A stretch of DNA of 64,000 nt from Halosolutus halophilus. Lineage in GTDB: Archaea > Halobacteriota > Halobacteria > Halobacteriales > Natrialbaceae. The DNA is taken from positions 3,100,001 through 3,164,000 of the forward strand of contig NZ_CP094974.1 in the NCBI RefSeq assembly GCF_022869805.1. The letters are read 5' to 3'. The position numbers and the translations under genes are program-made. The notes under the pieces are model-generated. The model saw nothing but the letters and a program-made list of their open reading frames with translations. It ran no database searches and was not told the origin of the DNA. Of the stretch, positions 1 to 64,000 are shown in pieces (position 1 is the first letter of the stretch; each line of letters starts with the position of its first letter).

Positions 1-639
1 ATCGGTGGCTTCCCGCCCCTCGCGGTACGCGGTGCCGACGTACGGGAGGTGTGGCTGAGTGTAGTGCGCGATAATACGGTTGGCGTCGCCGTTTCGCCCG
101 ACCTCGATGGCGTGATCAGTCATCGGTCCGGGGAGCACCGATCCGTACGTTTCGTCGTGGTTCGTCTCCCACACCTCTATGTGAGAGTTGAGTGCGGATT
201 CATCGACCGTCGACCACGACGAGAAATCGACAGGGATCGTGTTGTTTGCTGGTGGGTATCTCCCACGCTTCAGCACGGCACCACTAAAGCCGTTCCCTGA
301 GATGTATGTCGTATTTCCGATCTCGTCGCGCCACGATTCCGTGAACGTGTTCGCCATCCACTCGGCGGACTGGCTGCCGACCGACCAGACGCTGTTCACT
401 TCCTCAATGAAGTCGTATTCGTCGGCCACCTCACGGAGCGCGTCCACACGGCACGCGTCGAGGATGATCAGGAGGTCCCAGTCTGACCTGTAGACGTTTT
501 TTCCGAACGGCCAGCGAGACGTTACGGCGTACCAGATGGTGAGATAGAGCGTGAATACGACGTAGAGGAGCGCACGTTTCGGGCGCTCGCGGATGTGCTC
601 ACGCATCTCCGAGAGCCATGCACCGAGATTGGTCTCCAT
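1..639 (-). CDS. Membrane-anchored alkaline-phosphatase-superfamily (sulfatase-like) protein, 3' end cut by window edge
   Basis: This gene runs off the left edge; the first 213 codons are present. A basic start is followed by one hydrophobic segment at about residues 24-41, probably a membrane anchor. Next comes LIILDACRVD, whose Asp61 matches the first metal-binding Asp of the alkaline phosphatase superfamily. It belongs to the same LDACR subgroup as the gene at 36338-37291; both then carry a Ser/Gly-rich stretch ending in EWM. There is no Cys-x-Pro-Ser-Arg signature, so a true formylglycine sulfatase is unlikely. ATG at 639 is preferred because a TATA-like CTTATTTGG on the minus strand near 662-670 would start transcription almost at the codon. 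A GTG one codon upstream is possible. Substrate unknown; glycan or phospholipid head-group modification is inferred from the neighbouring glycosyltransferases. Confidence 0.75.
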   Translation of the reverse strand, partial: METNLGAWLSEMREHIRERPKRALLYVVFTLYLTIWYAVTSRWPFGKNVYRSDWDLLIILDACRVDALREVADEYDFIEEVNSVWSVGSQSAEWMANTFTESWRDEIGNTTYISGNGFSGAVLKRGRYPPANNTIPVDFSSWSTVDESALNSHIEVWETNHDETYGSVLPGPMTDHAIEVGRNGDANRIIAHYTQPHLPYVGTAYREGREATD

Positions 640-698
640 CACATCCCCGTAGCCAACACCCAAATAAGTAGACGATGATATTCCTCTCGACAGTTGAC

Positions 699-2084
699 TT
701 AAAGGTATCCCAGCTCTTCGAGTTTCGACTCGACGGCGGCGTCAACGTCCGCTGTCTTCCCATCGGCTCTCATGTCTCCGATATCCCTCGTGAACAGTCC
801 GGTGGCGTCCGCCGGGATGAGGTCCGGGTCGCCCTTGTGTTCTAGGACGTATTCGCCACCGTTACGTTCGTAGTGGCGCGCCACACCGAGCGAATTCCAG
901 ACGTACTTTGACGCGCCGTCGTCGAGGTATACGCATCGGGACATGCGGTTCCAGTAGTCAAAGTCCTCATGGTCACTCGGAGGATGTGCGACGCCGAGGC
1001 CGGCGACTTCTGCGGTGAGTGGCTGGCGTTTCTCGAACTCGGTCTCAGTAGCGATTGCCGTGACGAGGTTCCCGAGGTCCAAGTGGGATATCGGCTTGGA
1101 TTCGTCCACGGAGAGGTCAGCATTGATGACGGTGAGCGGCACGTGCAGAAGTGTTTCCGCCATGTCCGGCGTAACGTGACCGAATCGCCGCCCACCGGTT
1201 TCATCATCGAGTTGTTCGCCGTGGTCGGCCGTGACGACAACAGCCGTGTCGTCGTCGACCCGCTTGCAGAACTCGGCGACCCGTCGAGTAGTGTACTCCA
1301 CGGCAGCAGCGTAGAGGTCTCGATAGGAAGCGATGTCTTCCTCGTGTTCGTCGAACGTGCCGTCCATGTTCATCGCCAACGCATCGATGTCCGGACTGCG
1401 GTTGCGGTGTTCCTTCGCAATCAGCGACTGATCGTAGCCGCGGACGTTCGTCAGCGGCCCGTGGGCGTCCATAATGTTCACGAACACGAACATCGGCTGC
1501 TCTGACTCGTCCAGTACGCGGCGTGTACGCGACAGGATTCGCTTGCAGCCGTCGTCGAAGGGCTTCACCACTGGGAGTTTCTGGAACAGGTTCTCCGTCT
1601 GGGATGCGACCCCATTTGCTAAGCTTTTCACGGGGTGGTCGTGTTGAACACACAACTTGAGAAATTCAATGTAGCGAGTCCAGTCCTCGGTCGAAGACTT
1701 GTGCCAGAACTTCGATGGCGACAGGCCCTCGGTGTAAGGCATCGAGGATTCGACGTGATAAAAGTCGTCGAAGAGTTTGTCGAAACCGAATACCGGGCTC
1801 GCGTATGGGTTCGCGCTCACGCCGACGAACCGGAAGCCCTCGAGATCCGAGAGGAACGTGTCCTCGCGATCGAGATCGCTGAACGCCGGCGTGGCGGAGT
1901 GGAACCCGTGTTCGTGGGGTAAGACGCCCGTGAACATACTCGCGTGGCTCGGAACGCTCCACGTACTCGCTGTCCGGCACTCTTCGAAGGAGTGGGACGC
2001 AATTGCCTGTAAGTCGTCGGCATGTCGCTCGAAGTGGTCGTAGCGGACAGTGTCAAGACAGAGTAGAACAACGTTCCGAGTCAT
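699..2084 (-). CDS. Sulfatase-like alkaline-phosphatase-superfamily enzyme
   Basis: A 461-residue protein with the superfamily layout: LLCLDTVRYDH near residues 7-17 (metal-binding Asp11), nucleophile loop WSVPSHASMFTG with Ser43, and TADHGEQ near residue 287. Real sulfatases have Cys or Ser followed by x-Pro-Ser-Arg; here the Arg is His, so formylglycine formation and sulfatase activity are doubtful. It may instead be a phosphoryl or sulfuryl hydrolase/transferase acting on a surface glycan. No signal peptide is visible, so the protein appears cytoplasmic unless exported unusually. It ends in KLEELGYL, a tail shared with six paralogues in this window. A TATA-like GATATATTC on the minus strand near 2113-2121 supports the start at 2084. 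It lies upstream of, and codirectional with, the truncated paralogue at 1-639. Confidence 0.8.
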   Translation of the reverse strand: MTRNVVLLCLDTVRYDHFERHADDLQAIASHSFEECRTASTWSVPSHASMFTGVLPHEHGFHSATPAFSDLDREDTFLSDLEGFRFVGVSANPYASPVFGFDKLFDDFYHVESSMPYTEGLSPSKFWHKSSTEDWTRYIEFLKLCVQHDHPVKSLANGVASQTENLFQKLPVVKPFDDGCKRILSRTRRVLDESEQPMFVFVNIMDAHGPLTNVRGYDQSLIAKEHRNRSPDIDALAMNMDGTFDEHEEDIASYRDLYAAAVEYTTRRVAEFCKRVDDDTAVVVTADHGEQLDDETGGRRFGHVTPDMAETLLHVPLTVINADLSVDESKPISHLDLGNLVTAIATETEFEKRQPLTAEVAGLGVAHPPSDHEDFDYWNRMSRCVYLDDGASKYVWNSLGVARHYERNGGEYVLEHKGDPDLIPADATGLFTRDIGDMRADGKTADVDAAVESKLEELGYL

Positions 2085-2231
2085 TGGATGAGGTCTTCGT
2101 GATGAATGTTAAGAATATATCGGTACGTGGATGCCGGCCTCCGGAACGCTGACTCGTCGGCTCACGTTCTCTAAATCAGGGTTCTGTGAAGCCTGTAGCA
2201 CCGAGCTCACGAACCAAGATCAATGAGTTAG

Positions 2232-2522
2232 GACTTCAGAATCACTCCCGTGGAGGCCTTGGCGGCCGGCATGCCGCTTGTTGGTGTTGAAGAGTGGATG
2301 ACTCAGTACTAGATCGTGGATGAGATGAATGGCTACACCTTCGAACGCGACGAAACTGGCTCGACCATTCAAGATACAGTTCGTCGATTCGAGGCGGGCA
2401 GACTGGACTGGGATGCCGGAGATCGCGGCCTTCGGGACCGGTTCTCCGTGCAGGCGTTCCACGATCGCATGGACGGGGCAGTCCAACGCCGAATCGAAAA
2501 CGCGGACGCGACTCCCGACTGA
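2232..2522 (+). pseudogene. Relic of the C-terminal third of a GT4 (group 1) glycosyltransferase
   Basis: In one frame this reads DFRITPVEALAAG, then PLVGVEEWMTQY, then a TAG stop at 2310-2312, then NGYTF, then TVRRFEAG and RFSVQAFHDRM to a final stop at 2522. The intact GT4 gene at 10244-11422 has DFGIAPVEALAAG, PLLGVDEGMTQY, NGYKH, TVHRFETEG and RFSVDEFHEGI in the same order and spacing. The TAG replaces the Gln of MTQYQ. Upstream of 2232 the frame is lost. This is a degraded gene piece rather than a working small gene. Confidence 0.8.
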
Positions 2523-2591
2523 TACTCGGAGTCCAGAGGTACGTCGAAAATTCACGTCGAGAGTACGCCGAAAACTACCGCGCTCCGGGAA

Positions 2592-3497
2592 TCACCGAAG
2601 GAACTGCTTGGCGAACGTCAAAAATCGCCCGTTCCTGTCGATGCCGAACAACGCGATGACGAACATTGCATACGAGATGGGTCTGAATGGATAGCGGAGG
2701 ATGGCGAGTCCGAGGTGCTTCAATGCCTGCCAGCGGTCGCCGTTCGACTCGTAGTCCCGTCCGATAACGTGGTGGTGGTACGAGAAGATGCGGCTACGGG
2801 TGATGAAGCCGAAGTCCGACGCTCGTTCCTTGACCTTTTCGAAGACAGCGAGATCTCCTTCAATTCTGCTATCGAAGTCCTTCGAGATGCTGTCCGGTTG
2901 TTCGTGCTTATCAACGAGGATTTCGTCCACGTAATCGACCTCGTAGTGCTCTGTGATGCGAATCCAGAGGTCGTAGTCTTGTCGACTCGGCAGCGACGGG
3001 TCAAACCCGCCGACGTCCTCTATGACGTCCCTCCGAACCATCACCGTGGAGGTCGGATGCACTCGGTCACGTTCTAGTTCCTGCACGTAAATGTCGCCGG
3101 ACGCCTCGGGGTACCGGACCCACTCGCTGCCGTCCGTTTCATATTGTACGAACCCCGTATAGACGAGTCCGAGGTCGTCGTCACCGCGTTCAAACATGTC
3201 GAGTTGCTCCTCAATTTTCGTGGGTTCCCAGGTGTCGTCAGCGTCGAGAAATGCAATATAGTCCCCGTGTGCGGCTTTGATACCGGTGTTCCTTGCTTCG
3301 GCTGCACCACGGTTATGTTCGTGTTCGACCAGTCGAACCCAGTCGCCGAGTCCGTCAATAACTCGAGTTAGGTCAACCTCTGACGCGTCGTCCACAACGA
3401 CTACTTCCAGATTTTCAGTAGTCTGTTCACGGACACCCTCGAGTGCCTCTGTCAAGAGTTCAGGTTGATTGTACACAGGTATGACGACGCTTATCAT
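2592..3497 (-). CDS. GT2 family glycosyltransferase
   Basis: A 301-residue protein with a GT-A fold: the N-terminal ISVVIPVYNQ, VVVVDDAS near residue 36, GAAEARNTG near 64-72 and the metal-binding motif FLDADDTW (Asp85, Asp87). These features are typical of inverting GT2 enzymes that add sugars to dolichol-linked or polysaccharide acceptors from nucleotide-sugar donors. The C-terminal stretch around residues 240-290 is rich in Tyr, Ile and Phe and may dock to the membrane. It lies between a GT4 relic and a sulfatase-like gene that starts divergently at 3655, so it probably belongs to the surface glycan pathway. Donor and acceptor cannot be told from the sequence. Confidence 0.85.
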   Translation of the reverse strand: MISVVIPVYNQPELLTEALEGVREQTTENLEVVVVDDASEVDLTRVIDGLGDWVRLVEHEHNRGAAEARNTGIKAAHGDYIAFLDADDTWEPTKIEEQLDMFERGDDDLGLVYTGFVQYETDGSEWVRYPEASGDIYVQELERDRVHPTSTVMVRRDVIEDVGGFDPSLPSRQDYDLWIRITEHYEVDYVDEILVDKHEQPDSISKDFDSRIEGDLAVFEKVKERASDFGFITRSRIFSYHHHVIGRDYESNGDRWQALKHLGLAILRYPFRPISYAMFVIALFGIDRNGRFLTFAKQFLR

Positions 3498-3654
3498 CTG
3501 ATAGTATCGATTTGTTCAAGCACCCGTGTAGATTCTTTGGATGATCGCTGCCTGTTTGGTGGAGAGGACTGAATTGTCCAGTATCAAATTCGAGTCCAGT
3601 CGTCAGCGTTTTCCAAGCAATTATTTTGATTAGCAATAACAAATGAGATTCACA

Positions 3655-5085
3655 ATGGATAATGCACCAGATATTCTCTGGCTGAGTTTGGAGAGCGTTC
3701 GTGCCGATCATACACCCATGTATGGCTACAAACGCGATACGACACCATCTCTTGACCGATTTGCGAGCCAGCCGGCCACTACGGTGTTTGACAATGGAAT
3801 CGCACAGTCTCTTTGGACTCCAGCCTCTTCCGCCTCAATGCTGACCGGGACGTACCTTTCTACCCACCGCGTCGGGCAGGACGGACGTGCAGAAAAAAAA
3901 CTTCCCGCAGCTATCGACACGCTCCCAGAACTACTCAGTGATATAGGTTACGAGACTGCACTATTTTCTCCGAATCCGTACGTTAGTGAAGCAACGGGAC
4001 TTGACAGAGGATTTGACCATACCACATCTGTAAAGGCTGTCCCGGAAAGCTATTCACCGTTCCAGTCAGATGCGAGAATCTATTGGTCGGAAGGGCTGCG
4101 CAGAATTCTACGGTCCAGAAAACCGAACATTGTACGTATCAAGCACGAATTGAAGACCACAGAGAACGAGGTGCTTGAACACCACGCGAAACGGTGGCTA
4201 AATTCGACGGGTGCAAACGCTGATCAATTTTTCGCGTATATGCACATCCCCGGCCCGCACCACCCATACTTCCCGAACACCGACTACTTGAACTGCTTCA
4301 CCGACGAGATCTCGTTCTCTGCAGAAGAAGCGTACAACCTCGTGGAAGACATCTACTACGGAGGTTCGGTAGCGATTAAACGGAGGATGGCTGAAGGGCT
4401 TGACTTGTCCGCCAACGAGTGGGAGGCGATTGAGGCTATGTATGACGCGACACTCCGACACATGGACGACACCGTTGATGCCCTAATTTCGAAGGCGCGG
4501 TCCGTCTCGGACTCCCTCGTAGTCGTCGTCGTCGGTGATCACGGCGAACTTTTCGGAGAACACGGCCTCATTGGCCACAATTTGATTCTACATGACAATC
4601 TGATTGAGGTTCCAATGCTCATTTCGGGGATACCAGACGCTACCACAGACGAAACTACTTTGACACAGCAAATTGATCTAACATACACTCTAGGTGAAAT
4701 TACTGGTGTAACGACTGATCAATTTGAGGGACAAGATATCCGTAATACTGGTCGAAAGTATGCAATCAGTCAACGAGGGCGGGCGAATCTAACCTCATAT
4801 ACACAATATAACAATTCTTTCGACACCGAACGCTTTTTCAAAGATCCGTACACTGTAGTTCGAAGTGAAGAGTACAAATTGGCCTCTAACCAGAATCGAA
4901 CCGAACTCTATCGACTTCCAGACGAAGATACAGACGTTAAGAAACACTGTGACGATGTGATGGCGGAGCTAAGATCTGTCATTGACCGAGAGGCGATTGA
5001 ATGGACAGTCGGAGAGCAAAAGCGAGAATCGCACTTCGGCGATTCGCAACTTGAACAGCTGAAAGATCTGGGGTACTTGTCCTAA
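3655..5085 (+). CDS. Sulfatase-like alkaline-phosphatase-superfamily enzyme (Thr-type)
   Basis: A 476-residue protein with WLSLESVRADHT near residues 9-20 (Glu13 at the usual first metal Asp), loop LWTPASSASMLTG with Thr55 at the nucleophile position, and VGDHGELFGEHG near residue 295. A Thr nucleophile is the pattern of phosphodiesterases and phosphoethanolamine/phosphoglycerol transferases rather than formylglycine sulfatases. The C-terminus is QLKDLGYLS, the tail shared across the window. A TATA-like AATTATTTTGA near 3619-3628 places transcription start around 3650, so ATG 3655 (MDNAPD) is chosen over ATG 3643. The gene is clearly A+T-richer than most of the window, which suggests recent transfer. 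Confidence 0.8.
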   Translation: MDNAPDILWLSLESVRADHTPMYGYKRDTTPSLDRFASQPATTVFDNGIAQSLWTPASSASMLTGTYLSTHRVGQDGRAEKKLPAAIDTLPELLSDIGYETALFSPNPYVSEATGLDRGFDHTTSVKAVPESYSPFQSDARIYWSEGLRRILRSRKPNIVRIKHELKTTENEVLEHHAKRWLNSTGANADQFFAYMHIPGPHHPYFPNTDYLNCFTDEISFSAEEAYNLVEDIYYGGSVAIKRRMAEGLDLSANEWEAIEAMYDATLRHMDDTVDALISKARSVSDSLVVVVVGDHGELFGEHGLIGHNLILHDNLIEVPMLISGIPDATTDETTLTQQIDLTYTLGEITGVTTDQFEGQDIRNTGRKYAISQRGRANLTSYTQYNNSFDTERFFKDPYTVVRSEEYKLASNQNRTELYRLPDEDTDVKKHCDDVMAELRSVIDREAIEWTVGEQKRESHFGDSQLEQLKDLGYLS

Positions 5086-5131
5086 GGCACACCCAACTCC
5101 AATGTGCTTTCCACTGCTGAACTCCAGTCTG

Positions 5132-5254
5132 ATGGTGAAATCGATTTTAATCACCGGTGGCACAGGATTCGTTAGAAGTCACGATGCTATGTTTTATGAT
5201 AATCTCGGAATCAGTCGCATAGCTCTCGTTGAGCAGGTCTGCGAGCATCTTTAG
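5132..5254 (+). pseudogene. Relic of the N-terminus of a nucleotide-sugar epimerase/dehydratase (SDR)
   Basis: A 40-codon frame opens with MVKSILITGGTGFVRSH, a near-perfect copy of the NAD-binding start of extended short-chain dehydrogenases (normally ITGGTGFIGSH), and then diverges to a TAG. Only the first glycine-rich turn is recognisable, so catalysis is impossible. The rest of 5086-5498 holds no gene I can support; about 5370-5460 is abruptly G+C-richer than its A+T-rich surroundings and may be inserted material. Confidence 0.65.
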
Positions 5255-5498
5255 ACAAGAAAATTAATGACCTGCTTACTTCTTAAACTGACTCAACCAG
5301 ACAGTGCTGATGATCCCAGGATTGCTCATATTGACTATCTATTAGTGAATGAAAACATAAGTGAAATTGCCCGGTCGCGGGTGCTCGCTACGCCGCGGAG
5401 CATTCGCGAGTGATCCTCATCGGCGTGAGCGTGGTAGATCGGACCCCGGAATAGACTCAACCGATAAAATAAACACCTTCCGTTAGCACCCTTCCTTT

Positions 5499-6737
5499 AT
5501 GAATATCAACCGACGCACTATTTCTGCTGTTGTAGGGTTCATAATTCTGTTAGGGGGGGTTCGAACGGCCCTCAGACTCCTGATATCTGGTCCATCAACG
5601 CTTTTCATCGATTTTGGTGTGTACTACCAAGCAGCTGAATACGCTCTTGACGGACAGTCGCTGTATACCGCAGATTATTCCAGTATCCCGAATACTGGAA
5701 GTCGATGGCTCTATCTACCGATCTACACCATCCTGTTCATTCCGTTCACTGTGTTTCCGTATCCGGTTGCGACAATCCTCTGGGCCACAGCCACCGCACT
5801 TATTCTCGTTGTTTCAGTAGCCCACCTCTCAAATCAGCTGTTTCCATCTCTCACCACGCCGGAAACAGTTGTTCTCGGTGTTGCTGTACTCACATTCCCG
5901 CCGATTCTCTCTGCACTCTTTTTAGGACAGGTGACTCCCATGATTACTGCTGCGTTGTGTCTCTACGCTGGTTCTCTCGTAACAGATCGCGAAAACAACC
6001 TTATTCCCGGTGGGACTGCTACACTGGTGGCGATAACCAAACCAACCTACCTCCCAGTTGGTACCCCACTTCTCCGGTCGCCAAGACGACTTCTCGGTGC
6101 ACTCGTTGTCGGGTCAGTCACTCTCATCGCTGGAGTGTCCATTTTCGGGCTTGACCAACACATCGTCTATCTCGAAGTCCTGCAAGACGGAAAGGGATGG
6201 GGGACCGAGTCTCATCTCTCACCGAATGAATGGCGAGTGACGACGTATATGCCCTGGTACTATCTTTACCCTCATCATCTGTTCGCGAACGCCGCAGTTA
6301 TCCTAACGACGCTCCTCGCAACCTTCCTAACATGGGCGCAGCGGGATCGGGAAACTGAATTATATGTACTCGCTCTCGGGCTTTTCACAGTTCCGTTAGC
6401 AACGCCATCACCGGGCATTTTGGACCTCTCGATAGCGGTCCCGGGTATACTTGTCTTGACGGCTCTCGAAAATCAACGATCGGGTGGGCAACCGATTATC
6501 CCGGTTGGTGCTGCGGCGCTGATTGCCACTCATCCATTTCTGGTAGAGTTTTTAGCTGGCGATGTCACGAGGGGTCTGCCCGTCGTAGGGGCGATCGCAG
6601 AGGTATTACTTCCAGCACTTCCAGCACTATCACCCGCTTTATGGGCATCTTTGATCCTCTTTGCACTCCCACTTTGGCGGTTACTCAGCCAGACGACTCG
6701 CGTACCGACTGACCAGACCCACCATCTGTCTCCTTAA
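5499..6737 (+). CDS. GT87-type (DUF2029) polytopic membrane glycosyltransferase
   Basis: A 412-residue, very hydrophobic protein with about nine to ten transmembrane stretches. After the first, LFIDFGVYYQAAEYAL (Asp38 in the first outward loop) matches the pattern of GT87 polyprenyl-phosphate-mannose or glucose transferases, which use an acidic residue in the first loop to pass a sugar from a lipid donor to an acceptor outside the cell. It converges on the GtrA-like gene at 6734-7180; the two stop codons overlap by 3 nt. With the GtrA flippase and the GT2 at 7170-7940 it forms a set resembling bacterial GtrA/GtrB/GtrC glucosylation modules. The acceptor is unknown, presumably an S-layer or polysaccharide glycan. 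Confidence 0.8.
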   Translation: MNINRRTISAVVGFIILLGGVRTALRLLISGPSTLFIDFGVYYQAAEYALDGQSLYTADYSSIPNTGSRWLYLPIYTILFIPFTVFPYPVATILWATATALILVVSVAHLSNQLFPSLTTPETVVLGVAVLTFPPILSALFLGQVTPMITAALCLYAGSLVTDRENNLIPGGTATLVAITKPTYLPVGTPLLRSPRRLLGALVVGSVTLIAGVSIFGLDQHIVYLEVLQDGKGWGTESHLSPNEWRVTTYMPWYYLYPHHLFANAAVILTTLLATFLTWAQRDRETELYVLALGLFTVPLATPSPGILDLSIAVPGILVLTALENQRSGGQPIIPVGAAALIATHPFLVEFLAGDVTRGLPVVGAIAEVLLPALPALSPALWASLILFALPLWRLLSQTTRVPTDQTHHLSP

Positions 6738-7180
6738 ACACGCCATGTAAACAGCGATTCTGCAACGTAATTAAGTACCATCCCCACGCCAATTCCGATC
6801 AAATTTGCAACTGTCGGCCAGAGATCGACAGTACCCACCGTTAGCGATATTTCGACTAGGCTCGTCAGTACAAAAAGCACAGCAAATGCGACAAATAGCC
6901 CACCGATACGGACGATATGGGACTTCCCCCATCGGCGAAGGGTAGCAAGGTATCCATTGGTCCCGTGGGTTGCGAATGTCCACCGATCGTTGACCACAAA
7001 CATCGTCGAAATTGACGTCTCGGAACCCGCTGCTTTCGCGATGAGCGGCCCGACACCGAATAATGTGGTCAAAATCGCGACGATGATCGTCTCAATAACC
7101 GCACCAACAACCCCAACAGAAACGAACTGCCCAATCCGAGTTGTCTGAGCGAGCGCGTCAATTTTCGACTCAGTCGCCAT
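6734..7180 (-). CDS. GtrA-like membrane protein, putative lipid-linked sugar flippase
   Basis: A 148-residue protein with four predicted transmembrane segments and the GtrA-family features FVSVGVVGAVIE, then FVVNDRWTF (Asn-Asp/Arg-x-Trp-x-Phe) and a closing helix before SLFTWRV. GtrA proteins are thought to flip polyprenyl-phosphate-linked glucose across the membrane. ATG 7180 is chosen because it overlaps the end of the upstream GT2 gene by 11 nt (translational coupling). The in-frame start at 7255 would lie deep inside that gene and lacks family resemblance. The partner GT2 probably makes the lipid-linked sugar that this protein moves. Confidence 0.8.
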   Translation of the reverse strand: MATESKIDALAQTTRIGQFVSVGVVGAVIETIIVAILTTLFGVGPLIAKAAGSETSISTMFVVNDRWTFATHGTNGYLATLRRWGKSHIVRIGGLFVAFAVLFVLTSLVEISLTVGTVDLWPTVANLIGIGVGMVLNYVAESLFTWRV

Positions 7181-7940
7181 CGCTTCCGATCCCCATGAGG
7201 TCTGATTCATCTGTTGAATCCACATCCCGATACCGCGGACTTGTCGCGATCGCATCGGTTCGGCGCTTCACATCGATCAAGGCGCTTCCCAATTCAACCG
7301 AGGTCGTTAGTGGATTCACTGTCGATTCTGGATGGTCTTCCCACGTGACCGGCACCTCCGCAATTTTGTATCCGAGCGACCCTGCAACAGATACAAACTC
7401 AAGGTCCCACGCAAAGCCAGGTTCATAGCAGTGATGGGCGATTGACGACCATGCATCGGCTGTCACTGCTTTCGCACCGCACTGATAGTCCTGGCACTGG
7501 GTAGGTAGCATATATTGGGCTCCGAGAGCGAAAACGTCGCCGAGGAACCGACGGAGGACTGTCTGGTGGGTGATGATATTCGACGATGGGTGTCGTCGAG
7601 ATCCAATACTTACATCGGCCTCGCCAGTTGTAATCGGCTGAATGATGCCGGCGAGCGAGGATGCAGGGACCGACCCGTCAGCATCTGCAAAGAGACAGAT
7701 ATCTGTACCAAGGGCGTCGAAGCCGGCCATAATCGCGGCGCCTTTACCACGTCGTTGTTTAGAAACTCCGATTTCAACACCCATCTCAGAAAGCTGATCG
7801 ATGTGTTCTTGAGTAGGGACGTCAATTTCGATTCGGACGACTGTAGGAGAAATTTCCGACTCTATGTGTTCAATATACGTTTTGAGAGTCGGGATATCCG
7901 GCTGATATGCAGGAATAACGACTCCAATATAATCAGTCAT
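7170..7940 (-). CDS. GT2 glycosyltransferase, polyprenyl/dolichyl-phosphate hexose synthase type
   Basis: A 256-residue GT-A protein: VVIPAYQPD at the start, RRGKGAAIMAGF near residues 63-74, and FADADGSVP with Asp86 and Asp88. Then come GSRRHPSS and DYQCGAKAV, a layout typical of Alg5/DPM1-like enzymes that load glucose or mannose onto polyprenyl phosphate. The usual C-terminal membrane pair of GtrB is absent, so it would work as a peripheral enzyme on the cytoplasmic face. It overlaps the GtrA-like gene by 11 nt, giving a two-gene operon. Haloarchaeal AglJ and AglD belong to the same broad family, but I would not assign either name. Confidence 0.8.
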   Translation of the reverse strand: MTDYIGVVIPAYQPDIPTLKTYIEHIESEISPTVVRIEIDVPTQEHIDQLSEMGVEIGVSKQRRGKGAAIMAGFDALGTDICLFADADGSVPASSLAGIIQPITTGEADVSIGSRRHPSSNIITHQTVLRRFLGDVFALGAQYMLPTQCQDYQCGAKAVTADAWSSIAHHCYEPGFAWDLEFVSVAGSLGYKIAEVPVTWEDHPESTVNPLTTSVELGSALIDVKRRTDAIATSPRYRDVDSTDESDLMGIGSDGD

Positions 7941-8214
7941 CGTTCAGATCACCTATTGCATCTATATTTGAAGACAAATACTAAAGTATAACTGAACAAA
8001 GGAGTGCCTTGGCGTAGGGGTAGCCAAACGCTTCTGACCACTGGCCAGTGGAGCTACTCTCAAGGCTCGTACCTGCCACAGGTTCGGCTTACTCGCGGTT
8101 TTTCACGACGGTGTATTCGTCGGCTTCATCGAGTTCGATCTGCGTCCAGATCCCTCATTAATTGCGATTTCATATATTTTGTCGGAAGGCAGGCGAATGT
8201 TCATATCCCAATTA
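7941..8214. mobile_element. Gene-free gap with hairpins resembling a degraded IS200/IS605-type right end
   Basis: No intact gene is seen. Positions 8009-8027 can fold as TTGGC-GTAGGGGTA-GCCAA. Positions 8038-8051 are a perfect 14-bp palindrome CCACTGGCCAGTGG. On the minus strand the segment ending near 8095 reads QIELDEADEYTVVKNRE followed by a stop, possibly the tail of a lost gene. Subterminal hairpins of this kind mark ends of IS200/IS605 elements, but I recognise no transposase or TnpB, so the assignment is tentative. Confidence 0.3.
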
Positions 8215-9648
8215 TTACGGAGATTCCGCGGCCAGCAGTGGCACACTGACGGGGAGATTCTCTGCGACGGTGGTCCGAAATTCCCGGGAGAGCGCTAACA
8301 AGACGGCGAAGTAGACTGCTGTGCCGACACCGACGAGCACCACTACGACTGGCAGCGCATCTCCGACGAGGAGTCGAAGTCCGTACACGACGGCCGCCAT
8401 CACCCCTGCAGCAGCCCACTGTTTCCCGATTTCGCTTAGTGGGACGACGACGTTCATGACGTTCGACGCGTAATGGTAGCCGAGCGTTAGTCCGAGCGCA
8501 GCAGAGGCCGTGGTCGCTGCCGCTGCCCCGTACCAGCCGAACTGCCATGTGAGGAGTACATTCAAAACCAGATTCGCCGCGACGAACACTGCATTGATAC
8601 GGAACGTAAGATCAGGGCGGTCGATCGCGTCGAGTGTATTAAGAAACTGTCCTTGATAACCGTACAACAACCGCGCGAACGTCAGCACGAGGAGAATGTA
8701 GTATCCGGTTTGGAACCCCTGTCCGTAAATCCGTAACACGATGTCGCCGACGACCGCACCGCCGACGAGACCGGGAATGATGAACAGCCCGGAATAGGTG
8801 AGGCTTGCACGAAGGAGTCCTGTGATTTCACCACTAACGCCAGCCTCGGAGGAGAGTTTGCTGATCTCGGGGAACAGCGTTCGCCGGATAGAGGAGCCAA
8901 AGATAGCAAACAACGAAGCGAGGTTCCAGGCAATCTCGTAGACCGCGATGAGGCTATTCGACACGAACACCGCGAGTACGAGTGTGTCCATCGATAGAAA
9001 TGTTCGTCCTTTGATAGAAGTGAGCCACGAAAACTGCGCGTAGGATTTGAGCATAGCGAAGTCCCGTCTTGACGGGTGCGATGGTCTGACCGAGACGAAG
9101 TACGCTCCGATGAGTAAGCCGACGACTGCACCGACGACATAGCCCGTTAGTGCTCCAGCAATTCCAAATCCGGAGAGCACGAGGGAGACTTGAACGAGGC
9201 TTCGACTCGTCCACTCGATCGGGGTGAGAATGCTCGAAACGTGTACGAGGTGTTGGCCGTCGAGGATGGTCTGGACGAAGTTCGCCGCCAGTCGCACCGC
9301 AAGAAGTACGATGAGAAACGACGTCGCTTCGAATCCGATGAACTCGTTCAATTGTGGGCGAAAGAGCCAGAGACAGACGGCGACGACTGTGTAGAGCCCG
9401 AACTGTGCGATCGCGCCAGCCACGATGTAGTTTCCATCTGTCGTTTCGCTGACCCGTTTTTTCACGGCCGGGCCCAGTCCGAGGTCGCCAGCGATCGCAA
9501 CCCATGCTAGGACCGAAAGAACCACCACGTACGTTCCGTATCGCTCTTGGCCGAGCGTACGAGTGAGAACGATTGTCGCGACGAATCCCGAAAACGACAT
9601 CGCGAGCTGTGACAGGAAGTTCACCATCGACGTGCGGCCGTATTTCAT
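8215..9648 (-). CDS. Wzx-type flippase (polysaccharide biosynthesis / MOP superfamily)
   Basis: A 477-residue polytopic protein with roughly 12 to 14 transmembrane helices. It starts MVNFLSQLAMSFSGFVATIVLTR and has LGQERYGTYVVVLS, the pattern of oligosaccharide flippases in the MOP exporter superfamily. Such proteins move lipid-linked oligosaccharides to the outer face of the membrane; haloarchaeal AglR belongs to this group. It is monocistronic here but sits between the Gtr-like module and a GT4 gene, consistent with export of the glycan built by this locus. The paralogue at 30433-31896 serves the second locus. Confidence 0.85.
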   Translation of the reverse strand: MKYGRTSMVNFLSQLAMSFSGFVATIVLTRTLGQERYGTYVVVLSVLAWVAIAGDLGLGPAVKKRVSETTDGNYIVAGAIAQFGLYTVVAVCLWLFRPQLNEFIGFEATSFLIVLLAVRLAANFVQTILDGQHLVHVSSILTPIEWTSRSLVQVSLVLSGFGIAGALTGYVVGAVVGLLIGAYFVSVRPSHPSRRDFAMLKSYAQFSWLTSIKGRTFLSMDTLVLAVFVSNSLIAVYEIAWNLASLFAIFGSSIRRTLFPEISKLSSEAGVSGEITGLLRASLTYSGLFIIPGLVGGAVVGDIVLRIYGQGFQTGYYILLVLTFARLLYGYQGQFLNTLDAIDRPDLTFRINAVFVAANLVLNVLLTWQFGWYGAAAATTASAALGLTLGYHYASNVMNVVVPLSEIGKQWAAAGVMAAVVYGLRLLVGDALPVVVVLVGVGTAVYFAVLLALSREFRTTVAENLPVSVPLLAAESP

Positions 9649-9764
9649 ACGTATTCACGCGGGATTCGCGGGTGCGAACTGGTTCCCACTGCCGACGTAT
9701 CAATACCTCGTTTCTCGATTCCCCGATTAAAGCTATCATTACTCCTCTCTCACAACCCATCCTA

Positions 9765-9957
9765 ATGCACGACCAACGCGTTCTCGTCACGGAAGACGCG
9801 ACATTTATTGGATTGAACCCCGCAAACCACCTCGCAATAGATAACGAAGTGATTACGATCGACGAAACCCACCTCAATACGCTCGTGAATCTCGGTGAGG
9901 GTGGTGACTTCGTCGAAACATCACTGGTCGAAGACGGTCTCCTACCGACGTCGACAT
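9765..9957 (+). pseudogene. Relic of an NAD-dependent epimerase N-terminus, forward copy
   Basis: The frame starting MHDQRVLVTEDATFIGLNPA continues with NHLAIDNEVITIDETHL and then VETSLVEDGLLPT. This is a decayed version of the extended-SDR pattern VLVTGGAGFIGSN, ANHLA, NEVI-x-IDD, with both early glycines of the dinucleotide fold lost. It stays open to 9992 but resemblance ends near 9957, where it meets an inverted relative. Confidence 0.7.
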
Positions 9958-10131
9958 TCGTCGGCAGCTCATCATCGACGCTACCTTCGTAAAATTCAAT
10001 ATCGACCGAAAGGTGCTCGGGTGTCCCGAGAGAGCAGTCGGCAAGGGCGATTACCTCGTTCTCGTTTGCGAGGTGGTCCGCGAAGTCGATCCAAGGAACC
10101 CCGCACCACAGGCCACGAAAATGCGTTGATT
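9946..10131 (-). pseudogene. Relic of a second NAD-dependent epimerase N-terminus, inverted copy
   Basis: On the minus strand the sequence reads NQRIFVACGAGFLGS, then after a frameshift FADHLANENEVIALADC and SLGTPEHL, IEFYEGSV, ELPTNVDVG. It aligns with the forward relic at 9765-9957 and with intact extended SDRs (FVTGGAGFLGS). The two relics meet tail to tail at equivalent codons (LPT-x-x-DV). No other gene is seen in the 9649-10243 gap; a TATA-like GTTTATAGTC near 10168-10177 belongs to the next gene. Confidence 0.7.
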
Positions 10132-10243
10132 GAGTATACGTCTCGAAGTTTCCTCGGAGGTAATGTAGTTTATAGTCCCGATTTGAGATAGTAGGGCTCT
10201 CAAGTCGTGAACGATATGGATCTGGAATCGAGAGCCATGAGAG

Positions 10244-11422
10244 ATGACGGACGAATCCGGGGATCGATCAAGTGATTCCCCCTCGAACTTCGCTATCGCT
10301 CACTGGGGAGAGCACGCGAATGGTGGCGGGGATCGACTCGCATGGGAACTTGCCCGCGTATTCGACGATTCCGCGTTCTACGTGGGATGGGGTAACGAAT
10401 CGATCGAGCCGGACGATATAAACGCAGAACAGTTCATCAACGGGACGATGATGAACCGCGCGCTGGAATACGGCGGGCTTCCACGGAAGCTAGCCCATTT
10501 ACTTGGATGGCAGATAGCGTCTCCGCTTCGAGATTATGACGTGCTACTCACCAGCGGCAATGAACCGCTATTTTATATGGCTCCTGACGAGCAGACATGG
10601 ATCGCCTACATTCACCACACGAACCGGCGCCAATCAGATCAGATCACCGAGGTTGAATCGAAGCGACTCAAAAGAATCCGATTGCTCATCCACTACGCAA
10701 TTCGTGTCGCCTTCGACCATAATACACACAAACCGGATCTCTTCGTCGTGAATTCTGAACTCGTAAAGCGACGGGTAGTCCGATACTGGGGCGTTCCCGA
10801 GGCGAAAATCCGTGTCGTGTACCCGCCCGTCAATACACACGTCTACACCCCGAATGATGCTCCAACGAAAGACTACTACGTGACACTCTCGCGCCTCGAC
10901 TGGCACAAAGATATCGACGGTATCGTCAAGACGTTCAATGAACTGGACGAGCGATTGCTCATTGCTGGTGATGGTCCTGAGCGAGAACGGTTAGAGGGAC
11001 TCGCTCGGGACAACATCGAGTTCCTCGGATTTGTCGATGAAGACGAGAAACGTCGCCTTCTTTCTGGTGCGAAGGCATTCGTGTTCAATGGTCGAGACGA
11101 GGATTTCGGTATCGCACCCGTCGAAGCATTAGCGGCGGGAACGCCGTTGCTGGGCGTTGACGAAGGAATGACGCAATATCAGGTTATCCAAGGAAAAAAC
11201 GGATACAAACACACACGTTCGGATTCCTCTGGTCCATCATTGGAAGACACTGTTCATCGGTTCGAAACAGAGGGCGTGCAGTGGTCGGAGACGGAAATCA
11301 CATCGTTCGCCGAACGATTTTCGGTAGACGAGTTCCACGAAGGTATCCGAGAAGTCGTTGCTGAAGCTATTTCACGGGCAGATACCACACCAAGGTGGTA
11401 CAACGAGTATAATTCGTCGTGA
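10244..11422 (+). CDS. GT4 family (group 1) glycosyltransferase
   Basis: A 392-residue GT-B enzyme. The N-terminal half has HANGGGDRLAWELAR, the glycine-rich acceptor-side loop. The C-terminal half has YVTLSRLDWHKDID, LLIAGDGPERERL and the retaining E-x7-E motif DEDFGIAPVEALAAG (Glu286 and Glu294). Such enzymes transfer sugars such as mannose from nucleotide-sugars to lipid-linked glycans on the cytoplasmic side. A 7-bp inverted repeat (10195-10201 with 10230-10236) sits in the leader just before the ATG. The C-terminal third matches the relic at 2232-2522, and the whole is a relative of the GT4 at 39525-40754. Confidence 0.85.
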   Translation: MTDESGDRSSDSPSNFAIAHWGEHANGGGDRLAWELARVFDDSAFYVGWGNESIEPDDINAEQFINGTMMNRALEYGGLPRKLAHLLGWQIASPLRDYDVLLTSGNEPLFYMAPDEQTWIAYIHHTNRRQSDQITEVESKRLKRIRLLIHYAIRVAFDHNTHKPDLFVVNSELVKRRVVRYWGVPEAKIRVVYPPVNTHVYTPNDAPTKDYYVTLSRLDWHKDIDGIVKTFNELDERLLIAGDGPERERLEGLARDNIEFLGFVDEDEKRRLLSGAKAFVFNGRDEDFGIAPVEALAAGTPLLGVDEGMTQYQVIQGKNGYKHTRSDSSGPSLEDTVHRFETEGVQWSETEITSFAERFSVDEFHEGIREVVAEAISRADTTPRWYNEYNSS

Positions 11423-11445
11423 TCTCCGGACTCCGTTTAGAAAAC

Positions 11446-11685
11446 ATGGACTGGTTTGCAGCAGAGGAGCGCATATACTACCAATAGTATGCCGTGCATT
11501 TTATCGCGGCCGAGCGGCGTCAAGACCCCGACCTTGAGATACGCGATCGCCTCACCTTCGGTGCGTTCTCGAGAATCCTTACTGCCGTTCGCGGGCTCGG
11601 CTACTACCGCGAATACCTCGAGTCGATACGATCTGCCGACGACGATTCGCCAGGAAGAATACCGCAACTCGAGTCCGACGACTGA
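11446..11685 (+). pseudogene. Unrecognised small gene interrupted by a TAG
   Basis: ATG at 11446 opens MDWFAAEERIYYQ, followed by TAG at 11485-11487 and, in the same frame, HFIAAERRQDPDLEIRDRL, GAFSRILTAV and RGLGYYREYLESIR, ending at 11685. The composition across the stop looks like a single coding frame: acidic, with haloarchaeal codon use. I do not recognise the family. It could be the C-terminal remnant of a neighbour or a small protein killed by one nonsense mutation; reinitiation at 11494 is also possible. Confidence 0.45.
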
Positions 11686-11686
11686 C

Positions 11687-12649
11687 TCACGCGGCCGTCG
11701 GCTCTTCGCTCGGTTCGTCCCGAACGAGCGCGTCGTCCGACTGGACCAACCCGTACAGGTACCCGAAGCCGACCGCGGCAGTGAAAACGAAGATGGTCAC
11801 CAGCTGTTTGACCTTCGGCACCGACGGTCGCCGGACGAACTCTTTCAGTCGCATCGGGACGAACTCGAGCATGAGCTGTTTCAGGTACTCGTTCTTGTCG
11901 CCTTTCGCCTCCGGCAGGAGCAGATCCATAATTCGCTTCGAGTAGCCCTGCCAGAACGATCGAAACACCAGCCACCGGAAGTCCCCGCGATAGTCGAACA
12001 GCTTGTGATTCACGACGGCCTCCTTGTTGTAGATCACGCCCTGCCCGTACTCGTTGGCCATCCGGATACAGACGGGCGCCTCGTGGGCCTGGATGTGCCG
12101 ATCGCCCTTCCGGCCCGTGTTCTCGTCGTACCCGCCCACGCCGAGAAAGACGTCCCGCCGGAACGAGATATTGGAGCCGTACGTATTCCGCAACTCTTCC
12201 ATGTGCTCGCCCATCCCGCGTTCGTCGCAGCCGACGAGCCAGTAGAACTCTTCGGGGAAGAAATCCGGTTTCTCGGTCACCCAGTCAGGTTTCGCGTGGC
12301 CGCCGACTGCGATCGCGTCGGTCTCGTCGTACACGCGAGCGAGTTCGTCCACCCAGTCGGGTTCCGCAACGGCGTCGTCGTCGATGAACGCCACGACCTC
12401 CCCGGTCGCGATTTCGGCTCCGCGGGTCCGACTGTACGAAATCCCCTGATTCTCGTCGTTGCAGCGGAGAACGACGTCCTCGAGATCGCCGTAGTCGTCG
12501 CGAACGCGATCGAAGACGTCCTCGTTCCCGTCGACGACGATAACGACTTCCAGCGGCTCGTAGGTCTGGTCGAGAACGCTATCGACACACTCGGAGAAGA
12601 CGTCGTAGCGGTCCATCGCGTACGTACAGATGACGACGGAGACCTTCAT
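11687..12649 (-). CDS. aglG: AglG-like GT2 glycosyltransferase of the N-glycosylation pathway
   Basis: A 320-residue GT2 enzyme: VSVVICTYAMDRYD at the start, GISYSRTRGAE near 69-80, AFIDDDAVAEPDW with Asp90-92, and a C-terminal hydrophobic helix near residues 290-312 that would anchor it. Haloferax AglG and AglI, which add hexuronic acids to dolichol-phosphate-linked sugar, have this length and layout. It sits divergently next to aglB, as N-glycosylation genes do in haloarchaea. The 182-bp intergenic region carries TATA-like boxes for both directions. The gene symbol rests on layout and context; the sugar transferred is not provable here. Confidence 0.7.
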   Translation of the reverse strand: MKVSVVICTYAMDRYDVFSECVDSVLDQTYEPLEVVIVVDGNEDVFDRVRDDYGDLEDVVLRCNDENQGISYSRTRGAEIATGEVVAFIDDDAVAEPDWVDELARVYDETDAIAVGGHAKPDWVTEKPDFFPEEFYWLVGCDERGMGEHMEELRNTYGSNISFRRDVFLGVGGYDENTGRKGDRHIQAHEAPVCIRMANEYGQGVIYNKEAVVNHKLFDYRGDFRWLVFRSFWQGYSKRIMDLLLPEAKGDKNEYLKQLMLEFVPMRLKEFVRRPSVPKVKQLVTIFVFTAAVGFGYLYGLVQSDDALVRDEPSEEPTAA

Positions 12650-12788
12650 CGCCGAGTGATTGTAGGGAATACTGAATAAGCTTTTTCGTTCAATCGATCA
12701 CGACTTATTCGAGGGAGTCGACGTCAGCTACGTGAGACAGATCAGCGCGGACGATCGGTTTGGGGCCCGGATATCAACCCACCACGAG

Positions 12789-12796
12789 TATATAAA
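12789..12796 (+). promoter_or_regulatory. TATA box of aglB
   Basis: TATATAAA at 12789-12796 is the clearest archaeal TATA box in the window. Transcription should start about 27 nt from its centre, near 12820. That leaves a leader of about 12 nt to ATG 12832 and rules out the in-frame ATG at 12808. Confidence 0.75.
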
Positions 12797-12831
12797 AAGA
12801 CTTATTCTTGGGTTCGGTCTGGTGCAATTCA

Positions 12832-15800
12832 ATGAGTACCGACACTGAACGCGTCGAGGAAGGAGCCGAGACGTCCATCCTCGAAACGTGGCGGGACTGG
12901 TATCATCTCCCCGTAATCGGGGTCGTGATGCTGTTCATGTTCTGGGCGCGGACACAATCTTACAGCGAGTTCGTCACCGACGACGGGACGCCCGCCCTCG
13001 CGGGCGTCGACTCGTGGTACCACTGGCGCACGATCCAGTGGACGGCCGAGAACTATCCGCACACGATGCCGTACGAGGTATGGACCGGATTCCCGACTGG
13101 CACCTACGTCGGTCAGTTCGGGACGCTGTTCGATCAACTGATCGTCACCCTGGCGATGATCGTCGGCCTCGGAGATCCGTCGGCCGAGACGCTCTACGCG
13201 GTCTCCCTGCTCGCCATTCCGATCATGGCCGCGCTCGTCGCCATCCCCGTCTTCTACGCGGGCCGGCGACTCGGCGGCACGATCGGCGGCATCGTCTCCG
13301 TGATCGTGCTCGCGCTCGCACCCGGTCAGTTCTTCGTCCGATCGACGGTCGGCCAACTCGACCACCACGTCGGCGAAGTCCTGTTCATGGCGATCGCGGT
13401 CGTCGCGATGATGGCCGCGCTTCGCGTGGCGGAGGAGGAGAAACCGATCTACGAACTCGTCGTCGACAGGGACTGGGACGCCCTCCGCGCTCCGGCCCTG
13501 TACAGCGGCCTCGCCGGACTCGCGCTCGGCCTGTACATCTGGGTCTGGCCGTCGGCGGTCGTACTCGTCGGCATATTCGGCGTCTTCTTCGCCGTCCAGC
13601 TCTGTCTCGACTACCTCCGCGGCGTCTCCCCGGATCACGTCGCCTTCGTCGGCGCCGTGAGCCTCGGCGTCACGACCATCGTGACGACAGTGCTGTTCGA
13701 GCGGGCGAGCATGGGAACGACGAGTTTCGGCTACCTCCAACCGCTTTTCGCCCTGCTCGTGGCTGTCGGCTGTGTCTTCATGGCCTGGCTCGCCCGCCAG
13801 TGGAACGATCGCGGCCTCGAGCGACGGTACTATCCCGCCGCCATCGCGGGTCTCATCGCCGCGACGTTCCTGGTGATGTGGCTCGCCCTCCCCGGGCTAT
13901 TCGACACGATCGTGGGTAACGCGACGCGGCGCATGCTACCGTTCGGAAACGCGGCCACTGACCTCACCATTCAGGAGGCACAGCCGCCGGACAACTTCCT
14001 CTCGGAGTACGCGGTAAGCGAGTTCGGCACGGCCTTCTACACGATGCTCATCGGGCTCGCATTGCTCGTCGCTCGGCCGTTCCTCGGCCGCGAGTTCCGC
14101 GCGGAGTACACGCTCGTCCTCGTCTGGTCGCTGTTCCTGATCAGCATGACCGCGACCCAGATCCGCTTCGCGTACTACCTCGTGCTCGCGGTGGCCGTCG
14201 TCAACGCCGTGTTCGTCGCGGACGTCGTTCGGATCTTCAACCTGGACGTCCAGGGCGGCGTCCGGAGGCTCCGGCAGATCGAGACCTACCAGGTCATCGT
14301 CCTGTTCATGATCGTCCTGCTGCTGTTCGCACCGTTGCTCCCACCGCTCGCCAGCGCCACCGTAATGGAGCGTGGCGACGGCGTGGGACCACACGGCGAC
14401 GCCATGGTCTGGGAGGAGTCGAACCACTGGCTCGAGGAGAACACCCCCGAGCCGGGGAACTACGGCGACGCCGAAAACGCCGACAAGCTCGACTACTACG
14501 GCACCTACGATCCCGCGAACGGTGACTACGACTACCCCGAGGGAACCTACGGCGTGATGTCGTGGTGGGACTACGGCCACCTGATAACGACCCAGGGCGA
14601 ACGGATCCCCCACTCGAACCCGTTCCAGCAGAACGCCCGCTCCTCGTCGGCGTACCTCACCGCCCAGTCCGAGGAACGCGGCGAACTGATTCTCGACGCG
14701 ATCGCCACCGGCGCCAACGTCAACGAGCAATCCAACGATGAACTCGAATCGATCGTCGCCGAGTCCGACCAGAGCGACGAAGAGATCCGCTACGTGATGA
14801 TCGACGACCAGATGGTCGGGGGCAAGTTCAGCGCGATCACCCGGTGGACCGGCCCCGACCGGAGCCACTACGTGACGCCCGACGGCTACGAGGAGGGCGA
14901 TACGATCCCGGTGTCGGCGCTCCGGAACGCGTCCACCGACGCGCCGTACCACGACACGATGCAGTCCCGGCTGTACTTCGACGACGCCAGCGGGATGGAA
15001 CACTACCGGCTCGTCCACGAGAACGACGAGTACGTGATGGCGTTCACGAGTTACGCGATCGTCAACACCCAGACCGGCAACGTCCTGACGGAGGACCTCG
15101 GGACCGTGATCGATCGCATGGTCCAGCAGCAAGGAGAGGGCGAGGTAGATGCCCCGTCCGACACCGCGTGGGAACCCCAGATCTACATGAACCAGCGGGG
15201 AGGTCCACAGCGGATCCAGCAACAGTACAGCGTCCTCCAGCAGATCCCACAGCTCCAACTCCAGATCTTCGACGTGCGTCAGGGGGCCGCAATTAAGACC
15301 TACGAACGCGTCGAGGGTGCCACGCTCACTGGAACCGTCGAGGACGAGCACCTCCGGGACGGGAACGCGACCGTCACCGCGTCGGTCCAGGTCGAACCCG
15401 GAACCAAGCTGGACGCGTTCACCTACGAGCAGACGGCGACGGTCCAGGAGGACGGGAGCTTCGAACTGACCGTCCCGTACGCGACCGACGACGAACTCGG
15501 CGTCGAGGACGGCTACACGAACAGCAGCGTCGAGACGCTCGGCGCGTACAACGTCTCCGTCGTGGGCCCACACCCGGACCGGAACGCGACCGGGGTGCAG
15601 TACGAGGGACAGACGGAGGTCCCCGAGACGGCAGTGGTCGACGGTGAGACGATCGACGTCGACGTAGAGAGCGTCGAGTTCGAGGAGGTCGACCCCGGCA
15701 ACGAAACCGATACCGGAAACGAGACCGACGCCGGCACCGGCACCGGCGACGAGGGAACCGCGGGCAACGAGACGGGGGATAACGAGACGGCGGGCAACGA

Positions 15801-15846
15801 GACGACCGAGGCGATCGCACCGATCGCTGCCGAACCCGCGTTCTGA
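12832..15846 (+). CDS. aglB: Dolichyl-phosphooligosaccharide-protein glycotransferase (oligosaccharyltransferase, STT3)
   Basis: A 1004-residue protein that transfers the assembled glycan from dolichol phosphate to Asn in N-x-S/T sites of exported proteins such as the S-layer glycoprotein. The N-terminal half has about a dozen membrane helices with the external-loop motifs AGVDSWYHW and GQLDHHVGE (metal/sequon binding). The soluble C-terminal half has the STT3 hallmark WWDYG at residues 578-582, followed by a beta-rich region. The extreme C-terminus is an acidic Thr/Gly/Asn-Glu-Thr repeat containing five sequons. It is divergent from the aglG-like gene and upstream of the DUF368 gene. The TATA box fixes the start. 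Confidence 0.95.
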   Translation: MSTDTERVEEGAETSILETWRDWYHLPVIGVVMLFMFWARTQSYSEFVTDDGTPALAGVDSWYHWRTIQWTAENYPHTMPYEVWTGFPTGTYVGQFGTLFDQLIVTLAMIVGLGDPSAETLYAVSLLAIPIMAALVAIPVFYAGRRLGGTIGGIVSVIVLALAPGQFFVRSTVGQLDHHVGEVLFMAIAVVAMMAALRVAEEEKPIYELVVDRDWDALRAPALYSGLAGLALGLYIWVWPSAVVLVGIFGVFFAVQLCLDYLRGVSPDHVAFVGAVSLGVTTIVTTVLFERASMGTTSFGYLQPLFALLVAVGCVFMAWLARQWNDRGLERRYYPAAIAGLIAATFLVMWLALPGLFDTIVGNATRRMLPFGNAATDLTIQEAQPPDNFLSEYAVSEFGTAFYTMLIGLALLVARPFLGREFRAEYTLVLVWSLFLISMTATQIRFAYYLVLAVAVVNAVFVADVVRIFNLDVQGGVRRLRQIETYQVIVLFMIVLLLFAPLLPPLASATVMERGDGVGPHGDAMVWEESNHWLEENTPEPGNYGDAENADKLDYYGTYDPANGDYDYPEGTYGVMSWWDYGHLITTQGERIPHSNPFQQNARSSSAYLTAQSEERGELILDAIATGANVNEQSNDELESIVAESDQSDEEIRYVMIDDQMVGGKFSAITRWTGPDRSHYVTPDGYEEGDTIPVSALRNASTDAPYHDTMQSRLYFDDASGMEHYRLVHENDEYVMAFTSYAIVNTQTGNVLTEDLGTVIDRMVQQQGEGEVDAPSDTAWEPQIYMNQRGGPQRIQQQYSVLQQIPQLQLQIFDVRQGAAIKTYERVEGATLTGTVEDEHLRDGNATVTASVQVEPGTKLDAFTYEQTATVQEDGSFELTVPYATDDELGVEDGYTNSSVETLGAYNVSVVGPHPDRNATGVQYEGQTEVPETAVVDGETIDVDVESVEFEEVDPGNETDTGNETDAGTGTGDEGTAGNETGDNETAGNETTEAIAPIAAEPAF

Positions 15847-15851
15847 CCCGC

Positions 15852-15940
15852 GTTTTCCGTTTCCCGCTTCCATTTCCCGCTCTCCGTTTCCCGCTTCGTG
15901 TTTCCCCTTCCCGTTTTCCGCCTCCTGTTTCCCGGTTCCG
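15852..15940 (+). repeat. Pyrimidine-rich imperfect tandem repeat after aglB
   Basis: About seven imperfect copies of a 12-14 nt unit around TTTCCCGCTTCC follow the aglB stop. The plus strand is almost purely C/T for nearly 90 nt. T-runs of this kind can act as archaeal terminators, and the strand asymmetry could favour triplex structure. No protein is supported here. Confidence 0.65.
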
Positions 15941-16107
15941 GGCCTGACGACAGCTTCGCGGGCTGACTCACGACCCCGTCGACTGGGCTTCGATCACCGA
16001 CGCGGGGTTCCGGCCGATCGGGTCCGCGATCGGACTCGCTGGGAGTCGGTCACACGGTAGTCCGAAAGTAAGAAAGCTTTTACCGGCATTCGGAATACCC
16101 ACGAGCG

Positions 16108-17034
16108 ATGCGGGAACTTCTCGCCGTCTACCTCAAGGGTTTCTCGATGGGGTCCGCGGACGTCGTCCCGGGCGTCTCCGGGGCGACGATCGCGCTCATC
16201 GTCGGCATCTACGATCGACTGATCGCCGCGGTCACGGCGATCGATCCCCGTGCGTTCGAGCCGGTCCTTCGCGTCCACGATTCGGAGGGCCGGGCGGAGT
16301 TGCTCGCTGCAATCGACCGGATGGACCTGCCGTTCCTGCTCGTGCTGGGACTGGGTATCGCGACGGCGATCGTGGTGCTCTCGCAGCTCATGCACGAGGC
16401 GGTGACGGTGTATCCGGTCCCGACGTACGGCTTCTTCTTCGGGCTGATCGCCGCGTCCGCGATCGTCCTCTACGGCCAGGTCGGGACCTGGACCGTCCCG
16501 CGAGTGGCCGTCTCGATCGCCGGCATCGCGATCGCGGCGGCCGTGACGGGCGTTACGGCGGGCGATGCGCCCCACGGGGTACCGATGATCTTTCTCGCCG
16601 GCGCGATCGCGATCTGTGCGATGGTGCTGCCGGGCGTCTCGGGTTCGTTCTTCCTACTGGTGCTCGGCCAGTACGAGTACATGATCGGGACGCTCAGCCG
16701 GTTCGTCGACGGGATCGTCGGCCTGGCAAACGGGGGCTCGCTGGCACCGGTGGTAGAGGCCGGGACGATCGTCGTGATCTTCGGCGTCGGGGCCGCGATC
16801 GGCCTGTTCACGATGGCCCACGCGGTCAGTCGCGCGCTCGATCGGTTCCGGGCCGCGACGCTCGCCTTCCTCGTGAGCCTGATGGTCGGCGCGCTTCGGC
16901 TTCCCGTCGCGAAAGTGTACGGCGCACTCGGCGACGGGACGACGAACTCGCCGGCGATCGCAGTGCTCGCCGCGCTCGTCGGGGCCGTCGCCGTGCTGGT
17001 CGTCGATCGGTACACGGACGATCTGGAGTACTAG
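16108..17034 (+). CDS. DUF368 membrane protein, putative polyprenyl-phosphate (dolichol-phosphate) translocase
   Basis: A 308-residue polytopic protein with about eight to nine helices. It begins with the DUF368 signature LKGFSMGSADVVPGVSGAT and repeats it in the second half as MVLPGVSGSFFLLVLGQYE, giving an inverted-repeat architecture. Bacterial DUF368 proteins (PopT/UptA) return undecaprenyl phosphate to the cytoplasmic face. Next to aglB the obvious archaeal counterpart is recycling of dolichol phosphate released by glycan transfer; that substrate is inferred. A TATA-like GCTTTTACC near 16075-16083 supports a leaderless start at 16108, so it has its own promoter. Confidence 0.85.
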   Translation: MRELLAVYLKGFSMGSADVVPGVSGATIALIVGIYDRLIAAVTAIDPRAFEPVLRVHDSEGRAELLAAIDRMDLPFLLVLGLGIATAIVVLSQLMHEAVTVYPVPTYGFFFGLIAASAIVLYGQVGTWTVPRVAVSIAGIAIAAAVTGVTAGDAPHGVPMIFLAGAIAICAMVLPGVSGSFFLLVLGQYEYMIGTLSRFVDGIVGLANGGSLAPVVEAGTIVVIFGVGAAIGLFTMAHAVSRALDRFRAATLAFLVSLMVGALRLPVAKVYGALGDGTTNSPAIAVLAALVGAVAVLVVDRYTDDLEY

Positions 17035-17146
17035 AACCACCCGTAGCTCGTCCGGATACCGCGTAACATTCGGATAGAATCTCGTCGGGAACGGGATTCC
17101 TGTACTCGAACGGTTCGTCCTCACACAACGGTTCGATCGGCGTCGG

Positions 17147-18307
17147 TCACGGCGCCGGATCGTCGGACGGCCCGAGCGATCGGAACGCGATCGTCGGAAA
17201 CCGCGGTTCGACCGTACTGGGGCGGCGACCGCTGCCGCTCGAGGGGAGCGGCACGCGCTCGATCACGCCGCGATCGGCGAGTTCGTAGAGAAACCGTTTG
17301 ACGGTGCCGGCCGTCAGCGACGACCGGTCGGCGATCTGGGCCGCGACCTCGCGGATCGGCCGCTGGGCCGTCTCGACCGAGATGAGATCGAGCAGGACCC
17401 GCTGGCGCGTCTCCGAGAGCGCGAGTGCCCGATCGACGTGAACCCCGTCCTCGGGGACGTCGGCCTTCGCCGTCTCGAGGTGGCGGTGTTCGATCCGGTC
17501 GCTTGCTTCCTCGCTCGCGACCACCGCGGCACCGAACAGCGCCGCGAGCGCGTCGTGGGCGTTTCCGTCGGCCCAGACGGCCAGGTCGCGGACCGACTCG
17601 TGATCGAGCGCGCCCGCGGCCAGTCCCGTCGACGCCCGATCGGTGACGACGTCGACCAGTTCGTGGTGTCGGTAGGCCGGCACCGCGACGGTCGGACCCC
17701 GCCAGTCGTCGGGTTCGGCCTGGCCGACCGCGAGCGTCGAGACGCTCTCGGCCGCCGGTTCGAGGAGTTCCCGGACCCGATCGTAGGTGAGCGTCTCCGG
17801 TTCGTCGTGGTGGTCGATCGCGACGATCGCTCGCCGATCGGGCCGGGAGAGTCGCTCACAGAGCCGCTCACGGAGGTCGTCGGTTCCGACGCCGCTCTCG
17901 GGGACGGTGTCGCTCGAGACGACCGAGAGGACGGCCCGGTAGAAAGCGAAGGGGCTGTCGACGCGGCGGGCGTCGACGTAGACGAACCACGTCACCGGAC
18001 CGAGACTACCGGCCCGCGTCGTCGTGCCGATCGTGCGCGACGATTCGCCGAGTCGATCGTTCATCGCGTCGAAGAGTGCGGTCACGATCGCGGACGTGCC
18101 GGCACCCGCCGGGCCGACCACCGCGACCGGAGGCGGAAGATCACCGTCGAACACCGGTTCGAGTTCGTCCAGTAACTGCTCGAGAACGGGGCCGCGCCCG
18201 ACCGGTTCCGATCGATGGACGACCGGACTGAGGTGGTCCCGATCGACGACGACGTCTTGGCCCTGGTGTGCAGAGCGTCGTCGAGCGATCCGTTCCTGCA
18301 GATTCAT
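17147..18307 (-). CDS. Cdc6/Orc1-like AAA protein with altered Walker A, linked to glpC
   Basis: A 386-residue protein with an AAA-type core and a C-terminal winged helix (residues about 300-370: RQRVLLDLI, TAGTVKRFLYELADRG), the layout of Cdc6/Orc1 relatives. The P-loop reads GPAGAGTS (65-72): the catalytic Lys is Thr. The Walker B-like segment is VAIDHHDE. ATP hydrolysis may therefore be lost, suggesting a regulator rather than an initiator. The ATG overlaps the glpC stop as TAATG, so it is translated as the fourth gene of the glpABC operon. No origin repeats are visible nearby, which argues against a replication role. It could be a glycerol-operon regulator, but that is inference. Confidence 0.7.
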   Translation of the reverse strand: MNLQERIARRRSAHQGQDVVVDRDHLSPVVHRSEPVGRGPVLEQLLDELEPVFDGDLPPPVAVVGPAGAGTSAIVTALFDAMNDRLGESSRTIGTTTRAGSLGPVTWFVYVDARRVDSPFAFYRAVLSVVSSDTVPESGVGTDDLRERLCERLSRPDRRAIVAIDHHDEPETLTYDRVRELLEPAAESVSTLAVGQAEPDDWRGPTVAVPAYRHHELVDVVTDRASTGLAAGALDHESVRDLAVWADGNAHDALAALFGAAVVASEEASDRIEHRHLETAKADVPEDGVHVDRALALSETRQRVLLDLISVETAQRPIREVAAQIADRSSLTAGTVKRFLYELADRGVIERVPLPSSGSGRRPSTVEPRFPTIAFRSLGPSDDPAP

Positions 18308-19623
18308 TACTCCGACCTAGCTCCGACGAGTGCGTCTTCGAGGACTTCGAGCGTGTGCGTGATCTCGTAGCCCGTGCCGTGTTCCATCTGCATCGAGCAG
18401 GTCGGGCACTCGGTGAGGCCGGTCTCGGCGTCGGCGTCTTCCATGTGATCGAACATTTCCTCGCCGATTTTCATGGAGGTTTCGTATTTCTCCGCCTTCC
18501 AGCCGTAGGTGCCGGAGATGCCGGAACAGGAATCGCCGACGTCCTCGGCCTCGACGCCGTCGATGCGGTCCATTATCTCGATCGTCTGGCCGTCGAGTCC
18601 CTGATTGCGCGAGTGACACGGGGCGTGGTAGGCGAAGTTGCTGTCCTCGACGGACGTCCCCTCGAGTGCCCCCTCGAGGTCCTCGTGAACGCGGAGGAAC
18701 TCGACGGCGTCCCACGTGTTCTCGGCGACGGTTTCGGTCCCCGCGAAATCGAACAGTTCGGGGTACTCCTGGCGGAGCGACATCGAACAGGAGCTACAGG
18801 AGGCGACGATATCGGCCCCGTCCGCGATCGCGGCCCCGAGTTCGCGGACGTTCGTCTCGGCCGCACGGCGGGCGTCGTCTAACATCCCGTTCGCGAACAT
18901 CGGCGTCCCGGAGCAGGACTGTTCGGGCACCATGATCTCGTAGCCGAAGTGCTCGTAGACGCGCACGAGCGCCTTCGCGACCTCCGGGGTGTTGTAGTTC
19001 GAGTAACAGCCGTGGAAGTAGGCGATGCGTTTCTCCTCGCTCTCGACCTGTGCCCCACCCCGCTTCGTCCACCACTCCCGGAACGTCTCCGTCGCGAAGT
19101 CGGGGAACTCCCGCTCGCTCGTGATCCCGAGCAGTTTCTCGCCCATCCACTTGGTGGCGGAGAGCCCCATCACGAAGTTCGCCGTGCGCGGGAACGTCGC
19201 CGCCAGCGGGGCGAGTTTGCGGTAGTTCGCGAGCATCCGGTTTCGCAGGTACTCGCGGGAGATTGTGCTCATCTGCTCGTCGACGTACTCGCCCCGGGCC
19301 GTGTTGTGCATCTGCGAAAGGGGCACCTCCGAGGGACAGGCGCTGTCACAGCGCATGCAGTTCGAACACTTCATCACCGAATCGTCGATGTCGTGGTCGT
19401 CCTGGCGCTTGAGCCGCCACTGCTCGGGCCCCTGGAACTTCGGCCCCGGGAACTCGTCGTCGACCTCGGCGACCGGACAGTTCGTGTCGCAGGTCGAGCA
19501 CTTGTAACAGTTGTCCGCCCCCGGCCGCAGGTCCATGTCTTCGGCCTGGGGAAACACCTGGATCGGTTCGAACTCGTCGTCGCCCGGTACGTGGTCGTCG
19601 GTCGGCTGTTCTGCGTCGCTCAT
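18307..19623 (-). CDS. glpC: Anaerobic-type glycerol-3-phosphate dehydrogenase subunit C
   Basis: A 438-residue iron-sulfur subunit that hands electrons from GlpAB to the membrane quinone pool. Two ferredoxin-like clusters are clear: C39-x2-C42-x2-C45-x3-CP and C86-x2-C89-x2-C92-x3-CP. They are followed by two cysteine-rich CCG domains (motifs CSSCSMSL, CHSRNQG, CSGISGTYG, CPTCSMQM). It is third in the glpABC order. Two tiny overlapping reading frames lie in the 82-nt gap to glpB, and the gene ends overlapping the Cdc6-like gene. In haloarchaea this enzyme works aerobically in glycerol use despite the family name. Confidence 0.93.
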   Translation of the reverse strand: MSDAEQPTDDHVPGDDEFEPIQVFPQAEDMDLRPGADNCYKCSTCDTNCPVAEVDDEFPGPKFQGPEQWRLKRQDDHDIDDSVMKCSNCMRCDSACPSEVPLSQMHNTARGEYVDEQMSTISREYLRNRMLANYRKLAPLAATFPRTANFVMGLSATKWMGEKLLGITSEREFPDFATETFREWWTKRGGAQVESEEKRIAYFHGCYSNYNTPEVAKALVRVYEHFGYEIMVPEQSCSGTPMFANGMLDDARRAAETNVRELGAAIADGADIVASCSSCSMSLRQEYPELFDFAGTETVAENTWDAVEFLRVHEDLEGALEGTSVEDSNFAYHAPCHSRNQGLDGQTIEIMDRIDGVEAEDVGDSCSGISGTYGWKAEKYETSMKIGEEMFDHMEDADAETGLTECPTCSMQMEHGTGYEITHTLEVLEDALVGARSE

Positions 19624-19713
19624 CGAATCACCTGGGTCAGTCGATCGGGTCGTCGATCGATCGGGTCGGTCGTCTCGTCAGTCATCACAGTTGTCTCGAT
19701 CATCGTCAGTCAC
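19620..19713 (-). other. Two overlapping micro-frames linking glpB to glpC
   Basis: Inside the glpB-glpC gap the minus strand has GTG 19713 reading 11 codons to TGA 19678, overlapping the end of glpB. ATG 19685 then reads 21 codons to TGA 19620, overlapping the glpC start as ATGA. Both begin with the duplicated string TGACTGACGA. They could carry ribosomes from glpB to glpC or be chance frames in a duplicated G+C-rich spacer. Confidence 0.3.
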
Positions 19714-20995
19714 CGCACTCCTCGCCGGCGCGCCGGCCGGCCGCGTAGCCCGTCGCGAGCGAGACGCCGGCACCGGACTTCTCCGCGGCGAAGTCGTAGC
19801 CGCCGAGCACCGCGCCCGCCGCGCGCAGGTTCGCGAACTCGGGGTCGTCGGTCGCGTCGAGCGGTCGAAGCTCCCGGTCGGGAGCGAGTCCGAACCGTGC
19901 GTAGGGCTGGTCGCCGAAGACGTCGTCGACGAACCAGTCGTAGCGGTCCTCGGCGTGGGACACGTGGCAGTCGAAGATCGGTTCGAACACCCGGTCCCGC
20001 TCCGATCGGACGCCCTTGCCGACGAGACCGCCCGTCGCGAGCACGTACTGGTCGGCCCGGTGGGGAATCTCCGCGCCGTGTCGGTCGACGACGACGCGGT
20101 CGATCCGATCGGCGTCGCCGTTCGTCTCGTAGTCGATCACGGGCACGCCCGACGTGACGGCCACGCCGGCCGCCTCGAGCGCGTCGTACAGCAGATCCTC
20201 GAGGCGCATCCCCGGGAGGCTCGGCGGCCCCATCGGGACCTCGAACACGTCGACGCCGATCGCGTCCGCGAGGTCGGCCCGGACCTCGTCGGCGCGTTCG
20301 TCGCCGAGAACGGCGGGGAAGCCGACCCGCGGCTCGTCGTCGAGCTGTGAACGAACCCGCTCTGCGAGCGCCTCGCGGGCGGTCGTCGTCCCGGCGGCCG
20401 TCTCGACCGTCTCGTCCTGGTCGAGCAGGTGGGCGTACCGGGTCACCTTCGCGTCGTCGCGGACGATGCCGGGGAACGAGAGGGTCACGCCACGGGTCTC
20501 GAACGGCGCGCCCGCAGCCTCGAGGTGGGCCGCGGCGAGCGGTGCCTCGAAGTCCGGGAGCGTCTCGAACCCGACCAGCAGCGCGTCCCGCGGATCGCTC
20601 GCCAGTCCGGCGGCGGTCGAAGCGGGGTAGCGTGCGGTCGGTTTGACGGTGCCGCCGTGGGTCGGGACGAGTGCGTTCGCGTCCGTGTGCTCGCCGGCGT
20701 ACGCGTCACCCGCGACGTCGTCGAAGAACGACAGCGCGTCCCGGACCGTCTCCGCCCCGACGCGTTCGTAGGGATGGCCCTCGGGGAGGTCTTCGAGCGC
20801 GTCGAACGGATCGATCAGCGGCCCGTCACCCGCCGGCGTGTAGCCGAGAATATCGATCAGACCGCTGGCGTGGCGGAGGGTACTCTGCTTGTACGTGACC
20901 AGCCGCACCCGGGCGTCGCGTTCGGCCGCGGCCAGCGCCGCCGTCGCGCCCGCGATGCCGCCGCCGATCACGAGGACGTCGTCTTCGATCGCCAT
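19706..20995 (-). CDS. glpB: Anaerobic-type glycerol-3-phosphate dehydrogenase subunit B
   Basis: A 429-residue flavoprotein subunit with an N-terminal dinucleotide fold (VLVIGGGIAGATAALAAAE, residues 8-26) and a C-terminal FAD-binding stretch NLRAAGAVLGGYD. GlpB forms the catalytic complex with GlpA and passes electrons to GlpC. ATG 20995 is chosen because it follows the glpA TGA by one base (TGA-G-ATG) and begins directly with the flavin fold. Longer in-frame starts lie inside glpA. Confidence 0.93.
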   Translation of the reverse strand: MAIEDDVLVIGGGIAGATAALAAAERDARVRLVTYKQSTLRHASGLIDILGYTPAGDGPLIDPFDALEDLPEGHPYERVGAETVRDALSFFDDVAGDAYAGEHTDANALVPTHGGTVKPTARYPASTAAGLASDPRDALLVGFETLPDFEAPLAAAHLEAAGAPFETRGVTLSFPGIVRDDAKVTRYAHLLDQDETVETAAGTTTAREALAERVRSQLDDEPRVGFPAVLGDERADEVRADLADAIGVDVFEVPMGPPSLPGMRLEDLLYDALEAAGVAVTSGVPVIDYETNGDADRIDRVVVDRHGAEIPHRADQYVLATGGLVGKGVRSERDRVFEPIFDCHVSHAEDRYDWFVDDVFGDQPYARFGLAPDRELRPLDATDDPEFANLRAAGAVLGGYDFAAEKSGAGVSLATGYAAGRRAGEECGD

Positions 20996-20996
20996 C

Positions 20997-22700
20997 TCAC
21001 TGCCCTCCGTCGGTTCGCGGTTCCGTCCGGGTTCGGCCACCGTCGAACGCCTCGTACCCGATCGGGTCGGCGGCGCTGGCCGGATCGTTGTCGCGGTTCA
21101 TCGTCGTCGCGTGCAGCGCGTAGTTGAGCATCGCCTGGGAGAGCTGTTCGCCCCAGAGGGCGTGGCGCTCCCCCTTCCAGCGTTCCTGGAAGAGTTCGTC
21201 GAGCGCCGCCCTGACCGTCGGCTCGTCGTACTCGGGGTGGAGTTCGTTGGCCATGTTCTGACAGCAGAAGCCGCCCTGGCAGTTCCCCATCGAGGCGCGC
21301 GTCCGAATGCGGACCGCGTTGAGGTCGGAGCCGGACTGGGAAATCGCGTCCTGGATCTCCGCCCTCGTGACGCCCTCACACTGGCAGATTACCGGGTTCG
21401 CCGCGTCGGTATCGAGCACGTCCGCCGCGCGGCTTCCCAGCCGCTGTTTGCTGCGCCGAGCGATCGGCGATCGGAGCCCGAAGTCGTCCATCCCGTCCTC
21501 GAGCACCGAAATGTTCTCGCTGCCGGGCAGTGGTTCCTCGGCGGTGGCACACGACGCGGTAACGCCGAGTTTGTCGCAGACGTGGTCGGAAATTTGCTCG
21601 GCCATCATCCGGTAGGTGGTGAACTTCCCGCCGACGATGCTGGACATCCCCGCGACGCCGTCGCGCTCGTCGTGATCGAGCAGGAAGAAGTCCCGCGTGA
21701 TGTCCGTCGGATCGTCGGTCCCCGTCCCCGGCGGCTCGTACAGCGGCCGGACGCCCCAGAACGAGCGGATCGTCCGTGCCTCCTGCAGGATCGGGACGAG
21801 TTCCGAGAGGGTGTCGATCATGTGGTCGACCTCCCACTCCTCCTCGGGGTAGTCGTCCGGGTCGTCGACCTCCTCGTCGGTCGTCCCGAGGATGGCGGTC
21901 GTCTCGTGGGGGACGACGATGTCGGCGTCGCCTTTCGGCCGACAGCGGTTGATCACGGTGTCGACCTGCCGGACGTTCATGATCGTCATGACGCCCTTGG
22001 AGGGCCGGACCTCGACGTCGAGGTTCGCCATCGCGCCGATCTGGCCCGCCCACGCGCCCGTCGCGTTGACGACGTAGTCGGCGGTGATCTCCTCGGTTGT
22101 GCCGGAGGCCCCATGCGTGCGCTTGCCCGGCCCGGAGTCGTGGCGCACTTTCACGCCGTAGATGTCGTCGCCGTCGCGAAGCAGGTCGACCACTTCGGCG
22201 TGGGTCTCGATGCGTGCGCCGTGGTTCTCGGCGTCGATCGCGTTCGCGACGCAGAGCCGGAACGGATCGACCGCGCCGTCCGGGACCTCGATCGCCCGCT
22301 TGACGTCCTTCGCGAGGTACGGTTCGACCTCGCGGGCTTCCCGTCCCGAGAGCACGCGTGCGGGAATGTTACACTCCCGACACCCCTCGAGTTTCTCTCG
22401 GAAGTAGTCGTCCGGGTCCTCGGGTCGCTGGACGAACAGGCCACCGGTCATCTCGACGCAGTGGCCGGCGATCTCCCGCAGGACCTCGTTTTCCTCGATG
22501 CACTCCGTCGCACTGGCCTGGTCGGAGACGGCGTACCGGCCACCGCTGTGCAGGAGGCCGTGCATCCGGCCAGTCGTCCCGTCGGTCAGATTGCCTCGTT
22601 CGACGAGGGTCACCTCGAGCCCGCGCATCGCCAGATCCCTGGCGATACCACAGCCCGTGGACCCCCCGCCGAGAACGAGGACCTCGGTGTCGTGTGCCAT
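20997..22700 (-). CDS. glpA: Anaerobic-type glycerol-3-phosphate dehydrogenase subunit A
   Basis: A 567-residue FAD subunit oxidising sn-glycerol-3-phosphate to dihydroxyacetone phosphate. The N-terminal fold is [18 protein letters not shown], then [16 protein letters not shown], the substrate-side FWGVRPLY and the FAD-closing VGGKFTTYR. The C-terminal BFD-like domain has CQCEGVT and GNCQGGFCC, cysteines for a [2Fe-2S] cluster. It is the first gene of glpABC, read from a promoter in the 312-bp region shared with glpK; an A+T-rich ATAAAATAAAG on the minus strand near 22730-22740 is the likely TATA box. Confidence 0.95.
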
Positions 22701-23012
22701 CCCTTCATTCCCATCTAGGACGCCTCCGTCTTTATTTTATCGGCGCTTGCCCAACACCCATAACGAATTGCAGGTATTGCGACCAGTCCGTTCCAACAGA
22801 AACTCCCGGGTTGCGATACGACAAATTCTGGAACGCGTGATTAACTCGACATCCGGGTGAACCGGGCGAATCTCCGCCGAGAAATATAGCATTTATTATA
22901 AAATCTGTGTTAGAGTTTCGGTAACATTTATAATGATCGTCGCTACTGTTTACCAGTAGCACGCGACCATCAGTAAAGACGTCGCGTGGGAATTCACATG
23001 GGGTGACCAGAA
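22701..23012. promoter_or_regulatory. Divergent glpA/glpK control region with a 7-bp inverted repeat
   Basis: The 312-bp spacer is A+T-rich. GCTACTG-TTTAC-CAGTAGC at 22942-22960 is a perfect inverted repeat. It lies about 9 nt after a TATA-like ATTTATAATG (22926-22935), so it overlaps the expected glpK transcription start and is placed to block polymerase. A weaker pair, GTATTGCGACC near 22775 and GGTTGCGATAC near 22811, faces glpA. The regulator is not identified. Confidence 0.55.
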
Positions 23013-24557
23013 GTGACTGACAATACATACGTCGGCGCAGTAGACCAGGGGACGACCGGTACGCGGTTTATCGTTTTCGATCACGAGGGCCAGGTCGTCG
23101 CCAGCGCGTACGAGAAACACGAACAGATATACCCGGAACCCGGCTGGGTCGAGCACGACCCGATGGAGATCTGGGAGAACACGAAAAGCGTCATCACGAC
23201 CGCGCTCGGGCAGGCGGGCATCAGTCCCGACCAGCTCGAGGCGCTGGGCGTGACGAACCAGCGTGAAACCACGCTCCTGTGGGACGCCGACTCCGGCAAG
23301 CCGGTCCACAACGCCATCGTCTGGCAGGACCGCAGAACCACGGACCGCGTCGAGCAACTCGAGGAGGACGGGCTGGTCGGGACCATCCGCGAGAAGACCG
23401 GGCTGGAGGCCGACGCGTACTTCTCGGCGACCAAGGCCGAGTGGCTGCTCGACAACGCCGACCCGATCAAGCTCGAGCGATCGCGGCCGGAAGACATTCG
23501 CGACCGTGCGGAGAAGGGCGAAGTGCTCTTCGGCACGATCGACACGTGGCTCATCTACAACCTCACGGGCAACCACATCACCGAGGTCACGAACGCGTCG
23601 CGGACGATGCTGTACAACATCCACGACCTCGAGTGGGACGACGACCTCCTGGAGGAGTTCTCGGTCCCCGCGGAGATGCTGCCCGAGGTCCGGCCGTCCA
23701 GCGACGACGACACCTACGGGACGACCGATCCCGAGGGCTTCCTCGAGGCCGAGGTGCCGGTCGCGGGCGCGCTCGGTGACCAGCAGGCGGCCCTGTTCGG
23801 CCAGACCTGTTTCGACGCCGGCGACGCGAAGAACACCTACGGGACGGGCTCGTTCTTCCTGATGAACACCGGCAACGAGGCCGTCGAGAGCGACCACGGC
23901 CTCCTGACGACGATCGGCTTCCAGAAGTCGGGCGAGGACGTCCAGTACGCCCTCGAGGGCTCGATCTTCATCACCGGCGCGGCGATCGAGTGGCTCGAGG
24001 ACATGACGCTGATCGACGATCCCGCGGAGACGGCGGAACTCGCCCGCAGCGTCGACTCGACGGACGGCGTCTACGTCGTCCCCGCCTTCACGGGGCTCGG
24101 TGCGCCACACTGGGATCAGCGCGCACGCGGGACCATCGTCGGGATGACCCGCGGCACCCGCAAGGAGCACATCGTGCGTGCGACCCTGGAGTCGATCGCC
24201 TACCAGACCCGCGACGTCGCCGAGGCTATGGAAGCGGATTCGGGCATCGAGATGACGTCGCTGAAGGTCGACGGCGGTGCCGTCAAGAACAACTACCTCT
24301 GTCAGCTCCAGTCCGACATCATCGGCTCGGACATCGTCCGCCCCGTCGTCGACGAGACGACGGCGCTCGGCTCCGCGTACGCGGCCGGGCTGGCCGTCGG
24401 CTACTGGAGCGACGTGGACAGCCTGCGCGACAACTGGCAGGTCGACGCCGAGTTCGAATCCGAGATGAACCGGGACGAGGCCGACGAGATGTACGACCGC
24501 TGGGGCGACGCGCTCGAGCGATCGCGTGACTGGGCAACGGACGGTGGGGGCGAATGA
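23013..24557 (+). CDS. glpK: Glycerol kinase
   Basis: A 514-residue FGGY-family kinase phosphorylating glycerol to sn-glycerol-3-phosphate, the substrate of GlpABC. Visible motifs are VGAVDQGTTGTRFIVFD (residues 5-21), EPGWVEHDPMEIWENT, NQRETTLLWD, the phosphate-site YGTGSFFLMNTG and the C-terminal LKVDGGAVKNNYL. The length fits the family. The start is GTG at 23013, preceded by GGGGTGA about 7 nt upstream, which fits the halobacterial anti-Shine-Dalgarno; this gene is thus leadered, unlike most here. It overlaps the next gene by ATGA. Confidence 0.96.
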   Translation: MTDNTYVGAVDQGTTGTRFIVFDHEGQVVASAYEKHEQIYPEPGWVEHDPMEIWENTKSVITTALGQAGISPDQLEALGVTNQRETTLLWDADSGKPVHNAIVWQDRRTTDRVEQLEEDGLVGTIREKTGLEADAYFSATKAEWLLDNADPIKLERSRPEDIRDRAEKGEVLFGTIDTWLIYNLTGNHITEVTNASRTMLYNIHDLEWDDDLLEEFSVPAEMLPEVRPSSDDDTYGTTDPEGFLEAEVPVAGALGDQQAALFGQTCFDAGDAKNTYGTGSFFLMNTGNEAVESDHGLLTTIGFQKSGEDVQYALEGSIFITGAAIEWLEDMTLIDDPAETAELARSVDSTDGVYVVPAFTGLGAPHWDQRARGTIVGMTRGTRKEHIVRATLESIAYQTRDVAEAMEADSGIEMTSLKVDGGAVKNNYLCQLQSDIIGSDIVRPVVDETTALGSAYAAGLAVGYWSDVDSLRDNWQVDAEFESEMNRDEADEMYDRWGDALERSRDWATDGGGE

Positions 24558-25621
24558 TCGACGCGTTACTCGACCTCGCGGAGATCATCGCCGCCTTCGG
24601 CGGCGGCGCGTTCGGTGCGGCGCTCGGTCCGCTGCCAGCCTTTATTTTCACCGGCTTCATGGTGATCGCCGGCGAAGCGGCGGCGATCACCGGCATCGAA
24701 GGCTCCGGCGCGATCACTGGCAGCGTCGCCTTCGGCCCGCCGTTCTCGCCGGCCATCTCCTTCGCCGGCGGTGTCGCCGCGACCGCCTACGCCGCACGGC
24801 AAGGCTACATGGATACCGATTTCGACTACCACGAGGCGAAGAACATCGCGTTCGCGCTCGGGACCAAGCCCGACGTGCTCGCCGTCGGCGGCGCGTTCGG
24901 GATCTTCGGCTACTGGCTCCAGACGGCCTCGGCGGAACTGGCGCTGCCGTACGACCCGATCGCGATGGGCGTCGTCCTCTCGGCGCTGTTCCACCGGCTC
25001 ATCCTCGGCTACAGCGTCATCGGCAAGGTCCGCGGCTCGGGCATCCTCGACATGGGCCCGTTCGAGCGCGAAGAGCGCCGCGCCGCGGCCGACGGGGGCG
25101 AAGCGATGACCGACGGGGGCGAAGCACAGTCCGCGGCCGCTGCCGCCCAGACCGGTCGCTTCGCGGTCGAACCGTGGCTTCCCCACCAGTACCAGTGGGG
25201 CCACGTCGCGATGATCGGCCTCGCGGCCGGGCTGCTCGGAGCCTACACCGCGCTGGTCACCGGGAGCGCGTTTCTCGCCTTCGGGATCAGCGCCGCGACG
25301 CTGCTGTTCCTCAACTGCGGCGTCGAACAGATTCCAGTAACTCACCACATGACGCTGCCGGCCTCGACGGCCGCACTCGCCGTCACCGCAGAAGGCGGTG
25401 CCGTGATCGCCGGTGCTGGTGAGCCGACCGCACTCATCATCGGCGGCGTCTTCGGCGTGATCTGTGCGCTGTTCGGCGAGCTGTTCCAGCGGGTCTTCTA
25501 CGCCCACGGCGACACCCACTGGGACCCGCCGGCCGCTGCGATCGTCTTCGGGACCTTCCTGATCGCGATCCTGTACTTCGCGGGCGTCTTCCCGGACGCC
25601 GTCTGGGTCCCGACGCTGTAA
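24554..25621 (+). CDS. Putative glycerol facilitator/transport protein paired with glpK
   Basis: A 355-residue membrane protein with about eight to nine hydrophobic segments rich in Gly and Ala, with no MIP/aquaporin NPA motif. Its start overlaps the glpK stop (ATGA). An equivalent gene next to glpK in Haloferax volcanii has been annotated as a putative glycerol transporter, sometimes named glpX; that name is misleading because bacterial glpX is a phosphatase. Near residues 180-200 a soluble acidic loop contains a duplicated ADGGEAM/TDGGEAQ encoded by a direct repeat of CGACGGGGGCGAAGC. Function is inferred from context. Confidence 0.75.
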   Translation: MIDALLDLAEIIAAFGGGAFGAALGPLPAFIFTGFMVIAGEAAAITGIEGSGAITGSVAFGPPFSPAISFAGGVAATAYAARQGYMDTDFDYHEAKNIAFALGTKPDVLAVGGAFGIFGYWLQTASAELALPYDPIAMGVVLSALFHRLILGYSVIGKVRGSGILDMGPFEREERRAAADGGEAMTDGGEAQSAAAAAQTGRFAVEPWLPHQYQWGHVAMIGLAAGLLGAYTALVTGSAFLAFGISAATLLFLNCGVEQIPVTHHMTLPASTAALAVTAEGGAVIAGAGEPTALIIGGVFGVICALFGELFQRVFYAHGDTHWDPPAAAIVFGTFLIAILYFAGVFPDAVWVPTL

Positions 25622-25678
25622 CTCGACCGAAGCATTCGCATCCGACTTTTTTAGGTGCTACACTGCTCACCTCAGGGT

Positions 25679-26362
25679 ATGACTGCCGATCCGCCGCTCG
25701 TCCTCGACATCGACGGGACGCTCACCCGCCCCGAGCGGTGGGGCATCGATCCCCGCGTCTTCGATCCGATCCGCGAGTGGGACGCCCCCGTCGTGATCGC
25801 CACCGGGAAGGCGTTCCCCTATCCAGTCGCCCTCTGTCACTTCGTCGGCGTGCCCGAACTCGTCGTCGCCGAGAACGGCGGCGTCGTCTACACCGGCGAC
25901 GACGTCCACTTCACCGCCGATCGCGAGGCCGCCCAGGCCGTCGTCGAGGAGTACCGGGCCCGCGGCTACTCGCTCGGCTGGGGGCCGGAAGACACCGTCA
26001 ACCGGTGGCGTGAGACCGAGATCGCCGTCAACCTGGAGCAGCCGATCGGACCCCTGCGCGAGATCGCCGCCGCCCACGGCCTCGAGGTGGTCGACACCGG
26101 CTACGCCTACCACGTGAAAGACCCCAGCCCGAACAAGGGCGACGGCGTCGAGACGATCGCAGACTACGTCGGGATCGACCTCGCCGAGTGCGTGGCCGTC
26201 GGCGACTCGATGAACGACGTCTCGACGTTCGAGCGCGTCGGCCGAAGCTTCGCGGTCGCGAACGCCGACGAGGCCGCGAAAGCCGCGGCCGACGACGTGC
26301 TCGATCAGCAACACGCAGACGGAACGCTGACAGTGCTCGATCGGGTTCGCGGGTCGGAATAG
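25679..26362 (+). CDS. Phosphoglycolate phosphatase, archaeal TA0175 type
   Basis: A 227-residue HAD phosphatase with the nucleophile motif VLDIDGTLTRP (Asp10, Asp12), ATGKAF, AENGGVV and a C2-type cap. It continues with SPNKGDGVE (motif III Lys) and AVGDSMNDVSTF (motif IV). Archaeal members remove phosphate from 2-phosphoglycolate. A TATA-like CTTTTTTAGG near 25646-25655 places transcription start at ATG 25679, so the short in-frame extension to 25655 is rejected. It follows the glp genes on the same strand with its own promoter. Confidence 0.88.
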   Translation: MTADPPLVLDIDGTLTRPERWGIDPRVFDPIREWDAPVVIATGKAFPYPVALCHFVGVPELVVAENGGVVYTGDDVHFTADREAAQAVVEEYRARGYSLGWGPEDTVNRWRETEIAVNLEQPIGPLREIAAAHGLEVVDTGYAYHVKDPSPNKGDGVETIADYVGIDLAECVAVGDSMNDVSTFERVGRSFAVANADEAAKAAADDVLDQQHADGTLTVLDRVRGSE

Positions 26363-26465
26363 CATCTTCTGAGAGGGACGTTCGAAGACGAGACCGCTCC
26401 AGCGAGGCGCGATAAGCGTTATCGGGTCGCGAAATCGCGCCACCGGGACGCGCTGTCGACATCGT

Positions 26466-26477
26466 CTAGAATTCTAG
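26466..26477. promoter_or_regulatory. 12-bp palindrome upstream of the FkbM gene
   Basis: CTAGAATTCTAG is perfectly self-complementary and lies about 35-50 nt before a TATA-like GAAATATCTT (26512-26521). It could be an operator or a binding site in the upstream promoter; no function is demonstrated. Confidence 0.35.
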
Positions 26478-26549
26478 TACTGACACGAATTGATGACTAA
26501 CCACGCAAGTTGAAATATCTTCAAACGATCCGGCGTCGATACCGTATTC

Positions 26550-27548
26550 ATGGCGGATATCATCGCGAAGGTGAATCGGGCCGTCAGCGATCCATCGACC
26601 GTCCAGCCGTGGGTCGAGACCAATCGGCGCAAGGTCGAGCGCTGGATCCGTCGCGGGGAGGTGGGACCGCTACTCGGCGGGATCACGGGCGGTCTCCTCG
26701 ACTGGAACGCGTACACGGAGTACCTCGCCTGGAGAGGCGATACTGGGCTCGTGGTGCGCGAGATCAACGGCAGCGAAATGGTTCTCGACCCGTCGATGGA
26801 CGGCATCTCGCAGGAGTTGCTCATGTACGGCGGGCGCGAAGAACTGTCGGCCAGCATCTTCGAGGCGGAACTCGAACGGCTCAGAGATCGGATCGATTCG
26901 ACCGTGACCGTCCTGGAAATCGGCGCCAACATCGGGTACTACGCACTGCTGGAGGCGCACGTGCTCGGAGACCGGGGTCGGATACTGGCGTTCGAACCCG
27001 ATCCGAGAAACGTCGACCTCCTCTCGCGATCGATCGAACGCAACGGGTACGGCGACCTGATCGACGTCGAACGGGTGGCGGTGGGAGACAGCGACGGCAC
27101 CGTCACGTTCAATATCTTGCCGTTGAGCAACAAGTCACACGTCGACGAGGACTTTTTCGACCGGAAACATCATATCGAGCGACAGATCGAGGTCCCCCAG
27201 AAACGGATCTCGACGCTCCTCGACGAGCGGGACGTCGCACCGGAAGCGATCAACGTCGTCCGGATGGACGTCGAGGGGTACGAAGCACAGGTGTTCCGGG
27301 GAATGCCTGCCGTCCTCGAGTCGAACCAGCCGCTGGTGGTCTTCTTCGAACTCCATCGCTCCAGGTTAGCCGACGAGACGTTCGAACAGCTGCTCGACAC
27401 GCTGGAGGAATCTGATCTCGAAATCGTCGCCGTGACAGACCTCGAGGGCCCGATGTGGTACGAGGTCCGGCTCCCGTGGGACTCGTTCGACGAGCTGCGT
27501 GCGATGGACGAGTCCCACTCGATTCACGTCGTTCTCAGACGGACGTAG
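26550..27548 (+). CDS. FkbM-family SAM-dependent methyltransferase
   Basis: A 332-residue protein with an N-terminal helical region and a Rossmann methyltransferase core. It has TVLEIGANIGYYALLEA (SAM motif I, about residues 116-132), ILAFEPDPRNVDLL (motif II) and the FkbM hallmark VRMDVEGYEAQVFRGM. FkbM enzymes O-methylate sugars and polyketides; in haloarchaea they are frequent in glycan loci (AglP is an example of a glycan methyltransferase). It stands alone between the two glycan loci, so glycan methylation is plausible but unproven. Confidence 0.85.
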   Translation: MADIIAKVNRAVSDPSTVQPWVETNRRKVERWIRRGEVGPLLGGITGGLLDWNAYTEYLAWRGDTGLVVREINGSEMVLDPSMDGISQELLMYGGREELSASIFEAELERLRDRIDSTVTVLEIGANIGYYALLEAHVLGDRGRILAFEPDPRNVDLLSRSIERNGYGDLIDVERVAVGDSDGTVTFNILPLSNKSHVDEDFFDRKHHIERQIEVPQKRISTLLDERDVAPEAINVVRMDVEGYEAQVFRGMPAVLESNQPLVVFFELHRSRLADETFEQLLDTLEESDLEIVAVTDLEGPMWYEVRLPWDSFDELRAMDESHSIHVVLRRT

Positions 27549-27614
27549 TCACGTCATCTCCAGTCGAGAGTCCGCACGCGGAACGCTTTTGCACTGGCAC
27601 CCGAACCGAGACGT

Positions 27615-27914
27615 ATGGGACCGGTAACGTCACCCGCGATCGCACTTCTCGGCCTCGCGGCGACGATCGCCGCGTTCGCGTACGTCTACCGGGACGCGAC
27701 GGGGGTCGAGATCGGACGGCCCCGACTGTGGGCGGCGATCGCGGCGGCCCCCGTCGCGATCGGATTCGGGCTGTACCTGTTCGTCCCGGCCGCGCCGATG
27801 ACCGGCGTCATCCTCACCGCCAACACGGGGCTGGTACTGTACACCTTCGAGCGGGAGGTCGCGACGGAGGACGACGAACCGGCCGAACCGGGGCAATTGC
27901 CACACAAGAAGTAG
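27615..27914 (+). CDS. Small haloarchaeal membrane protein of unknown function
   Basis: A 99-residue protein with three hydrophobic segments (about 7-24, 38-55, 62-78) and an acidic C-terminal tail EDDEPAEPGQ. A TATA-like GCTTTTGC near 27582-27590 supports a leaderless start. I do not recognise the family. It is likely a real gene because of the promoter spacing, codon bias and clean acidic tail. Confidence 0.7.
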   Translation: MGPVTSPAIALLGLAATIAAFAYVYRDATGVEIGRPRLWAAIAAAPVAIGFGLYLFVPAAPMTGVILTANTGLVLYTFEREVATEDDEPAEPGQLPHKK

Positions 27915-28089
27915 CCTCGGCATATCGTGGTCGCGAACGCCGACGAAAGCGCGTGGAAAACCGCCGGCGATGACGGCGGGGACGTCCATTCGAACAGGAC
28001 GGTGGCAGTGTCGGATGGGACGCCGATCGTGTCCCCACGTGGGACATATCAACGCAACTACTATCACTCATACCTGAATACGCAATTCC

Positions 28090-29304
28090 ATGCCCTCCAT
28101 CTGCCGTCGCGCGTTTCTCGGTGCTGTTACGACGGGCGGTATTGCTGGCTGTGCGGATCGGCTCGCCACCGATGAGCACGACACGTCACCGGCGGACCGA
28201 CACGTCCCGCTCTCGTACGAACCCGGGGCGGACGAGTGGATTCGCTCGACCCGATCGTTCGCCAACGACCTGGTCGCTCCGGCAGCGACACCGCCACATG
28301 AAGGACCGACCGAACGGTGGGCGAGAAGGGAACGAGGACGCGTCGATCACGTCGCCGTGGCCGACGGCGTCGTCTTCGCCGGCGGTCCCGACGGGGTGGA
28401 AGCCCGTGGACTCGAAGACGGAGCGCGGCTCTGGAGCGAGGACAGGCCTGGCGACGTCGTCGTAATCGATGGGCGCTGTTACACCCAATTGGAAGAGACA
28501 CTCATCGCTCGGGATGCCAGCACGGGCGAGGAGGAGTGGCGACACGAATTACCGGACCGATCACGGGACCTCGTCGAGATCGACGGAACGGTCTACTGTA
28601 CCACAGATGGCGACCTGCACGGACTGCACGCCGACACTGGCGACCACCGGTGGACGATCGACAGTGACGGGGTTCGTGGCACTCTCGCCGTCGCCAACAA
28701 CAGACTCCACTGGGTAACGTGGGAAGCGTACCACATCCTCTCGCCGAACGGGCCGCATCGTCCGGCCGAACGGAAGATCAAGACCATTTCGCTCGACGGC
28801 TTCGAGTCGTGGATATCACCGTCCCGCCCTGCCGTGGTCGACGGGACGATCGCTCTCGGTGGCGAATCGGAGGGCCCAGATCCGAAAGCCCCGATTCGGA
28901 CACTATCGACTCGAGGCACTGTCTGGCAGCGGCCGTTCGAACCATCAGTTTCGACGCCCGCGATCCTCGAAGACCGCCTGCTCGTCAGCGGCTACGATAA
29001 CAACTGGAGCGAACTCGACGAAAGCCCCGTGGGGCTGATTGACCTCGAGACAGGTGATCACGTCTGGGAGGAGACCGTCCCCGAACCGGCCGGTCCGCCC
29101 GCCGTCGCGGACGGATTGTGCTACCTGGGCGGGAGCCACCCCGAATCGGCGCGCGGAACCGGCCGCCTGTTCGCGCTCGAAGTCGAAACGGGCGCGGTTC
29201 GCTGGGAACTGGAGACGGCCGGCGCGTTCGGCCCCCATCCCCTCGCGCTCGTCGAAGACGCCATCGTTCTCGGGACGCGGGAGGGCGTGGTGGTTCTCGA
29301 ATAG
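28090..29304 (+). CDS. PQQ-repeat (beta-propeller) Tat lipoprotein
   Basis: A 404-residue exported protein. The N-terminus CRRAFLGAVTTGGIAGCAD combines a twin-arginine signal (Arg6-Arg7) with a lipobox ending at Cys21, so it should be anchored outside the membrane by a lipid. The rest repeats PQQ-like blades such as ARLWSED, GEEEWRHELP, GDHRWTID, GDHVWEE and GAVRWELE, the pattern of BamB-like propellers. Such domains in haloarchaea lack a known common activity. It appears monocistronic. Confidence 0.85.
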   Translation: MPSICRRAFLGAVTTGGIAGCADRLATDEHDTSPADRHVPLSYEPGADEWIRSTRSFANDLVAPAATPPHEGPTERWARRERGRVDHVAVADGVVFAGGPDGVEARGLEDGARLWSEDRPGDVVVIDGRCYTQLEETLIARDASTGEEEWRHELPDRSRDLVEIDGTVYCTTDGDLHGLHADTGDHRWTIDSDGVRGTLAVANNRLHWVTWEAYHILSPNGPHRPAERKIKTISLDGFESWISPSRPAVVDGTIALGGESEGPDPKAPIRTLSTRGTVWQRPFEPSVSTPAILEDRLLVSGYDNNWSELDESPVGLIDLETGDHVWEETVPEPAGPPAVADGLCYLGGSHPESARGTGRLFALEVETGAVRWELETAGAFGPHPLALVEDAIVLGTREGVVVLE

Positions 29305-29365
29305 CCGCTGAAGCGATGGTCACGACCACACGCCTTTTCATCACGCCCGTCCAACGACCGGCAAC

Positions 29366-30400
29366 ATGAGCGACTCCGCGGATCCCGGGGGAGGCCGCAC
29401 GCCCGCCAGCGCCCAGGGCGAGGGGACGGAAAACGGCGGGCCGGCACAGGTCTCGAGCCCGGACTACCACAGCGAGAACCACACGGCCGCCCAGACCTGC
29501 GGCTGGACCGCGAACGCCATGCGCGGCGAGGGGAAGTGCTACAAGAACATTTGGTACGGGATCGAGTCACACCGCTGTATCCAGATGACGCCCGTGGTCA
29601 AGTGCAACGAACGCTGCGTCTTCTGCTGGCGCGATCACCAGGGCCACGCCTACGAGATGGACGACGTCGAGTGGGACGACCCCGAGGCCGTCGTCGACGC
29701 CTCGATCGACCTCCAGAAGAAGCTCCTGTCGGGCTTCGGCGGAAACGACGAGGTTCCCCGCGAGGTCTTCGACCAGGCGATGGAACCGCGCCACGTCGCC
29801 ATCTCGCTGGACGGCGAACCGTCGCTGTACCCCTACCTGCCCGAACTCATCGAGGCGTTCCACGATCGGGACATCACCACCTTCCTCGTCTCGAACGGCA
29901 CCCGCCCCGAGGTGCTCCGGGAGTGCGATCCCACCCAATTGTACGTCAGCGTCGACGCGCCCGAGCGACACACGTTCGACGAGGTCGTCGGCGCGATGGA
30001 GGACGACGCCTGGGAGAAACTGCTCGAGACGATGGCCGTCCTCGCCGCGAAGGACGAGACCCGGACCGTCCTCCGGACGACCCTCGTCGAGGGTGAGAAC
30101 ATGCACCACCCCGACTGGTACGCCGGCTTCTACCAGCAGGCGGATCCCGACTTCGTCGAGCTGAAGGCCTACATGCACGTCGGTCACTCGCGGGGCCGAC
30201 TCGATCGATCGTCGATGCCCGACCACGAGACGGTCGTCGAGTTCGCCGAGGGCGTCCGGGAGTACATGCCGGAGTTCACCGAACTCAAGGAGGTCCCCGC
30301 CTCCCGCGTCGCCCTCCTCTCGAAGACCAGTGATACCTGGGTTCCCAAACTGAAGAAAGACAGCGAGTTCTGGGCGCGCGATCCGGTGACCGGCGACTGA
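29366..30400 (+). CDS. twy1: tRNA 4-demethylwyosine synthase (radical SAM)
   Basis: A 344-residue radical-SAM enzyme that condenses pyruvate carbons onto N1-methylguanosine-37 of tRNA-Phe to make the tricyclic base imG-14. The radical-SAM cysteines are C80-x3-C84-x2-C87 (KCNERCVFCW). Upstream Cys45, Cys58 and Cys71 match the second cluster region of archaeal Taw1/TYW1. AISLDGEPSLYPYLPEL and STSDTW-like closing segments fit the family. A TATA-like CCTTTTCAT near 29333-29341 supports ATG 29366. There is no flavodoxin domain, as expected in archaea. Confidence 0.93.
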   Translation: MSDSADPGGGRTPASAQGEGTENGGPAQVSSPDYHSENHTAAQTCGWTANAMRGEGKCYKNIWYGIESHRCIQMTPVVKCNERCVFCWRDHQGHAYEMDDVEWDDPEAVVDASIDLQKKLLSGFGGNDEVPREVFDQAMEPRHVAISLDGEPSLYPYLPELIEAFHDRDITTFLVSNGTRPEVLRECDPTQLYVSVDAPERHTFDEVVGAMEDDAWEKLLETMAVLAAKDETRTVLRTTLVEGENMHHPDWYAGFYQQADPDFVELKAYMHVGHSRGRLDRSSMPDHETVVEFAEGVREYMPEFTELKEVPASRVALLSKTSDTWVPKLKKDSEFWARDPVTGD

Positions 30401-30432
30401 CGCGTCGGCGAGCAGGTCGCACGCCGGCCACC

Positions 30433-31896
30433 TCAATCGGCCGATCGAACGACGTACTGCTCGAAACGGGACCCGCGGAGGACGCCGCGGATCGTCACCC
30501 GGAGTCTCCGGCTGATCGCCACCAGGGTCGTCGAGTACACCGCCGCGCCGACCGCGACGACGGCGAGCAGGTGGTACCACCGGTCGACGGAGACGGTCCG
30601 CACGATCGCGACGACGACCAGGAACATGAGCACCGCCGCGGCGACCTGTTCGAGCAGCGTCCGGGGGAGCAACGTAACGCCCGGCAGTTCCCGCCCGACG
30701 ACGCGCGCCGAGAGGACGTACCGGAGCGTCTCGGCGACGATCGTGGCGACGACGACTCCGATCGCCCCGTACGCGAGCGTCAGCACGACGCCGAGGACGA
30801 TGTTGAGCGCTAGCGTCACCGCCGAGATCCGCGTGTTGACGTCCGGTCGGTCGATGCCGCCGATCGCGCTGGTGAGCGGGCCGCTCTGCGTGCTCGCGAT
30901 CTGGAACAGCGCGAGTCCGACCAGCAACGCGGCGGCGTCGGCGTATTCGGGGCCGAACGCCGTCACGACGAGTAGCTCGGGCATCGCGACGGCACCGAAG
31001 AACATCGGAATCGCGACGACGCTCGAGAACGCGAGCGTGTTCGAGACGTCCTCGCTCACGTCCTCGCCCTGGCTGTGGAGCCGACTGACGCGGGCCATCA
31101 GCACGCTCTGGGCCGCCAGCATCACGAACGTCGCCGGCAATGTGAGCTTCAGTGCGACCTCGTACCGGCCGGCCGCCGCGGGCGCGAGGAGGTACCCCAG
31201 CAGGAGGATGTCGAACCGGTCGTACGCCTGGCCCAGGAACGAGTTGGGGATGCTGTACTTCGCGTACGACCAGAGGCCTCCCAGCGTCTCGCGGCTTGGG
31301 ACCGTCGGTCTCGTCCGGACGAAGTGCCAGAGGGCGGGTAGCGAGAGGAACGTCGCCGCGGCCAGCCCGTAGGCCATGCCGGCGGCACCGAGACCGAGGA
31401 GGACGAGCGCGAGCTGCAGCGGGAAGGTCAGCAGCGATCGGAACGTGTCGATCCACATCGAGGCGCCGGCCAGTCCGCGGGCCTGAACGACGCGATCGGT
31501 TGGCTCGTAGAGCGTGACGGCGCCCATCAAGACGACGAACAGCACGGGTGCCTCGGGCAGGCCGGTGTAGGAGACGAGCCACCCGGACGCGAGGACACCG
31601 GCTACTCCCGTGGCCGAGAGCCACGCGAGCGTGAACAGCAACTGCCCCCCGATCAGCTCCCGTTCCGGGGCGTCGACCTCCGAGAATCGCTTCATGATCG
31701 CCGTTCCCCACCCGTTGACCGCCCGGTCGCCGAGCTTCACCAGCGAGAAGAGCAGGTAGAACCCGCCGAACCCGGTCGGCCCGAGCATCCGCGCGAAGAC
31801 GACGGTCCCGGCGAACCCGATCACGGCCATCGTGAACTTCGCGACCGTCGCCTTCACCGTCTCTCCGCCGAGGCTAACCGACGTTGCGTCCGTCAT
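30433..31896 (-). CDS. Wzx-type flippase of the second glycan locus
   Basis: A 487-residue polytopic protein of the MOP superfamily: TVAKFTMAVIGFAGTVVFARMLGPTGFG at the start (given here in two halves, both typical), FSLVKLGDRAVN, and about 12-14 helices. It would move lipid-linked saccharides outward. ATG 31896 begins directly with the family N-terminus; longer in-frame starts add a low-complexity basic stretch. It is separated from the glycosyltransferase operon by a gene on the other strand at 32209-33159. The 312-bp upstream gap (31897-32208) serves as a divergent promoter and holds no other gene. Confidence 0.85.
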   Translation of the reverse strand: MTDATSVSLGGETVKATVAKFTMAVIGFAGTVVFARMLGPTGFGGFYLLFSLVKLGDRAVNGWGTAIMKRFSEVDAPERELIGGQLLFTLAWLSATGVAGVLASGWLVSYTGLPEAPVLFVVLMGAVTLYEPTDRVVQARGLAGASMWIDTFRSLLTFPLQLALVLLGLGAAGMAYGLAAATFLSLPALWHFVRTRPTVPSRETLGGLWSYAKYSIPNSFLGQAYDRFDILLLGYLLAPAAAGRYEVALKLTLPATFVMLAAQSVLMARVSRLHSQGEDVSEDVSNTLAFSSVVAIPMFFGAVAMPELLVVTAFGPEYADAAALLVGLALFQIASTQSGPLTSAIGGIDRPDVNTRISAVTLALNIVLGVVLTLAYGAIGVVVATIVAETLRYVLSARVVGRELPGVTLLPRTLLEQVAAAVLMFLVVVAIVRTVSVDRWYHLLAVVAVGAAVYSTTLVAISRRLRVTIRGVLRGSRFEQYVVRSAD

Positions 31897-32208
31897 GGGT
31901 CTCGATCGGGGCGCGGCGAGTGAGACGTCCGACAGTCCGTTCCGTTCTGTCCCGCCAGCGGTGCGTGACCGGCGGCTTCGGCCGTCGCTCGATCGCTCGC
32001 GTCCGATCGACGTGACTCGGGTGAGAGGAGGATCGTCACCATCGATATCAGCGGACGAGTTCGCGTCGGGAAACACTGCATCACCCGACGGTATTAGTGT
32101 ACCGCCTACTACGGCTGTTGAGACGCTCGCCGGCACCCGATCCGTATCCCGACCCCGGGGTCCGCAGGTCCCCCGGACGTTGAATACCGGGCTCGTGGTT
32201 GGTCACGT

Positions 32209-33159
32209 ATGACGACGCTCGGGATCGTCGCCCTCGACGCCGCCGACTACGCCCTCGCTCGCGAGTGGAACTGCGAGAACGTCCTGTGCGATACCCACCG
32301 CGAACTCGAGACGTTCGCCCACTCCGGTACGAACCCGAACACGCTCGAGGTCTGGACGTCGGTTGCGACGGGGGTCGAGCCGGCGGACCACGGCCTCGCA
32401 TCGACCGGTGAGCAACAGCAGTGGGAAAATCCGGTGCTCGAGTACGCGAGCAAGGTAGCGCCCTATCTCCTCCCGAAGGAAACGCGAATAAAACTCGGCA
32501 CGTGGCTGCGCGGCGACTCCGGGGCCGGGAGCGGGGGCAACGGCAGCGACGGCGGCGGGATGACGCTGCGTCAGACCGCACATCCCCACCTCTTCGGATC
32601 CGACGGCCGCGTCGTGCGGTGGTGGCCGGGCGTCACCCCGGCAGAACACCTGAGCCAGACCTGGCACTGGCTCAACCTCGCCTCGAGCGGCGAAATCACC
32701 GACGACGAACTCTGGCGGCGACTCTACGGGAACGCCGGCCTCGAGATCGGCTGGCTCCAGGGGATGGGACAGACCGACGTGACCGTCGCCGGCGTTCACA
32801 TGCACGTCCTCGACGCCGCCGGGCACGCCTTCGCGACGCACCCGGATCGCCTCTGTGAGGTGTACGAGCGGGTCGATCGCCTGCTCGGGTCCGTCCGCGA
32901 GCACGTCGACGAGTTGCTCGTGCTCTCGGACCACGGGATGCAGGTCGAGTGGATCGACGGCGACTCCGAACCGGGCTTTCACAGCTTTCGGGCGCTCGCG
33001 TCGACGACTCTCGACGACGATCCGCCAGCGAGCGTGTTCGACGTTCGCGAGTGGGTCGACACGCGCGTCGACGACTCCGGCAGGGAGCGAGCCGATCGTC
33101 GATCGGCCGTGATGGACACGACCGAGGAACAGCTCCGGGATCTGGGCTACCTTGAGTGA
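32209..33159 (+). CDS. NPP-like alkaline-phosphatase-superfamily phosphohydrolase
   Basis: A 316-residue protein with LGIVALDAADY (Asp10), the Thr-type nucleophile loop NTLEVWTSVATG (Thr45), AGVHMHVLDAAGH and VLSDHGMQVEW. These motifs resemble nucleotide pyrophosphatase/phosphodiesterase-like members rather than sulfatases. It ends EEQLRDLGYLE, the shared C-terminal tail. A Gly/Ser-rich linker near residues 103-118 is unusual and varies from its paralogue at 33221-34147. It is the only plus-strand gene in this locus and converges on that paralogue. Confidence 0.8.
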   Translation: MTTLGIVALDAADYALAREWNCENVLCDTHRELETFAHSGTNPNTLEVWTSVATGVEPADHGLASTGEQQQWENPVLEYASKVAPYLLPKETRIKLGTWLRGDSGAGSGGNGSDGGGMTLRQTAHPHLFGSDGRVVRWWPGVTPAEHLSQTWHWLNLASSGEITDDELWRRLYGNAGLEIGWLQGMGQTDVTVAGVHMHVLDAAGHAFATHPDRLCEVYERVDRLLGSVREHVDELLVLSDHGMQVEWIDGDSEPGFHSFRALASTTLDDDPPASVFDVREWVDTRVDDSGRERADRRSAVMDTTEEQLRDLGYLE

Positions 33160-33220
33160 CGCCGGCGGGGATCGGCAGTTCGCACCGCGTCCGTCGGCGG
33201 TCCCTCGAGCGCGCCGTCGA

Positions 33221-34147
33221 TCAGTCGAGATAGCCGAGTTCGCGCAGGTGGTCGGTCGGCACGTCGATGCGTTCCTCGCCGGCCACGGCGCCGGAACCGC
33301 CGACCTGCGTCCGGCGTGCACGCGCTTCGACCCACTCGCGAACGTCGAACACCGACTCCGGACGCGTCTCCGCGGTCGTACTCGCGTACGCCCGCCAGGA
33401 GTGGGTCGCCGGGTTCTCGTCGGCGTCGGGCGGATAAAAGGCCGCTCGCATCCCGTGATCGCTGAGTATCAGGAGGTCGTCGCCCTCCCCGAGCGCGTCG
33501 ACGACGTCCCGGACGAACTCCCCCACGCGGGCGTAGGCGTGCCGGAGCGCGTCTTCGTCGTCGGCGTAGGCGTGACCGGCCGCGTCCAGCGCGTGGACGT
33601 GGACGCCGGCGATCGAGACGGGGTGGTTCAGCATCTCGCGTGCCCAGGCGAACTGCTGGGCACACTGGCCGAACAGTTCGCGCTCGAACTCGCTGCGGGG
33701 CATGCCCTGAGCGACGGCGTTCATCAGGTCCCACGCCCGCTGGAGCGGCCGGCCGTCGGCGACGCCCGGCCAGTTGTGGACGACCGCGCCGTCGGCGTCG
33801 AACATCGACTCGGCGTCCGTGCGGCCGATCCGCTCGCGCTCGCCCGTCCGCGACCGGACGAACTTCCCGAGCGTCCCGCGGGTCGACTCGTCCAGCCGCC
33901 CCGATACGCGGGAGAGCCCCTCGAGGACCGGGTTGTCCCACTCGCTCGTACCGCCGCCGGTGACGCCGTGATCTTCCGGGGGCAGGCCGGTCGCGACCGT
34001 CGCCCACACTTCCGGCGTGTACGGGAGGTCCTGCGTCCGCGCGAACGTCTCGAGGTCGCCGCTCGTCTCGAGTCGCACCTCGTCGAGGTCGAAGTACTCG
34101 ACCAGCCCCGCGTCGAGAGCGTCTAGCGCCAGCACCACCACTGTCAT
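33221..34147 (-). CDS. NPP-like alkaline-phosphatase-superfamily phosphohydrolase
   Basis: A 308-residue paralogue of 32209-33159: VVLALDALDAG (Asp9), YTPEVWATVATG (Thr44), AGVHVHALDAAGHAY, LILSDHGMRAAF, and the ending DHLRELGYLD. The Thr nucleophile and DHGM pattern suggest phosphodiester or pyrophosphate chemistry, perhaps trimming nucleotide-sugars or lipid-linked sugars. ATG 34147 is chosen because it begins with the conserved first strand; the in-frame upstream ATG at 34267 would overlap the upstream gene. It is the last gene of the minus-strand operon starting at 41905. Confidence 0.8.
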   Translation of the reverse strand: MTVVVLALDALDAGLVEYFDLDEVRLETSGDLETFARTQDLPYTPEVWATVATGLPPEDHGVTGGGTSEWDNPVLEGLSRVSGRLDESTRGTLGKFVRSRTGERERIGRTDAESMFDADGAVVHNWPGVADGRPLQRAWDLMNAVAQGMPRSEFERELFGQCAQQFAWAREMLNHPVSIAGVHVHALDAAGHAYADDEDALRHAYARVGEFVRDVVDALGEGDDLLILSDHGMRAAFYPPDADENPATHSWRAYASTTAETRPESVFDVREWVEARARRTQVGGSGAVAGEERIDVPTDHLRELGYLD

Positions 34148-34190
34148 CCGTCGATCCCTCCGCCGATCGGCCGTCGTCGTCGATCGTCCG

Positions 34191-35339
34191 TCATGCGTAT
34201 CCCAGATCCTCCAGGTCTTCCTGCAGCGCGTCTTCCGTGACCACGTAGGCGGGGTCGAACCGATCAAACTGGCGTTCGAGGGCCGGATCGCTCGCCGGGT
34301 CGCCGTCCGAGAGTCGAACGATCCCCTCGCTCGTCGCGATGTTGTCGGCGTTCATCGCCGCCTTCTTCTCGCCGTAGGCGGCGAAGGCCACCTCGCGATC
34401 GAGCGTGCCGACGCCGTGCTCGCCCCCGGCGAGGATCGTCGGGACGTCGATCAGCGAGACGACCTCGCCGAGGTCGGGCGCGTTTCGCGTCCCGAACGGC
34501 ACGTGGAGGAGTTCCGGGCGCATCTCGCCGGGGTGGCCCCACAGGCCGTCTTCCCCCAGTAGCTCGCCGTGGTCCGCACAGAAGACGACCCGCGTCTCGT
34601 CGGGGATGGCCTCCCAGAGCCGCGCCAGTTTCCGATCGAGTTCGGCCACCTCCCGGCGGTAGAGTTCGCGGACGAGGTCCTCGTCGTCCGCCGAGCCGCG
34701 ACCCGAGAGTACGCGGCGGCTCACCCGCTGGGCCTCGGCTCGGCCCACGCTCGCGCCGTCGGGGTCGTAGGGGTGATGCGGCTCCATGAAGTGCAGCCAG
34801 CCGAACCACTCGTCGCGGTCTTCGCGTTCGAGTTCCGCGAGGAACGACTCGATCACGTCGTCGGCAGGCCGAAACGATTTCTCGATCTCGCCGAACCGGC
34901 TCCGGACCGCCTGGTACCGGTTCCAGCCCCAGCTGGCGAGATCGTACGCGAGGGTGCCGCGTTCCAGTATAATCGCACCCTTGTCCTTCAGCGTCTCCCC
35001 GCTGCCTTTCGGCGAGGTAAACGAGTCGAAGGCGTCGGCGTAGCCGTACTCCGCGGAGAGGAGGTGGTTCGTCGTAATGGCGATCCGTCGACAGTCGAAC
35101 TCGCTGGCGACGCTGGTCGCCCGCCCGAGGCCGTCGCCGGTCGCGTACTCGCCGCCGACGATCGCGGGGAAACTTCCGAGGGTCGCCGTCGACGTCGCGA
35201 ACGCCCGCGGGTGACGCTCTTCCAGGTAGTCTCTCGTCCGATCCATCTCGTCGAACCGATCGGCGCGGAGCGAGTCGACGGTGACCAGCAGCGTCGTCCG
35301 CGCCGTCTCGGTCGAAGCCGTGTCCGTATCAGTCGTCAT
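34191..35339 (-). CDS. Sulfatase-like alkaline-phosphatase-superfamily enzyme
   Basis: A 382-residue protein with LLVTVDSLRADRFDE (Asp22), an atypical nucleophile loop TATLGSFPAIVGG lacking Cys-x-Pro-Ser, WLHFMEPHHPYDPD (a metal-site His stretch common in sulfatases) and FCADHGELLGEDGLWGHP. The ending is DLEDLGYA. ATG 35339 begins with a short Thr/Asp-rich tail before the first strand. Longer in-frame starts are rejected because they overlap the next gene and look basic. Role in surface-polymer modification is inferred from the operon. Confidence 0.78.
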   Translation of the reverse strand: MTTDTDTASTETARTTLLVTVDSLRADRFDEMDRTRDYLEERHPRAFATSTATLGSFPAIVGGEYATGDGLGRATSVASEFDCRRIAITTNHLLSAEYGYADAFDSFTSPKGSGETLKDKGAIILERGTLAYDLASWGWNRYQAVRSRFGEIEKSFRPADDVIESFLAELEREDRDEWFGWLHFMEPHHPYDPDGASVGRAEAQRVSRRVLSGRGSADDEDLVRELYRREVAELDRKLARLWEAIPDETRVVFCADHGELLGEDGLWGHPGEMRPELLHVPFGTRNAPDLGEVVSLIDVPTILAGGEHGVGTLDREVAFAAYGEKKAAMNADNIATSEGIVRLSDGDPASDPALERQFDRFDPAYVVTEDALQEDLEDLGYA

Positions 35340-35358
35340 TGTCGTCTCACCTCTGGGG

Positions 35359-36276
35359 TCATCGCTGGGCCACCTCAGGGAGTAGTTCGCTCGCGCTCGC
35401 AGTCGCGGCCTCGATGCGCATCCGTACGTCACGCAGGTCCATCACTTTCGCACCGACCCACGTTGGAACCGGGACGGACCCGTCGAGGACGGCGAGCGGC
35501 CTGTCGATGGACTGGTTCCCGAGCCAGAACTCGCGGGCGACGATCTGGTCGTACCCCCACTTCTCCCGGAAGTAGGACTTGCTCGCGAGGAGCTTGGTGC
35601 GATCGAGCCGGTTCGAGTCGTACTCGCTGCCGCCGCCGGGATGGTGGGGAAAGAGCACCGCGGGACAGGTGCCGAACCGCCAGTCGGTTCCCCGCCAGTG
35701 ACCGACGAAGAAGTCGAGGTGCTCGCGACCGATCACGTAGTTCTCGTCCCAGGCCCGCTCCTCGAGACACGCCCGGCGGAACGTCACGACGTTCGGGACG
35801 AAGTCGAACGCGACGAGGGGGTAACCCGCCACCGTCTCGGCCGTCTTCGAGCCCGTGTCGCGGACGAGCACGTCGCCCTCCTCGAACAGGTCGTGACACA
35901 GTCCCTGTATTCGCCCGTGTTCCAGCAACAGCCCGCTGATCCCGCCGAAATCGGGGCGAGCCTCGAGCTGTCGCACGAGCATGGCCGCGTTCGTCGGCAC
36001 CTCGTGGTCGCTATCGACGATCGTCAGGTACTCCTCGGAGAGCGCGTCGACGATCGCGTTGCGGCCGGGACCGAGCCCGGCGTCGTAGGGGAGGTCGATC
36101 AGTTCGAGGTCGAACGGCCACGCTCGCTCGTAGAGGTGCGTGCGTTCTTCGGTCCGGCCGTCGTCCGCGACGTAGACGACGTCGTACTCGTCCGCGGGAA
36201 CGGACTCGAGGAGGGCCTCGAGCTTCTCGGTGCGGTTGAAGACCTTTACCCCGAGGGCGACGGCGGGATCGCTCAC
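35359..36276 (-). CDS. GT2 family glycosyltransferase
   Basis: A 305-residue GT-A enzyme: VALGVKVFNRTEKLEALL at the start, VVYVADDGRT near 33-42, GLGPGRNAIVDAL near 68-79 and TIVDSDHEVP with Asp88 and Asp90. FFVGHWRGTDWRFG and HHPGGGSEYDS further on are plausible acceptor-site segments. The first strand is less canonical than in other GT2 proteins of the window, so donor specificity is open. It lies in the minus-strand operon between two sulfatase-like genes. Confidence 0.8.
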   Translation of the reverse strand: MSDPAVALGVKVFNRTEKLEALLESVPADEYDVVYVADDGRTEERTHLYERAWPFDLELIDLPYDAGLGPGRNAIVDALSEEYLTIVDSDHEVPTNAAMLVRQLEARPDFGGISGLLLEHGRIQGLCHDLFEEGDVLVRDTGSKTAETVAGYPLVAFDFVPNVVTFRRACLEERAWDENYVIGREHLDFFVGHWRGTDWRFGTCPAVLFPHHPGGGSEYDSNRLDRTKLLASKSYFREKWGYDQIVAREFWLGNQSIDRPLAVLDGSVPVPTWVGAKVMDLRDVRMRIEAATASASELLPEVAQR

Positions 36277-36337
36277 GACGACCCACCCTCCGCCCGGATC
36301 GTTCCGTCGACCGTCTCTGGTGGTTGCAACATCGTTC

Positions 36338-37291
36338 TCACTCCGTGTATCCGAGCGACGCCAGTCGATCCTGGACGTCGGCGTCGACCGGGCGTTCGTC
36401 GTCCATCGCTTCGGGTTCGATCGTCGGCTCTCTCGTCCTCTCGTCGCGGGCCTCGAGTTCGATCCACGGCACCCGGCGGATACTCGAAACGGGAGTGTCG
36501 GGGTGACCCCAGATCCCGAGTTCGCCCATCGCGTTGCCGTGGTCCGAACTCAGGACCAGCGTCCCGTCGACGTTCCGCCGGAGCGTCTGCACTGCATCCA
36601 GCCCGATCCGCAGGTTGTCGGCGTAGGCCGCCCACACCTCGTCTCTCTCGAGGTCGCCCTCTCGAACGCGACCCCACACGTTCAGCCCGGTCTCGTCGGC
36701 GTCGACGACCGAATCCGGCGATCCCCAGTCGTCCGGCCGATACCCCGCGTGGAGATCCGGTCGGTCGAGAAACGGTACGTGAGGTTGCATGTAGTGGACG
36801 ACGACGCGATCGAAGTCGCCGTCGCGACAGGCGCGGATCGCCCGATCGGTGATCGGTTCCGGCCGGATCGAGCCGAGGTCGTCGTCCCAGGCGTACCGCC
36901 ACACTTCGTCGACCAGTCCGAGGGGATGCTCGTCGTCGAGGATCTCCGCCGAGAACGGGTTCCCGGTTACGTAGGCCGTGTTCTCGAGTTCGGCATCCCG
37001 GGAGAGGAACGTCCGACGCATCCACTCCTTCGAGGATCCCGCGACCGAGTCGATCGCGCCCGCCTCGACGGCGCCGGGCGACGGGAGCCAGCCGTACTCC
37101 GCGGCGACATCGGCCATCAGGTCGACCCGACAGGCGTCCAGCAGGACGAGCACGTCCCACTCGCGCTCGAAGACGGTCTCGTCGGCGAAGTCGCCCATCC
37201 ACAGCCGACGTCCCAGCCACTCGACGACGACCTCGATCGATCGTCGAACGCCGCGTTCCGGCAGCTTTCGCGCGAACCGTCCGACGCCCAT
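36338..37291 (-). CDS. Sulfatase-like protein of the LDACR subgroup
   Basis: A 317-residue protein with VLVLLDACRVDLM (Asp52), VAGSSKEWMRRTF where other family members carry the nucleophile loop, HYMQPHVPFLDRPD, and LSSDHGNAMGELGIWGHP. It ends RLASLGYTE. The N-terminal 50 residues form an amphipathic basic region that could touch the membrane. The nearest relative in the window is the anchored protein at 1-639. The canonical nucleophile is not identifiable, so catalysis is uncertain. ATG 37291 is preferred over the upstream in-frame start at 37360. Confidence 0.75.
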   Translation of the reverse strand: MGVGRFARKLPERGVRRSIEVVVEWLGRRLWMGDFADETVFEREWDVLVLLDACRVDLMADVAAEYGWLPSPGAVEAGAIDSVAGSSKEWMRRTFLSRDAELENTAYVTGNPFSAEILDDEHPLGLVDEVWRYAWDDDLGSIRPEPITDRAIRACRDGDFDRVVVHYMQPHVPFLDRPDLHAGYRPDDWGSPDSVVDADETGLNVWGRVREGDLERDEVWAAYADNLRIGLDAVQTLRRNVDGTLVLSSDHGNAMGELGIWGHPDTPVSSIRRVPWIELEARDERTREPTIEPEAMDDERPVDADVQDRLASLGYTE

Positions 37292-37391
37292 CAGTCGACC
37301 ACCTCCCGACTCGGCCCCGGGTCCACTCGTTCGGATCGCCACGATGGCGTCCGCGAGCACGACCGCTGCTCTGTGAGCGACTCCGTCCCCG

Positions 37392-38774
37392 TCATGCGTA
37401 TCCCAGATCCTCGAGCTGTCGCATCACCGATTCGTCCAGTTCGCGGTCCTCCTCGACGTCCGTGCGACGGTCGAGTGCGTCGACGAGGTCCCGGAGCCGC
37501 GCTCGCGGGTCCTCGTAGGGGGGCTCGCCCCACTCCTCGAACCCGTCGAACGTCTCGTAGCCGAAATAGTCGCCCAGCGCGATCCCGTCGAGCCACCGGG
37601 TGCGGTACTCGAGGTCCTCGAACCCGTTGCGCCGCAGGGCGTCGAGGTGCCGCTCGGGAAGCCCGTGGTACTCGACGAGCACTTCGCAGCCGCGGAACCC
37701 GTCGTCCGACCCGTTTCGGTCCGCTGACTCCAGGCGGTCCGGGTCGGTGAGGTCGCGCCCTCGCGCGTCGGGATCGGATTCGAGGTCCGCCGCGGCGAGG
37801 ACGGTCTCGTGGACGTCCATCAGGGACACCGATCGATCGTCGTGCGTGACGTCCTCGACCGCCCCGTCGCGCGCGTCGTAGATCGACAGCGGGACGCGGG
37901 CGAGTTCGGGGTAGATGCCCGAGAGGTGTTCCCAGCCGCCGTGTTCGCCGAGGAGTTCGCCGTGATCGCTGACCGTGACGATCACGTCGAACGACTCGCG
38001 CAGGGACGCGAAGATCCGCTCGTAGACGTGCGAGAGATACCGGACGCAGTCGTCGTACGCCCGTTCGAGGTCCGCGGGGTCGTCCGTCGGCTCGCCGAGC
38101 GAGGCGGCCAGCCCGTCGACGTCGACGTCGACGGTCTTCCACTCCGGGGGCGGATCGTACGGCGAGTGAGCCTCCATCAGGTTCAGGAAGAGGAACTCGT
38201 CGTCGCCGAACGCCGCGTCGCGGACCAGTTCGAGCGCGGTGCTCGCGCCGTCGTCGACGTGTTCGACGTGGCGAGCGAGCGGCGTGTCGCGAAGCTTCAG
38301 CTTCGCGCCGTGTTTCAGCGACGGGAGCGTCCGGCTGTCCCCAAGCAGAACCTCCTTGAGCGCGATCGCGTACCGCTCCGGGCCGTGCTCGCGCGTCTCC
38401 GCGATGAAGCCGTCCCAGTCGAAGAGGTCCTCCCCGTGGTGCTCCAGGCGCCAGCTCAGTTCGAACTGATCGAAGCCGCGGTCGGCGTCGAACACGGGGG
38501 AGAGGTTGGGGTTCGCGCTGAACGCCCGCGTCGTGTACCCGGCCGATCGCAGCCGCTCCGCGAGCAGGCGTTCGGGACAGTCGAAGGTCTGTGCGCCGGC
38601 GTAGACGCCGACCTCGCTCGCGTATCGGCCGGTGAACAGCGAGGCGTGCGCCGGGACCGTCCAGTGGCTCGTACTCCAGGCGCGATCGAACCGCCTGCCG
38701 GGAAGCCAGTCGAAGTGCTCCTCGAAGGCGTCGTCCCGGAGCGTGTCGAGGATGACGAGTGCGACGTTCGTCAT
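37392..38774 (-). CDS. Sulfatase-like alkaline-phosphatase-superfamily enzyme (Thr-type)
   Basis: A 460-residue protein: ALVILDTLRDDAF (Asp10), STSHWTVPAHASLFTGRY with Thr39 at the nucleophile position, LNLMEAHSPYDPP, and VTVSDHGELLGEHGGWEH. The ending is QLEDLGYA. It is closest in layout to 699-2084, where Ser replaces Thr. The Thr nucleophile suggests a phospho-transferase or phosphodiesterase. ATG 38774 begins exactly with the first strand; the much longer in-frame start would invade the neighbouring GT2 gene. Confidence 0.8.
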   Translation of the reverse strand: MTNVALVILDTLRDDAFEEHFDWLPGRRFDRAWSTSHWTVPAHASLFTGRYASEVGVYAGAQTFDCPERLLAERLRSAGYTTRAFSANPNLSPVFDADRGFDQFELSWRLEHHGEDLFDWDGFIAETREHGPERYAIALKEVLLGDSRTLPSLKHGAKLKLRDTPLARHVEHVDDGASTALELVRDAAFGDDEFLFLNLMEAHSPYDPPPEWKTVDVDVDGLAASLGEPTDDPADLERAYDDCVRYLSHVYERIFASLRESFDVIVTVSDHGELLGEHGGWEHLSGIYPELARVPLSIYDARDGAVEDVTHDDRSVSLMDVHETVLAAADLESDPDARGRDLTDPDRLESADRNGSDDGFRGCEVLVEYHGLPERHLDALRRNGFEDLEYRTRWLDGIALGDYFGYETFDGFEEWGEPPYEDPRARLRDLVDALDRRTDVEEDRELDESVMRQLEDLGYA

Positions 38775-38808
38775 GGGTGGAGAGTGCAATCGTGATCGGG
38801 AGTCGTGG

Positions 38809-39528
38809 TCATCTGTCGGATCGAACGGCGTTCGGGAGGTCGTACCGGATCGCGTCGACGAGGTTCCAGAACCCCTTGCGCCACAGCCAGTCGTTGACTC
38901 GGCCGGGGAGGGTGTCCGGAACGAGCACCGCTTCGTACCGACGGGGATACTCCTCTCGCAGGCGGGCCTCGAGGTTCCGGTCGAGCGTCGCTCGCGGCGG
39001 CTCCGGATGGAGCATTCGGACGTCGTCGTGGTACGCGCAGTGACCCGGCGCGTCGCGCTCCATCCGCCAGCCGAACTCGGTGTCGTCGCGCCAGCCGGCG
39101 AACGCCGATCGGAAGCCGCCGACGGCGACCGCTCCCTCGCGATCGAACGCGAGGTTGCAGCCGACGTAGCGTCGCTCGCCGTCGTAGGTCCGCCCGCCGT
39201 GAACGGCCCCCTCGAGGCAGACGAGGCCCGGGTCGCGATCGAACGCGCGCTCGACGCGCGAGAGCCAGTCACGGGGCGGCCGACAGTCGTCGTCCGTCAG
39301 CGCCACGATACTCCCCCGGGCGGCCCGAATTCCCTCGTTGCGCGCCTCGCAGATGTCGAGCGTCGCGTCGTCGACGACGATCACCTCGTAGGCGTCGACC
39401 GTCTGCTCGCGGAGGTGCTCGACGACGGCGTCGTGGCTGTTCGCGGGAATCGTCGGGACGACCACCGATACGCGGGGATCGGGGTGGTCTATCGGGCGGG
39501 AGACGCGTGAGACCGGCGGTTCCGTCAC
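38809..39528 (-). CDS. GT2 family glycosyltransferase
   Basis: A 239-residue GT-A protein: RVSVVVPTIPANSHD, VIVVDDATLDICEARNEGI near 49-67 and VALTDDDCRPPRDW with Asp79-81, followed by FAGWRDDTEFGWRM. It starts at GTG 39528, overlapping the TGA of the upstream GT4 gene as GTGA, which fixes the start better than the longer in-frame ATG. It is short for the family but complete in its GT-A motifs. It probably adds one sugar to the lipid-linked glycan of this locus. Confidence 0.82.
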   Translation of the reverse strand: MTEPPVSRVSRPIDHPDPRVSVVVPTIPANSHDAVVEHLREQTVDAYEVIVVDDATLDICEARNEGIRAARGSIVALTDDDCRPPRDWLSRVERAFDRDPGLVCLEGAVHGGRTYDGERRYVGCNLAFDREGAVAVGGFRSAFAGWRDDTEFGWRMERDAPGHCAYHDDVRMLHPEPPRATLDRNLEARLREEYPRRYEAVLVPDTLPGRVNDWLWRKGFWNLVDAIRYDLPNAVRSDR

Positions 39529-40754
39529 TCGTCGGTCACCCCCTCGAGCCGGGTCGATCCCGTTTCGTCGGTGCGCCGTCCCTCCGCGTCGCCCCATCGC
39601 GACCGATCCCGGTCCCGGTCCCGGTCCCCGCCGGATCTCGAATGCGGCTCCGCGGACGCCGTCTCCGCGACGACGTCACGGAGCCCCTGTGCGAACCGCT
39701 CGTACTCGTACCGCCTCGCCTCCTCGCGGATCGCGACCGGATCGAAGTCGTCGGGATCGAATCGTCGAACGGCGGCCCGGATCGAGGCGACGGTCGGGTC
39801 GAAGCGGAGCCCCGTCCGACCGCTCTGAATCTGGTACCGCGTGAACCCCTCGTCCACGCCGAGCAGGGGCTTGCCGGCCATCATGGTTTCTGCGCCGACG
39901 AGCCCGAAGTCCTCACGTTTCGGCGCGTAGACGACAGCGGTCGCCCGTGCGACGAGCGACTCGATGTCCTCGACGTAGCCCCGCACCTCGACGTTGTCGT
40001 GGGTCGCTGCGATCCGCTCGATTCGATCGCGTTGTTGCCCGTCGCCGGCGATCACGAGACGCTCGTCGAGCCCCGCGAAGGCCTTCGCGATCAGGTCGGT
40101 CCGCTTCTCGGGGGCGAGTCGGGACCACGTGACGAAGTAGCCGTCGTCGCCCTCGTTGCGCCAGTCGCCGGTCACCGGCGGGTAGACGACCGCCGCGTCC
40201 CGGTCGTAGAAGCGCCGGATTCGGTCCCGGACGAGTTCGCTGTTCGCGACGAACCGATCGACGTAATCGTTGGCCTCCTTGTCCAGCGCCCGCCAGCCCT
40301 TCGCGTAGGCCTTGACGCCGGCCTCGACGAACGGTTTTCGGAACGACGAGAGCCGATCGCGGTAAAGGTCGTACAGCCAGCGCGGCGGACTGTGCGGATA
40401 GTGGACGATCCGCTGGTCGGTCGTCGGGACGTAGTTCTTCGAGAGCGGCGCGCTCTCGAGGATCACGTCGTACCCGGTGAGGTCCTCGTGGGCGTCGGTC
40501 ACGTCGAGTGCCACGTTGAGCGTCTCGAGGGGGTTCATTCCCTCGTTTTTCCACTCGAGGAACGGACGCCACGGGAGCGAGGTGTACTTGGCCTGCCGGA
40601 ACGGGATCACCTCGACGTCGTCCGGCAGGGCCGTCCCCTCGGCGACGTAGGTCGTGTAGATCGGCGCGTCGAGCACCCGCGCGGCCTCTATCGCGAACTC
40701 CTCGCCGCCGCCGACGCCGGGGAACCGATCGTGGAGGATCGCGACGTCGGTCAC
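39525..40754 (-). CDS. GT4 family (group 1) glycosyltransferase
   Basis: A 409-residue GT-B enzyme: DVAILHDRFPGVGGGEEFA at the start, FVTWSRLAPEKRTDL, LVIAGDGQQRDRI and the E-x7-E motif REDFGLVGAETMMAG. It resembles the GT4 at 10244-11422 (both continue PLLGVDEG). The start is GTG 40754, overlapping the TGA of the upstream gene as GTGA. The C-terminus is a low-complexity Arg/Asp tail encoded by a CGGTCC hexamer repeat near 39608-39632, which can expand or shrink without a frameshift. Confidence 0.85.
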   Translation of the reverse strand: MTDVAILHDRFPGVGGGEEFAIEAARVLDAPIYTTYVAEGTALPDDVEVIPFRQAKYTSLPWRPFLEWKNEGMNPLETLNVALDVTDAHEDLTGYDVILESAPLSKNYVPTTDQRIVHYPHSPPRWLYDLYRDRLSSFRKPFVEAGVKAYAKGWRALDKEANDYVDRFVANSELVRDRIRRFYDRDAAVVYPPVTGDWRNEGDDGYFVTWSRLAPEKRTDLIAKAFAGLDERLVIAGDGQQRDRIERIAATHDNVEVRGYVEDIESLVARATAVVYAPKREDFGLVGAETMMAGKPLLGVDEGFTRYQIQSGRTGLRFDPTVASIRAAVRRFDPDDFDPVAIREEARRYEYERFAQGLRDVVAETASAEPHSRSGGDRDRDRDRSRWGDAEGRRTDETGSTRLEGVTDE

Positions 40755-41905
40755 CGTAACACCTCCCGGAGTTCCCGATCCGGCGTCCAGGTGCCGTCGT
40801 GTTCGGTCTCGTCCTCGGCGCGAAGGAGCGCCACGCTCGCGCGAAACAGCGATATCTGCGTGTCGAACAGGGAGTACAGCGGCTGGACCGGACCGAGCGC
40901 ATCCCGGGAGCCGAGCGCGGTGAACGCGAGGACGCCGGCGGGGACGATCAGTCCGAGGGGGCCCAGCACGGCCAGCGAGCCGACCGTCGCGAGCGCGAGC
41001 GATCCGGCGACGAGCCACGGCGAGATCACCATGAACCACCAGTTGAACGGCAAGACGACGCGGCCGTAGGCTCCGTGTCGACCGAGCGCGTCGCGCTGTC
41101 GCCACAGGAGCCGTAACAGCCCCATCGCGCGGCGATCCTTCTGGTCGCGGCGCTTGCCGAACGAGGAGTGGGCGGCTTCCCGGTACCGGATGGCGGGATC
41201 GAAGACGACCCGCCCCCCGTTACGGCGAATTCGCAGGGCGAGTTCGGTGTCGTCCGCGATCGAGTCCGCGTCGACCGGCACGATCGCGTCGCGCTCGTAC
41301 GCCGAGAACGGCCCGTGGAAGATCAGCGTCGAGTCGATGTGGGACTCGAGGACCTGGATCATCGTCTGGACGTCCCGGTAGCCCCGCTCAACCTCGCTGC
41401 CGCCGATGACGTCGGCGTTGCGGCCGGTCACCGCGGCCACCTCGGGATCCGCGAGGTTCGCGGCCGCCCGCCTGACGGCGTCGGGTGCGAGACGGGAGTC
41501 ACAGTCGGTCTTGACCACGATTTCGTTTTCGGCGGCGGCGTAGGCCTCGTTCAGCGCGATCGCGAGCCCCTCGCGCTCGTCTTTTCGGATGAGCGTGAGG
41601 TCCGGGTCGGAGCGGCCGGCGAAGAAGGTCTCGACCAGGTCGGCCGTCCCGTCGTCGCTCGAGTCGACGACGACGAGTTCGACCCGATCCATGGGGTAGT
41701 CCAGTTCGACCAGTTCCTCGAGTTTCGACTCGACGATCGCCGCCTCGTTGTACGTCGGCAGGACGATGCTCACCGACGGCTCTCGAGGCCACGTGTCGGC
41801 GGGCGTACCCGAGGGACGCCGGAGGTAGTACACGCCGAGGTAGATTAGATAGGGAAGTCCCGTCAGTGCGATCAGACCGAACAGGGCCTCGAGGAGCCGC
41901 TTCAT
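40751..41905 (-). CDS. Membrane-bound GT2 glycosyltransferase, first gene of the second glycan operon
   Basis: A 384-residue processive-type GT2: an N-terminal helix (about 7-27), [44 protein letters not shown] (DxD), [16 protein letters not shown] and [10 protein letters not shown] in place of QxxRW. At least two C-terminal helices follow near 300-345. This is the layout of enzymes that start or polymerise surface polysaccharides. A TATA-like CTATATACC on the minus strand near 41935-41943 heads the operon, which runs on through 33221 with GTGA overlaps at the first two junctions. Confidence 0.85.
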
Positions 41906-42147
41906 ACGAGTACGCGTAGACCCTCAACAGATCGGTATATAGCCAGACGGCTTGCATTGTCCAAGGGAAGGTCGTTGCCCCTGGCAATCCGGTCCCAGCG
42001 CCGAACGACAGCGGCGATGGCGAGCGGGCACCGATCGCTTCACCGACCGACGAGGAGCGTCGTGCTCCGACCGGTGGCTTTTTGCGTCCGGACCGGAATT
42101 CCGGAGTACGCGATAAACCGTCGTGAACGGCATCACAGTTTCGTTAC

Positions 42148-42167
42148 GCATGCCATATTCGGTATGC
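42148..42167. promoter_or_regulatory. Candidate RbkR operator upstream of rbkR-ribB
   Basis: GCATGCC-ATATTC-GGTATGC is an inverted repeat with 6 of 7 arm positions matching. It sits directly before a TATA-like GCTTTTAG (42165-42172) whose spacing makes ATG 42197 leaderless. A protein bound here would cover the TFB/TBP site. RbkR is a known regulator of riboflavin genes, so self-regulation is the natural hypothesis. Confidence 0.5.
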
Positions 42168-42196
42168 TTTTAGGGAGGGGCTCCCAATCCACACCC

Positions 42197-42904
42197 ATGT
42201 CACTGACGACTGAGTCCGCCGTCGGTCACGACGAACTCGCCGTGCTGAAACTGCTCGCTCTCGAGGGCGGGCTCGAGGGCGACGTCAAGATTTCCTGTTC
42301 TCACCTCGCCGATCGGCTCGACGCGTCCAACCAGACCGCCTCGCGACGGCTCCAGCGACTCGAGAGTGCGGACCTGCTCGAGCGCGATACGGTCAGCGAC
42401 GGCCAGTGGGTCGCGATCACCGACGACGGCGAACGAACCCTCCACGCCGAGTACGAGGATTACCGCCGCATCTTCGAGAGCGACTCCGAAGTCGAACTCG
42501 ACGGCACCGTCACCAGCGGGATGGGCGAGGGCCGACACTACATCTCGCTGCCGGGCTACAGCCGCCAGTTCGAGGACCGGCTGGGGTACGAGCCGTTCCC
42601 CGGTACGCTGAACGTCGACCTCCGGGAGGACAGCGTCCGCCGGCGGAGCGCGGTCTCCTCGCTCGAACCGGTCCCGATCGACGGCTGGGAGGACGACGAA
42701 CGGACGTACGGCCCTGCTGTCTGTCACCCCGCGACGATCGAGACGGCCGACGGCGACAGCTACGATCGGGCCCACGTCATCGCCCCCGAACGGACCCACC
42801 ACGACGACGACCAACTCGAGGTCATCGCGCCCGACAAACTCCGCGAGGAACTCGCCCTCGAGGACGGCGACCGCGTCACCGTCTCCGTGGGTGATCGGCG
42901 ATGA
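42197..42904 (+). CDS. rbkR: Bifunctional transcription regulator / CTP-dependent riboflavin kinase
   Basis: A 235-residue fusion. Residues about 10-85 are a winged helix ([23 protein letters not shown], shown as HTH plus wing). Residues about 100-230 are the archaeal CTP-dependent riboflavin kinase: [40 protein letters not shown] and [11 protein letters not shown]. The enzyme phosphorylates riboflavin to FMN using CTP, and the N-terminal domain regulates riboflavin genes. It overlaps ribB by ATGA, making a two-gene flavin operon. The start is fixed by the TATA spacing and family N-terminus. Confidence 0.93.
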
Positions 42905-43611
42905 CTGGCCGTCACGCGGGCGCCCGCTCGAACGCGGGGCCGGGCGACGCTGGGAGAGCCGCCGACCTCGATGCGTTCGATCGAGCCCTCGACGCGCTCC
43001 GGACCGGCGACCCGATCCTGGTCCACGACGCGGCCGATCGCGAAGGCGAGACGGACCTCATCTATCACGCCGACGCCGTCACGCCCGACGCCGTCGCCCG
43101 CCTGCGAAACGACGCCGGCGGGCTGGTCTGCGTCGCGCTCGGCCACGACGTCGCGGAGGCGTTCGACCTCCCCTTCTACACCGAGGAGGTCGACCACCCC
43201 GCCGCCGGGGACCACGACCTCGGCTACGACGAACGCTCCTCGTTCTCGCTGACGGTCAACCACCGCGACACCTACACCGGGATCACCGACGCCGATCGAT
43301 CGACAACTATCCAGGCGCTCGGCGCGGCCGCCGCCGCTCCCGGACACGTCGACTTCGCCGAGCAGTTCCGCGTCCCCGGCCACGTCCACCTGCTGAAAGC
43401 CGCCCCCGACCTGCTCGCCCAGCGCGAGGGCCACACCGAACTGGGAATCGCCCTCGCCGACGTCGCCGACCTCCCCTCTGCCGTCGTCGTCTGCGAGATG
43501 CTCGACGACGAGACCGGCGAGGCGCTCACGCCGGCCGACGCCCGCGCCTACGCGGATCGCCACGGCTTCGCCTACCTCGAGGGCAGCGATATCACGTCAC
43601 GGCTCGGCTGA
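42901..43611 (+). CDS. ribB: 3,4-dihydroxy-2-butanone-4-phosphate synthase
   Basis: A 236-residue enzyme that converts ribulose-5-phosphate to 3,4-dihydroxy-2-butanone-4-phosphate and formate, giving the four-carbon unit of riboflavin. Motifs are [17 protein letters not shown] (acidic metal loop), [12 protein letters not shown]-like [26 protein letters not shown] (the conserved HTE region) and [11 protein letters not shown]. The first 20 or so residues are a haloarchaeal Arg/Gly/Ala extension. It is coupled to rbkR by a 4-nt overlap and likely repressed with it. Confidence 0.93.
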
Positions 43612-43660
43612 CCTCGCCGCACGTGGGCCGAACGATCGCCTCGGGTTCGTCTCTCGCACC

Positions 43661-44011
43661 TCAATCGTCGTCGGTCCCGATCGAGACCCGACCCGAGGTC
43701 GTCCCGGCCCGATACACCGCGTACAGCACGAGCACGGCGATCGTAAAGTCGAAACTGTGTTCGACGAGGTGGTGGACCGTCATCGGCACCAGTCCGAACA
43801 CGGTCCCGAGACCGACCAGCGATCGGACCACGAGCAACCCGAGGACGATCGTGATCAGCAGATACCGGGTCGATCGACGCCGCCAATACGCGACGACGCC
43901 ACAGCAAAAGAGCACCGTCGTCCCGAGGACGGCGAGGACGATGATGACGATGAGAACGGGCGCCAGCTGTGGATCCAGCCACGGGACGTCGAACGGGCTC
44001 GTGTAGTCCAT
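43661..44011 (-). CDS. Small haloarchaeal membrane protein (DUF7471-like)
   Basis: A 116-residue protein with three to four hydrophobic segments: APVLIVIIVLAVLGTTVLF, LLITIVLGLLVVRSLVG and FTIAVLVLYAVY. Short charged loops (YWRRRSTRY, HHLVEHS) and an acidic end follow. It resembles membrane proteins that sit beside winged-helix regulators in haloarchaeal genomes, as here with the divergent gene at 44318. Function unknown; it may be the target or sensor partner of that regulator. Confidence 0.7.
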   Translation of the reverse strand: MDYTSPFDVPWLDPQLAPVLIVIIVLAVLGTTVLFCCGVVAYWRRRSTRYLLITIVLGLLVVRSLVGLGTVFGLVPMTVHHLVEHSFDFTIAVLVLYAVYRAGTTSGRVSIGTDDD

Positions 44012-44317
44012 GTCCGCTATACTCTAGCTGGGTCGAAGAGTACCGTAGGTGCTTCGGTCAGCGATCGAGTCGAACACGAGGCGTCGGCGGCGACTGCTAC
44101 CGGTAGCGCCACCCAGCACCGGCTACCGCGACCGCCAGCGATACCCACCAGCGCCGGCTACTGCGGACGCCACCAGGTGCCGGCTCGATCGTCAGTCGAA
44201 CCATTCGCCCGCCTGTCCACCGTCGATTCTCAGCCGCCGGGAACGATCGACCCGCCTTATGCCGGCTTCACTGCTAGGTGCCAATAGTCCCTAGTCGAGA
44301 TTCCGGGACGGATTCAC
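44012..44317. promoter_or_regulatory. Divergent control region with a 12-bp palindrome and short repeats
   Basis: GCTACCGGTAGC at 44096-44107 is perfectly self-complementary. It is followed by three imperfect copies of CCAGC-x-CCGGCT starting at 44113, 44148 and 44173. This suggests several sites for a dimeric regulator, plausibly the winged-helix protein encoded next door. No gene is seen in the gap. Confidence 0.45.
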
Positions 44318-44863
44318 ATGAGCGAGACGCGACGACAGATACGCGATCGCATCCACACGAACGCCGGAGTCCATTTCAACGAACTCGTCCGCAGATCCGA
44401 GTTCGCACCCGGACAGATCCAGTACCACGTCCGTCGACTGCTGGACGCGGACGAACTCGTCCGCAACGAATTCTACGGGCAGACCCACTACTACCCGCCC
44501 GGCTACGACGAGTGGGAACGCGCCGTCCTCGCGCTGTTCCGGCGCGAAACCGCCCGCGAAATCGTCGTCTACCTCATCGAACACGAGCCAGTCGATCCTG
44601 CCACGGTCGCCGCCGACCTCGATATCGCCCGGAGCACGCTCGAGTACCACCTCGACCGGCTCACCGACCACGACGTCGTCGAGAAACGCTACGACGATCG
44701 CAACCGCGTCAGTCTCCGCCTCGCGAACCCCGATCGGACCGCCCCGCTGCTCTCGGAGGTCACGCCGACCGTTCCCGATCGGCTGGTCGATCGGTTCACC
44801 CGACTCGTCGACGGCCTCCTCGAGAACGCGCCGGAAGCCGACCGGGCCACCGAGGCCGACTGA
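44318..44863 (+). CDS. Double winged-helix transcriptional regulator
   Basis: A 181-residue protein with two consecutive winged helices. Residues about 8-60 hold RDRIHTNAGVHFNELVRR and GQIQYHVRRLLDADEL. Residues about 72-140 hold TAREIVVYLIEHEP and ARSTLEYHLDRLTDHDVV. This tandem arrangement is common among haloarchaeal ArsR/MarR-like regulators. No ligand domain is visible. It is divergent from the small membrane protein at 43661-44011, a recurring pairing that suggests mutual regulation across the palindromic spacer. Confidence 0.82.
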   Translation: MSETRRQIRDRIHTNAGVHFNELVRRSEFAPGQIQYHVRRLLDADELVRNEFYGQTHYYPPGYDEWERAVLALFRRETAREIVVYLIEHEPVDPATVAADLDIARSTLEYHLDRLTDHDVVEKRYDDRNRVSLRLANPDRTAPLLSEVTPTVPDRLVDRFTRLVDGLLENAPEADRATEAD

Positions 44864-44965
44864 ACGCCTCGTTGCAGGCCAGGCGCGCAATCCGACCGTT
44901 CCCGGTCGACCGCTCGGCCCCCGAATCGCGAACACTTAGTACGGTGGCTTGCAACACTTCCGAGC

Positions 44966-45895
44966 ATGGGATTCGACGAGATGGACGTCGACACGATCTG
45001 GATGGACGGGGAGTTCGTCGACTGGGACGAGGCACAGATCCACGTGCTCACTCACGGACTCCACTACGGAACGGGCGTCTTCGAGGGCGCGCGGTGTTAC
45101 GACACCGAGCGAGGGCCCGCGATCTTCCGCTGGGAGGAACACCTCGATCGGCTCTTCCAGTCCGCCAAACCGTACGAGATGGACATCGATTTCTCGAACG
45201 AAGAACTCACCGAGGCCACGATCGAACTCATCCAGCGCCAGGAACTGCCCTCCTGTTACATCCGACCGCTCGCGTTCTACGGCTACAACTCGCTGGGCGT
45301 GAGCCCGAAGGACTGTCCCACCCGGACGGCGATCGCCGTCTGGCCGTGGGGGGCCTACCTCGGCGAGGACGCCCTCGAGAACGGAATCGACGTGATGATC
45401 TCCTCGTGGCGGAAACACGCCTCGAGCCAGATCCCGACGAACGCGAAGACGACCGGCCTCTACGTCAACAGCATGCTCGCCGGCGAAGAAGCCCGCCGCA
45501 ACGGCTACGCGGAGGCGATCGTGCTCAACAAGGAGGGCAACGTCGCCGAAGGCCCCGGCGAGAACATCTTCCTCGTGCGTGACGGCGAACTCTACACCCC
45601 CGGGCTCTCGGAGTCCATTCTCGACGGCATCACCCGCGATACCGTGATCACGCTCGCCGAGGACCTCGGCTACACCGTCCACGACAACGTCTCGATCTCC
45701 CGCGGCGAACTCAACACGGCCGACGAACTGTTCTTCACCGGTTCCGCCGCCGAGGTCACGCCCATCCGGAAGGTCGACAACGTCGTCATCGGCGACGGCT
45801 CCCGCGGTCCGATCACCGAGGAAATCCAGTCGAAATTCTTCGAGGTCGTCGAGCGGCGCACCGACGAGTACGACGAGTGGTTCCACTACGTCTAG
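44966..45895 (+). CDS. ilvE: Branched-chain amino acid aminotransferase
   Basis: A 309-residue fold-type IV PLP enzyme exchanging amino groups between Val/Leu/Ile and 2-oxoglutarate. Motifs are THGLHYGTGVFEGARCY, CYIRPLAFYGYNSLGV, the PLP lysine in NAKTTGLYVNSML (Lys161), EAIVLNKEGNVAEGPGENIF and ADELFFTGSAAEVTPI. The length is standard. A TATA-like ACTTAGTA near 44934-44941 supports a leaderless ATG at 44966. Monocistronic. Confidence 0.94.
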   Translation: MGFDEMDVDTIWMDGEFVDWDEAQIHVLTHGLHYGTGVFEGARCYDTERGPAIFRWEEHLDRLFQSAKPYEMDIDFSNEELTEATIELIQRQELPSCYIRPLAFYGYNSLGVSPKDCPTRTAIAVWPWGAYLGEDALENGIDVMISSWRKHASSQIPTNAKTTGLYVNSMLAGEEARRNGYAEAIVLNKEGNVAEGPGENIFLVRDGELYTPGLSESILDGITRDTVITLAEDLGYTVHDNVSISRGELNTADELFFTGSAAEVTPIRKVDNVVIGDGSRGPITEEIQSKFFEVVERRTDEYDEWFHYV

Positions 45896-45973
45896 ACGCA
45901 AACTTTTGCGCTGCGGGGCGCCGGAGGCACTCCACGGGAAAATTTTGATGAAAAGCACTCCTCCCTCCGTTCC

Positions 45974-46105
45974 GGTGAGCGAAGCTCACCTCCACATCAG
46001 TCGTCGGCCCGCTCGCGTCGCCTGCGACGACGCTCGCGGCGAGTGTCGGTATCAGTAGCCTGCCCTCCCCCGGATCGCGTGCTCGCCCAGACCGGGCGAG
46101 CACGC
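45974..46105. terminator. Two strong hairpins between ilvE and a convergent broken gene
   Basis: GGTGAGC-GAA-GCTCACC (45974-45990) and GCGTGCTCGCCC-AGACC-GGGCGAGCACGC (46077-46105, 12-bp perfect arms) lie in the 240-bp gap downstream of ilvE and downstream of the minus-strand relic. They could end transcription from both sides, though no long T-run follows either. No gene is supported in 45896-46135. Confidence 0.45.
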
Positions 46106-46135
46106 TCTCGGCCACGAATCTCTGGATTCCGATGT

Positions 46136-46617
46136 TCAGTCTCCGATCGATCGGTCTCCGGTCGAAACCTCGAGTCGGAGGTCGTCGCCGTCCTGCAGTT
46201 CGTACGCGGTCGGATCGATCTCGTCGCCGTCGACGGTGACGGTAAACGTCATCGTCGTCCCCGGATTACCGGCGTCGTACGTCTCGCCGTCGATCCTCAC
46301 GACGTGATCACCGTCGGCGTCCGTATACTCGAAATGCTTGAGCAGGTCGATCCCCTCCGCGAACGTGACCGGATCCTCGCCTTCCGTGAACCACTCGTCG
46401 TGACCCTCGTGGAGGTGGAACGCGATCGGGTCGTTCTCGGCGTGTTCGGACTGGAACCGGTCCGCGGAGAGATCGATCGGGACCCCGTTCACGACGACGT
46501 CGATGCTCCCGCGGCCGAGACGGTCGTCTCCTCGACCAGACAGCCCGCAAGGAGGGGAACGCTCGAGACGGAAGCGAGGACCGCTCGTCGCTTCGTACCG
46601 AGGGAAGGAGACGGTAT
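46136..46617 (-). pseudogene. Broken Tat-lipoprotein gene (frameshift and lost start)
   Basis: On the minus strand one frame reads IPSPSLGTKRRAVLAS, then VSSVPLLAGC, a twin-arginine lipoprotein signal with lipobox Cys, and runs on to a stop. The mature domain (SIDVVVNGVPIDLSADRF, then HLHEGHDEWFTEGED and DGDDLRLEVSTGD) is in the next frame. They would join with one extra base in the C-run at 46508-46510. The expected start codon is ATA (46615-46617). The mature part could be read from an internal GTG at 46492 as a 118-residue protein without signal. Function unknown. Confidence 0.6.
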
Positions 46618-46718
46618 CTCAAAACGTCCTTGCTTCGCTCCCACCGGTCTGGAATCGTCCCGATCGGCTGGAGAGACCGGTGTCGGTCGCGCTACTGAGC
46701 GATCGGAGTAACCGGTCG

Positions 46719-47429
46719 TTAGTCGTCGTCGGCCTTGTCCGGGTTCCCCGTCGAGTTCGCGCTCGCTTCGTCGACGACGTCGATCGAGACCCCGGCGTCC
46801 ATGCCGCGATTGCGTTTCGCGTCGCCGAATCCGGCGCTGAGGACTCGCGTGAGCGCGTCCTCGACGTCCTCGTCGAGTTCGGTGATGTCCTCCGGGGCGA
46901 CTTCGACGACGAATCCGGTCGTGATGTTCGGCGACGTCGGCAGGAAGAGGACCTCCCTGCCGTCTTCAGAGGTCTTGCCGGTCTTGAACGCCGTCATCCG
47001 GAGCCCGTCCCAGACCTCGATCTTGACCGGTTTCTGGAGCGACTCCTGTTCGCCGAAGGCGGTCTCGGCGGCCATCTTCGAGGCGTTGTAGACGACCCGC
47101 ACGACGGGGACGCGGTTGGCGACGTCGTCGACGAGGCGTTCGACGAGGCCGCCGATCGTCGTCCGCATCAGGTAGCCGACCGAGAACGTGAGGATGATGA
47201 AGACGGTGAGCGCGACGATCACGCGGATGAGTTGCGCGAGCTGCTCGCGGGTCTGCTGGGCCTGCTCGCTGCCACCCGGGATCAGCCGCTGAAGGGCTGT
47301 TTCGTTCAGGATGAGTTCGGGAGTCACCCCGGCGACGAGTCCGTAGAGCCAGAAGATGACGTAGAGGGTAATGAGGATCGGGCCGAGGACGATCAGCCCG
47401 CTCGCGAAATCCCGCTTCCACGAAGCCAT
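46719..47429 (-). CDS. DUF502 family membrane protein
   Basis: A 236-residue protein: an N-terminal helix GLIVLGPILITLYVIFWLY, a second membrane segment near residues 68-87 ending in SVGYLMRTTIGG, then the DUF502 core VPVVRVVYNASKMAAETAFG and VLFLPTSPNITTGFVVEV. The soluble part should face the cytoplasm or outside depending on topology; I cannot tell which. A Gln-rich loop (EQAQQTREQLAQL) separates the helices. The molecular role of the family is not established. It follows the proline dehydrogenase gene by 39 nt, so the two may share a transcript. Confidence 0.85.
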   Translation of the reverse strand: MASWKRDFASGLIVLGPILITLYVIFWLYGLVAGVTPELILNETALQRLIPGGSEQAQQTREQLAQLIRVIVALTVFIILTFSVGYLMRTTIGGLVERLVDDVANRVPVVRVVYNASKMAAETAFGEQESLQKPVKIEVWDGLRMTAFKTGKTSEDGREVLFLPTSPNITTGFVVEVAPEDITELDEDVEDALTRVLSAGFGDAKRNRGMDAGVSIDVVDEASANSTGNPDKADDD

Positions 47430-47468
47430 GTAGAGATTCTCTCACCAAAGGCTAATGAGCCCTTCCCT

Positions 47469-48305
47469 TTACCGGCCGACGATCGCCCGGACGGCGAACC
47501 AGAGGTTTTCCTTTCGCTCCATCGCCCGCCGATAGAAGTACGACTTCCAGCGGTCGCCGTAGGGGGCGTACTGCCAGACCTCGTAGTCCTCGGCGAGGGT
47601 GTCCTGGGCGTCCTCGCGGATGCCCATCAGCATCTGGATCTCGAAGTCCGTCCCGTGTTCCTCGTGGAGTTCGATCGCGCGGTCGATCATCGCCGGATCG
47701 TGACTGCCGACCGCGATACCGTCGTCGAAGTGCTCGAACGCGTACTCGAGGAGTGCCTCGTACTCGCGGTTGACCGTGGCCTTGTCCTTGTAAGCGAGAG
47801 CAGCGGGTTCGTCGTAGGCGCCCTTGACGAAGCGGACCTTGCCGGGGACGTCGGCGAGTCGCTTCACGTCCTCGCGGGTGCGTTTGAGGTTGGCCTGGAC
47901 GCAGACCCCGACTCCGCCCTCGCGTTTCCAGGCGAGATCCTCGAACGCGTCGAGCGTCGCGTCGGTCGTCGTGTGATCTTCCATGTCGATCCAGACGAAG
48001 ACTCCCTCCTCGGCAGCGGTGTCGACGATCTCGGTGAGTTCCTCGCGGAAGACGTCCTCGCCGATATCCAGCCCCAGTTGCGAGGGTTTGATCGAGATGC
48101 AGGCGTCGAGGTCTGCCGCTGCGATGTCGGCCGCGAGCGATCGGTACTCCGCAGCGTCCGCCCGGACCGACTCCCGATCGTCGTAGTGTTCACCGAGCAG
48201 GTTGACGATCGCCTTGCGGTCGCGTTCGTTCAGCTGTCGGACGTGATCGAGGGCTTCGGCCGGTGACTCCCCCGCGACGAAGCGATTCGCGATCGGCGGG
48301 ATCAT
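47469..48305 (-). CDS. Proline dehydrogenase
   Basis: A 278-residue FAD enzyme with the PRODH TIM-barrel pattern: ISIKPSQLGLDI, VFVWIDMEDHTTTDATL, VCVQANLKRTREDV, KVRFVKGAYDEP, GIAVGSHDPAMID, FEIQMLMGIRED and YAPYGDRWKSYFYRRAMER. It oxidises L-proline to pyrroline-5-carboxylate, feeding electrons to quinone. Size matches stand-alone (not PutA fusion) enzymes. No pyrroline-5-carboxylate dehydrogenase lies in the window. Divergent from carS. Confidence 0.92.
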   Translation of the reverse strand: MIPPIANRFVAGESPAEALDHVRQLNERDRKAIVNLLGEHYDDRESVRADAAEYRSLAADIAAADLDACISIKPSQLGLDIGEDVFREELTEIVDTAAEEGVFVWIDMEDHTTTDATLDAFEDLAWKREGGVGVCVQANLKRTREDVKRLADVPGKVRFVKGAYDEPAALAYKDKATVNREYEALLEYAFEHFDDGIAVGSHDPAMIDRAIELHEEHGTDFEIQMLMGIREDAQDTLAEDYEVWQYAPYGDRWKSYFYRRAMERKENLWFAVRAIVGR

Positions 48306-48422
48306 ACGTCACCAATGTAACGCCATCACCAAGGCAGTTGGTGGTACTTCTCACCGACAGAGCGGGCGGCCGACGAGCACGAACCACCGGCGATTAAGAT
48401 ACCGGGGTTCGTCCCGGTCGAT

Positions 48423-48968
48423 ATGGCAGTGATCGAGACGATCGTCGTCGCCTTCTGGGCGATGTTGCCCGCCTACGTCCCTAACAACGCCGCGGTCCTG
48501 GCCGGCGGCGGCCGGCCGATCGACGGCGGTCGGACGTGGGGGGACAGGCGGGTCCTCGGAAACGGGAAGACGTGGCGCGGGACGGCCGCAGGCATCCTCG
48601 CCGGCGTGGCGCTCGCGGCCGTGCTCTCGCTGCTCGCCGACGACGTGAGTGCTGCGATCGGGATCGACGTGCCGGCGTTCGATCCGCTGGCCGCGATCGG
48701 ACTCGCGGCCGGGGCGATGCTCGGCGACGTCCTCGCGTCGTTTCTCAAACGCCGGACGGGCCGCCAGCGCGGGGCGATGTTCCCCGGACTCGATCAGCTC
48801 GACTTCGTCGTCGTCTCGCTCCCGCTGACCGCCCTGCTCGCGACGGAGTGGTTCCGCGAGGTGTTCACCTGGGACGTGATCCTCGTCGTCGTCGTGCTCA
48901 CGCCGCTGTTGCACGTGACGACGAACGTGATCGCGTACCAGCTCGGACTGAAGAACGAACCCTGGTGA
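48423..48968 (+). CDS. carS: CDP-archaeol synthase
   Basis: A 181-residue membrane enzyme that activates unsaturated archaetidic acid with CTP to CDP-archaeol, a core step in archaeal lipid synthesis. Family motifs are AMLPAYVPNNAAVLAGGG, LGNGKTWRGTAAG, GAMLGDVLASFLKRR and FPGLDQLDFVV, spread over about five helices. A TATA-like GATTAAGATA near 48391-48400 gives a leaderless ATG at 48423. The presence of this gene confirms an archaeal source. The following 48969-49279 gap shows no gene or clear signal. Confidence 0.94.
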   Translation: MAVIETIVVAFWAMLPAYVPNNAAVLAGGGRPIDGGRTWGDRRVLGNGKTWRGTAAGILAGVALAAVLSLLADDVSAAIGIDVPAFDPLAAIGLAAGAMLGDVLASFLKRRTGRQRGAMFPGLDQLDFVVVSLPLTALLATEWFREVFTWDVILVVVVLTPLLHVTTNVIAYQLGLKNEPW

Positions 48969-49279
48969 GCCGCCAGGACTCGCCGTTCGCCGGTGCGACG
49001 TCCTTCGGATCCGGTGGCGGATCCCTGCGAATGTCGGGCGAACGACTACTGTGTCCCACGTGCACACTTCTCACGATCTGTCACCGACGACGGGAGAGCC
49101 GCACGCGTGGCCGGGAGTCGGGACAGATCAGCCGCTGAGCGATCTCCGGCCGACGACGGGAGTGGGCCGATGTTGGACCACTCTCCGTCCGGCCCACGAC
49201 GGCGGTTCCTGCTTCGTCCGGACTGACTGTCACACCATCGTGCGTGGCCTACATGTGGTTCGTCGGCGTAGTCACCCGT

Positions 49280-49639
49280 ATGACCGAGACGACACTCGCC
49301 GATCGGGAGTGTATCGCCTGTACCAGCGACGACGATCCGCTCGACGGCGCGGAACTCGACGAGTTGTACGAGAACCTCGACACCGACGTCTGGAAAATCG
49401 TCGACGAACACCACCTCGAGGGGACCTACGAGTTCGAGGACTTTCGCGACGCCCTCGAGTTCACGAAGGAGGTGGGCGAGCTGGCCGAGGAGGAGTGGCA
49501 CCACCCCGACATCCACCTCTCCTGGGGTGAAGTCGTGATCGAGATGTGGACCCACAAGATCGACGGGCTGTTCGAGACCGACTTCATCATGGCCGCCCGC
49601 ATGGACCGGTTCTACGAGGCGTACGCGCCGGACGCGTAG
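49280..49639 (+). CDS. 4a-hydroxytetrahydrobiopterin dehydratase (pterin carbinolamine dehydratase)
   Basis: A 119-residue protein of the PCD/DCoH family. After an N-terminal [10 protein letters not shown]-like stretch come [19 protein letters not shown], the catalytic HHPDIHLSW and [14 protein letters not shown]. The family dehydrates 4a-hydroxytetrahydrobiopterin and in archaea may support pterin recycling. ATG 49280 matches the family start; the in-frame ATG at 49244 adds an unrelated stretch. Two cysteines near the N-terminus are seen in other haloarchaeal copies but have no known role. Confidence 0.88.
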
Positions 49640-49784
49640 TACCGAGTCGCGTGACCGGCTCCGATCGAACTGAGAACGACTCCGATCGGCCGGCAATGAC
49701 GGACCGGCGGCCGCCGGTTCGGCGGCCGATCGGCACTCGGAGTCCGGTCCCGGATTTTAGGCCTTCGACCGCGTAGATCCGGTC

Positions 49785-50291
49785 ATGGACGTCGAGACGA
49801 TCCTCTCGAAGCCACCCGACCCGCGATCCCACAGCTTTCCGGACTACTCGCTCCCGCACGGGGAGCCCGTACTGCCGATCGCGGTGACGCGGGACGAACT
49901 GTCGACGCTCCTCTCGCTCTACGAGACGTTCGCGGCCGTCGACCCGACCGGTATCGACTCGAACCCGTTTCTCAAGGCGACGACCGAGTTCCTCCAGCAG
50001 ACGTTCGGGATGCCCCAGTACCGGCTGGACGATCAACTCCACGACGACATCGCGGGCATGCTCAACGACTTCTCCGACGACCTCGCCGGGGCGGAACTCG
50101 GTGTCGTCGACGCGACGCCGAAACACCACCGGACGCTCTACTTCTTCCTGGTCACCTGCCGCGGCTATCACTCGGCTCCACACGTCCACTTCGAACCGGA
50201 CGCCGAGGCAGTCGACACGCTGTACCGGATCTACGAACGCGTGACCGAGCAAGACGTGTACCTCAAGCGGCCGGAGACGATCTTCGAGTAG
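49785..50291 (+). CDS. Conserved haloarchaeal protein of unknown function
   Basis: A 168-residue soluble acidic protein that I do not recognise. It has no membrane segment. His-rich segments TPKHHRTLYFF and GYHSAPHVHFEP in the C-terminal half could bind metal. A TATA-like GATTTTAGG near 49754-49762 gives a leaderless ATG at 49785, and codon use is typical of the host, so the gene is very likely real. Confidence 0.75.
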   Translation: MDVETILSKPPDPRSHSFPDYSLPHGEPVLPIAVTRDELSTLLSLYETFAAVDPTGIDSNPFLKATTEFLQQTFGMPQYRLDDQLHDDIAGMLNDFSDDLAGAELGVVDATPKHHRTLYFFLVTCRGYHSAPHVHFEPDAEAVDTLYRIYERVTEQDVYLKRPETIFE

Positions 50292-50358
50292 ACCGACTGG
50301 CACGGTCCGCGGGTCGGAATCTCGTCCTCGATCTCCGACGCCGCCGAGAACTGAGGAC

Positions 50359-51342
50359 TCACTCGAACGCCTCGTGCAGGTCTGCCGCCAGGTCGGCGTG
50401 AGCCTCGTGGGCCACCTCGAGTTCCACCGGTGGCTCGAGCATCCCCGCGAAGCCGTGGATCATGTCGGGATAGTTCCGGTCGGAGACGGAAACGCCCGCC
50501 TCCGCGAGCCGATCGGCGTATGCCGCCCCGTCGTCCCGCAACGGATCGAACCCCGCCGTGACGATCGTCGCCGGCGGGAGGTCCGAGAGCAGGCGATCGC
50601 TCGCGAGTCGCGGGGCGGCGAAGACGTTGGCCTCGTCGATCTCGCGCTCGAAGTAGTGGGTCCGGAACCACTCGCTCTCCTCGGTCGAGAGCAGGTAGCC
50701 GTCGCCGTAGGCCTCGTACGAGTCGGTTCCGGTCGCGTCCCCCGTCGCGGGGTAGAAGAGCACCTGGTAGGCGACCGGCGGTCCGTCGCGACGGTTCGTC
50801 AGCAGGCACGTCGCCGTGGCGAGGGTCCCGCCCGCGCTCTCGCCCGCGAGGACGATCCGGTCCCGATCGCCACCGAGGTCGTCGACGCTGTCGGCGGCCC
50901 ATTCGAGCGCGGCGTAACAGTCCTCGAGCCCGGCCGGGAACGGGTGTTCGGGGGCGAGGCGATAGCCCACGCTGACGACCGGGTAGCCGGTCTCGGTCGC
51001 CAGTTTGCGACACGTCGCGTCGTCGGCGTCGATGCTCCCGACGACCCAGCCGCCGCCGTGGAAATAACAGATCGTGGGTCGGGACTCGTCGTCAGCCCGA
51101 TCGGAATCGGAACCCGGATCGGGATCGTAGATTCGGATCGGTATCTCGCCGGCCGGCCCGTCGATCCGGCGGTCCTCGACGCGCGCGACCGCGATGTCGG
51201 AGTCTCGATCGAACATCGCCGCCATCGTCTCGCGCGCCCGCTCGGGCGTGAGATCTGCGAGCGACGGAACGTCCATCGCCTCGAGCGCATCGAGGACGGC
51301 CTGTGCCTCGGGATGTGGCTCGTCCGCAGCGGTGGGCGTCAT
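50359..51342 (-). CDS. Alpha/beta hydrolase of the hormone-sensitive-lipase family
   Basis: A 327-residue esterase-type protein: oxyanion-hole motif ICYFHGGGWVVGS, nucleophile elbow VLAGESAGGTLA, catalytic Asp in TAGFDPLRDDG and His in DMIHGFAGML. HSL-family enzymes hydrolyse short-chain carboxyl esters. The cap region upstream of HGGGW is acidic, as expected for halophilic secreted or cytosolic enzymes; no signal peptide is visible. ATG 51342 (MTPTAADE) matches the family start. Confidence 0.9.
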   Translation of the reverse strand: MTPTAADEPHPEAQAVLDALEAMDVPSLADLTPERARETMAAMFDRDSDIAVARVEDRRIDGPAGEIPIRIYDPDPGSDSDRADDESRPTICYFHGGGWVVGSIDADDATCRKLATETGYPVVSVGYRLAPEHPFPAGLEDCYAALEWAADSVDDLGGDRDRIVLAGESAGGTLATATCLLTNRRDGPPVAYQVLFYPATGDATGTDSYEAYGDGYLLSTEESEWFRTHYFEREIDEANVFAAPRLASDRLLSDLPPATIVTAGFDPLRDDGAAYADRLAEAGVSVSDRNYPDMIHGFAGMLEPPVELEVAHEAHADLAADLHEAFE

Positions 51343-51610
51343 CGTCCGTGAATCGAACCGGATCGTCAAAAAACGTGACCTCCTCGCAAGACGGGCCGTC
51401 CTGTCCGGTATACGCACCCCGAACTGATCGTGGCGACGACTACGGAACGACCGTTCGTAGCTCGCTGAAGACCTCGAAAATCGCCGATCGCGGCCCGTAT
51501 CGACCGTGAACCCCTCGAAGTCCGGCCACATATCAAAAACCGATTATTGTGTATGTGCTATATGGATATTGTGGACAAACTATTTATCGTTGTTTCACTT
51601 GCTCCAACGT

Positions 51611-52993
51611 ATGACGGTAGGCCCACCGATCGACGAACTTCACTACGACGACGCGCCGGACGTCGGCACCGTTCCAGGACCGAACTCCCGGAATCTGCTC
51701 GAAAAACAGCGGGAAATCGACAGCAATGCCGTCGCCTATCCGGAGGACATCCCCGTCGCGTTCGAGGAGGGAAGCGGCGCGACGGTCCGCGACGCCGACG
51801 GCAACACGTACATCGACATGTTCGCCGGCATCGGCGTCCTCAACGTCGGCCACGCGAACCCGTACGTGCTCGAAGCCGTCCACGAGCAGGCGGACAAACT
51901 GGTCCACACGGTCGACTTCCCGACCGAGGCACGACTCGAACTGATCGAAAAACTCGACGAGATCGCGCCCGACGGACTGCAAGGGAACACCCGGGTCGTC
52001 TTCGGCGGTCCCACGGGCAGCGATGCGATCGAGGCCTCGATCAAACTCGCCAAGTACAACACCGGCGGCGACGGTCTGGTCGCGTTCCGCGGTGCGTACC
52101 ACGGTGCGACGACCGGCGCGATGAGCATCACCTCGAACACCAAGTTCAAAGGCCACTACACGCCGCTGCTGTCGGACGTCGTTCACGCGCCGTACCCGTA
52201 CCCGGTCAATCAGGGGAAAGAACCCCAGGAAGCGGTCGATCACGCGCTCGAGGAGGTCCAGGCGATCGTCGAAGATCCGTACGGCGGTCTCGCTAACCCG
52301 GCCGGGATCTTCGTCGAACCGATCCAGGGCGAGGGTGGCGTCGTGACGCCGCCGGAAGGGTTCCTGCAGGGGCTTCGCGACATCGCGGACGACAACGAGA
52401 TCCCGCTCGTCTTCGACGAGATCCAGAGCGGACTGGGGCGCACCGGCGAGTGGTGGGCCTGCGACTGGGCGGGGGTCACGCCGGACGCGATGACCTCCGC
52501 GAAAGCGCTCGGCGGCGTCGGCTTCCCGCTGTCGGCGACGATCTATCACGAGGACCTCGACACGTGGGGGTCGGGCGATCACGCCGGCACCTACCGGGGT
52601 CACGTCGTCGGAATGCGGGCCGGCACACGGGCGATCGAGTACATTCAGGCCCACGACCTGCTGGCCCACGCCCGCGATCTGGGCGAGACGATCCGCGGCC
52701 GACTGCGCGAAGCCGCCGCGGAAACCGATCGACTCGTCGAAGTCCGGGGACAGGGGCTGTTCATCGGTGCCGAGTTCGTCGACGCCGACGGCTCCCCGGA
52801 CGGCGACCTCGTCGACGCCATTCAGCAGTACTGTTTCGAACGCGGCGTCCTCGTCTGGACGGCCGGGCGACACGGCAGCGTCCTCCGGCTCCTGCCGCCG
52901 CTCGTCCTCACCCACGAACTCGCCGAGACGGCCCTCGACGTCGTCGTCGAGGCGATCGAACACGTGACCGAGCAGGCCGCACGGACCGCCTGA
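51611..52993 (+). CDS. Class III aminotransferase (4-aminobutyrate / omega-amino acid type)
   Basis: A 460-residue fold-type I PLP enzyme: [78 protein letters not shown] and the PLP lysine in TSAKALGG (Lys298). It would move an amino group from an omega-amino or diamino acid to 2-oxoglutarate or pyruvate. A TATA-like CTATTTATC near 51579-51587 gives a leaderless ATG at 51611. TGTGTA lies at 51548-51553 and TTGTGGACAA at 51569-51578. It is followed after 16 nt by the RidA gene. First gene of the catabolic island; the true substrate is unknown. Confidence 0.88.
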
Positions 52994-53009
52994 CCCGACC
53001 ACGCAGGCC

Positions 53010-53399
53010 ATGACTGACGCGACTCCTATCGAAACCGACGACGCACCGAGCAACGACAACCCCTACTCACAGGGCGTCCGTGCCGGAGAGACGCTCTACG
53101 TCTCCGGGTACGGCCCCGTCGATCCCGACACGGGCGAGGTCGTCGACGGCGACATCGCCACCCAGACCGATCGCGTGCTCGACAACATCGCCGCCGTGGT
53201 CGACGATGCCGGCGGCGACGGCCTCGCCGACCTCGTCAAAGTGACCGTCTACCTGACCGACCTCGCGGACTACGAGCGGGTCAACGAGGCCTACGGCGAA
53301 CGATTCGACGACGCTCCGCCGGCACGAGTCTGCGTGGAGGTCTCGCGACTCCCCGAGGACGTCCGCATCGAACTGGACGCGACCGCGTACCTCGGGTAG
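53010..53399 (+). CDS. RidA family enamine/imine deaminase
   Basis: A 129-residue protein of the RidA/YjgF/UK114 family: SNDNPYSQGVRAGETLYVSGYGPVD, then LVKVTVYLTDLADYERVNEAY, PARVCVEVSRLPED (conserved Arg) and IELDATAYLG. RidA hydrolyses reactive enamines such as 2-aminoacrylate released by PLP enzymes. It sits in an operon with the class III aminotransferase, and a threonine-dehydratase-like enzyme lies 6 kb away, both possible enamine sources. Confidence 0.9.
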   Translation: MTDATPIETDDAPSNDNPYSQGVRAGETLYVSGYGPVDPDTGEVVDGDIATQTDRVLDNIAAVVDDAGGDGLADLVKVTVYLTDLADYERVNEAYGERFDDAPPARVCVEVSRLPEDVRIELDATAYLG

Positions 53400-53660
53400 C
53401 CGGTTCGAGAGGCGAGAACCAACTGCAGAGACGATCGACCGGTTCCAAACTGCAAACCGCGTTCGACCGGAACATCGGGCACTGGCTGTGTTTCGTGATC
53501 CTCGACGCGTCCCGGACCGGACGCGTCGGTCACCGTTCGTTCCCGCGTGCAAAATCGAGCCGAATCCGATCGAATTCGTGACGCTCTCCATCGATCGTCC
53601 GTAAACGGCGTCCGATTATCGACTACGATTAAGTATCCTCCAGGCGTACAACCGGCAAGA

Positions 53661-54941
53661 ATGTCCTACGACGTGCGAAACAGATTGCGCGATCTCCGGC
53701 GGGCGTTTCACCGCCATCCCGAACCCGGATGGCGCGAGTTCCGAACGACCGCACGCGTCGTCGAGGAACTCGAGCGGATCGGCGTCGACGAGATCGCCGT
53801 CGGGCGCGACGCGCTGGCGATCGACGAGCGCATGGCCGTGCCCCCGGAGTCCGAACTCGAGCCCTGGCTCGAGCGCGCCCGCGAGGCGGGGGTTCGATCG
53901 GATATCCTCGAGCGCACTGCCGGTGGGCGGACGGGGGTCGTCGCGGTGCTCGAGCAGGGAGCGGGGCCCTGTATCGGGTTGCGCGTCGACCTCGACGCGA
54001 TCTCGATGCGGGAGGCCGACGATAGCGACCACCGGCCGGCCGCCGAAGGGTTCCGATCCGAACACGACGGCTACATGCACGCCTGCGGCCACGACGCCCA
54101 CGTCGCGATGGCGCTGGGAACGCTCGAGGCGGTCAAAGAGAGCGACTTCGCGGGCACGCTGAAAGTCTTCTTCCAGCCGGCCGAGGAGATTTCCGGTGGG
54201 GGGAAGGCGATGGCCGAGAGCGGCTACCTCGACGACGTCGACTACCTCCTCGCGCTTCACATCGGCCTCGGCCACCCCACGGGCGAGGTCGTCGCCGGCA
54301 TCGAGAAACCGCTCGCGATGGCCCACCTGACCGCGACGTTCGAGGGTGCCAGCGCCCACGCCGGGAAGGCACCGAACGAAGGAGCCAACGCCATGCAGGC
54401 GGCGGCGACAGCTATTCAGAACGCGTACGGCATTCCCCGGCACAGCGACGGGATGACCCGCGTGAACGTCGGCTGCATCGAAGGCGGCACCGCGAGCAAC
54501 GTCGTCGCCGAGGAGGTCACGATCGAAGCCGAGGTCCGCGGCGAGACGACCGCGCTGATGGAGTACATGCGCACGGAACTCGAACGGGTACTGTACGCTG
54601 CCGCCGAGATGCACGACTGCGACGTCACGCCGCGGGTGATCAGCGAGTCGCCCCGCGTCGACAGCCATCCCGCCCTGCGCGACCTCGTCGGAAACGTCGC
54701 GTGGGAGGTCGAGGGCGTCGAACGAGTGGTCTCCACGGAAGACTTCGGCGTGAGCGAGGACGTCACCTACCTGATGGAGCGCGTCCAGGACGACGGCGGA
54801 CTGGCGACGTACGTCCTGATCGGCACCGATCACCCGACGAGCCACCACACGCCGACGTTCGACGTCGACGAGCGCAGTCTCGATATCGGGGTGGCGCTGC
54901 TGTCCGAGACGGCTATCGAACTCTCCCGCCGGCGCCCGTAA
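53661..54941 (+). CDS. M20 amidohydrolase (AbgA-like), longer paralogue
   Basis: A 426-residue metallo-amidohydrolase: FHRHPEPGWREFRT at the start, GLRVDLDAISM, MHACGHDAHVAMALGT (metal ligands), QPAEEISGGGKAM, GASAHAGKAPNEGANAM (dimerisation lid) and GTDHPTSHHTPTFDVDE (last metal His). A 30-residue linker near residues 55-90 resembles that of AbgA-type aminobenzoyl-glutamate hydrolases and is missing in the paralogue at 60756-61982. Likely substrates are N-acyl or amide-linked amino acids. A TATA-like GATTAAGTAT near 53627-53636 supports ATG 53661. No signal peptide. Confidence 0.88.
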   Translation: MSYDVRNRLRDLRRAFHRHPEPGWREFRTTARVVEELERIGVDEIAVGRDALAIDERMAVPPESELEPWLERAREAGVRSDILERTAGGRTGVVAVLEQGAGPCIGLRVDLDAISMREADDSDHRPAAEGFRSEHDGYMHACGHDAHVAMALGTLEAVKESDFAGTLKVFFQPAEEISGGGKAMAESGYLDDVDYLLALHIGLGHPTGEVVAGIEKPLAMAHLTATFEGASAHAGKAPNEGANAMQAAATAIQNAYGIPRHSDGMTRVNVGCIEGGTASNVVAEEVTIEAEVRGETTALMEYMRTELERVLYAAAEMHDCDVTPRVISESPRVDSHPALRDLVGNVAWEVEGVERVVSTEDFGVSEDVTYLMERVQDDGGLATYVLIGTDHPTSHHTPTFDVDERSLDIGVALLSETAIELSRRRP

Positions 54942-55029
54942 GGGAGCGGCCCCGCCTTGCGATTTGTTCGTCGGATATCACGTTCGCCGGATCAGAAACG
55001 TTAATTCGCGCGCTCTCCGTGTACCGTAT

Positions 55030-55677
55030 ATGAGTCAGGACGACCTGCCGGAGTCGCTGCAGACGGCAGCGGACTCGGATCGCCCGCGCGGAATTCTCAC
55101 GCCCTCCGACCGCGATTTCCTGCTCGGCCGGAAGACGGACTACACGGATCACTCGAAAAAACAGAAGCGAAACCGGATCCGACGCCGCGTCCGGAACGCG
55201 ATTCTCGATTTCAGCATTCTCTTCGAGTACATGGAAGAGCGCGACCGGGAGACGGTCTTCGACCCCAACGACGAGGACCGCGACGCGTACACCCGGGGAA
55301 TCACCGACATGCTCGCCTTCCTCCACCTCGGGACGATGGGCTACTACACCCCGTTCAAGGACATGCTCTCCGAGGGCGTCGGGAAGGCCGAACAGCAACT
55401 CGCCGGCTCGAACTACCGGATGGTCAACGTCGAGTTCAACGTCGAACCGGTCGGCCAGATCGACGTCGACGAGGTCGTCGAAAAACTCGAGAACGAGGAG
55501 TTCGCCCAGCTCACCGACGAGGAACTCCGGGCGTTCGTCCGACTCCTGACGATGTCCGACGCGTTCTCACCGGAAGCGACCCGCGAGGAGATCAAAGACC
55601 GTGTCGACGAGTTCAGCCAGAAAGTGTCCGAGAGCGCCGACGTCCGCGAGCAGAAGTTCGAGGAACTGACGAACTGA
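55030..55677 (+). CDS. Haloarchaeal DUF5806-like cytoplasmic protein
   Basis: A 215-residue, strongly charged protein: RGILTPSDRDFLLGRKTDY near the N-terminus, KKQKRNRIRRRVRNAILDF, YTRGITDMLAFLHLGTMG and a helical, acidic C-terminal half likely to be coiled. It resembles a widespread haloarchaeal family of unknown role. A TATA-like CGTTAATTCG near 54998-55007 gives a leaderless ATG at 55030. It is probably not part of the surrounding catabolic island and may be an insertion point of the core genome. The following 55678-56104 stretch holds no gene I can support. Confidence 0.75.
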   Translation: MSQDDLPESLQTAADSDRPRGILTPSDRDFLLGRKTDYTDHSKKQKRNRIRRRVRNAILDFSILFEYMEERDRETVFDPNDEDRDAYTRGITDMLAFLHLGTMGYYTPFKDMLSEGVGKAEQQLAGSNYRMVNVEFNVEPVGQIDVDEVVEKLENEEFAQLTDEELRAFVRLLTMSDAFSPEATREEIKDRVDEFSQKVSESADVREQKFEELTN

Positions 55678-56104
55678 GCGGTTCGTGTCCGTTCGGGGAC
55701 TCCGACGGCCCGTCTTTTCGATCGATCCGGAAGGAACCTCGCCGTCCGATCGTGGACGGCCGCGCCAGTGCACTGTCGGTCGTGATCGGGCTGAGACGCG
55801 GTAACTCGATCCGTCTCCTGGTTTTCGTGGCCCGGATTCGATACAGTACCGCGGGTACCGGCTGCGACGTGAGACCGTCCCGTTACGACTGATCGTGTTG
55901 CTCGTACGCACAGAGACTGGGTGAACAGGGCACGAGTGGCGAATAATTTCTAAAAGGTGGGACATTTGGAGATATTCGTGGACGAGCGGACGATCCTATC
56001 TGCGTTCCGGGACTCGCCGTCGCTCGATCGTCCAATAAACATAATCTGTATATGGTTCTGCCAAGAGGGAAACGTTTATTGTATACACGGTCGACCAACT
56101 CGGT

Positions 56105-56194
56105 ATGCCATCACGCATCATGGTGGACGGTAGATGGGGTCACGACCAATCAGCGAGCCATCGGTCGATTCCGGAGGTGAGACCGAATGAGTGA
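56105..56194 (+). CDS. Leaderless upstream micro-ORF coupled to the BCCT gene
   Basis: A TATA-like GTTTATTG (56074-56081) puts transcription start at about 56105, exactly on an ATG that reads 29 codons (beginning MPSRIMVDGRWG) to a TGA at 56192-56194, overlapping the first codons of the transporter. The transporter's own Shine-Dalgarno GGAGGTGA (56173-56180) lies inside this frame. The peptide is basic and unlike known proteins, so its translation rather than its product may matter. Confidence 0.45.
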   Translation: MPSRIMVDGRWGHDQSASHRSIPEVRPNE

Positions 56195-57851
56195 CGCTGA
56201 GAAGGGAGCGGTCGACACCTTCCTCGAGGAGATCGATCCGACGGTCTTCCTGTTCGGGGCGCTGTTGACCGTCGGCGTGATCGCCGCGTTCTTCGTCAGT
56301 CCGGGTTCCGTCGAGAGCGGTATCACGTCCCTGAACGATTCGCTGCTCGGGGCGTTTAACTGGGCGCTGCTGGTGATCGTGTTCCTGATCGTCGTATTCC
56401 TCCTGTTCCTGATCGTGGGCCCCTGGGGGAAGATCAGGCTCGGCGACGAGTCGCCGGAGTACAGTTTCCTGTCGTTCTTCGCGATGCTGTACTCGGCAGG
56501 GTTCGCGGCGGGCGTCGTGTTCTGGGGGCCGACCGAGGCGCTGTTCTACTACGACAACCCCTCGCCGCTGTTCGGCGGCGTCGAGGGCGGTTCGGCCGAA
56601 GCGATGACCGTTGCCGTCCAGCAGACGCTGTTCCACTGGGCGCTCCCCCAGCTCGCGGTGTTTACGATCATGGGGATCGCGATCGGCTACTTCGCGTACA
56701 ACTACGAGAACGTCCCGCTGCGGGTGTCCTCGGCGCTCACGCCGATCATCGGTGCCGAGAACCTCGACGGGCCGTTCGCGAAGGTCGTCGACATCCTCGC
56801 GGTCTTCGCGACGATCGGTGGCGTGGCCACGTCGCTCGGCTTCATCGGTAGCCAGTTCATCACCGGACTCGACTACCAGTGGGGCATCAACATGGGGAAC
56901 GCCGGTATCCTCCTCGTGGTGACGATGATGACGCTGCTGTTTACGACCTCGATGGTGCTGGGGGTCGACAGGGGGATTCGCCGACTCTCGAACTTCAACA
57001 TGGTCCTCTTCGTCATCCTCATGTTCGCGACGTTCATCGTCGGCCCGACGCTGTTCCTGATCCTGCTCGGGACGCAGGCCTTCGGCGGGATGATCACCGA
57101 CTTCGTCTCGATGAGCCTCTTCACCGGCGCCGGCGCCTTCGGTGGAGGCAATCCGGAAGCCACGAACTGGATGAACGACTGGACCGTCTTCTACTGGGCG
57201 TGGGCGCTCTCGTGGTCGCCGTTCGCGGGCCTGTTCATCGCCCGCATCTCCAAGGGTCGGACCGTCCGTGAAGTCGCGTTCACCGGTATCGTCGCGACGT
57301 CTGCGGCCACCATCCCGTGGTTCACGTTCGTCGGCGGCACCTCCGTCTGGGCCCATCACAACGGCGTCGCCGACTTCAGCGCGGTGATGGCGGGCGAAGC
57401 CGGCGCGGAGGTCTCCGGCTTCATCCTGTTCGAGGCGTTCCCGTTCGGGACGGTGTTCATGATCGCGTTCATGATCCTCGTGACGACGTTCTTCATCACG
57501 TCCGCGGACTCCTCGACGCTGGCCGTCTCGATGATGACGACCGGCGGGAAGGCCCGGCCGTCGTCGATCAACCGCATCTTCTGGGGCGTCGTCCTCGGGA
57601 TGACCGCGGCGATCCTGATGATTCTCGGCGGGACTGGCAGTGCGAACACGCTCCAGCAGGCGGCGATCATCACCGGCACGCCCTTCGCCTTCGTCTGCTT
57701 CATCGCGATGCTCTCGCTGATCAGGGACTTCGGATCGAATTACGGCCAGGTGTTACTCCAGGACGAGACCGTCCTCGTCGGCTCGAGTACGAAAACGGAA
57801 ACCGAACCGCCGACCGGTCCAGGCGGCCCCGTCGAGTCGGACGACGACTGA
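56187..57851 (+). CDS. BCCT family transporter with non-canonical substrate site
   Basis: A 554-residue transporter with 12 helices. The family signature is WTVFYWAWALSWSPFAG followed by FIARISKGRTVREV near residues 328-355. Compared with BetP, helix 4 reads HWALPQLAVF where BetP has HWTLHPWAIY. Helix 8 reads WAWALSW where BetP has WAWWISW. Trp194, Tyr197 and Trp374 of the betaine box are therefore Leu, Phe and Ala; Trp189 remains. The glycine stretch is GFAAG. It probably imports a solute other than a trimethylammonium compound. ATG 56187 has a strong GGAGGTGA 7 nt upstream. Confidence 0.88.
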   Translation: MSDAEKGAVDTFLEEIDPTVFLFGALLTVGVIAAFFVSPGSVESGITSLNDSLLGAFNWALLVIVFLIVVFLLFLIVGPWGKIRLGDESPEYSFLSFFAMLYSAGFAAGVVFWGPTEALFYYDNPSPLFGGVEGGSAEAMTVAVQQTLFHWALPQLAVFTIMGIAIGYFAYNYENVPLRVSSALTPIIGAENLDGPFAKVVDILAVFATIGGVATSLGFIGSQFITGLDYQWGINMGNAGILLVVTMMTLLFTTSMVLGVDRGIRRLSNFNMVLFVILMFATFIVGPTLFLILLGTQAFGGMITDFVSMSLFTGAGAFGGGNPEATNWMNDWTVFYWAWALSWSPFAGLFIARISKGRTVREVAFTGIVATSAATIPWFTFVGGTSVWAHHNGVADFSAVMAGEAGAEVSGFILFEAFPFGTVFMIAFMILVTTFFITSADSSTLAVSMMTTGGKARPSSINRIFWGVVLGMTAAILMILGGTGSANTLQQAAIITGTPFAFVCFIAMLSLIRDFGSNYGQVLLQDETVLVGSSTKTETEPPTGPGGPVESDDD

Positions 57852-57971
57852 ACCGTTCGCTGCCCACCACCTCGCGGACCGACGTCCCGCGTCGGCCGTC
57901 GCGCCGTCCCGTTTTTCTGACGGCCGGTTCCGTTACCCTCGCCAATCCATAACAAGTTTTAATGTACGAGG

Positions 57972-57988
57972 TACACATAAACTGTGTA
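57972..57988. promoter_or_regulatory. Inverted-repeat operator at the aminotransferase start
   Basis: TACACA-TAAAC-TGTGTA is a perfect 6-bp inverted repeat. It begins about 10 nt after a TATA-like GTTTTAATG (57956-57964), covers the expected transcription start and ends on the A of ATG 57988. A near copy lies at 62016-62032. Confidence 0.55.
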
Positions 57989-59349
57989 TGGATAGGGACA
58001 CGGCGGAACCCGACGCGGACGCGCTTCCGGGTCCGAACGCGCAGCGGTGGGTCGACTTCCACCAGGAGTACTCGGCTCCCAGCGAGTACTCCCACGAATT
58101 CGTCTGGGACGTGACTCGCGAGGCCGACGGACCGTTCGTCACCGACGTCGACGGGAACGTTCTTCTCGACTTTACCTGCCACATCGGCGCGGCACCGCTC
58201 GGCTACAACAACGAGAAGGTCCTCGAAAAGGTCCGCGAGTTCGACCTCGTCGAACCGATGAAGATCGCGGGCCAGGACATGTACTTCGGATCCGGACCCG
58301 ACCCCGAAGACGCCGCCTTCCCTGGCTCGAGTCACCTCATGGAGAAGCTGACCGAGGTTTCGAGCCAGTACGGAATGGACACCGTCTTCCTCTCGAACTC
58401 CGGCGCGGAGGCCATGGAGAACTCGATGAAGATTACCCACGACTACCGGGCACCGGCGAAATACGGCGTCGCGTTCGGCGGCAGCTTCCACGGCCGCACC
58501 CTCGGCACCCTGTCGCTGACGAAATCCAAGGCGGTCTACACGCACCACTACCCCGAAATCAGTGGGATCGAGACGGTTCCGTTCTGTGCCGATCGGGGCT
58601 GTGACGCGAGTCGCTGTGACTGCGGCTTCTTCGCGGGCGGCGACTCGCAGTTGCGGTCGATGCTCGCACCCGAAGGCGGCCACGTCGAACCCGACGAGGT
58701 CGCGTTCCTCGCGCTCGAGCCGATCCAGGGCGTCGGCGGCTACCGCTTCCCGAGCGAGGCGTTCATGCAGGAGGTCGCGGACGTCACCGATACTTACGAC
58801 ATCCCGCTGGTCGTCGACGAGATCCAGTCCGGCGTCGGCCGAACCGGCGAGATCTGGGCCTCCGACCACTACCCGATCGAACCGGACGTCATCGCCAGCG
58901 CGAAAGCCCTTCGCGTCGGCGCGACCATCTCCCGCACCGAAATCTTCCCCGACGAGAAGAATCGCCTGGGTTCCACCTTCGGCGGCGGCGACCTGCTCGG
59001 CTCGATGATGGGCGCGTTCACCCTCGAGGCCATCGAGGAACACGACCTGCTGGACAACGCCACCCGACGCGGGAAGCAGGCCAAAGAGCACCTGCGCGAC
59101 GACGCACCCGAGTACGTCGAGGACGTCCGCGGCAAGGGCCTGATGCTCGCCGTCGAATTCGATACTGCGGAGCGTCGGACCGCCGTCGTCCAGGCGGCCC
59201 TCGAGCGCGGCCTGCTGACCCTCGGTTGCGGCGAGAAGACGATCCGGCTGCTCCCGCCGCTGGACTCGACCGACCGCGAGATCGAACTGGGGATCGGTAT
59301 CTTCCTGGAGGCGATCGAGGCCGTCGGTCCGAGTGCCAGGGTGGCGTAA
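57988..59349 (+). CDS. Class III aminotransferase with a four-cysteine cluster
   Basis: A 453-residue PLP enzyme: VTDVDGNVLLDFTCHIGAAPLGY, FLSNSGAEAMENSMK, FGGSFHGRTLGTLSLTK, EPIQGVGGY, VDEIQSGVGRTGEIWA and the PLP lysine in ASAKALRVGA (Lys306). The segment FCADRGCDASRCDCGFF holds Cys200, 205, 210 and 212, a spacing suited to binding zinc or iron. Cys insertions at this place are known in some archaeal class III enzymes annotated as aminotransferases or amino acid racemases, so racemase activity is possible. Leaderless ATG after the operator; probably follows the BCCT gene functionally. Confidence 0.85.
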   Translation: MDRDTAEPDADALPGPNAQRWVDFHQEYSAPSEYSHEFVWDVTREADGPFVTDVDGNVLLDFTCHIGAAPLGYNNEKVLEKVREFDLVEPMKIAGQDMYFGSGPDPEDAAFPGSSHLMEKLTEVSSQYGMDTVFLSNSGAEAMENSMKITHDYRAPAKYGVAFGGSFHGRTLGTLSLTKSKAVYTHHYPEISGIETVPFCADRGCDASRCDCGFFAGGDSQLRSMLAPEGGHVEPDEVAFLALEPIQGVGGYRFPSEAFMQEVADVTDTYDIPLVVDEIQSGVGRTGEIWASDHYPIEPDVIASAKALRVGATISRTEIFPDEKNRLGSTFGGGDLLGSMMGAFTLEAIEEHDLLDNATRRGKQAKEHLRDDAPEYVEDVRGKGLMLAVEFDTAERRTAVVQAALERGLLTLGCGEKTIRLLPPLDSTDREIELGIGIFLEAIEAVGPSARVA

Positions 59350-59508
59350 CGGCCTTCGGGTTTCGCTGATCGATTTTCGTTTTTCTGCTCGGCGCGAGCG
59401 CGTCCACCGATCGTCTCTGGTCGGTTCGATAAACGGATACTGTTTTACCGACCTCACCGACGGGAGATCACGACGCGAGTCCCTGGTCCAGTGTCGTGCG
59501 AGGAGGGA

Positions 59509-60759
59509 CTATTCGAGCGATCGGTCGACGATCGAGACACCCTCGAGTTCCGAGAGCGCCTCGAGCGCGCCGTCTACGTGTTCGGGACCGCTTCCCTCGA
59601 GTCCGATCGTGACGGGCGTCCGATTCGGGTGGTCGACTGCGGTTCGACGGGCGCGCTCGAGGGCGTCCAGTTCGGCACCCGCCGATTCGACGGTGGCAGC
59701 GACGTCGCCGACGGCCGTCGGCCAGTCCGCGAGCGCGAGTCGGGCCTCGGCGTAGCGCTCGAGTTCGTGGAGGCCGGTCCGAGTCAGTTCGGCGTGGTCG
59801 GTGAGGTTCACGTTCCCGCCGGAGACGACGACGCCGACGTGCTCGCCATCGAGGGCCACCTCGTCCGACAACGCAGCCGCGAGCGGCGCTGCCCCGGCGC
59901 TCTCGACGACCGTCTTCGCGCGCTCGGCCAGCAAGGTGACTGCAGCGGCGATTTCCCGATCGCTCACGCTGACCACGTCGTCGACGACCTCGCGGGCGAT
60001 TTCGAAGGTCGTCTCGAGCATGCGCGTGTCCGCGATCCCCTCCGCGACGGTGTCGACGTCCTCGAGTTCGTGGATCGCGTCGGCCTCGAGCGACGGCTTC
60101 GCGTGGGCGGCGCCCTCCGGCTGTACGCCGATCACACGAATGTCACGCTCGGCGGCTTTCAGGGCCGTTCCGATCCCGCCGACGAGCCCGCCCCCGCCGA
60201 TCGCGACCAGCACGGTGTCGATCTCGGGGTACTGCTCGAGCAGTTCGAGCCCGATCGTCCCCTGGCCGGCGACGATCGCCTCGTCGTCGAAGGGGTGAAC
60301 GAACGTCTCGTCGGTCTCGGCGGCTCGTTCGAGGGCGTACTCGTAGGACCGCTCGTAGATGTCGCCCTCGACGACGACCTCGGCACCGTAGCCGCGGGTG
60401 GCCTCGATCTTCGCCGCGGGGGTTACCTCCGGGACGACGATCGTCGTTTCGATGTCGAGCAGATCGCCGGCCAGCGCCACTCCCTGCGCGTGATTGCCCG
60501 CGCTCGAGGAGATGACGCCCCGTTCCCGTTCCGCGGCGGAGAGCTGGGCCATCCTGTTGTACGCCCCGCGGATCTTGAACGAACCCGTCCGCTGGACGTT
60601 CTCGAGTTTGAGCCCGATCGAGGTCGCGCCGCTCAGTTCGGCGAAGGTCCGCGAGGTGTCGAGCGGGGTCCGGTGGACGACGTCTGTAATGCGCTCCCGG
60701 GCCGCCTCGACGTCCGCGACGGTGACGGGGGGATCGCTCGTGCTTTGATCTCTGCTCAT
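59509..60759 (-). CDS. ilvA: Threonine dehydratase-like PLP enzyme
   Basis: A 416-residue fold-type II enzyme: LKLENVQRTGSFKIRGAYNRM with PLP Lys62, SSSAGNHAQGVA, HPFDDEAIVAGQGTIGLE, AIGGGGLVGGIGTAL (phosphate-binding glycines) and VVVSGGNVNL. A C-terminal ACT-like segment spans about residues 335-416, which makes it like allosteric catabolic or biosynthetic threonine ammonia-lyases. The ATG overlaps the stop of the M20 gene (ATGA), so here it belongs to a catabolic pair. EutB-type hydroxyectoine enzymes are related, so the substrate may be another hydroxy-amino acid. The gene symbol is by homology only. Confidence 0.85.
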   Translation of the reverse strand: MSRDQSTSDPPVTVADVEAARERITDVVHRTPLDTSRTFAELSGATSIGLKLENVQRTGSFKIRGAYNRMAQLSAAERERGVISSSAGNHAQGVALAGDLLDIETTIVVPEVTPAAKIEATRGYGAEVVVEGDIYERSYEYALERAAETDETFVHPFDDEAIVAGQGTIGLELLEQYPEIDTVLVAIGGGGLVGGIGTALKAAERDIRVIGVQPEGAAHAKPSLEADAIHELEDVDTVAEGIADTRMLETTFEIAREVVDDVVSVSDREIAAAVTLLAERAKTVVESAGAAPLAAALSDEVALDGEHVGVVVSGGNVNLTDHAELTRTGLHELERYAEARLALADWPTAVGDVAATVESAGAELDALERARRTAVDHPNRTPVTIGLEGSGPEHVDGALEALSELEGVSIVDRSLE

Positions 60760-61982
60760 ACCTCGATTCCGTCCTCCGCCTGCGCCACCGGGTGTCGGGC
60801 CTCGAGTTCGCGGATCGTCCCGACGAGCACCTCGACGCCGTGTTCGAGGCTGCGCTCGTCGACGTCGAACGTCGGCGTGTGGTGGCTCGTCGGGTGATCG
60901 GTACCGACGATCACGTACGTCGCCAGTCCGCCGTCGTCCTGGACGCGCTCCATCAGGAAGGTCGCGTCCTCGCTCGCGCCGAAATCGGCGGCCGGCAGCA
61001 CGCGCTCGATTCCCCCGACGCCGGTCGCAATTTCGCTCACCAGCGCCTGGAGTTCGGCGTCGCTGTCGGCCCGCGGCGACTCGCTGACCACGTCGACGTC
61101 GGCCCGGCAGCCGTGCATCGTGGCGGCGGACCTGATCGTCCGCTCGAGGCGCCGTTTCACGTACTCCATCAGTTCGGTGGTCTCGCCCCGCGCTTCGGCC
61201 GCCATGTGGGCGTGCTCGGCGATGACGTTACTCGCTGACCCCGCCTCGGCCTTGCCGACGTTCACGCGGGTCATCCCGTCGCTGTGGCGAGGGATCCCGT
61301 ACGCGTTCTCGATCGCCGTTCCCATCGCGTGCATGGCGTTGGCCCCTTCGTTTGGTGCCTTCCCGGCGTGGGCGGAGGTCCCCTCGATCGTCGCGTCGAC
61401 GTGGCACATCGCGAGCGGTTTCTCGATGCCGGCGACGACCTCGCCCGTGGGGTGGTCGAGACCGACGTGGACGGCCAGCAGGTAGTCGAGATCGTCGGCG
61501 AACTCGCTCTTGGCCATCGGGAAGCCGCCGCCGGAAATCTCCTCGGCCGGCTGGAAGAAGACGACCAGACGGCCCGCGAAGTCGCTCGCCTCGATCGCCT
61601 CGAGGACGGCCAGCCCCCAGGTCATGTGGGCGTCGTGGCCGCAGGCGTGCATGGTCCCGTCGATCTCCGATCGAAAGCCCTCGGCCGCGGGGTCGTGTGC
61701 TTCGTCGGTCGATTCCTCGATGAACAGGCCGTCGATGTCGACGCGCAGCCCGATCGCAGGTCCCTCGCCGCGCTCGAGGACGGCGACCGCGCCGGTGTTG
61801 CCGCCGGCCATCCGATCGGCGGGGTCGTAGGCGTCGGGGCCGACGGCCAGTTCGTCGACGCCGATCGCACGGATCTCCTCGACGAGCTGGGCCGTGGTGA
61901 AGAATTCGCGCCACGCTGGTTCGGGGTGGCGGTGGAAGCTGCGACGAACCGTCGCGAGTCGGTCCCGAATCGGGTCGGTCAT
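60756..61982 (-). CDS. M20 amidohydrolase, shorter paralogue
   Basis: A 408-residue metallo-amidohydrolase closely matching 53661-54941: FHRHPEPAWREFFT, MHACGHDAHMTWGLA, QPAEEISGGGFPM, GTSAHAGKAPNEGANAM, IPRHSDGMTRVNVG and GTDHPTSHHTPTFDVDERSL. It lacks the 30-residue linker. The high similarity suggests duplication inside the island and perhaps two related substrates. A TATA-like GTATAATTAAG on the minus strand near 62009-62018 and an operator-like repeat at 62016-62032 control it together with the threonine-dehydratase gene that it overlaps. Confidence 0.88.
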   Translation of the reverse strand: MTDPIRDRLATVRRSFHRHPEPAWREFFTTAQLVEEIRAIGVDELAVGPDAYDPADRMAGGNTGAVAVLERGEGPAIGLRVDIDGLFIEESTDEAHDPAAEGFRSEIDGTMHACGHDAHMTWGLAVLEAIEASDFAGRLVVFFQPAEEISGGGFPMAKSEFADDLDYLLAVHVGLDHPTGEVVAGIEKPLAMCHVDATIEGTSAHAGKAPNEGANAMHAMGTAIENAYGIPRHSDGMTRVNVGKAEAGSASNVIAEHAHMAAEARGETTELMEYVKRRLERTIRSAATMHGCRADVDVVSESPRADSDAELQALVSEIATGVGGIERVLPAADFGASEDATFLMERVQDDGGLATYVIVGTDHPTSHHTPTFDVDERSLEHGVEVLVGTIRELEARHPVAQAEDGIEV

Positions 61983-62015
61983 GCGAGTTGCTGACGCGAC
62001 CCAGTGACTTAATTA

Positions 62016-62032
62016 TACACAATCAGTGTTTA
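62016..62032. promoter_or_regulatory. Second TACACA-N5-TGTxTA operator-like site
   Basis: TACACA-ATCAG-TGTTTA matches the repeat at 57972-57988 with one arm mismatch and the same 5-nt spacer. It overlaps the TATA region of the M20 gene on the minus strand. A further half-site, TTACACA, lies at 62040-62046 toward the divergent dehydrogenase gene. Confidence 0.5.
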
Positions 62033-62183
62033 CGTCGGTTACACAAAAAGGATAAGAGAGCCGATGACAATCGTGTCCTATAGTCGCCGCTGAAAGTCGG
62101 ACGCGCCCGCTCGCGGGTTCGCGATCGGGTGCGTCTCGATCCAGTGGCAACGAAACGCGTCACCGCGACGCGGGAGACCCCAC

Positions 62184-63167
62184 ATGAACGCACATTCAGA
62201 CGCACATCCGGACGTCGTCGTTCTCCGAGAGGGGACGGAAGGACTGTCGATGGAATCGTACGCCGAAGCCCTGCGCGAGCGACTGTCCGATCACACCGTC
62301 GCACTCGCGCGGACGCCGAAAGAAGAGCGCGACCTCGTCCCGCAGGCGCGGGTCGTGACCGGCATCACGATCGAAGCGGACCTCCTCGAGCGGGCCGACC
62401 GACTCGAACTGTTCGCGTGCACCTTCGCCGGCACCGATCACGTGCCGACGGACGCGCTGGCTGACCACGGCGTCACGGTGACGAACGCGGGTGGAATCCA
62501 CGCTCCCGGAATCGCGGAGCAGGCCATCGGGAACATGCTCGTCTTCTCCCGGCGGCTTCACGAGGGGTGGCGGCGCAAGCAAAACGGCGAGTGGCGACAC
62601 TTCCAGTCGTTCGAGTTCACCGACAGCACCGTGACGATCGTCGGCCTCGGCTCGATCGGCCAGGAGATCGTAACGCGCCTCGGGGGGTTCGAGGTCGAGA
62701 CGATCGGCATCCGCTACACGCCCGAGAAGGGGGGTCCGACCGACGAGGTGCTCGGCTTCGAGGCCGACGACGTCCACGACGCGTTCGCCCGGAGCGACTA
62801 CGTCGTCCTCGCGTGTCCGCTCAACGACCTGACGCGCGGGCTCGTCGGCGAGGAGGAACTGGCGACGCTCCCGCCGAACGCCGTCGTGGTCAACGCGGCG
62901 CGCGGCGCCATTGTCGATACCGACGCGCTCGTCTCGGCGCTCCAGTCGAGCACGATCCGTGGCGCCGCCCTCGACGTCACCGACCCCGAACCGCTCCCGA
63001 ACGACCACCCGCTCTGGGACCTCGAGAACTGTCTCATTACGCCACACACCGGCGGCCACACGCCGAAGCACTGGGAGCGGCTGGCCGACATCGTCGCGCA
63101 CAACGTCGAGGCGCTCGAGACCGGCGGTGACCTGGAGAACGCGGTGTACCAGCCCGATTCGAGCTGA
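62184..63167 (+). CDS. D-2-hydroxyacid dehydrogenase
   Basis: A 327-residue NAD(P)-dependent enzyme: FAGTDHVPTDALADHGV, NAGGIHAPGIAEQAIGNML, VTIVGLGSIGQEIVTRLGGF (dinucleotide fold), NAARGAIVDTDALVSAL (catalytic Arg region), DVTDPEPLPNDHPLWDL (Glu) and ITPHTGGHTPKHWERL (His). It reduces 2-oxoacids to D-hydroxyacids or the reverse. Its 3' end is 5 nt before the FAD-linked oxidase gene, so a 2-oxoacid/2-hydroxyacid pair is likely, possibly handling the oxoacids made by the island's aminotransferases and dehydratase. Confidence 0.9.
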   Translation: MNAHSDAHPDVVVLREGTEGLSMESYAEALRERLSDHTVALARTPKEERDLVPQARVVTGITIEADLLERADRLELFACTFAGTDHVPTDALADHGVTVTNAGGIHAPGIAEQAIGNMLVFSRRLHEGWRRKQNGEWRHFQSFEFTDSTVTIVGLGSIGQEIVTRLGGFEVETIGIRYTPEKGGPTDEVLGFEADDVHDAFARSDYVVLACPLNDLTRGLVGEEELATLPPNAVVVNAARGAIVDTDALVSALQSSTIRGAALDVTDPEPLPNDHPLWDLENCLITPHTGGHTPKHWERLADIVAHNVEALETGGDLENAVYQPDSS

Positions 63168-63172
63168 GATCG

Positions 63173-64000
63173 ATGGCGACGAACGACGATTCTCCGACCG
63201 ACGCCAGCGATCCGGCGGCGGACCCGCGAGCCGAGTACGACTACGTCGGTGGCGACGTCGACCGCCCGGAACTCGTGTCGGCGCTGCGAAACCGCATCGA
63301 CGGCGAGGTCCGCTTCGACGACTACAACAGACGACTCTACGCGACCGACGCGAGCGCCTACGAGGCGACGCCCGTCGGCGTCGTCTTTCCGGCGTCGACC
63401 GGCGACGTCGCCGCCGTCGTCGACTACTGTGCCGACGAGGGGGTTCCGGTCCTTCCGCGGGGCGGCGGCACCAGCCTCGCCGGCCAGGCGGTCAACGAGG
63501 CCGTCGTCCTCGATCTCACGACGCACATGGGCGACGTGCTCGCAGTCGCGCCCGACGAACGACTGGCGACCGTACAGGCGGGGACGGTCCTCGCGGACCT
63601 GAACGACGACCTCGAATCACACGGCCTGAAATTCGCGCCCGATCCCGCCGCGGGGAATCGGAGCACGATCGGCGGCGCGATCGGCAACAACTCCACCGGG
63701 GCGCACTCGCTGCAGTACGGCAAGACGGACGCCTACGTGGAGGCCGTGGAGGGCGTCCTCGCCGACGGCTCCGTCGAACGGTTCGGTGAGGTGACGGTCG
63801 CCGAACTCCGCGAGCGCGCCGACCCGGACGGCGACCTGCTCGGGCGAATTCACGAGGCGCTCCGCCGCGTCGTCGACGAGGAAGCCGACGCCGTTCGCGA
63901 CGTCTTCCCGCAACTCAAACGGAACGTCTCCGGCTACAACCTCGATCGACTGGTCGCGGAGGCCTACGGCGAGCCGGACGCATTCGACGAGAACACCGAC
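63173..64000 (+). CDS. FAD-linked oxidase (GlcD/D-lactate dehydrogenase type), truncated by window edge
   Basis: The first 276 codons are present. After an acidic start, ATDASAYEATPVGVVFPAST opens the FAD_binding_4 domain, followed by VPVLPRGGGTSLAGQAV, VQAGTVLADLNDDL and FAPDPAAGNRSTIGGAIGNNSTG. Lys-Arg-Asn-Val-Ser-Gly-Tyr near the right edge (LKRNVSGYNLDRL) is typical of the long GlcD plus iron-sulfur (GlpC-like) fusions that oxidise D-2-hydroxyacids into the quinone pool. The remainder, including any CCG domain, lies outside the window. It is the last visible gene of the catabolic island. Confidence 0.88.
   Translation, partial: MATNDDSPTDASDPAADPRAEYDYVGGDVDRPELVSALRNRIDGEVRFDDYNRRLYATDASAYEATPVGVVFPASTGDVAAVVDYCADEGVPVLPRGGGTSLAGQAVNEAVVLDLTTHMGDVLAVAPDERLATVQAGTVLADLNDDLESHGLKFAPDPAAGNRSTIGGAIGNNSTGAHSLQYGKTDAYVEAVEGVLADGSVERFGEVTVAELRERADPDGDLLGRIHEALRRVVDEEADAVRDVFPQLKRNVSGYNLDRLVAEAYGEPDAFDENTD

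Follow-up and report, generated by a model that had tools for sequence, protein, structure and literature searches.

What would a relative of a betaine symporter take up once part of its betaine-binding cage has been lost? The question is raised by a gene of the BCCT family in Halosolutus halophilus, encoded on the forward strand at positions 56187–57851 of the window, as we call the whole stretch of 64,000 nucleotides analysed here. Annotation pipelines label such genes BCCT or betaine transporters. An earlier note on this DNA had proposed, from alignment by eye, that the protein has lost most of its aromatic box and should carry another solute. One candidate is ectoine, which, like hydroxyectoine, is a salt protectant made by other microbes and combines a flat ring, a delocalised positive (amidinium) charge and a carboxylate. 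With its betaine pocket partly lost and genes resembling an ectoine-degrading pathway alongside, the transporter probably imports ectoine or hydroxyectoine as food.

A transporter with the fold of BetP

The gene is carried by a haloarchaeal chromosome of 5.06 Mb and encodes, from an ATG start and in an intact reading frame, a protein of 554 amino acids (P0001). It belongs to the BCCT family (TC 2.A.15), matching PF02028 across the entire domain (480 bits against a cut-off of 27, profile positions 1–482 of 485), and scores 404.8 bits with the NCBIfam model of glycine betaine BCCTs, NF047988, below the 650-bit cut-off. Its nearest named relatives, from Haloterrigena sp. H1 and Natrinema gelatinilyticum, are 90–91% identical, as would suit a member of the Natrialbaceae. 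The closest solved structure in a phmmer search was BetP, the Na+/glycine betaine symporter of Corynebacterium glutamicum (E 5e-76). Structure prediction, recommended in the earlier note, gave a confident BCCT fold: an AlphaFold2 model built from 53 haloarchaeal relatives reached a pLDDT of 87, and Foldseek matched it to the LeuT-type fold of BetP with a TM score of about 0.84 and 33% identity. Compared with BetP, the C-terminal tail of the model is short and of low confidence.

The side chains of the Na2 site (F464, T467 and S468 in BetP numbering), which mark Na+-coupled BCCTs, are all present in the motif FFITSADS. At the Na1 site, T250 of BetP is replaced by valine, and this position is hydrophobic in all haloarchaeal BCCTs aligned. 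The third transmembrane helix carries GFAAG where BetP has GMGIG, departing from the GxGxG motif of quaternary-ammonium BCCTs; this is not decisive, because betaine-linked haloarchaeal BCCTs have GIAAG too.

An aromatic box half lost

The register with BetP that had been drawn by eye was recovered by phmmer, with HWTLHPWAIY of BetP facing HWALPQLAVF in helix 4 and WAWWISW facing WAWALSW in helix 8, both free of gaps. It is flanked by the invariant H150-W151 and W337 and the nearly invariant W339 (window numbering). By this alignment, W189 of the BetP box is kept as W151 (codon 56637–56639), W194 has become L156 (56652–56654), Y197 has become F159 (56661–56663) and W374 has become A340 (57204–57206), a position occupied by proline in a sister clade. 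All four codons are on the forward strand, and the box W189/W194/Y197/W374 thus reads W, L, F, A. Three of the four cage residues are replaced, as the earlier note had it, but only two of the four are no longer aromatic; the second aromatic cluster of BetP, W373 and W377, is retained. Given an aromatic phenylalanine at 197 and the survival of W373 and W377, we describe the box as half lost, and loss of most of it was an overstatement. M150 of BetP is also replaced, by phenylalanine. The serine at BetP position 253, presumably the counterpart of S204 in the DMSP transporter DddT, is kept as S216. In DddT, S204 is a carboxylate ligand (PMC13270143).

In a published comparison, the equivalents of W194 and W373 were conserved in all BCCTs compared, and those of W189, Y197, W374 and W377 only in quaternary-ammonium carriers (PMC11708041); the window transporter breaks the rule at W194. 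The further claim that it is unable to form a cation–π box goes too far, given that W189, F197, W373 and W377 remain and that in DddT the W321A exchange, at the W374 position, raised DMSP transport. That residue being dispensable in DddT (PMC13270143), we do not accept an inability to bind betaine as shown.

A pattern fixed in one clade

The same W/L/F/A box was found in 56 of 56 rows of the clade of the window transporter, gathered from orthologues at 40 named loci and by searching genomes; these sequences are about 73–100% identical to it, bar one relative at 61%. The family alignment proposed in the earlier note thereby shows one and the same box throughout the clade, and the alignment to BetP, gap-free in both helices, bears out the box positions. 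As all 56 rows share these residues, the pattern is fixed and reflects neither chance nor decay. That the alignment is wrong and an intact box lies elsewhere, or that the gene is decaying, is therefore extremely improbable: we found nothing in favour of either, misalignment is ruled out by the gap-free register with its invariant H150-W151 and W337, and decay by the identical box residues and the confident fold.

A sister clade, 54–60% identical, has W/W/F/P in 13 rows and W/Y/F/P in one; its members thus retain W194, and they share the same gene cluster. Both clades are linked to homologues of the ectoine hydrolase DoeA, as described below, and form one branch within the haloarchaeal BCCTs (support 100/98), whose own sister is a clade with a mainly full WWYW box. 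Phenylalanine at 197 combined with alanine or proline at 374 occurs in all 70 members of the two DoeA-linked clades and in not one of the 28 rows that have WWYW and lie in betaine context. The tree requires two changes at position 197, three at 374 and three at 194. The cage would have been dismantled stepwise, with Y197F and the change of W374 to alanine or proline at the base of the joint clade and W194L arising later in the window subclade. Clade-discriminating positions fall in the pocket in 3 of 15 cases (p 0.04), or in 5 of 15 (p 0.0009) with positions 193 and 381, which we added ourselves; this enrichment lends weak support to a remodelling of the site.

Loss of W374 alone is no functional marker, because one of the changes at this position, to valine, sits in a separate clade without a DoeA link. 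In that clade (L113, L116, L117, L119, L123; positions 358326–367741 of H. turkmenica pHTUR02 and relatives) Y197 is kept and two rows also have W194 replaced by leucine; its loci hold a tight group of three BCCTs, with glyA and a gene for a glycine-betaine ABC transporter nearby. The 61% identical W/L/F/A relative (L167, 3646–8288 of G248:C33) lies beside a DAO-type oxidoreductase and a DoeA-like protein of a second type, 55% identical; another genome (G061) has such an oxidoreductase/DoeA-like pair without this BCCT.

Genes around the transporter

Amidohydrolases and aminotransferases had been reported beside the transporter, and M20 and class-III enzymes of these kinds indeed occur on both of its flanks. 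Upstream, all on the forward strand, lie the aminotransferase AT1 (51611–52993, start provisional), RidA, a Rid family detoxifying hydrolase (53010–53399, TIGR00004 over cut-off), a first M20 amidohydrolase (53664–54941) and, adjoining the transporter, a conserved protein of 214 residues (55033–55677). AT1, also found in the cluster of relatives, has its best NCBIfam matches, below their cut-offs, among diaminobutyrate/acetylornithine aminotransferases, and is a candidate DoeD-like diaminobutyrate (DABA) aminotransferase. The M20 enzyme, over the cut-off of TIGR01891 and with a weak match to DoeB2 (118 bits, cut-off 550), is a candidate N-acetyl-DABA deacetylase. The 214-residue protein has no match in Pfam or NCBIfam; present in 29 of the 40 named loci, it is encoded with the BCCT in the majority of clusters, facing either way, and may have a regulatory or accessory part in the use of ectoine.

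Downstream follow a second class-III aminotransferase, AT2 (57988–59349, forward strand; in 33 of the 40 named loci), and two genes on the reverse strand: a threonine ammonia-lyase-type PLP enzyme (59509–60759; TIGR01127 over cut-off, EutB models at 245–268 bits, below cut-off) and a second M20 amidohydrolase (60756–61982; TIGR01891 over cut-off, DoeB2 a weak 99 bits). A D-2-hydroxyacid dehydrogenase recognised by profile matches (62184–63167) and a YdiJ-like FAD/Fe-S D-2-hydroxyacid dehydrogenase of 1042 residues, which starts at 63173 and continues past the window edge at 64000, both lie on the forward strand. This gene set recurs in relatives, in conserved or rearranged orders.

The genome's matches to EutC and EutE are weak and unlinked to the cluster, so that the enzymes serving as deacetylase and cyclodeaminase in bacteria have probably been replaced or are missing. 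A search for the ectoine synthase EctC gave no match, but neither did its control. At another locus outside the window (L074, 10227–11566), a ribulose-1-phosphate aldolase gene adjoins one for a ribulose-1,5-bisphosphate phosphatase of haloarchaeal type, the pair matching NF053831 and NF053830, both over cut-off.

Linkage to an ectoine hydrolase homologue

Directly after the YdiJ-like gene, outside the window and on the reverse strand (G000:C1:3166466–3167644), lies a homologue of the M24 ectoine hydrolase DoeA/EutD. It stands about 9 kb downstream of the BCCT, beyond the amidohydrolase, aminotransferase and EutB-like genes. Over its full length it matches the ectoine hydrolase model TIGR02993 with 472 bits (E 1e-141), short of the equivalog cut-off of 613 bits; among solved structures it comes closest to DoeA (6twk, 393 bits), while Xaa-Pro dipeptidase scores 110 bits and creatinase 75. 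Uptake of amino acids or peptides, suggested by the amidohydrolases alone, was set aside because this homologue was found beyond the window.

The linkage holds across the class. Among 292 genomes, 99 have a BCCT of one of the two clades; all 99 also have a DoeA-type gene, which lies within 25 kb of the BCCT in 88, and only four genomes have a DoeA-type gene without such a BCCT. Fisher's test gives p 6e-74 when shared ancestry is ignored, and these large counts are not independent, because the split of box and context is essentially one evolutionary event. In two genomes (L095 and L097) the genes for the BCCT and DoeA point away from each other, some 300 bp apart, with no further recognised cluster gene, and on a Haladaptatus plasmid the BCCT adjoins the DoeA-type gene. 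In two of the four genomes lacking a clade BCCT, the DoeA cluster adjoins an ABC importer (L164 in G039, 3634–7799; L165 in G094, 771–4056) with a TOBE_2-bearing ATPase and permeases; in one of them Pfam also identifies a solute-binding protein. It looks as though one transporter had taken the place of the other.

The association is not complete in every locus: at 6 of the 40 named orthologous loci, no gene recognised as part of the cluster lies within 8 kb. On a Natronorubrum bangense plasmid the orthologous BCCT lies among tryptophan-synthesis genes, so detached copies exist. Two loci of the DoeA-linked clades (L021 and L086) have an oxidase-type neighbour as well, in L086 a weak match of 30% identity. 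DoeA-type labels at L117 and L154, outside both clades, were discounted as weak matches of about 30% identity.

The second BCCT of the genome

The genome has only one other BCCT (L075, G000:C1:4309197–4310747). It is 50% identical to the window transporter, shares the GxAAG pattern of the third helix and has an intact WWYW box. Its neighbours are genes for dimethylglycine-oxidase-like and sarcosine-oxidase-like proteins, a Rieske oxygenase, glyA and a Ser/Thr dehydratase; with gene families assigned by reading the sequences, these surroundings are a glycine-betaine demethylation cluster. Dimethylglycine oxidase genes are known to adjoin BCCTs in haloarchaea (PMC3102087). Every sampled haloarchaeal BCCT of this betaine-catabolism clade, sister to the window transporter's branch, keeps WWYW.

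What the transporter may carry

From the residues, their conservation, the tree and the gene linkage we infer substrate, coupling ion and direction of transport: the window BCCT would be a Na+-coupled importer of ectoine, 5-hydroxyectoine or both, feeding a haloarchaeal ectoine-catabolic cluster, a reading to which we give a probability of about 0.75. Without Trp194 and Trp374 the cage would be wider, and W189, W373 and W377, with S216 at the Ser253 position, would be left to hold a flatter compound bearing an amidinium group and a carboxylate. Once imported by the BCCT, ectoine would be opened by the DoeA/EutD-type M24 hydrolase to N-acetyl-diaminobutyrate, which an M20 amidohydrolase, substituting for DoeB/EutE, may deacetylate; a class-III aminotransferase would then transaminate the diaminobutyrate in the direction of aspartate. 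A hydroxyectoine branch is the probable role of the EutB-like lyase and the 2-hydroxyacid dehydrogenases. The earlier expectation of a different solute is in this respect backed by the contrast between ectoine hydrolase linkage and the betaine context of intact-box BCCTs.

The remaining aromatics (W189, F197, W373 and W377) might also suffice for an osmoprotective transporter of compatible solutes in general, carrying glycine betaine and perhaps ectoine. Half of the cage and the second tryptophan cluster are still there, DddT moved DMSP better without the W374 equivalent and has phenylalanine at the Y197 position, ectoine transporters are often of broad specificity (PMC5924519), and some BCCT copies stand outside the cluster. 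Against such a generalist, which we consider unlikely, the sampled BCCTs of the betaine-catabolism clade all keep WWYW, the genome already has one such protein, and the distribution of both altered clades tracks DoeA almost exactly. We find it just as doubtful that the BCCT imports another substrate of the cluster, on which the M24 enzyme would act in place of ectoine, such as N-acetyl-diaminobutyrate, another N-acyl amino acid or a guanidino or cyclic amidine compound. The matches to DoeA, DoeB2 and EutB all stay below their NCBIfam equivalog cut-offs, two M20 enzymes, two aminotransferases and the 2-hydroxyacid dehydrogenases exceed what ectoine alone would need, and an arginase-family gene adjoins the DoeA cluster in two genomes (L163 and L164). 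Yet DoeA is by far the better match of the M24 protein, well ahead of Xaa-Pro dipeptidase and creatinase, and a Priestia plasmid with an annotated EutB beside an M24 gene (56–58% identical) and an M20 gene resembles the ectoine clusters of Bacillales, among which some with abgB and without eutE are described (PMC13188858).

Whether the ectoine reading extends to a whole haloarchaeal subfamily dedicated to ectoine and hydroxyectoine, with the stepwise loss of the cage as a residue code separating ectoine from betaine carriers, we regard as evenly balanced. The code would comprise Y197F, W374 to alanine or proline and W194 to leucine, together with M150F/L, P193Q and V381A.

Relation to known systems and outlook

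Apart from BetP, which does not sit among ectoine-type catabolic genes, the window transporter can be set beside several characterised BCCTs. By its proposed substrate and its family it resembles EctT, EctP, EctM and LcoP (PMC5924519); these are bacterial and osmoprotective, a contrast drawn from their description and not from their box residues. An EctP-type ectoine symporter has been said to be widespread in haloarchaea (PMC4230888). DddT (DMSP) and TmaT (trimethylamine) likewise have substrates other than quaternary ammonium compounds, but both keep tryptophan at 194 and 374, where the window transporter keeps neither.

In April 2026, more than 100 archaeal EutD homologues were reported, provisionally, in clusters with aminopeptidase, aminotransferase and BCCT genes that are conserved between haloarchaeal genera (PMC13188858). 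This is very likely the cluster seen here; the part of that report consulted does not touch on the binding site of the transporter, the pair of sister clades or a betaine-linked control. The advance is modest, since a BCCT-containing putative ectoine cluster of archaea had already been noted. We found no earlier description in the literature of a remodelled binding site in an archaeal ectoine-linked BCCT; what is new here is that the site has changed in a fixed manner across the clade and that this change agrees with the gene context.

With its pair of related BCCTs, one with the box intact and the other with it altered, the genome offers a clean test of the choice between betaine and ectoine. 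If the ectoine reading is true, 99 of the 292 haloarchaea sampled, about a third, possess a route dedicated to feeding on ectoine, and such use of ectoine would connect bacteria of the salt-out type with salt-in archaea in brines.
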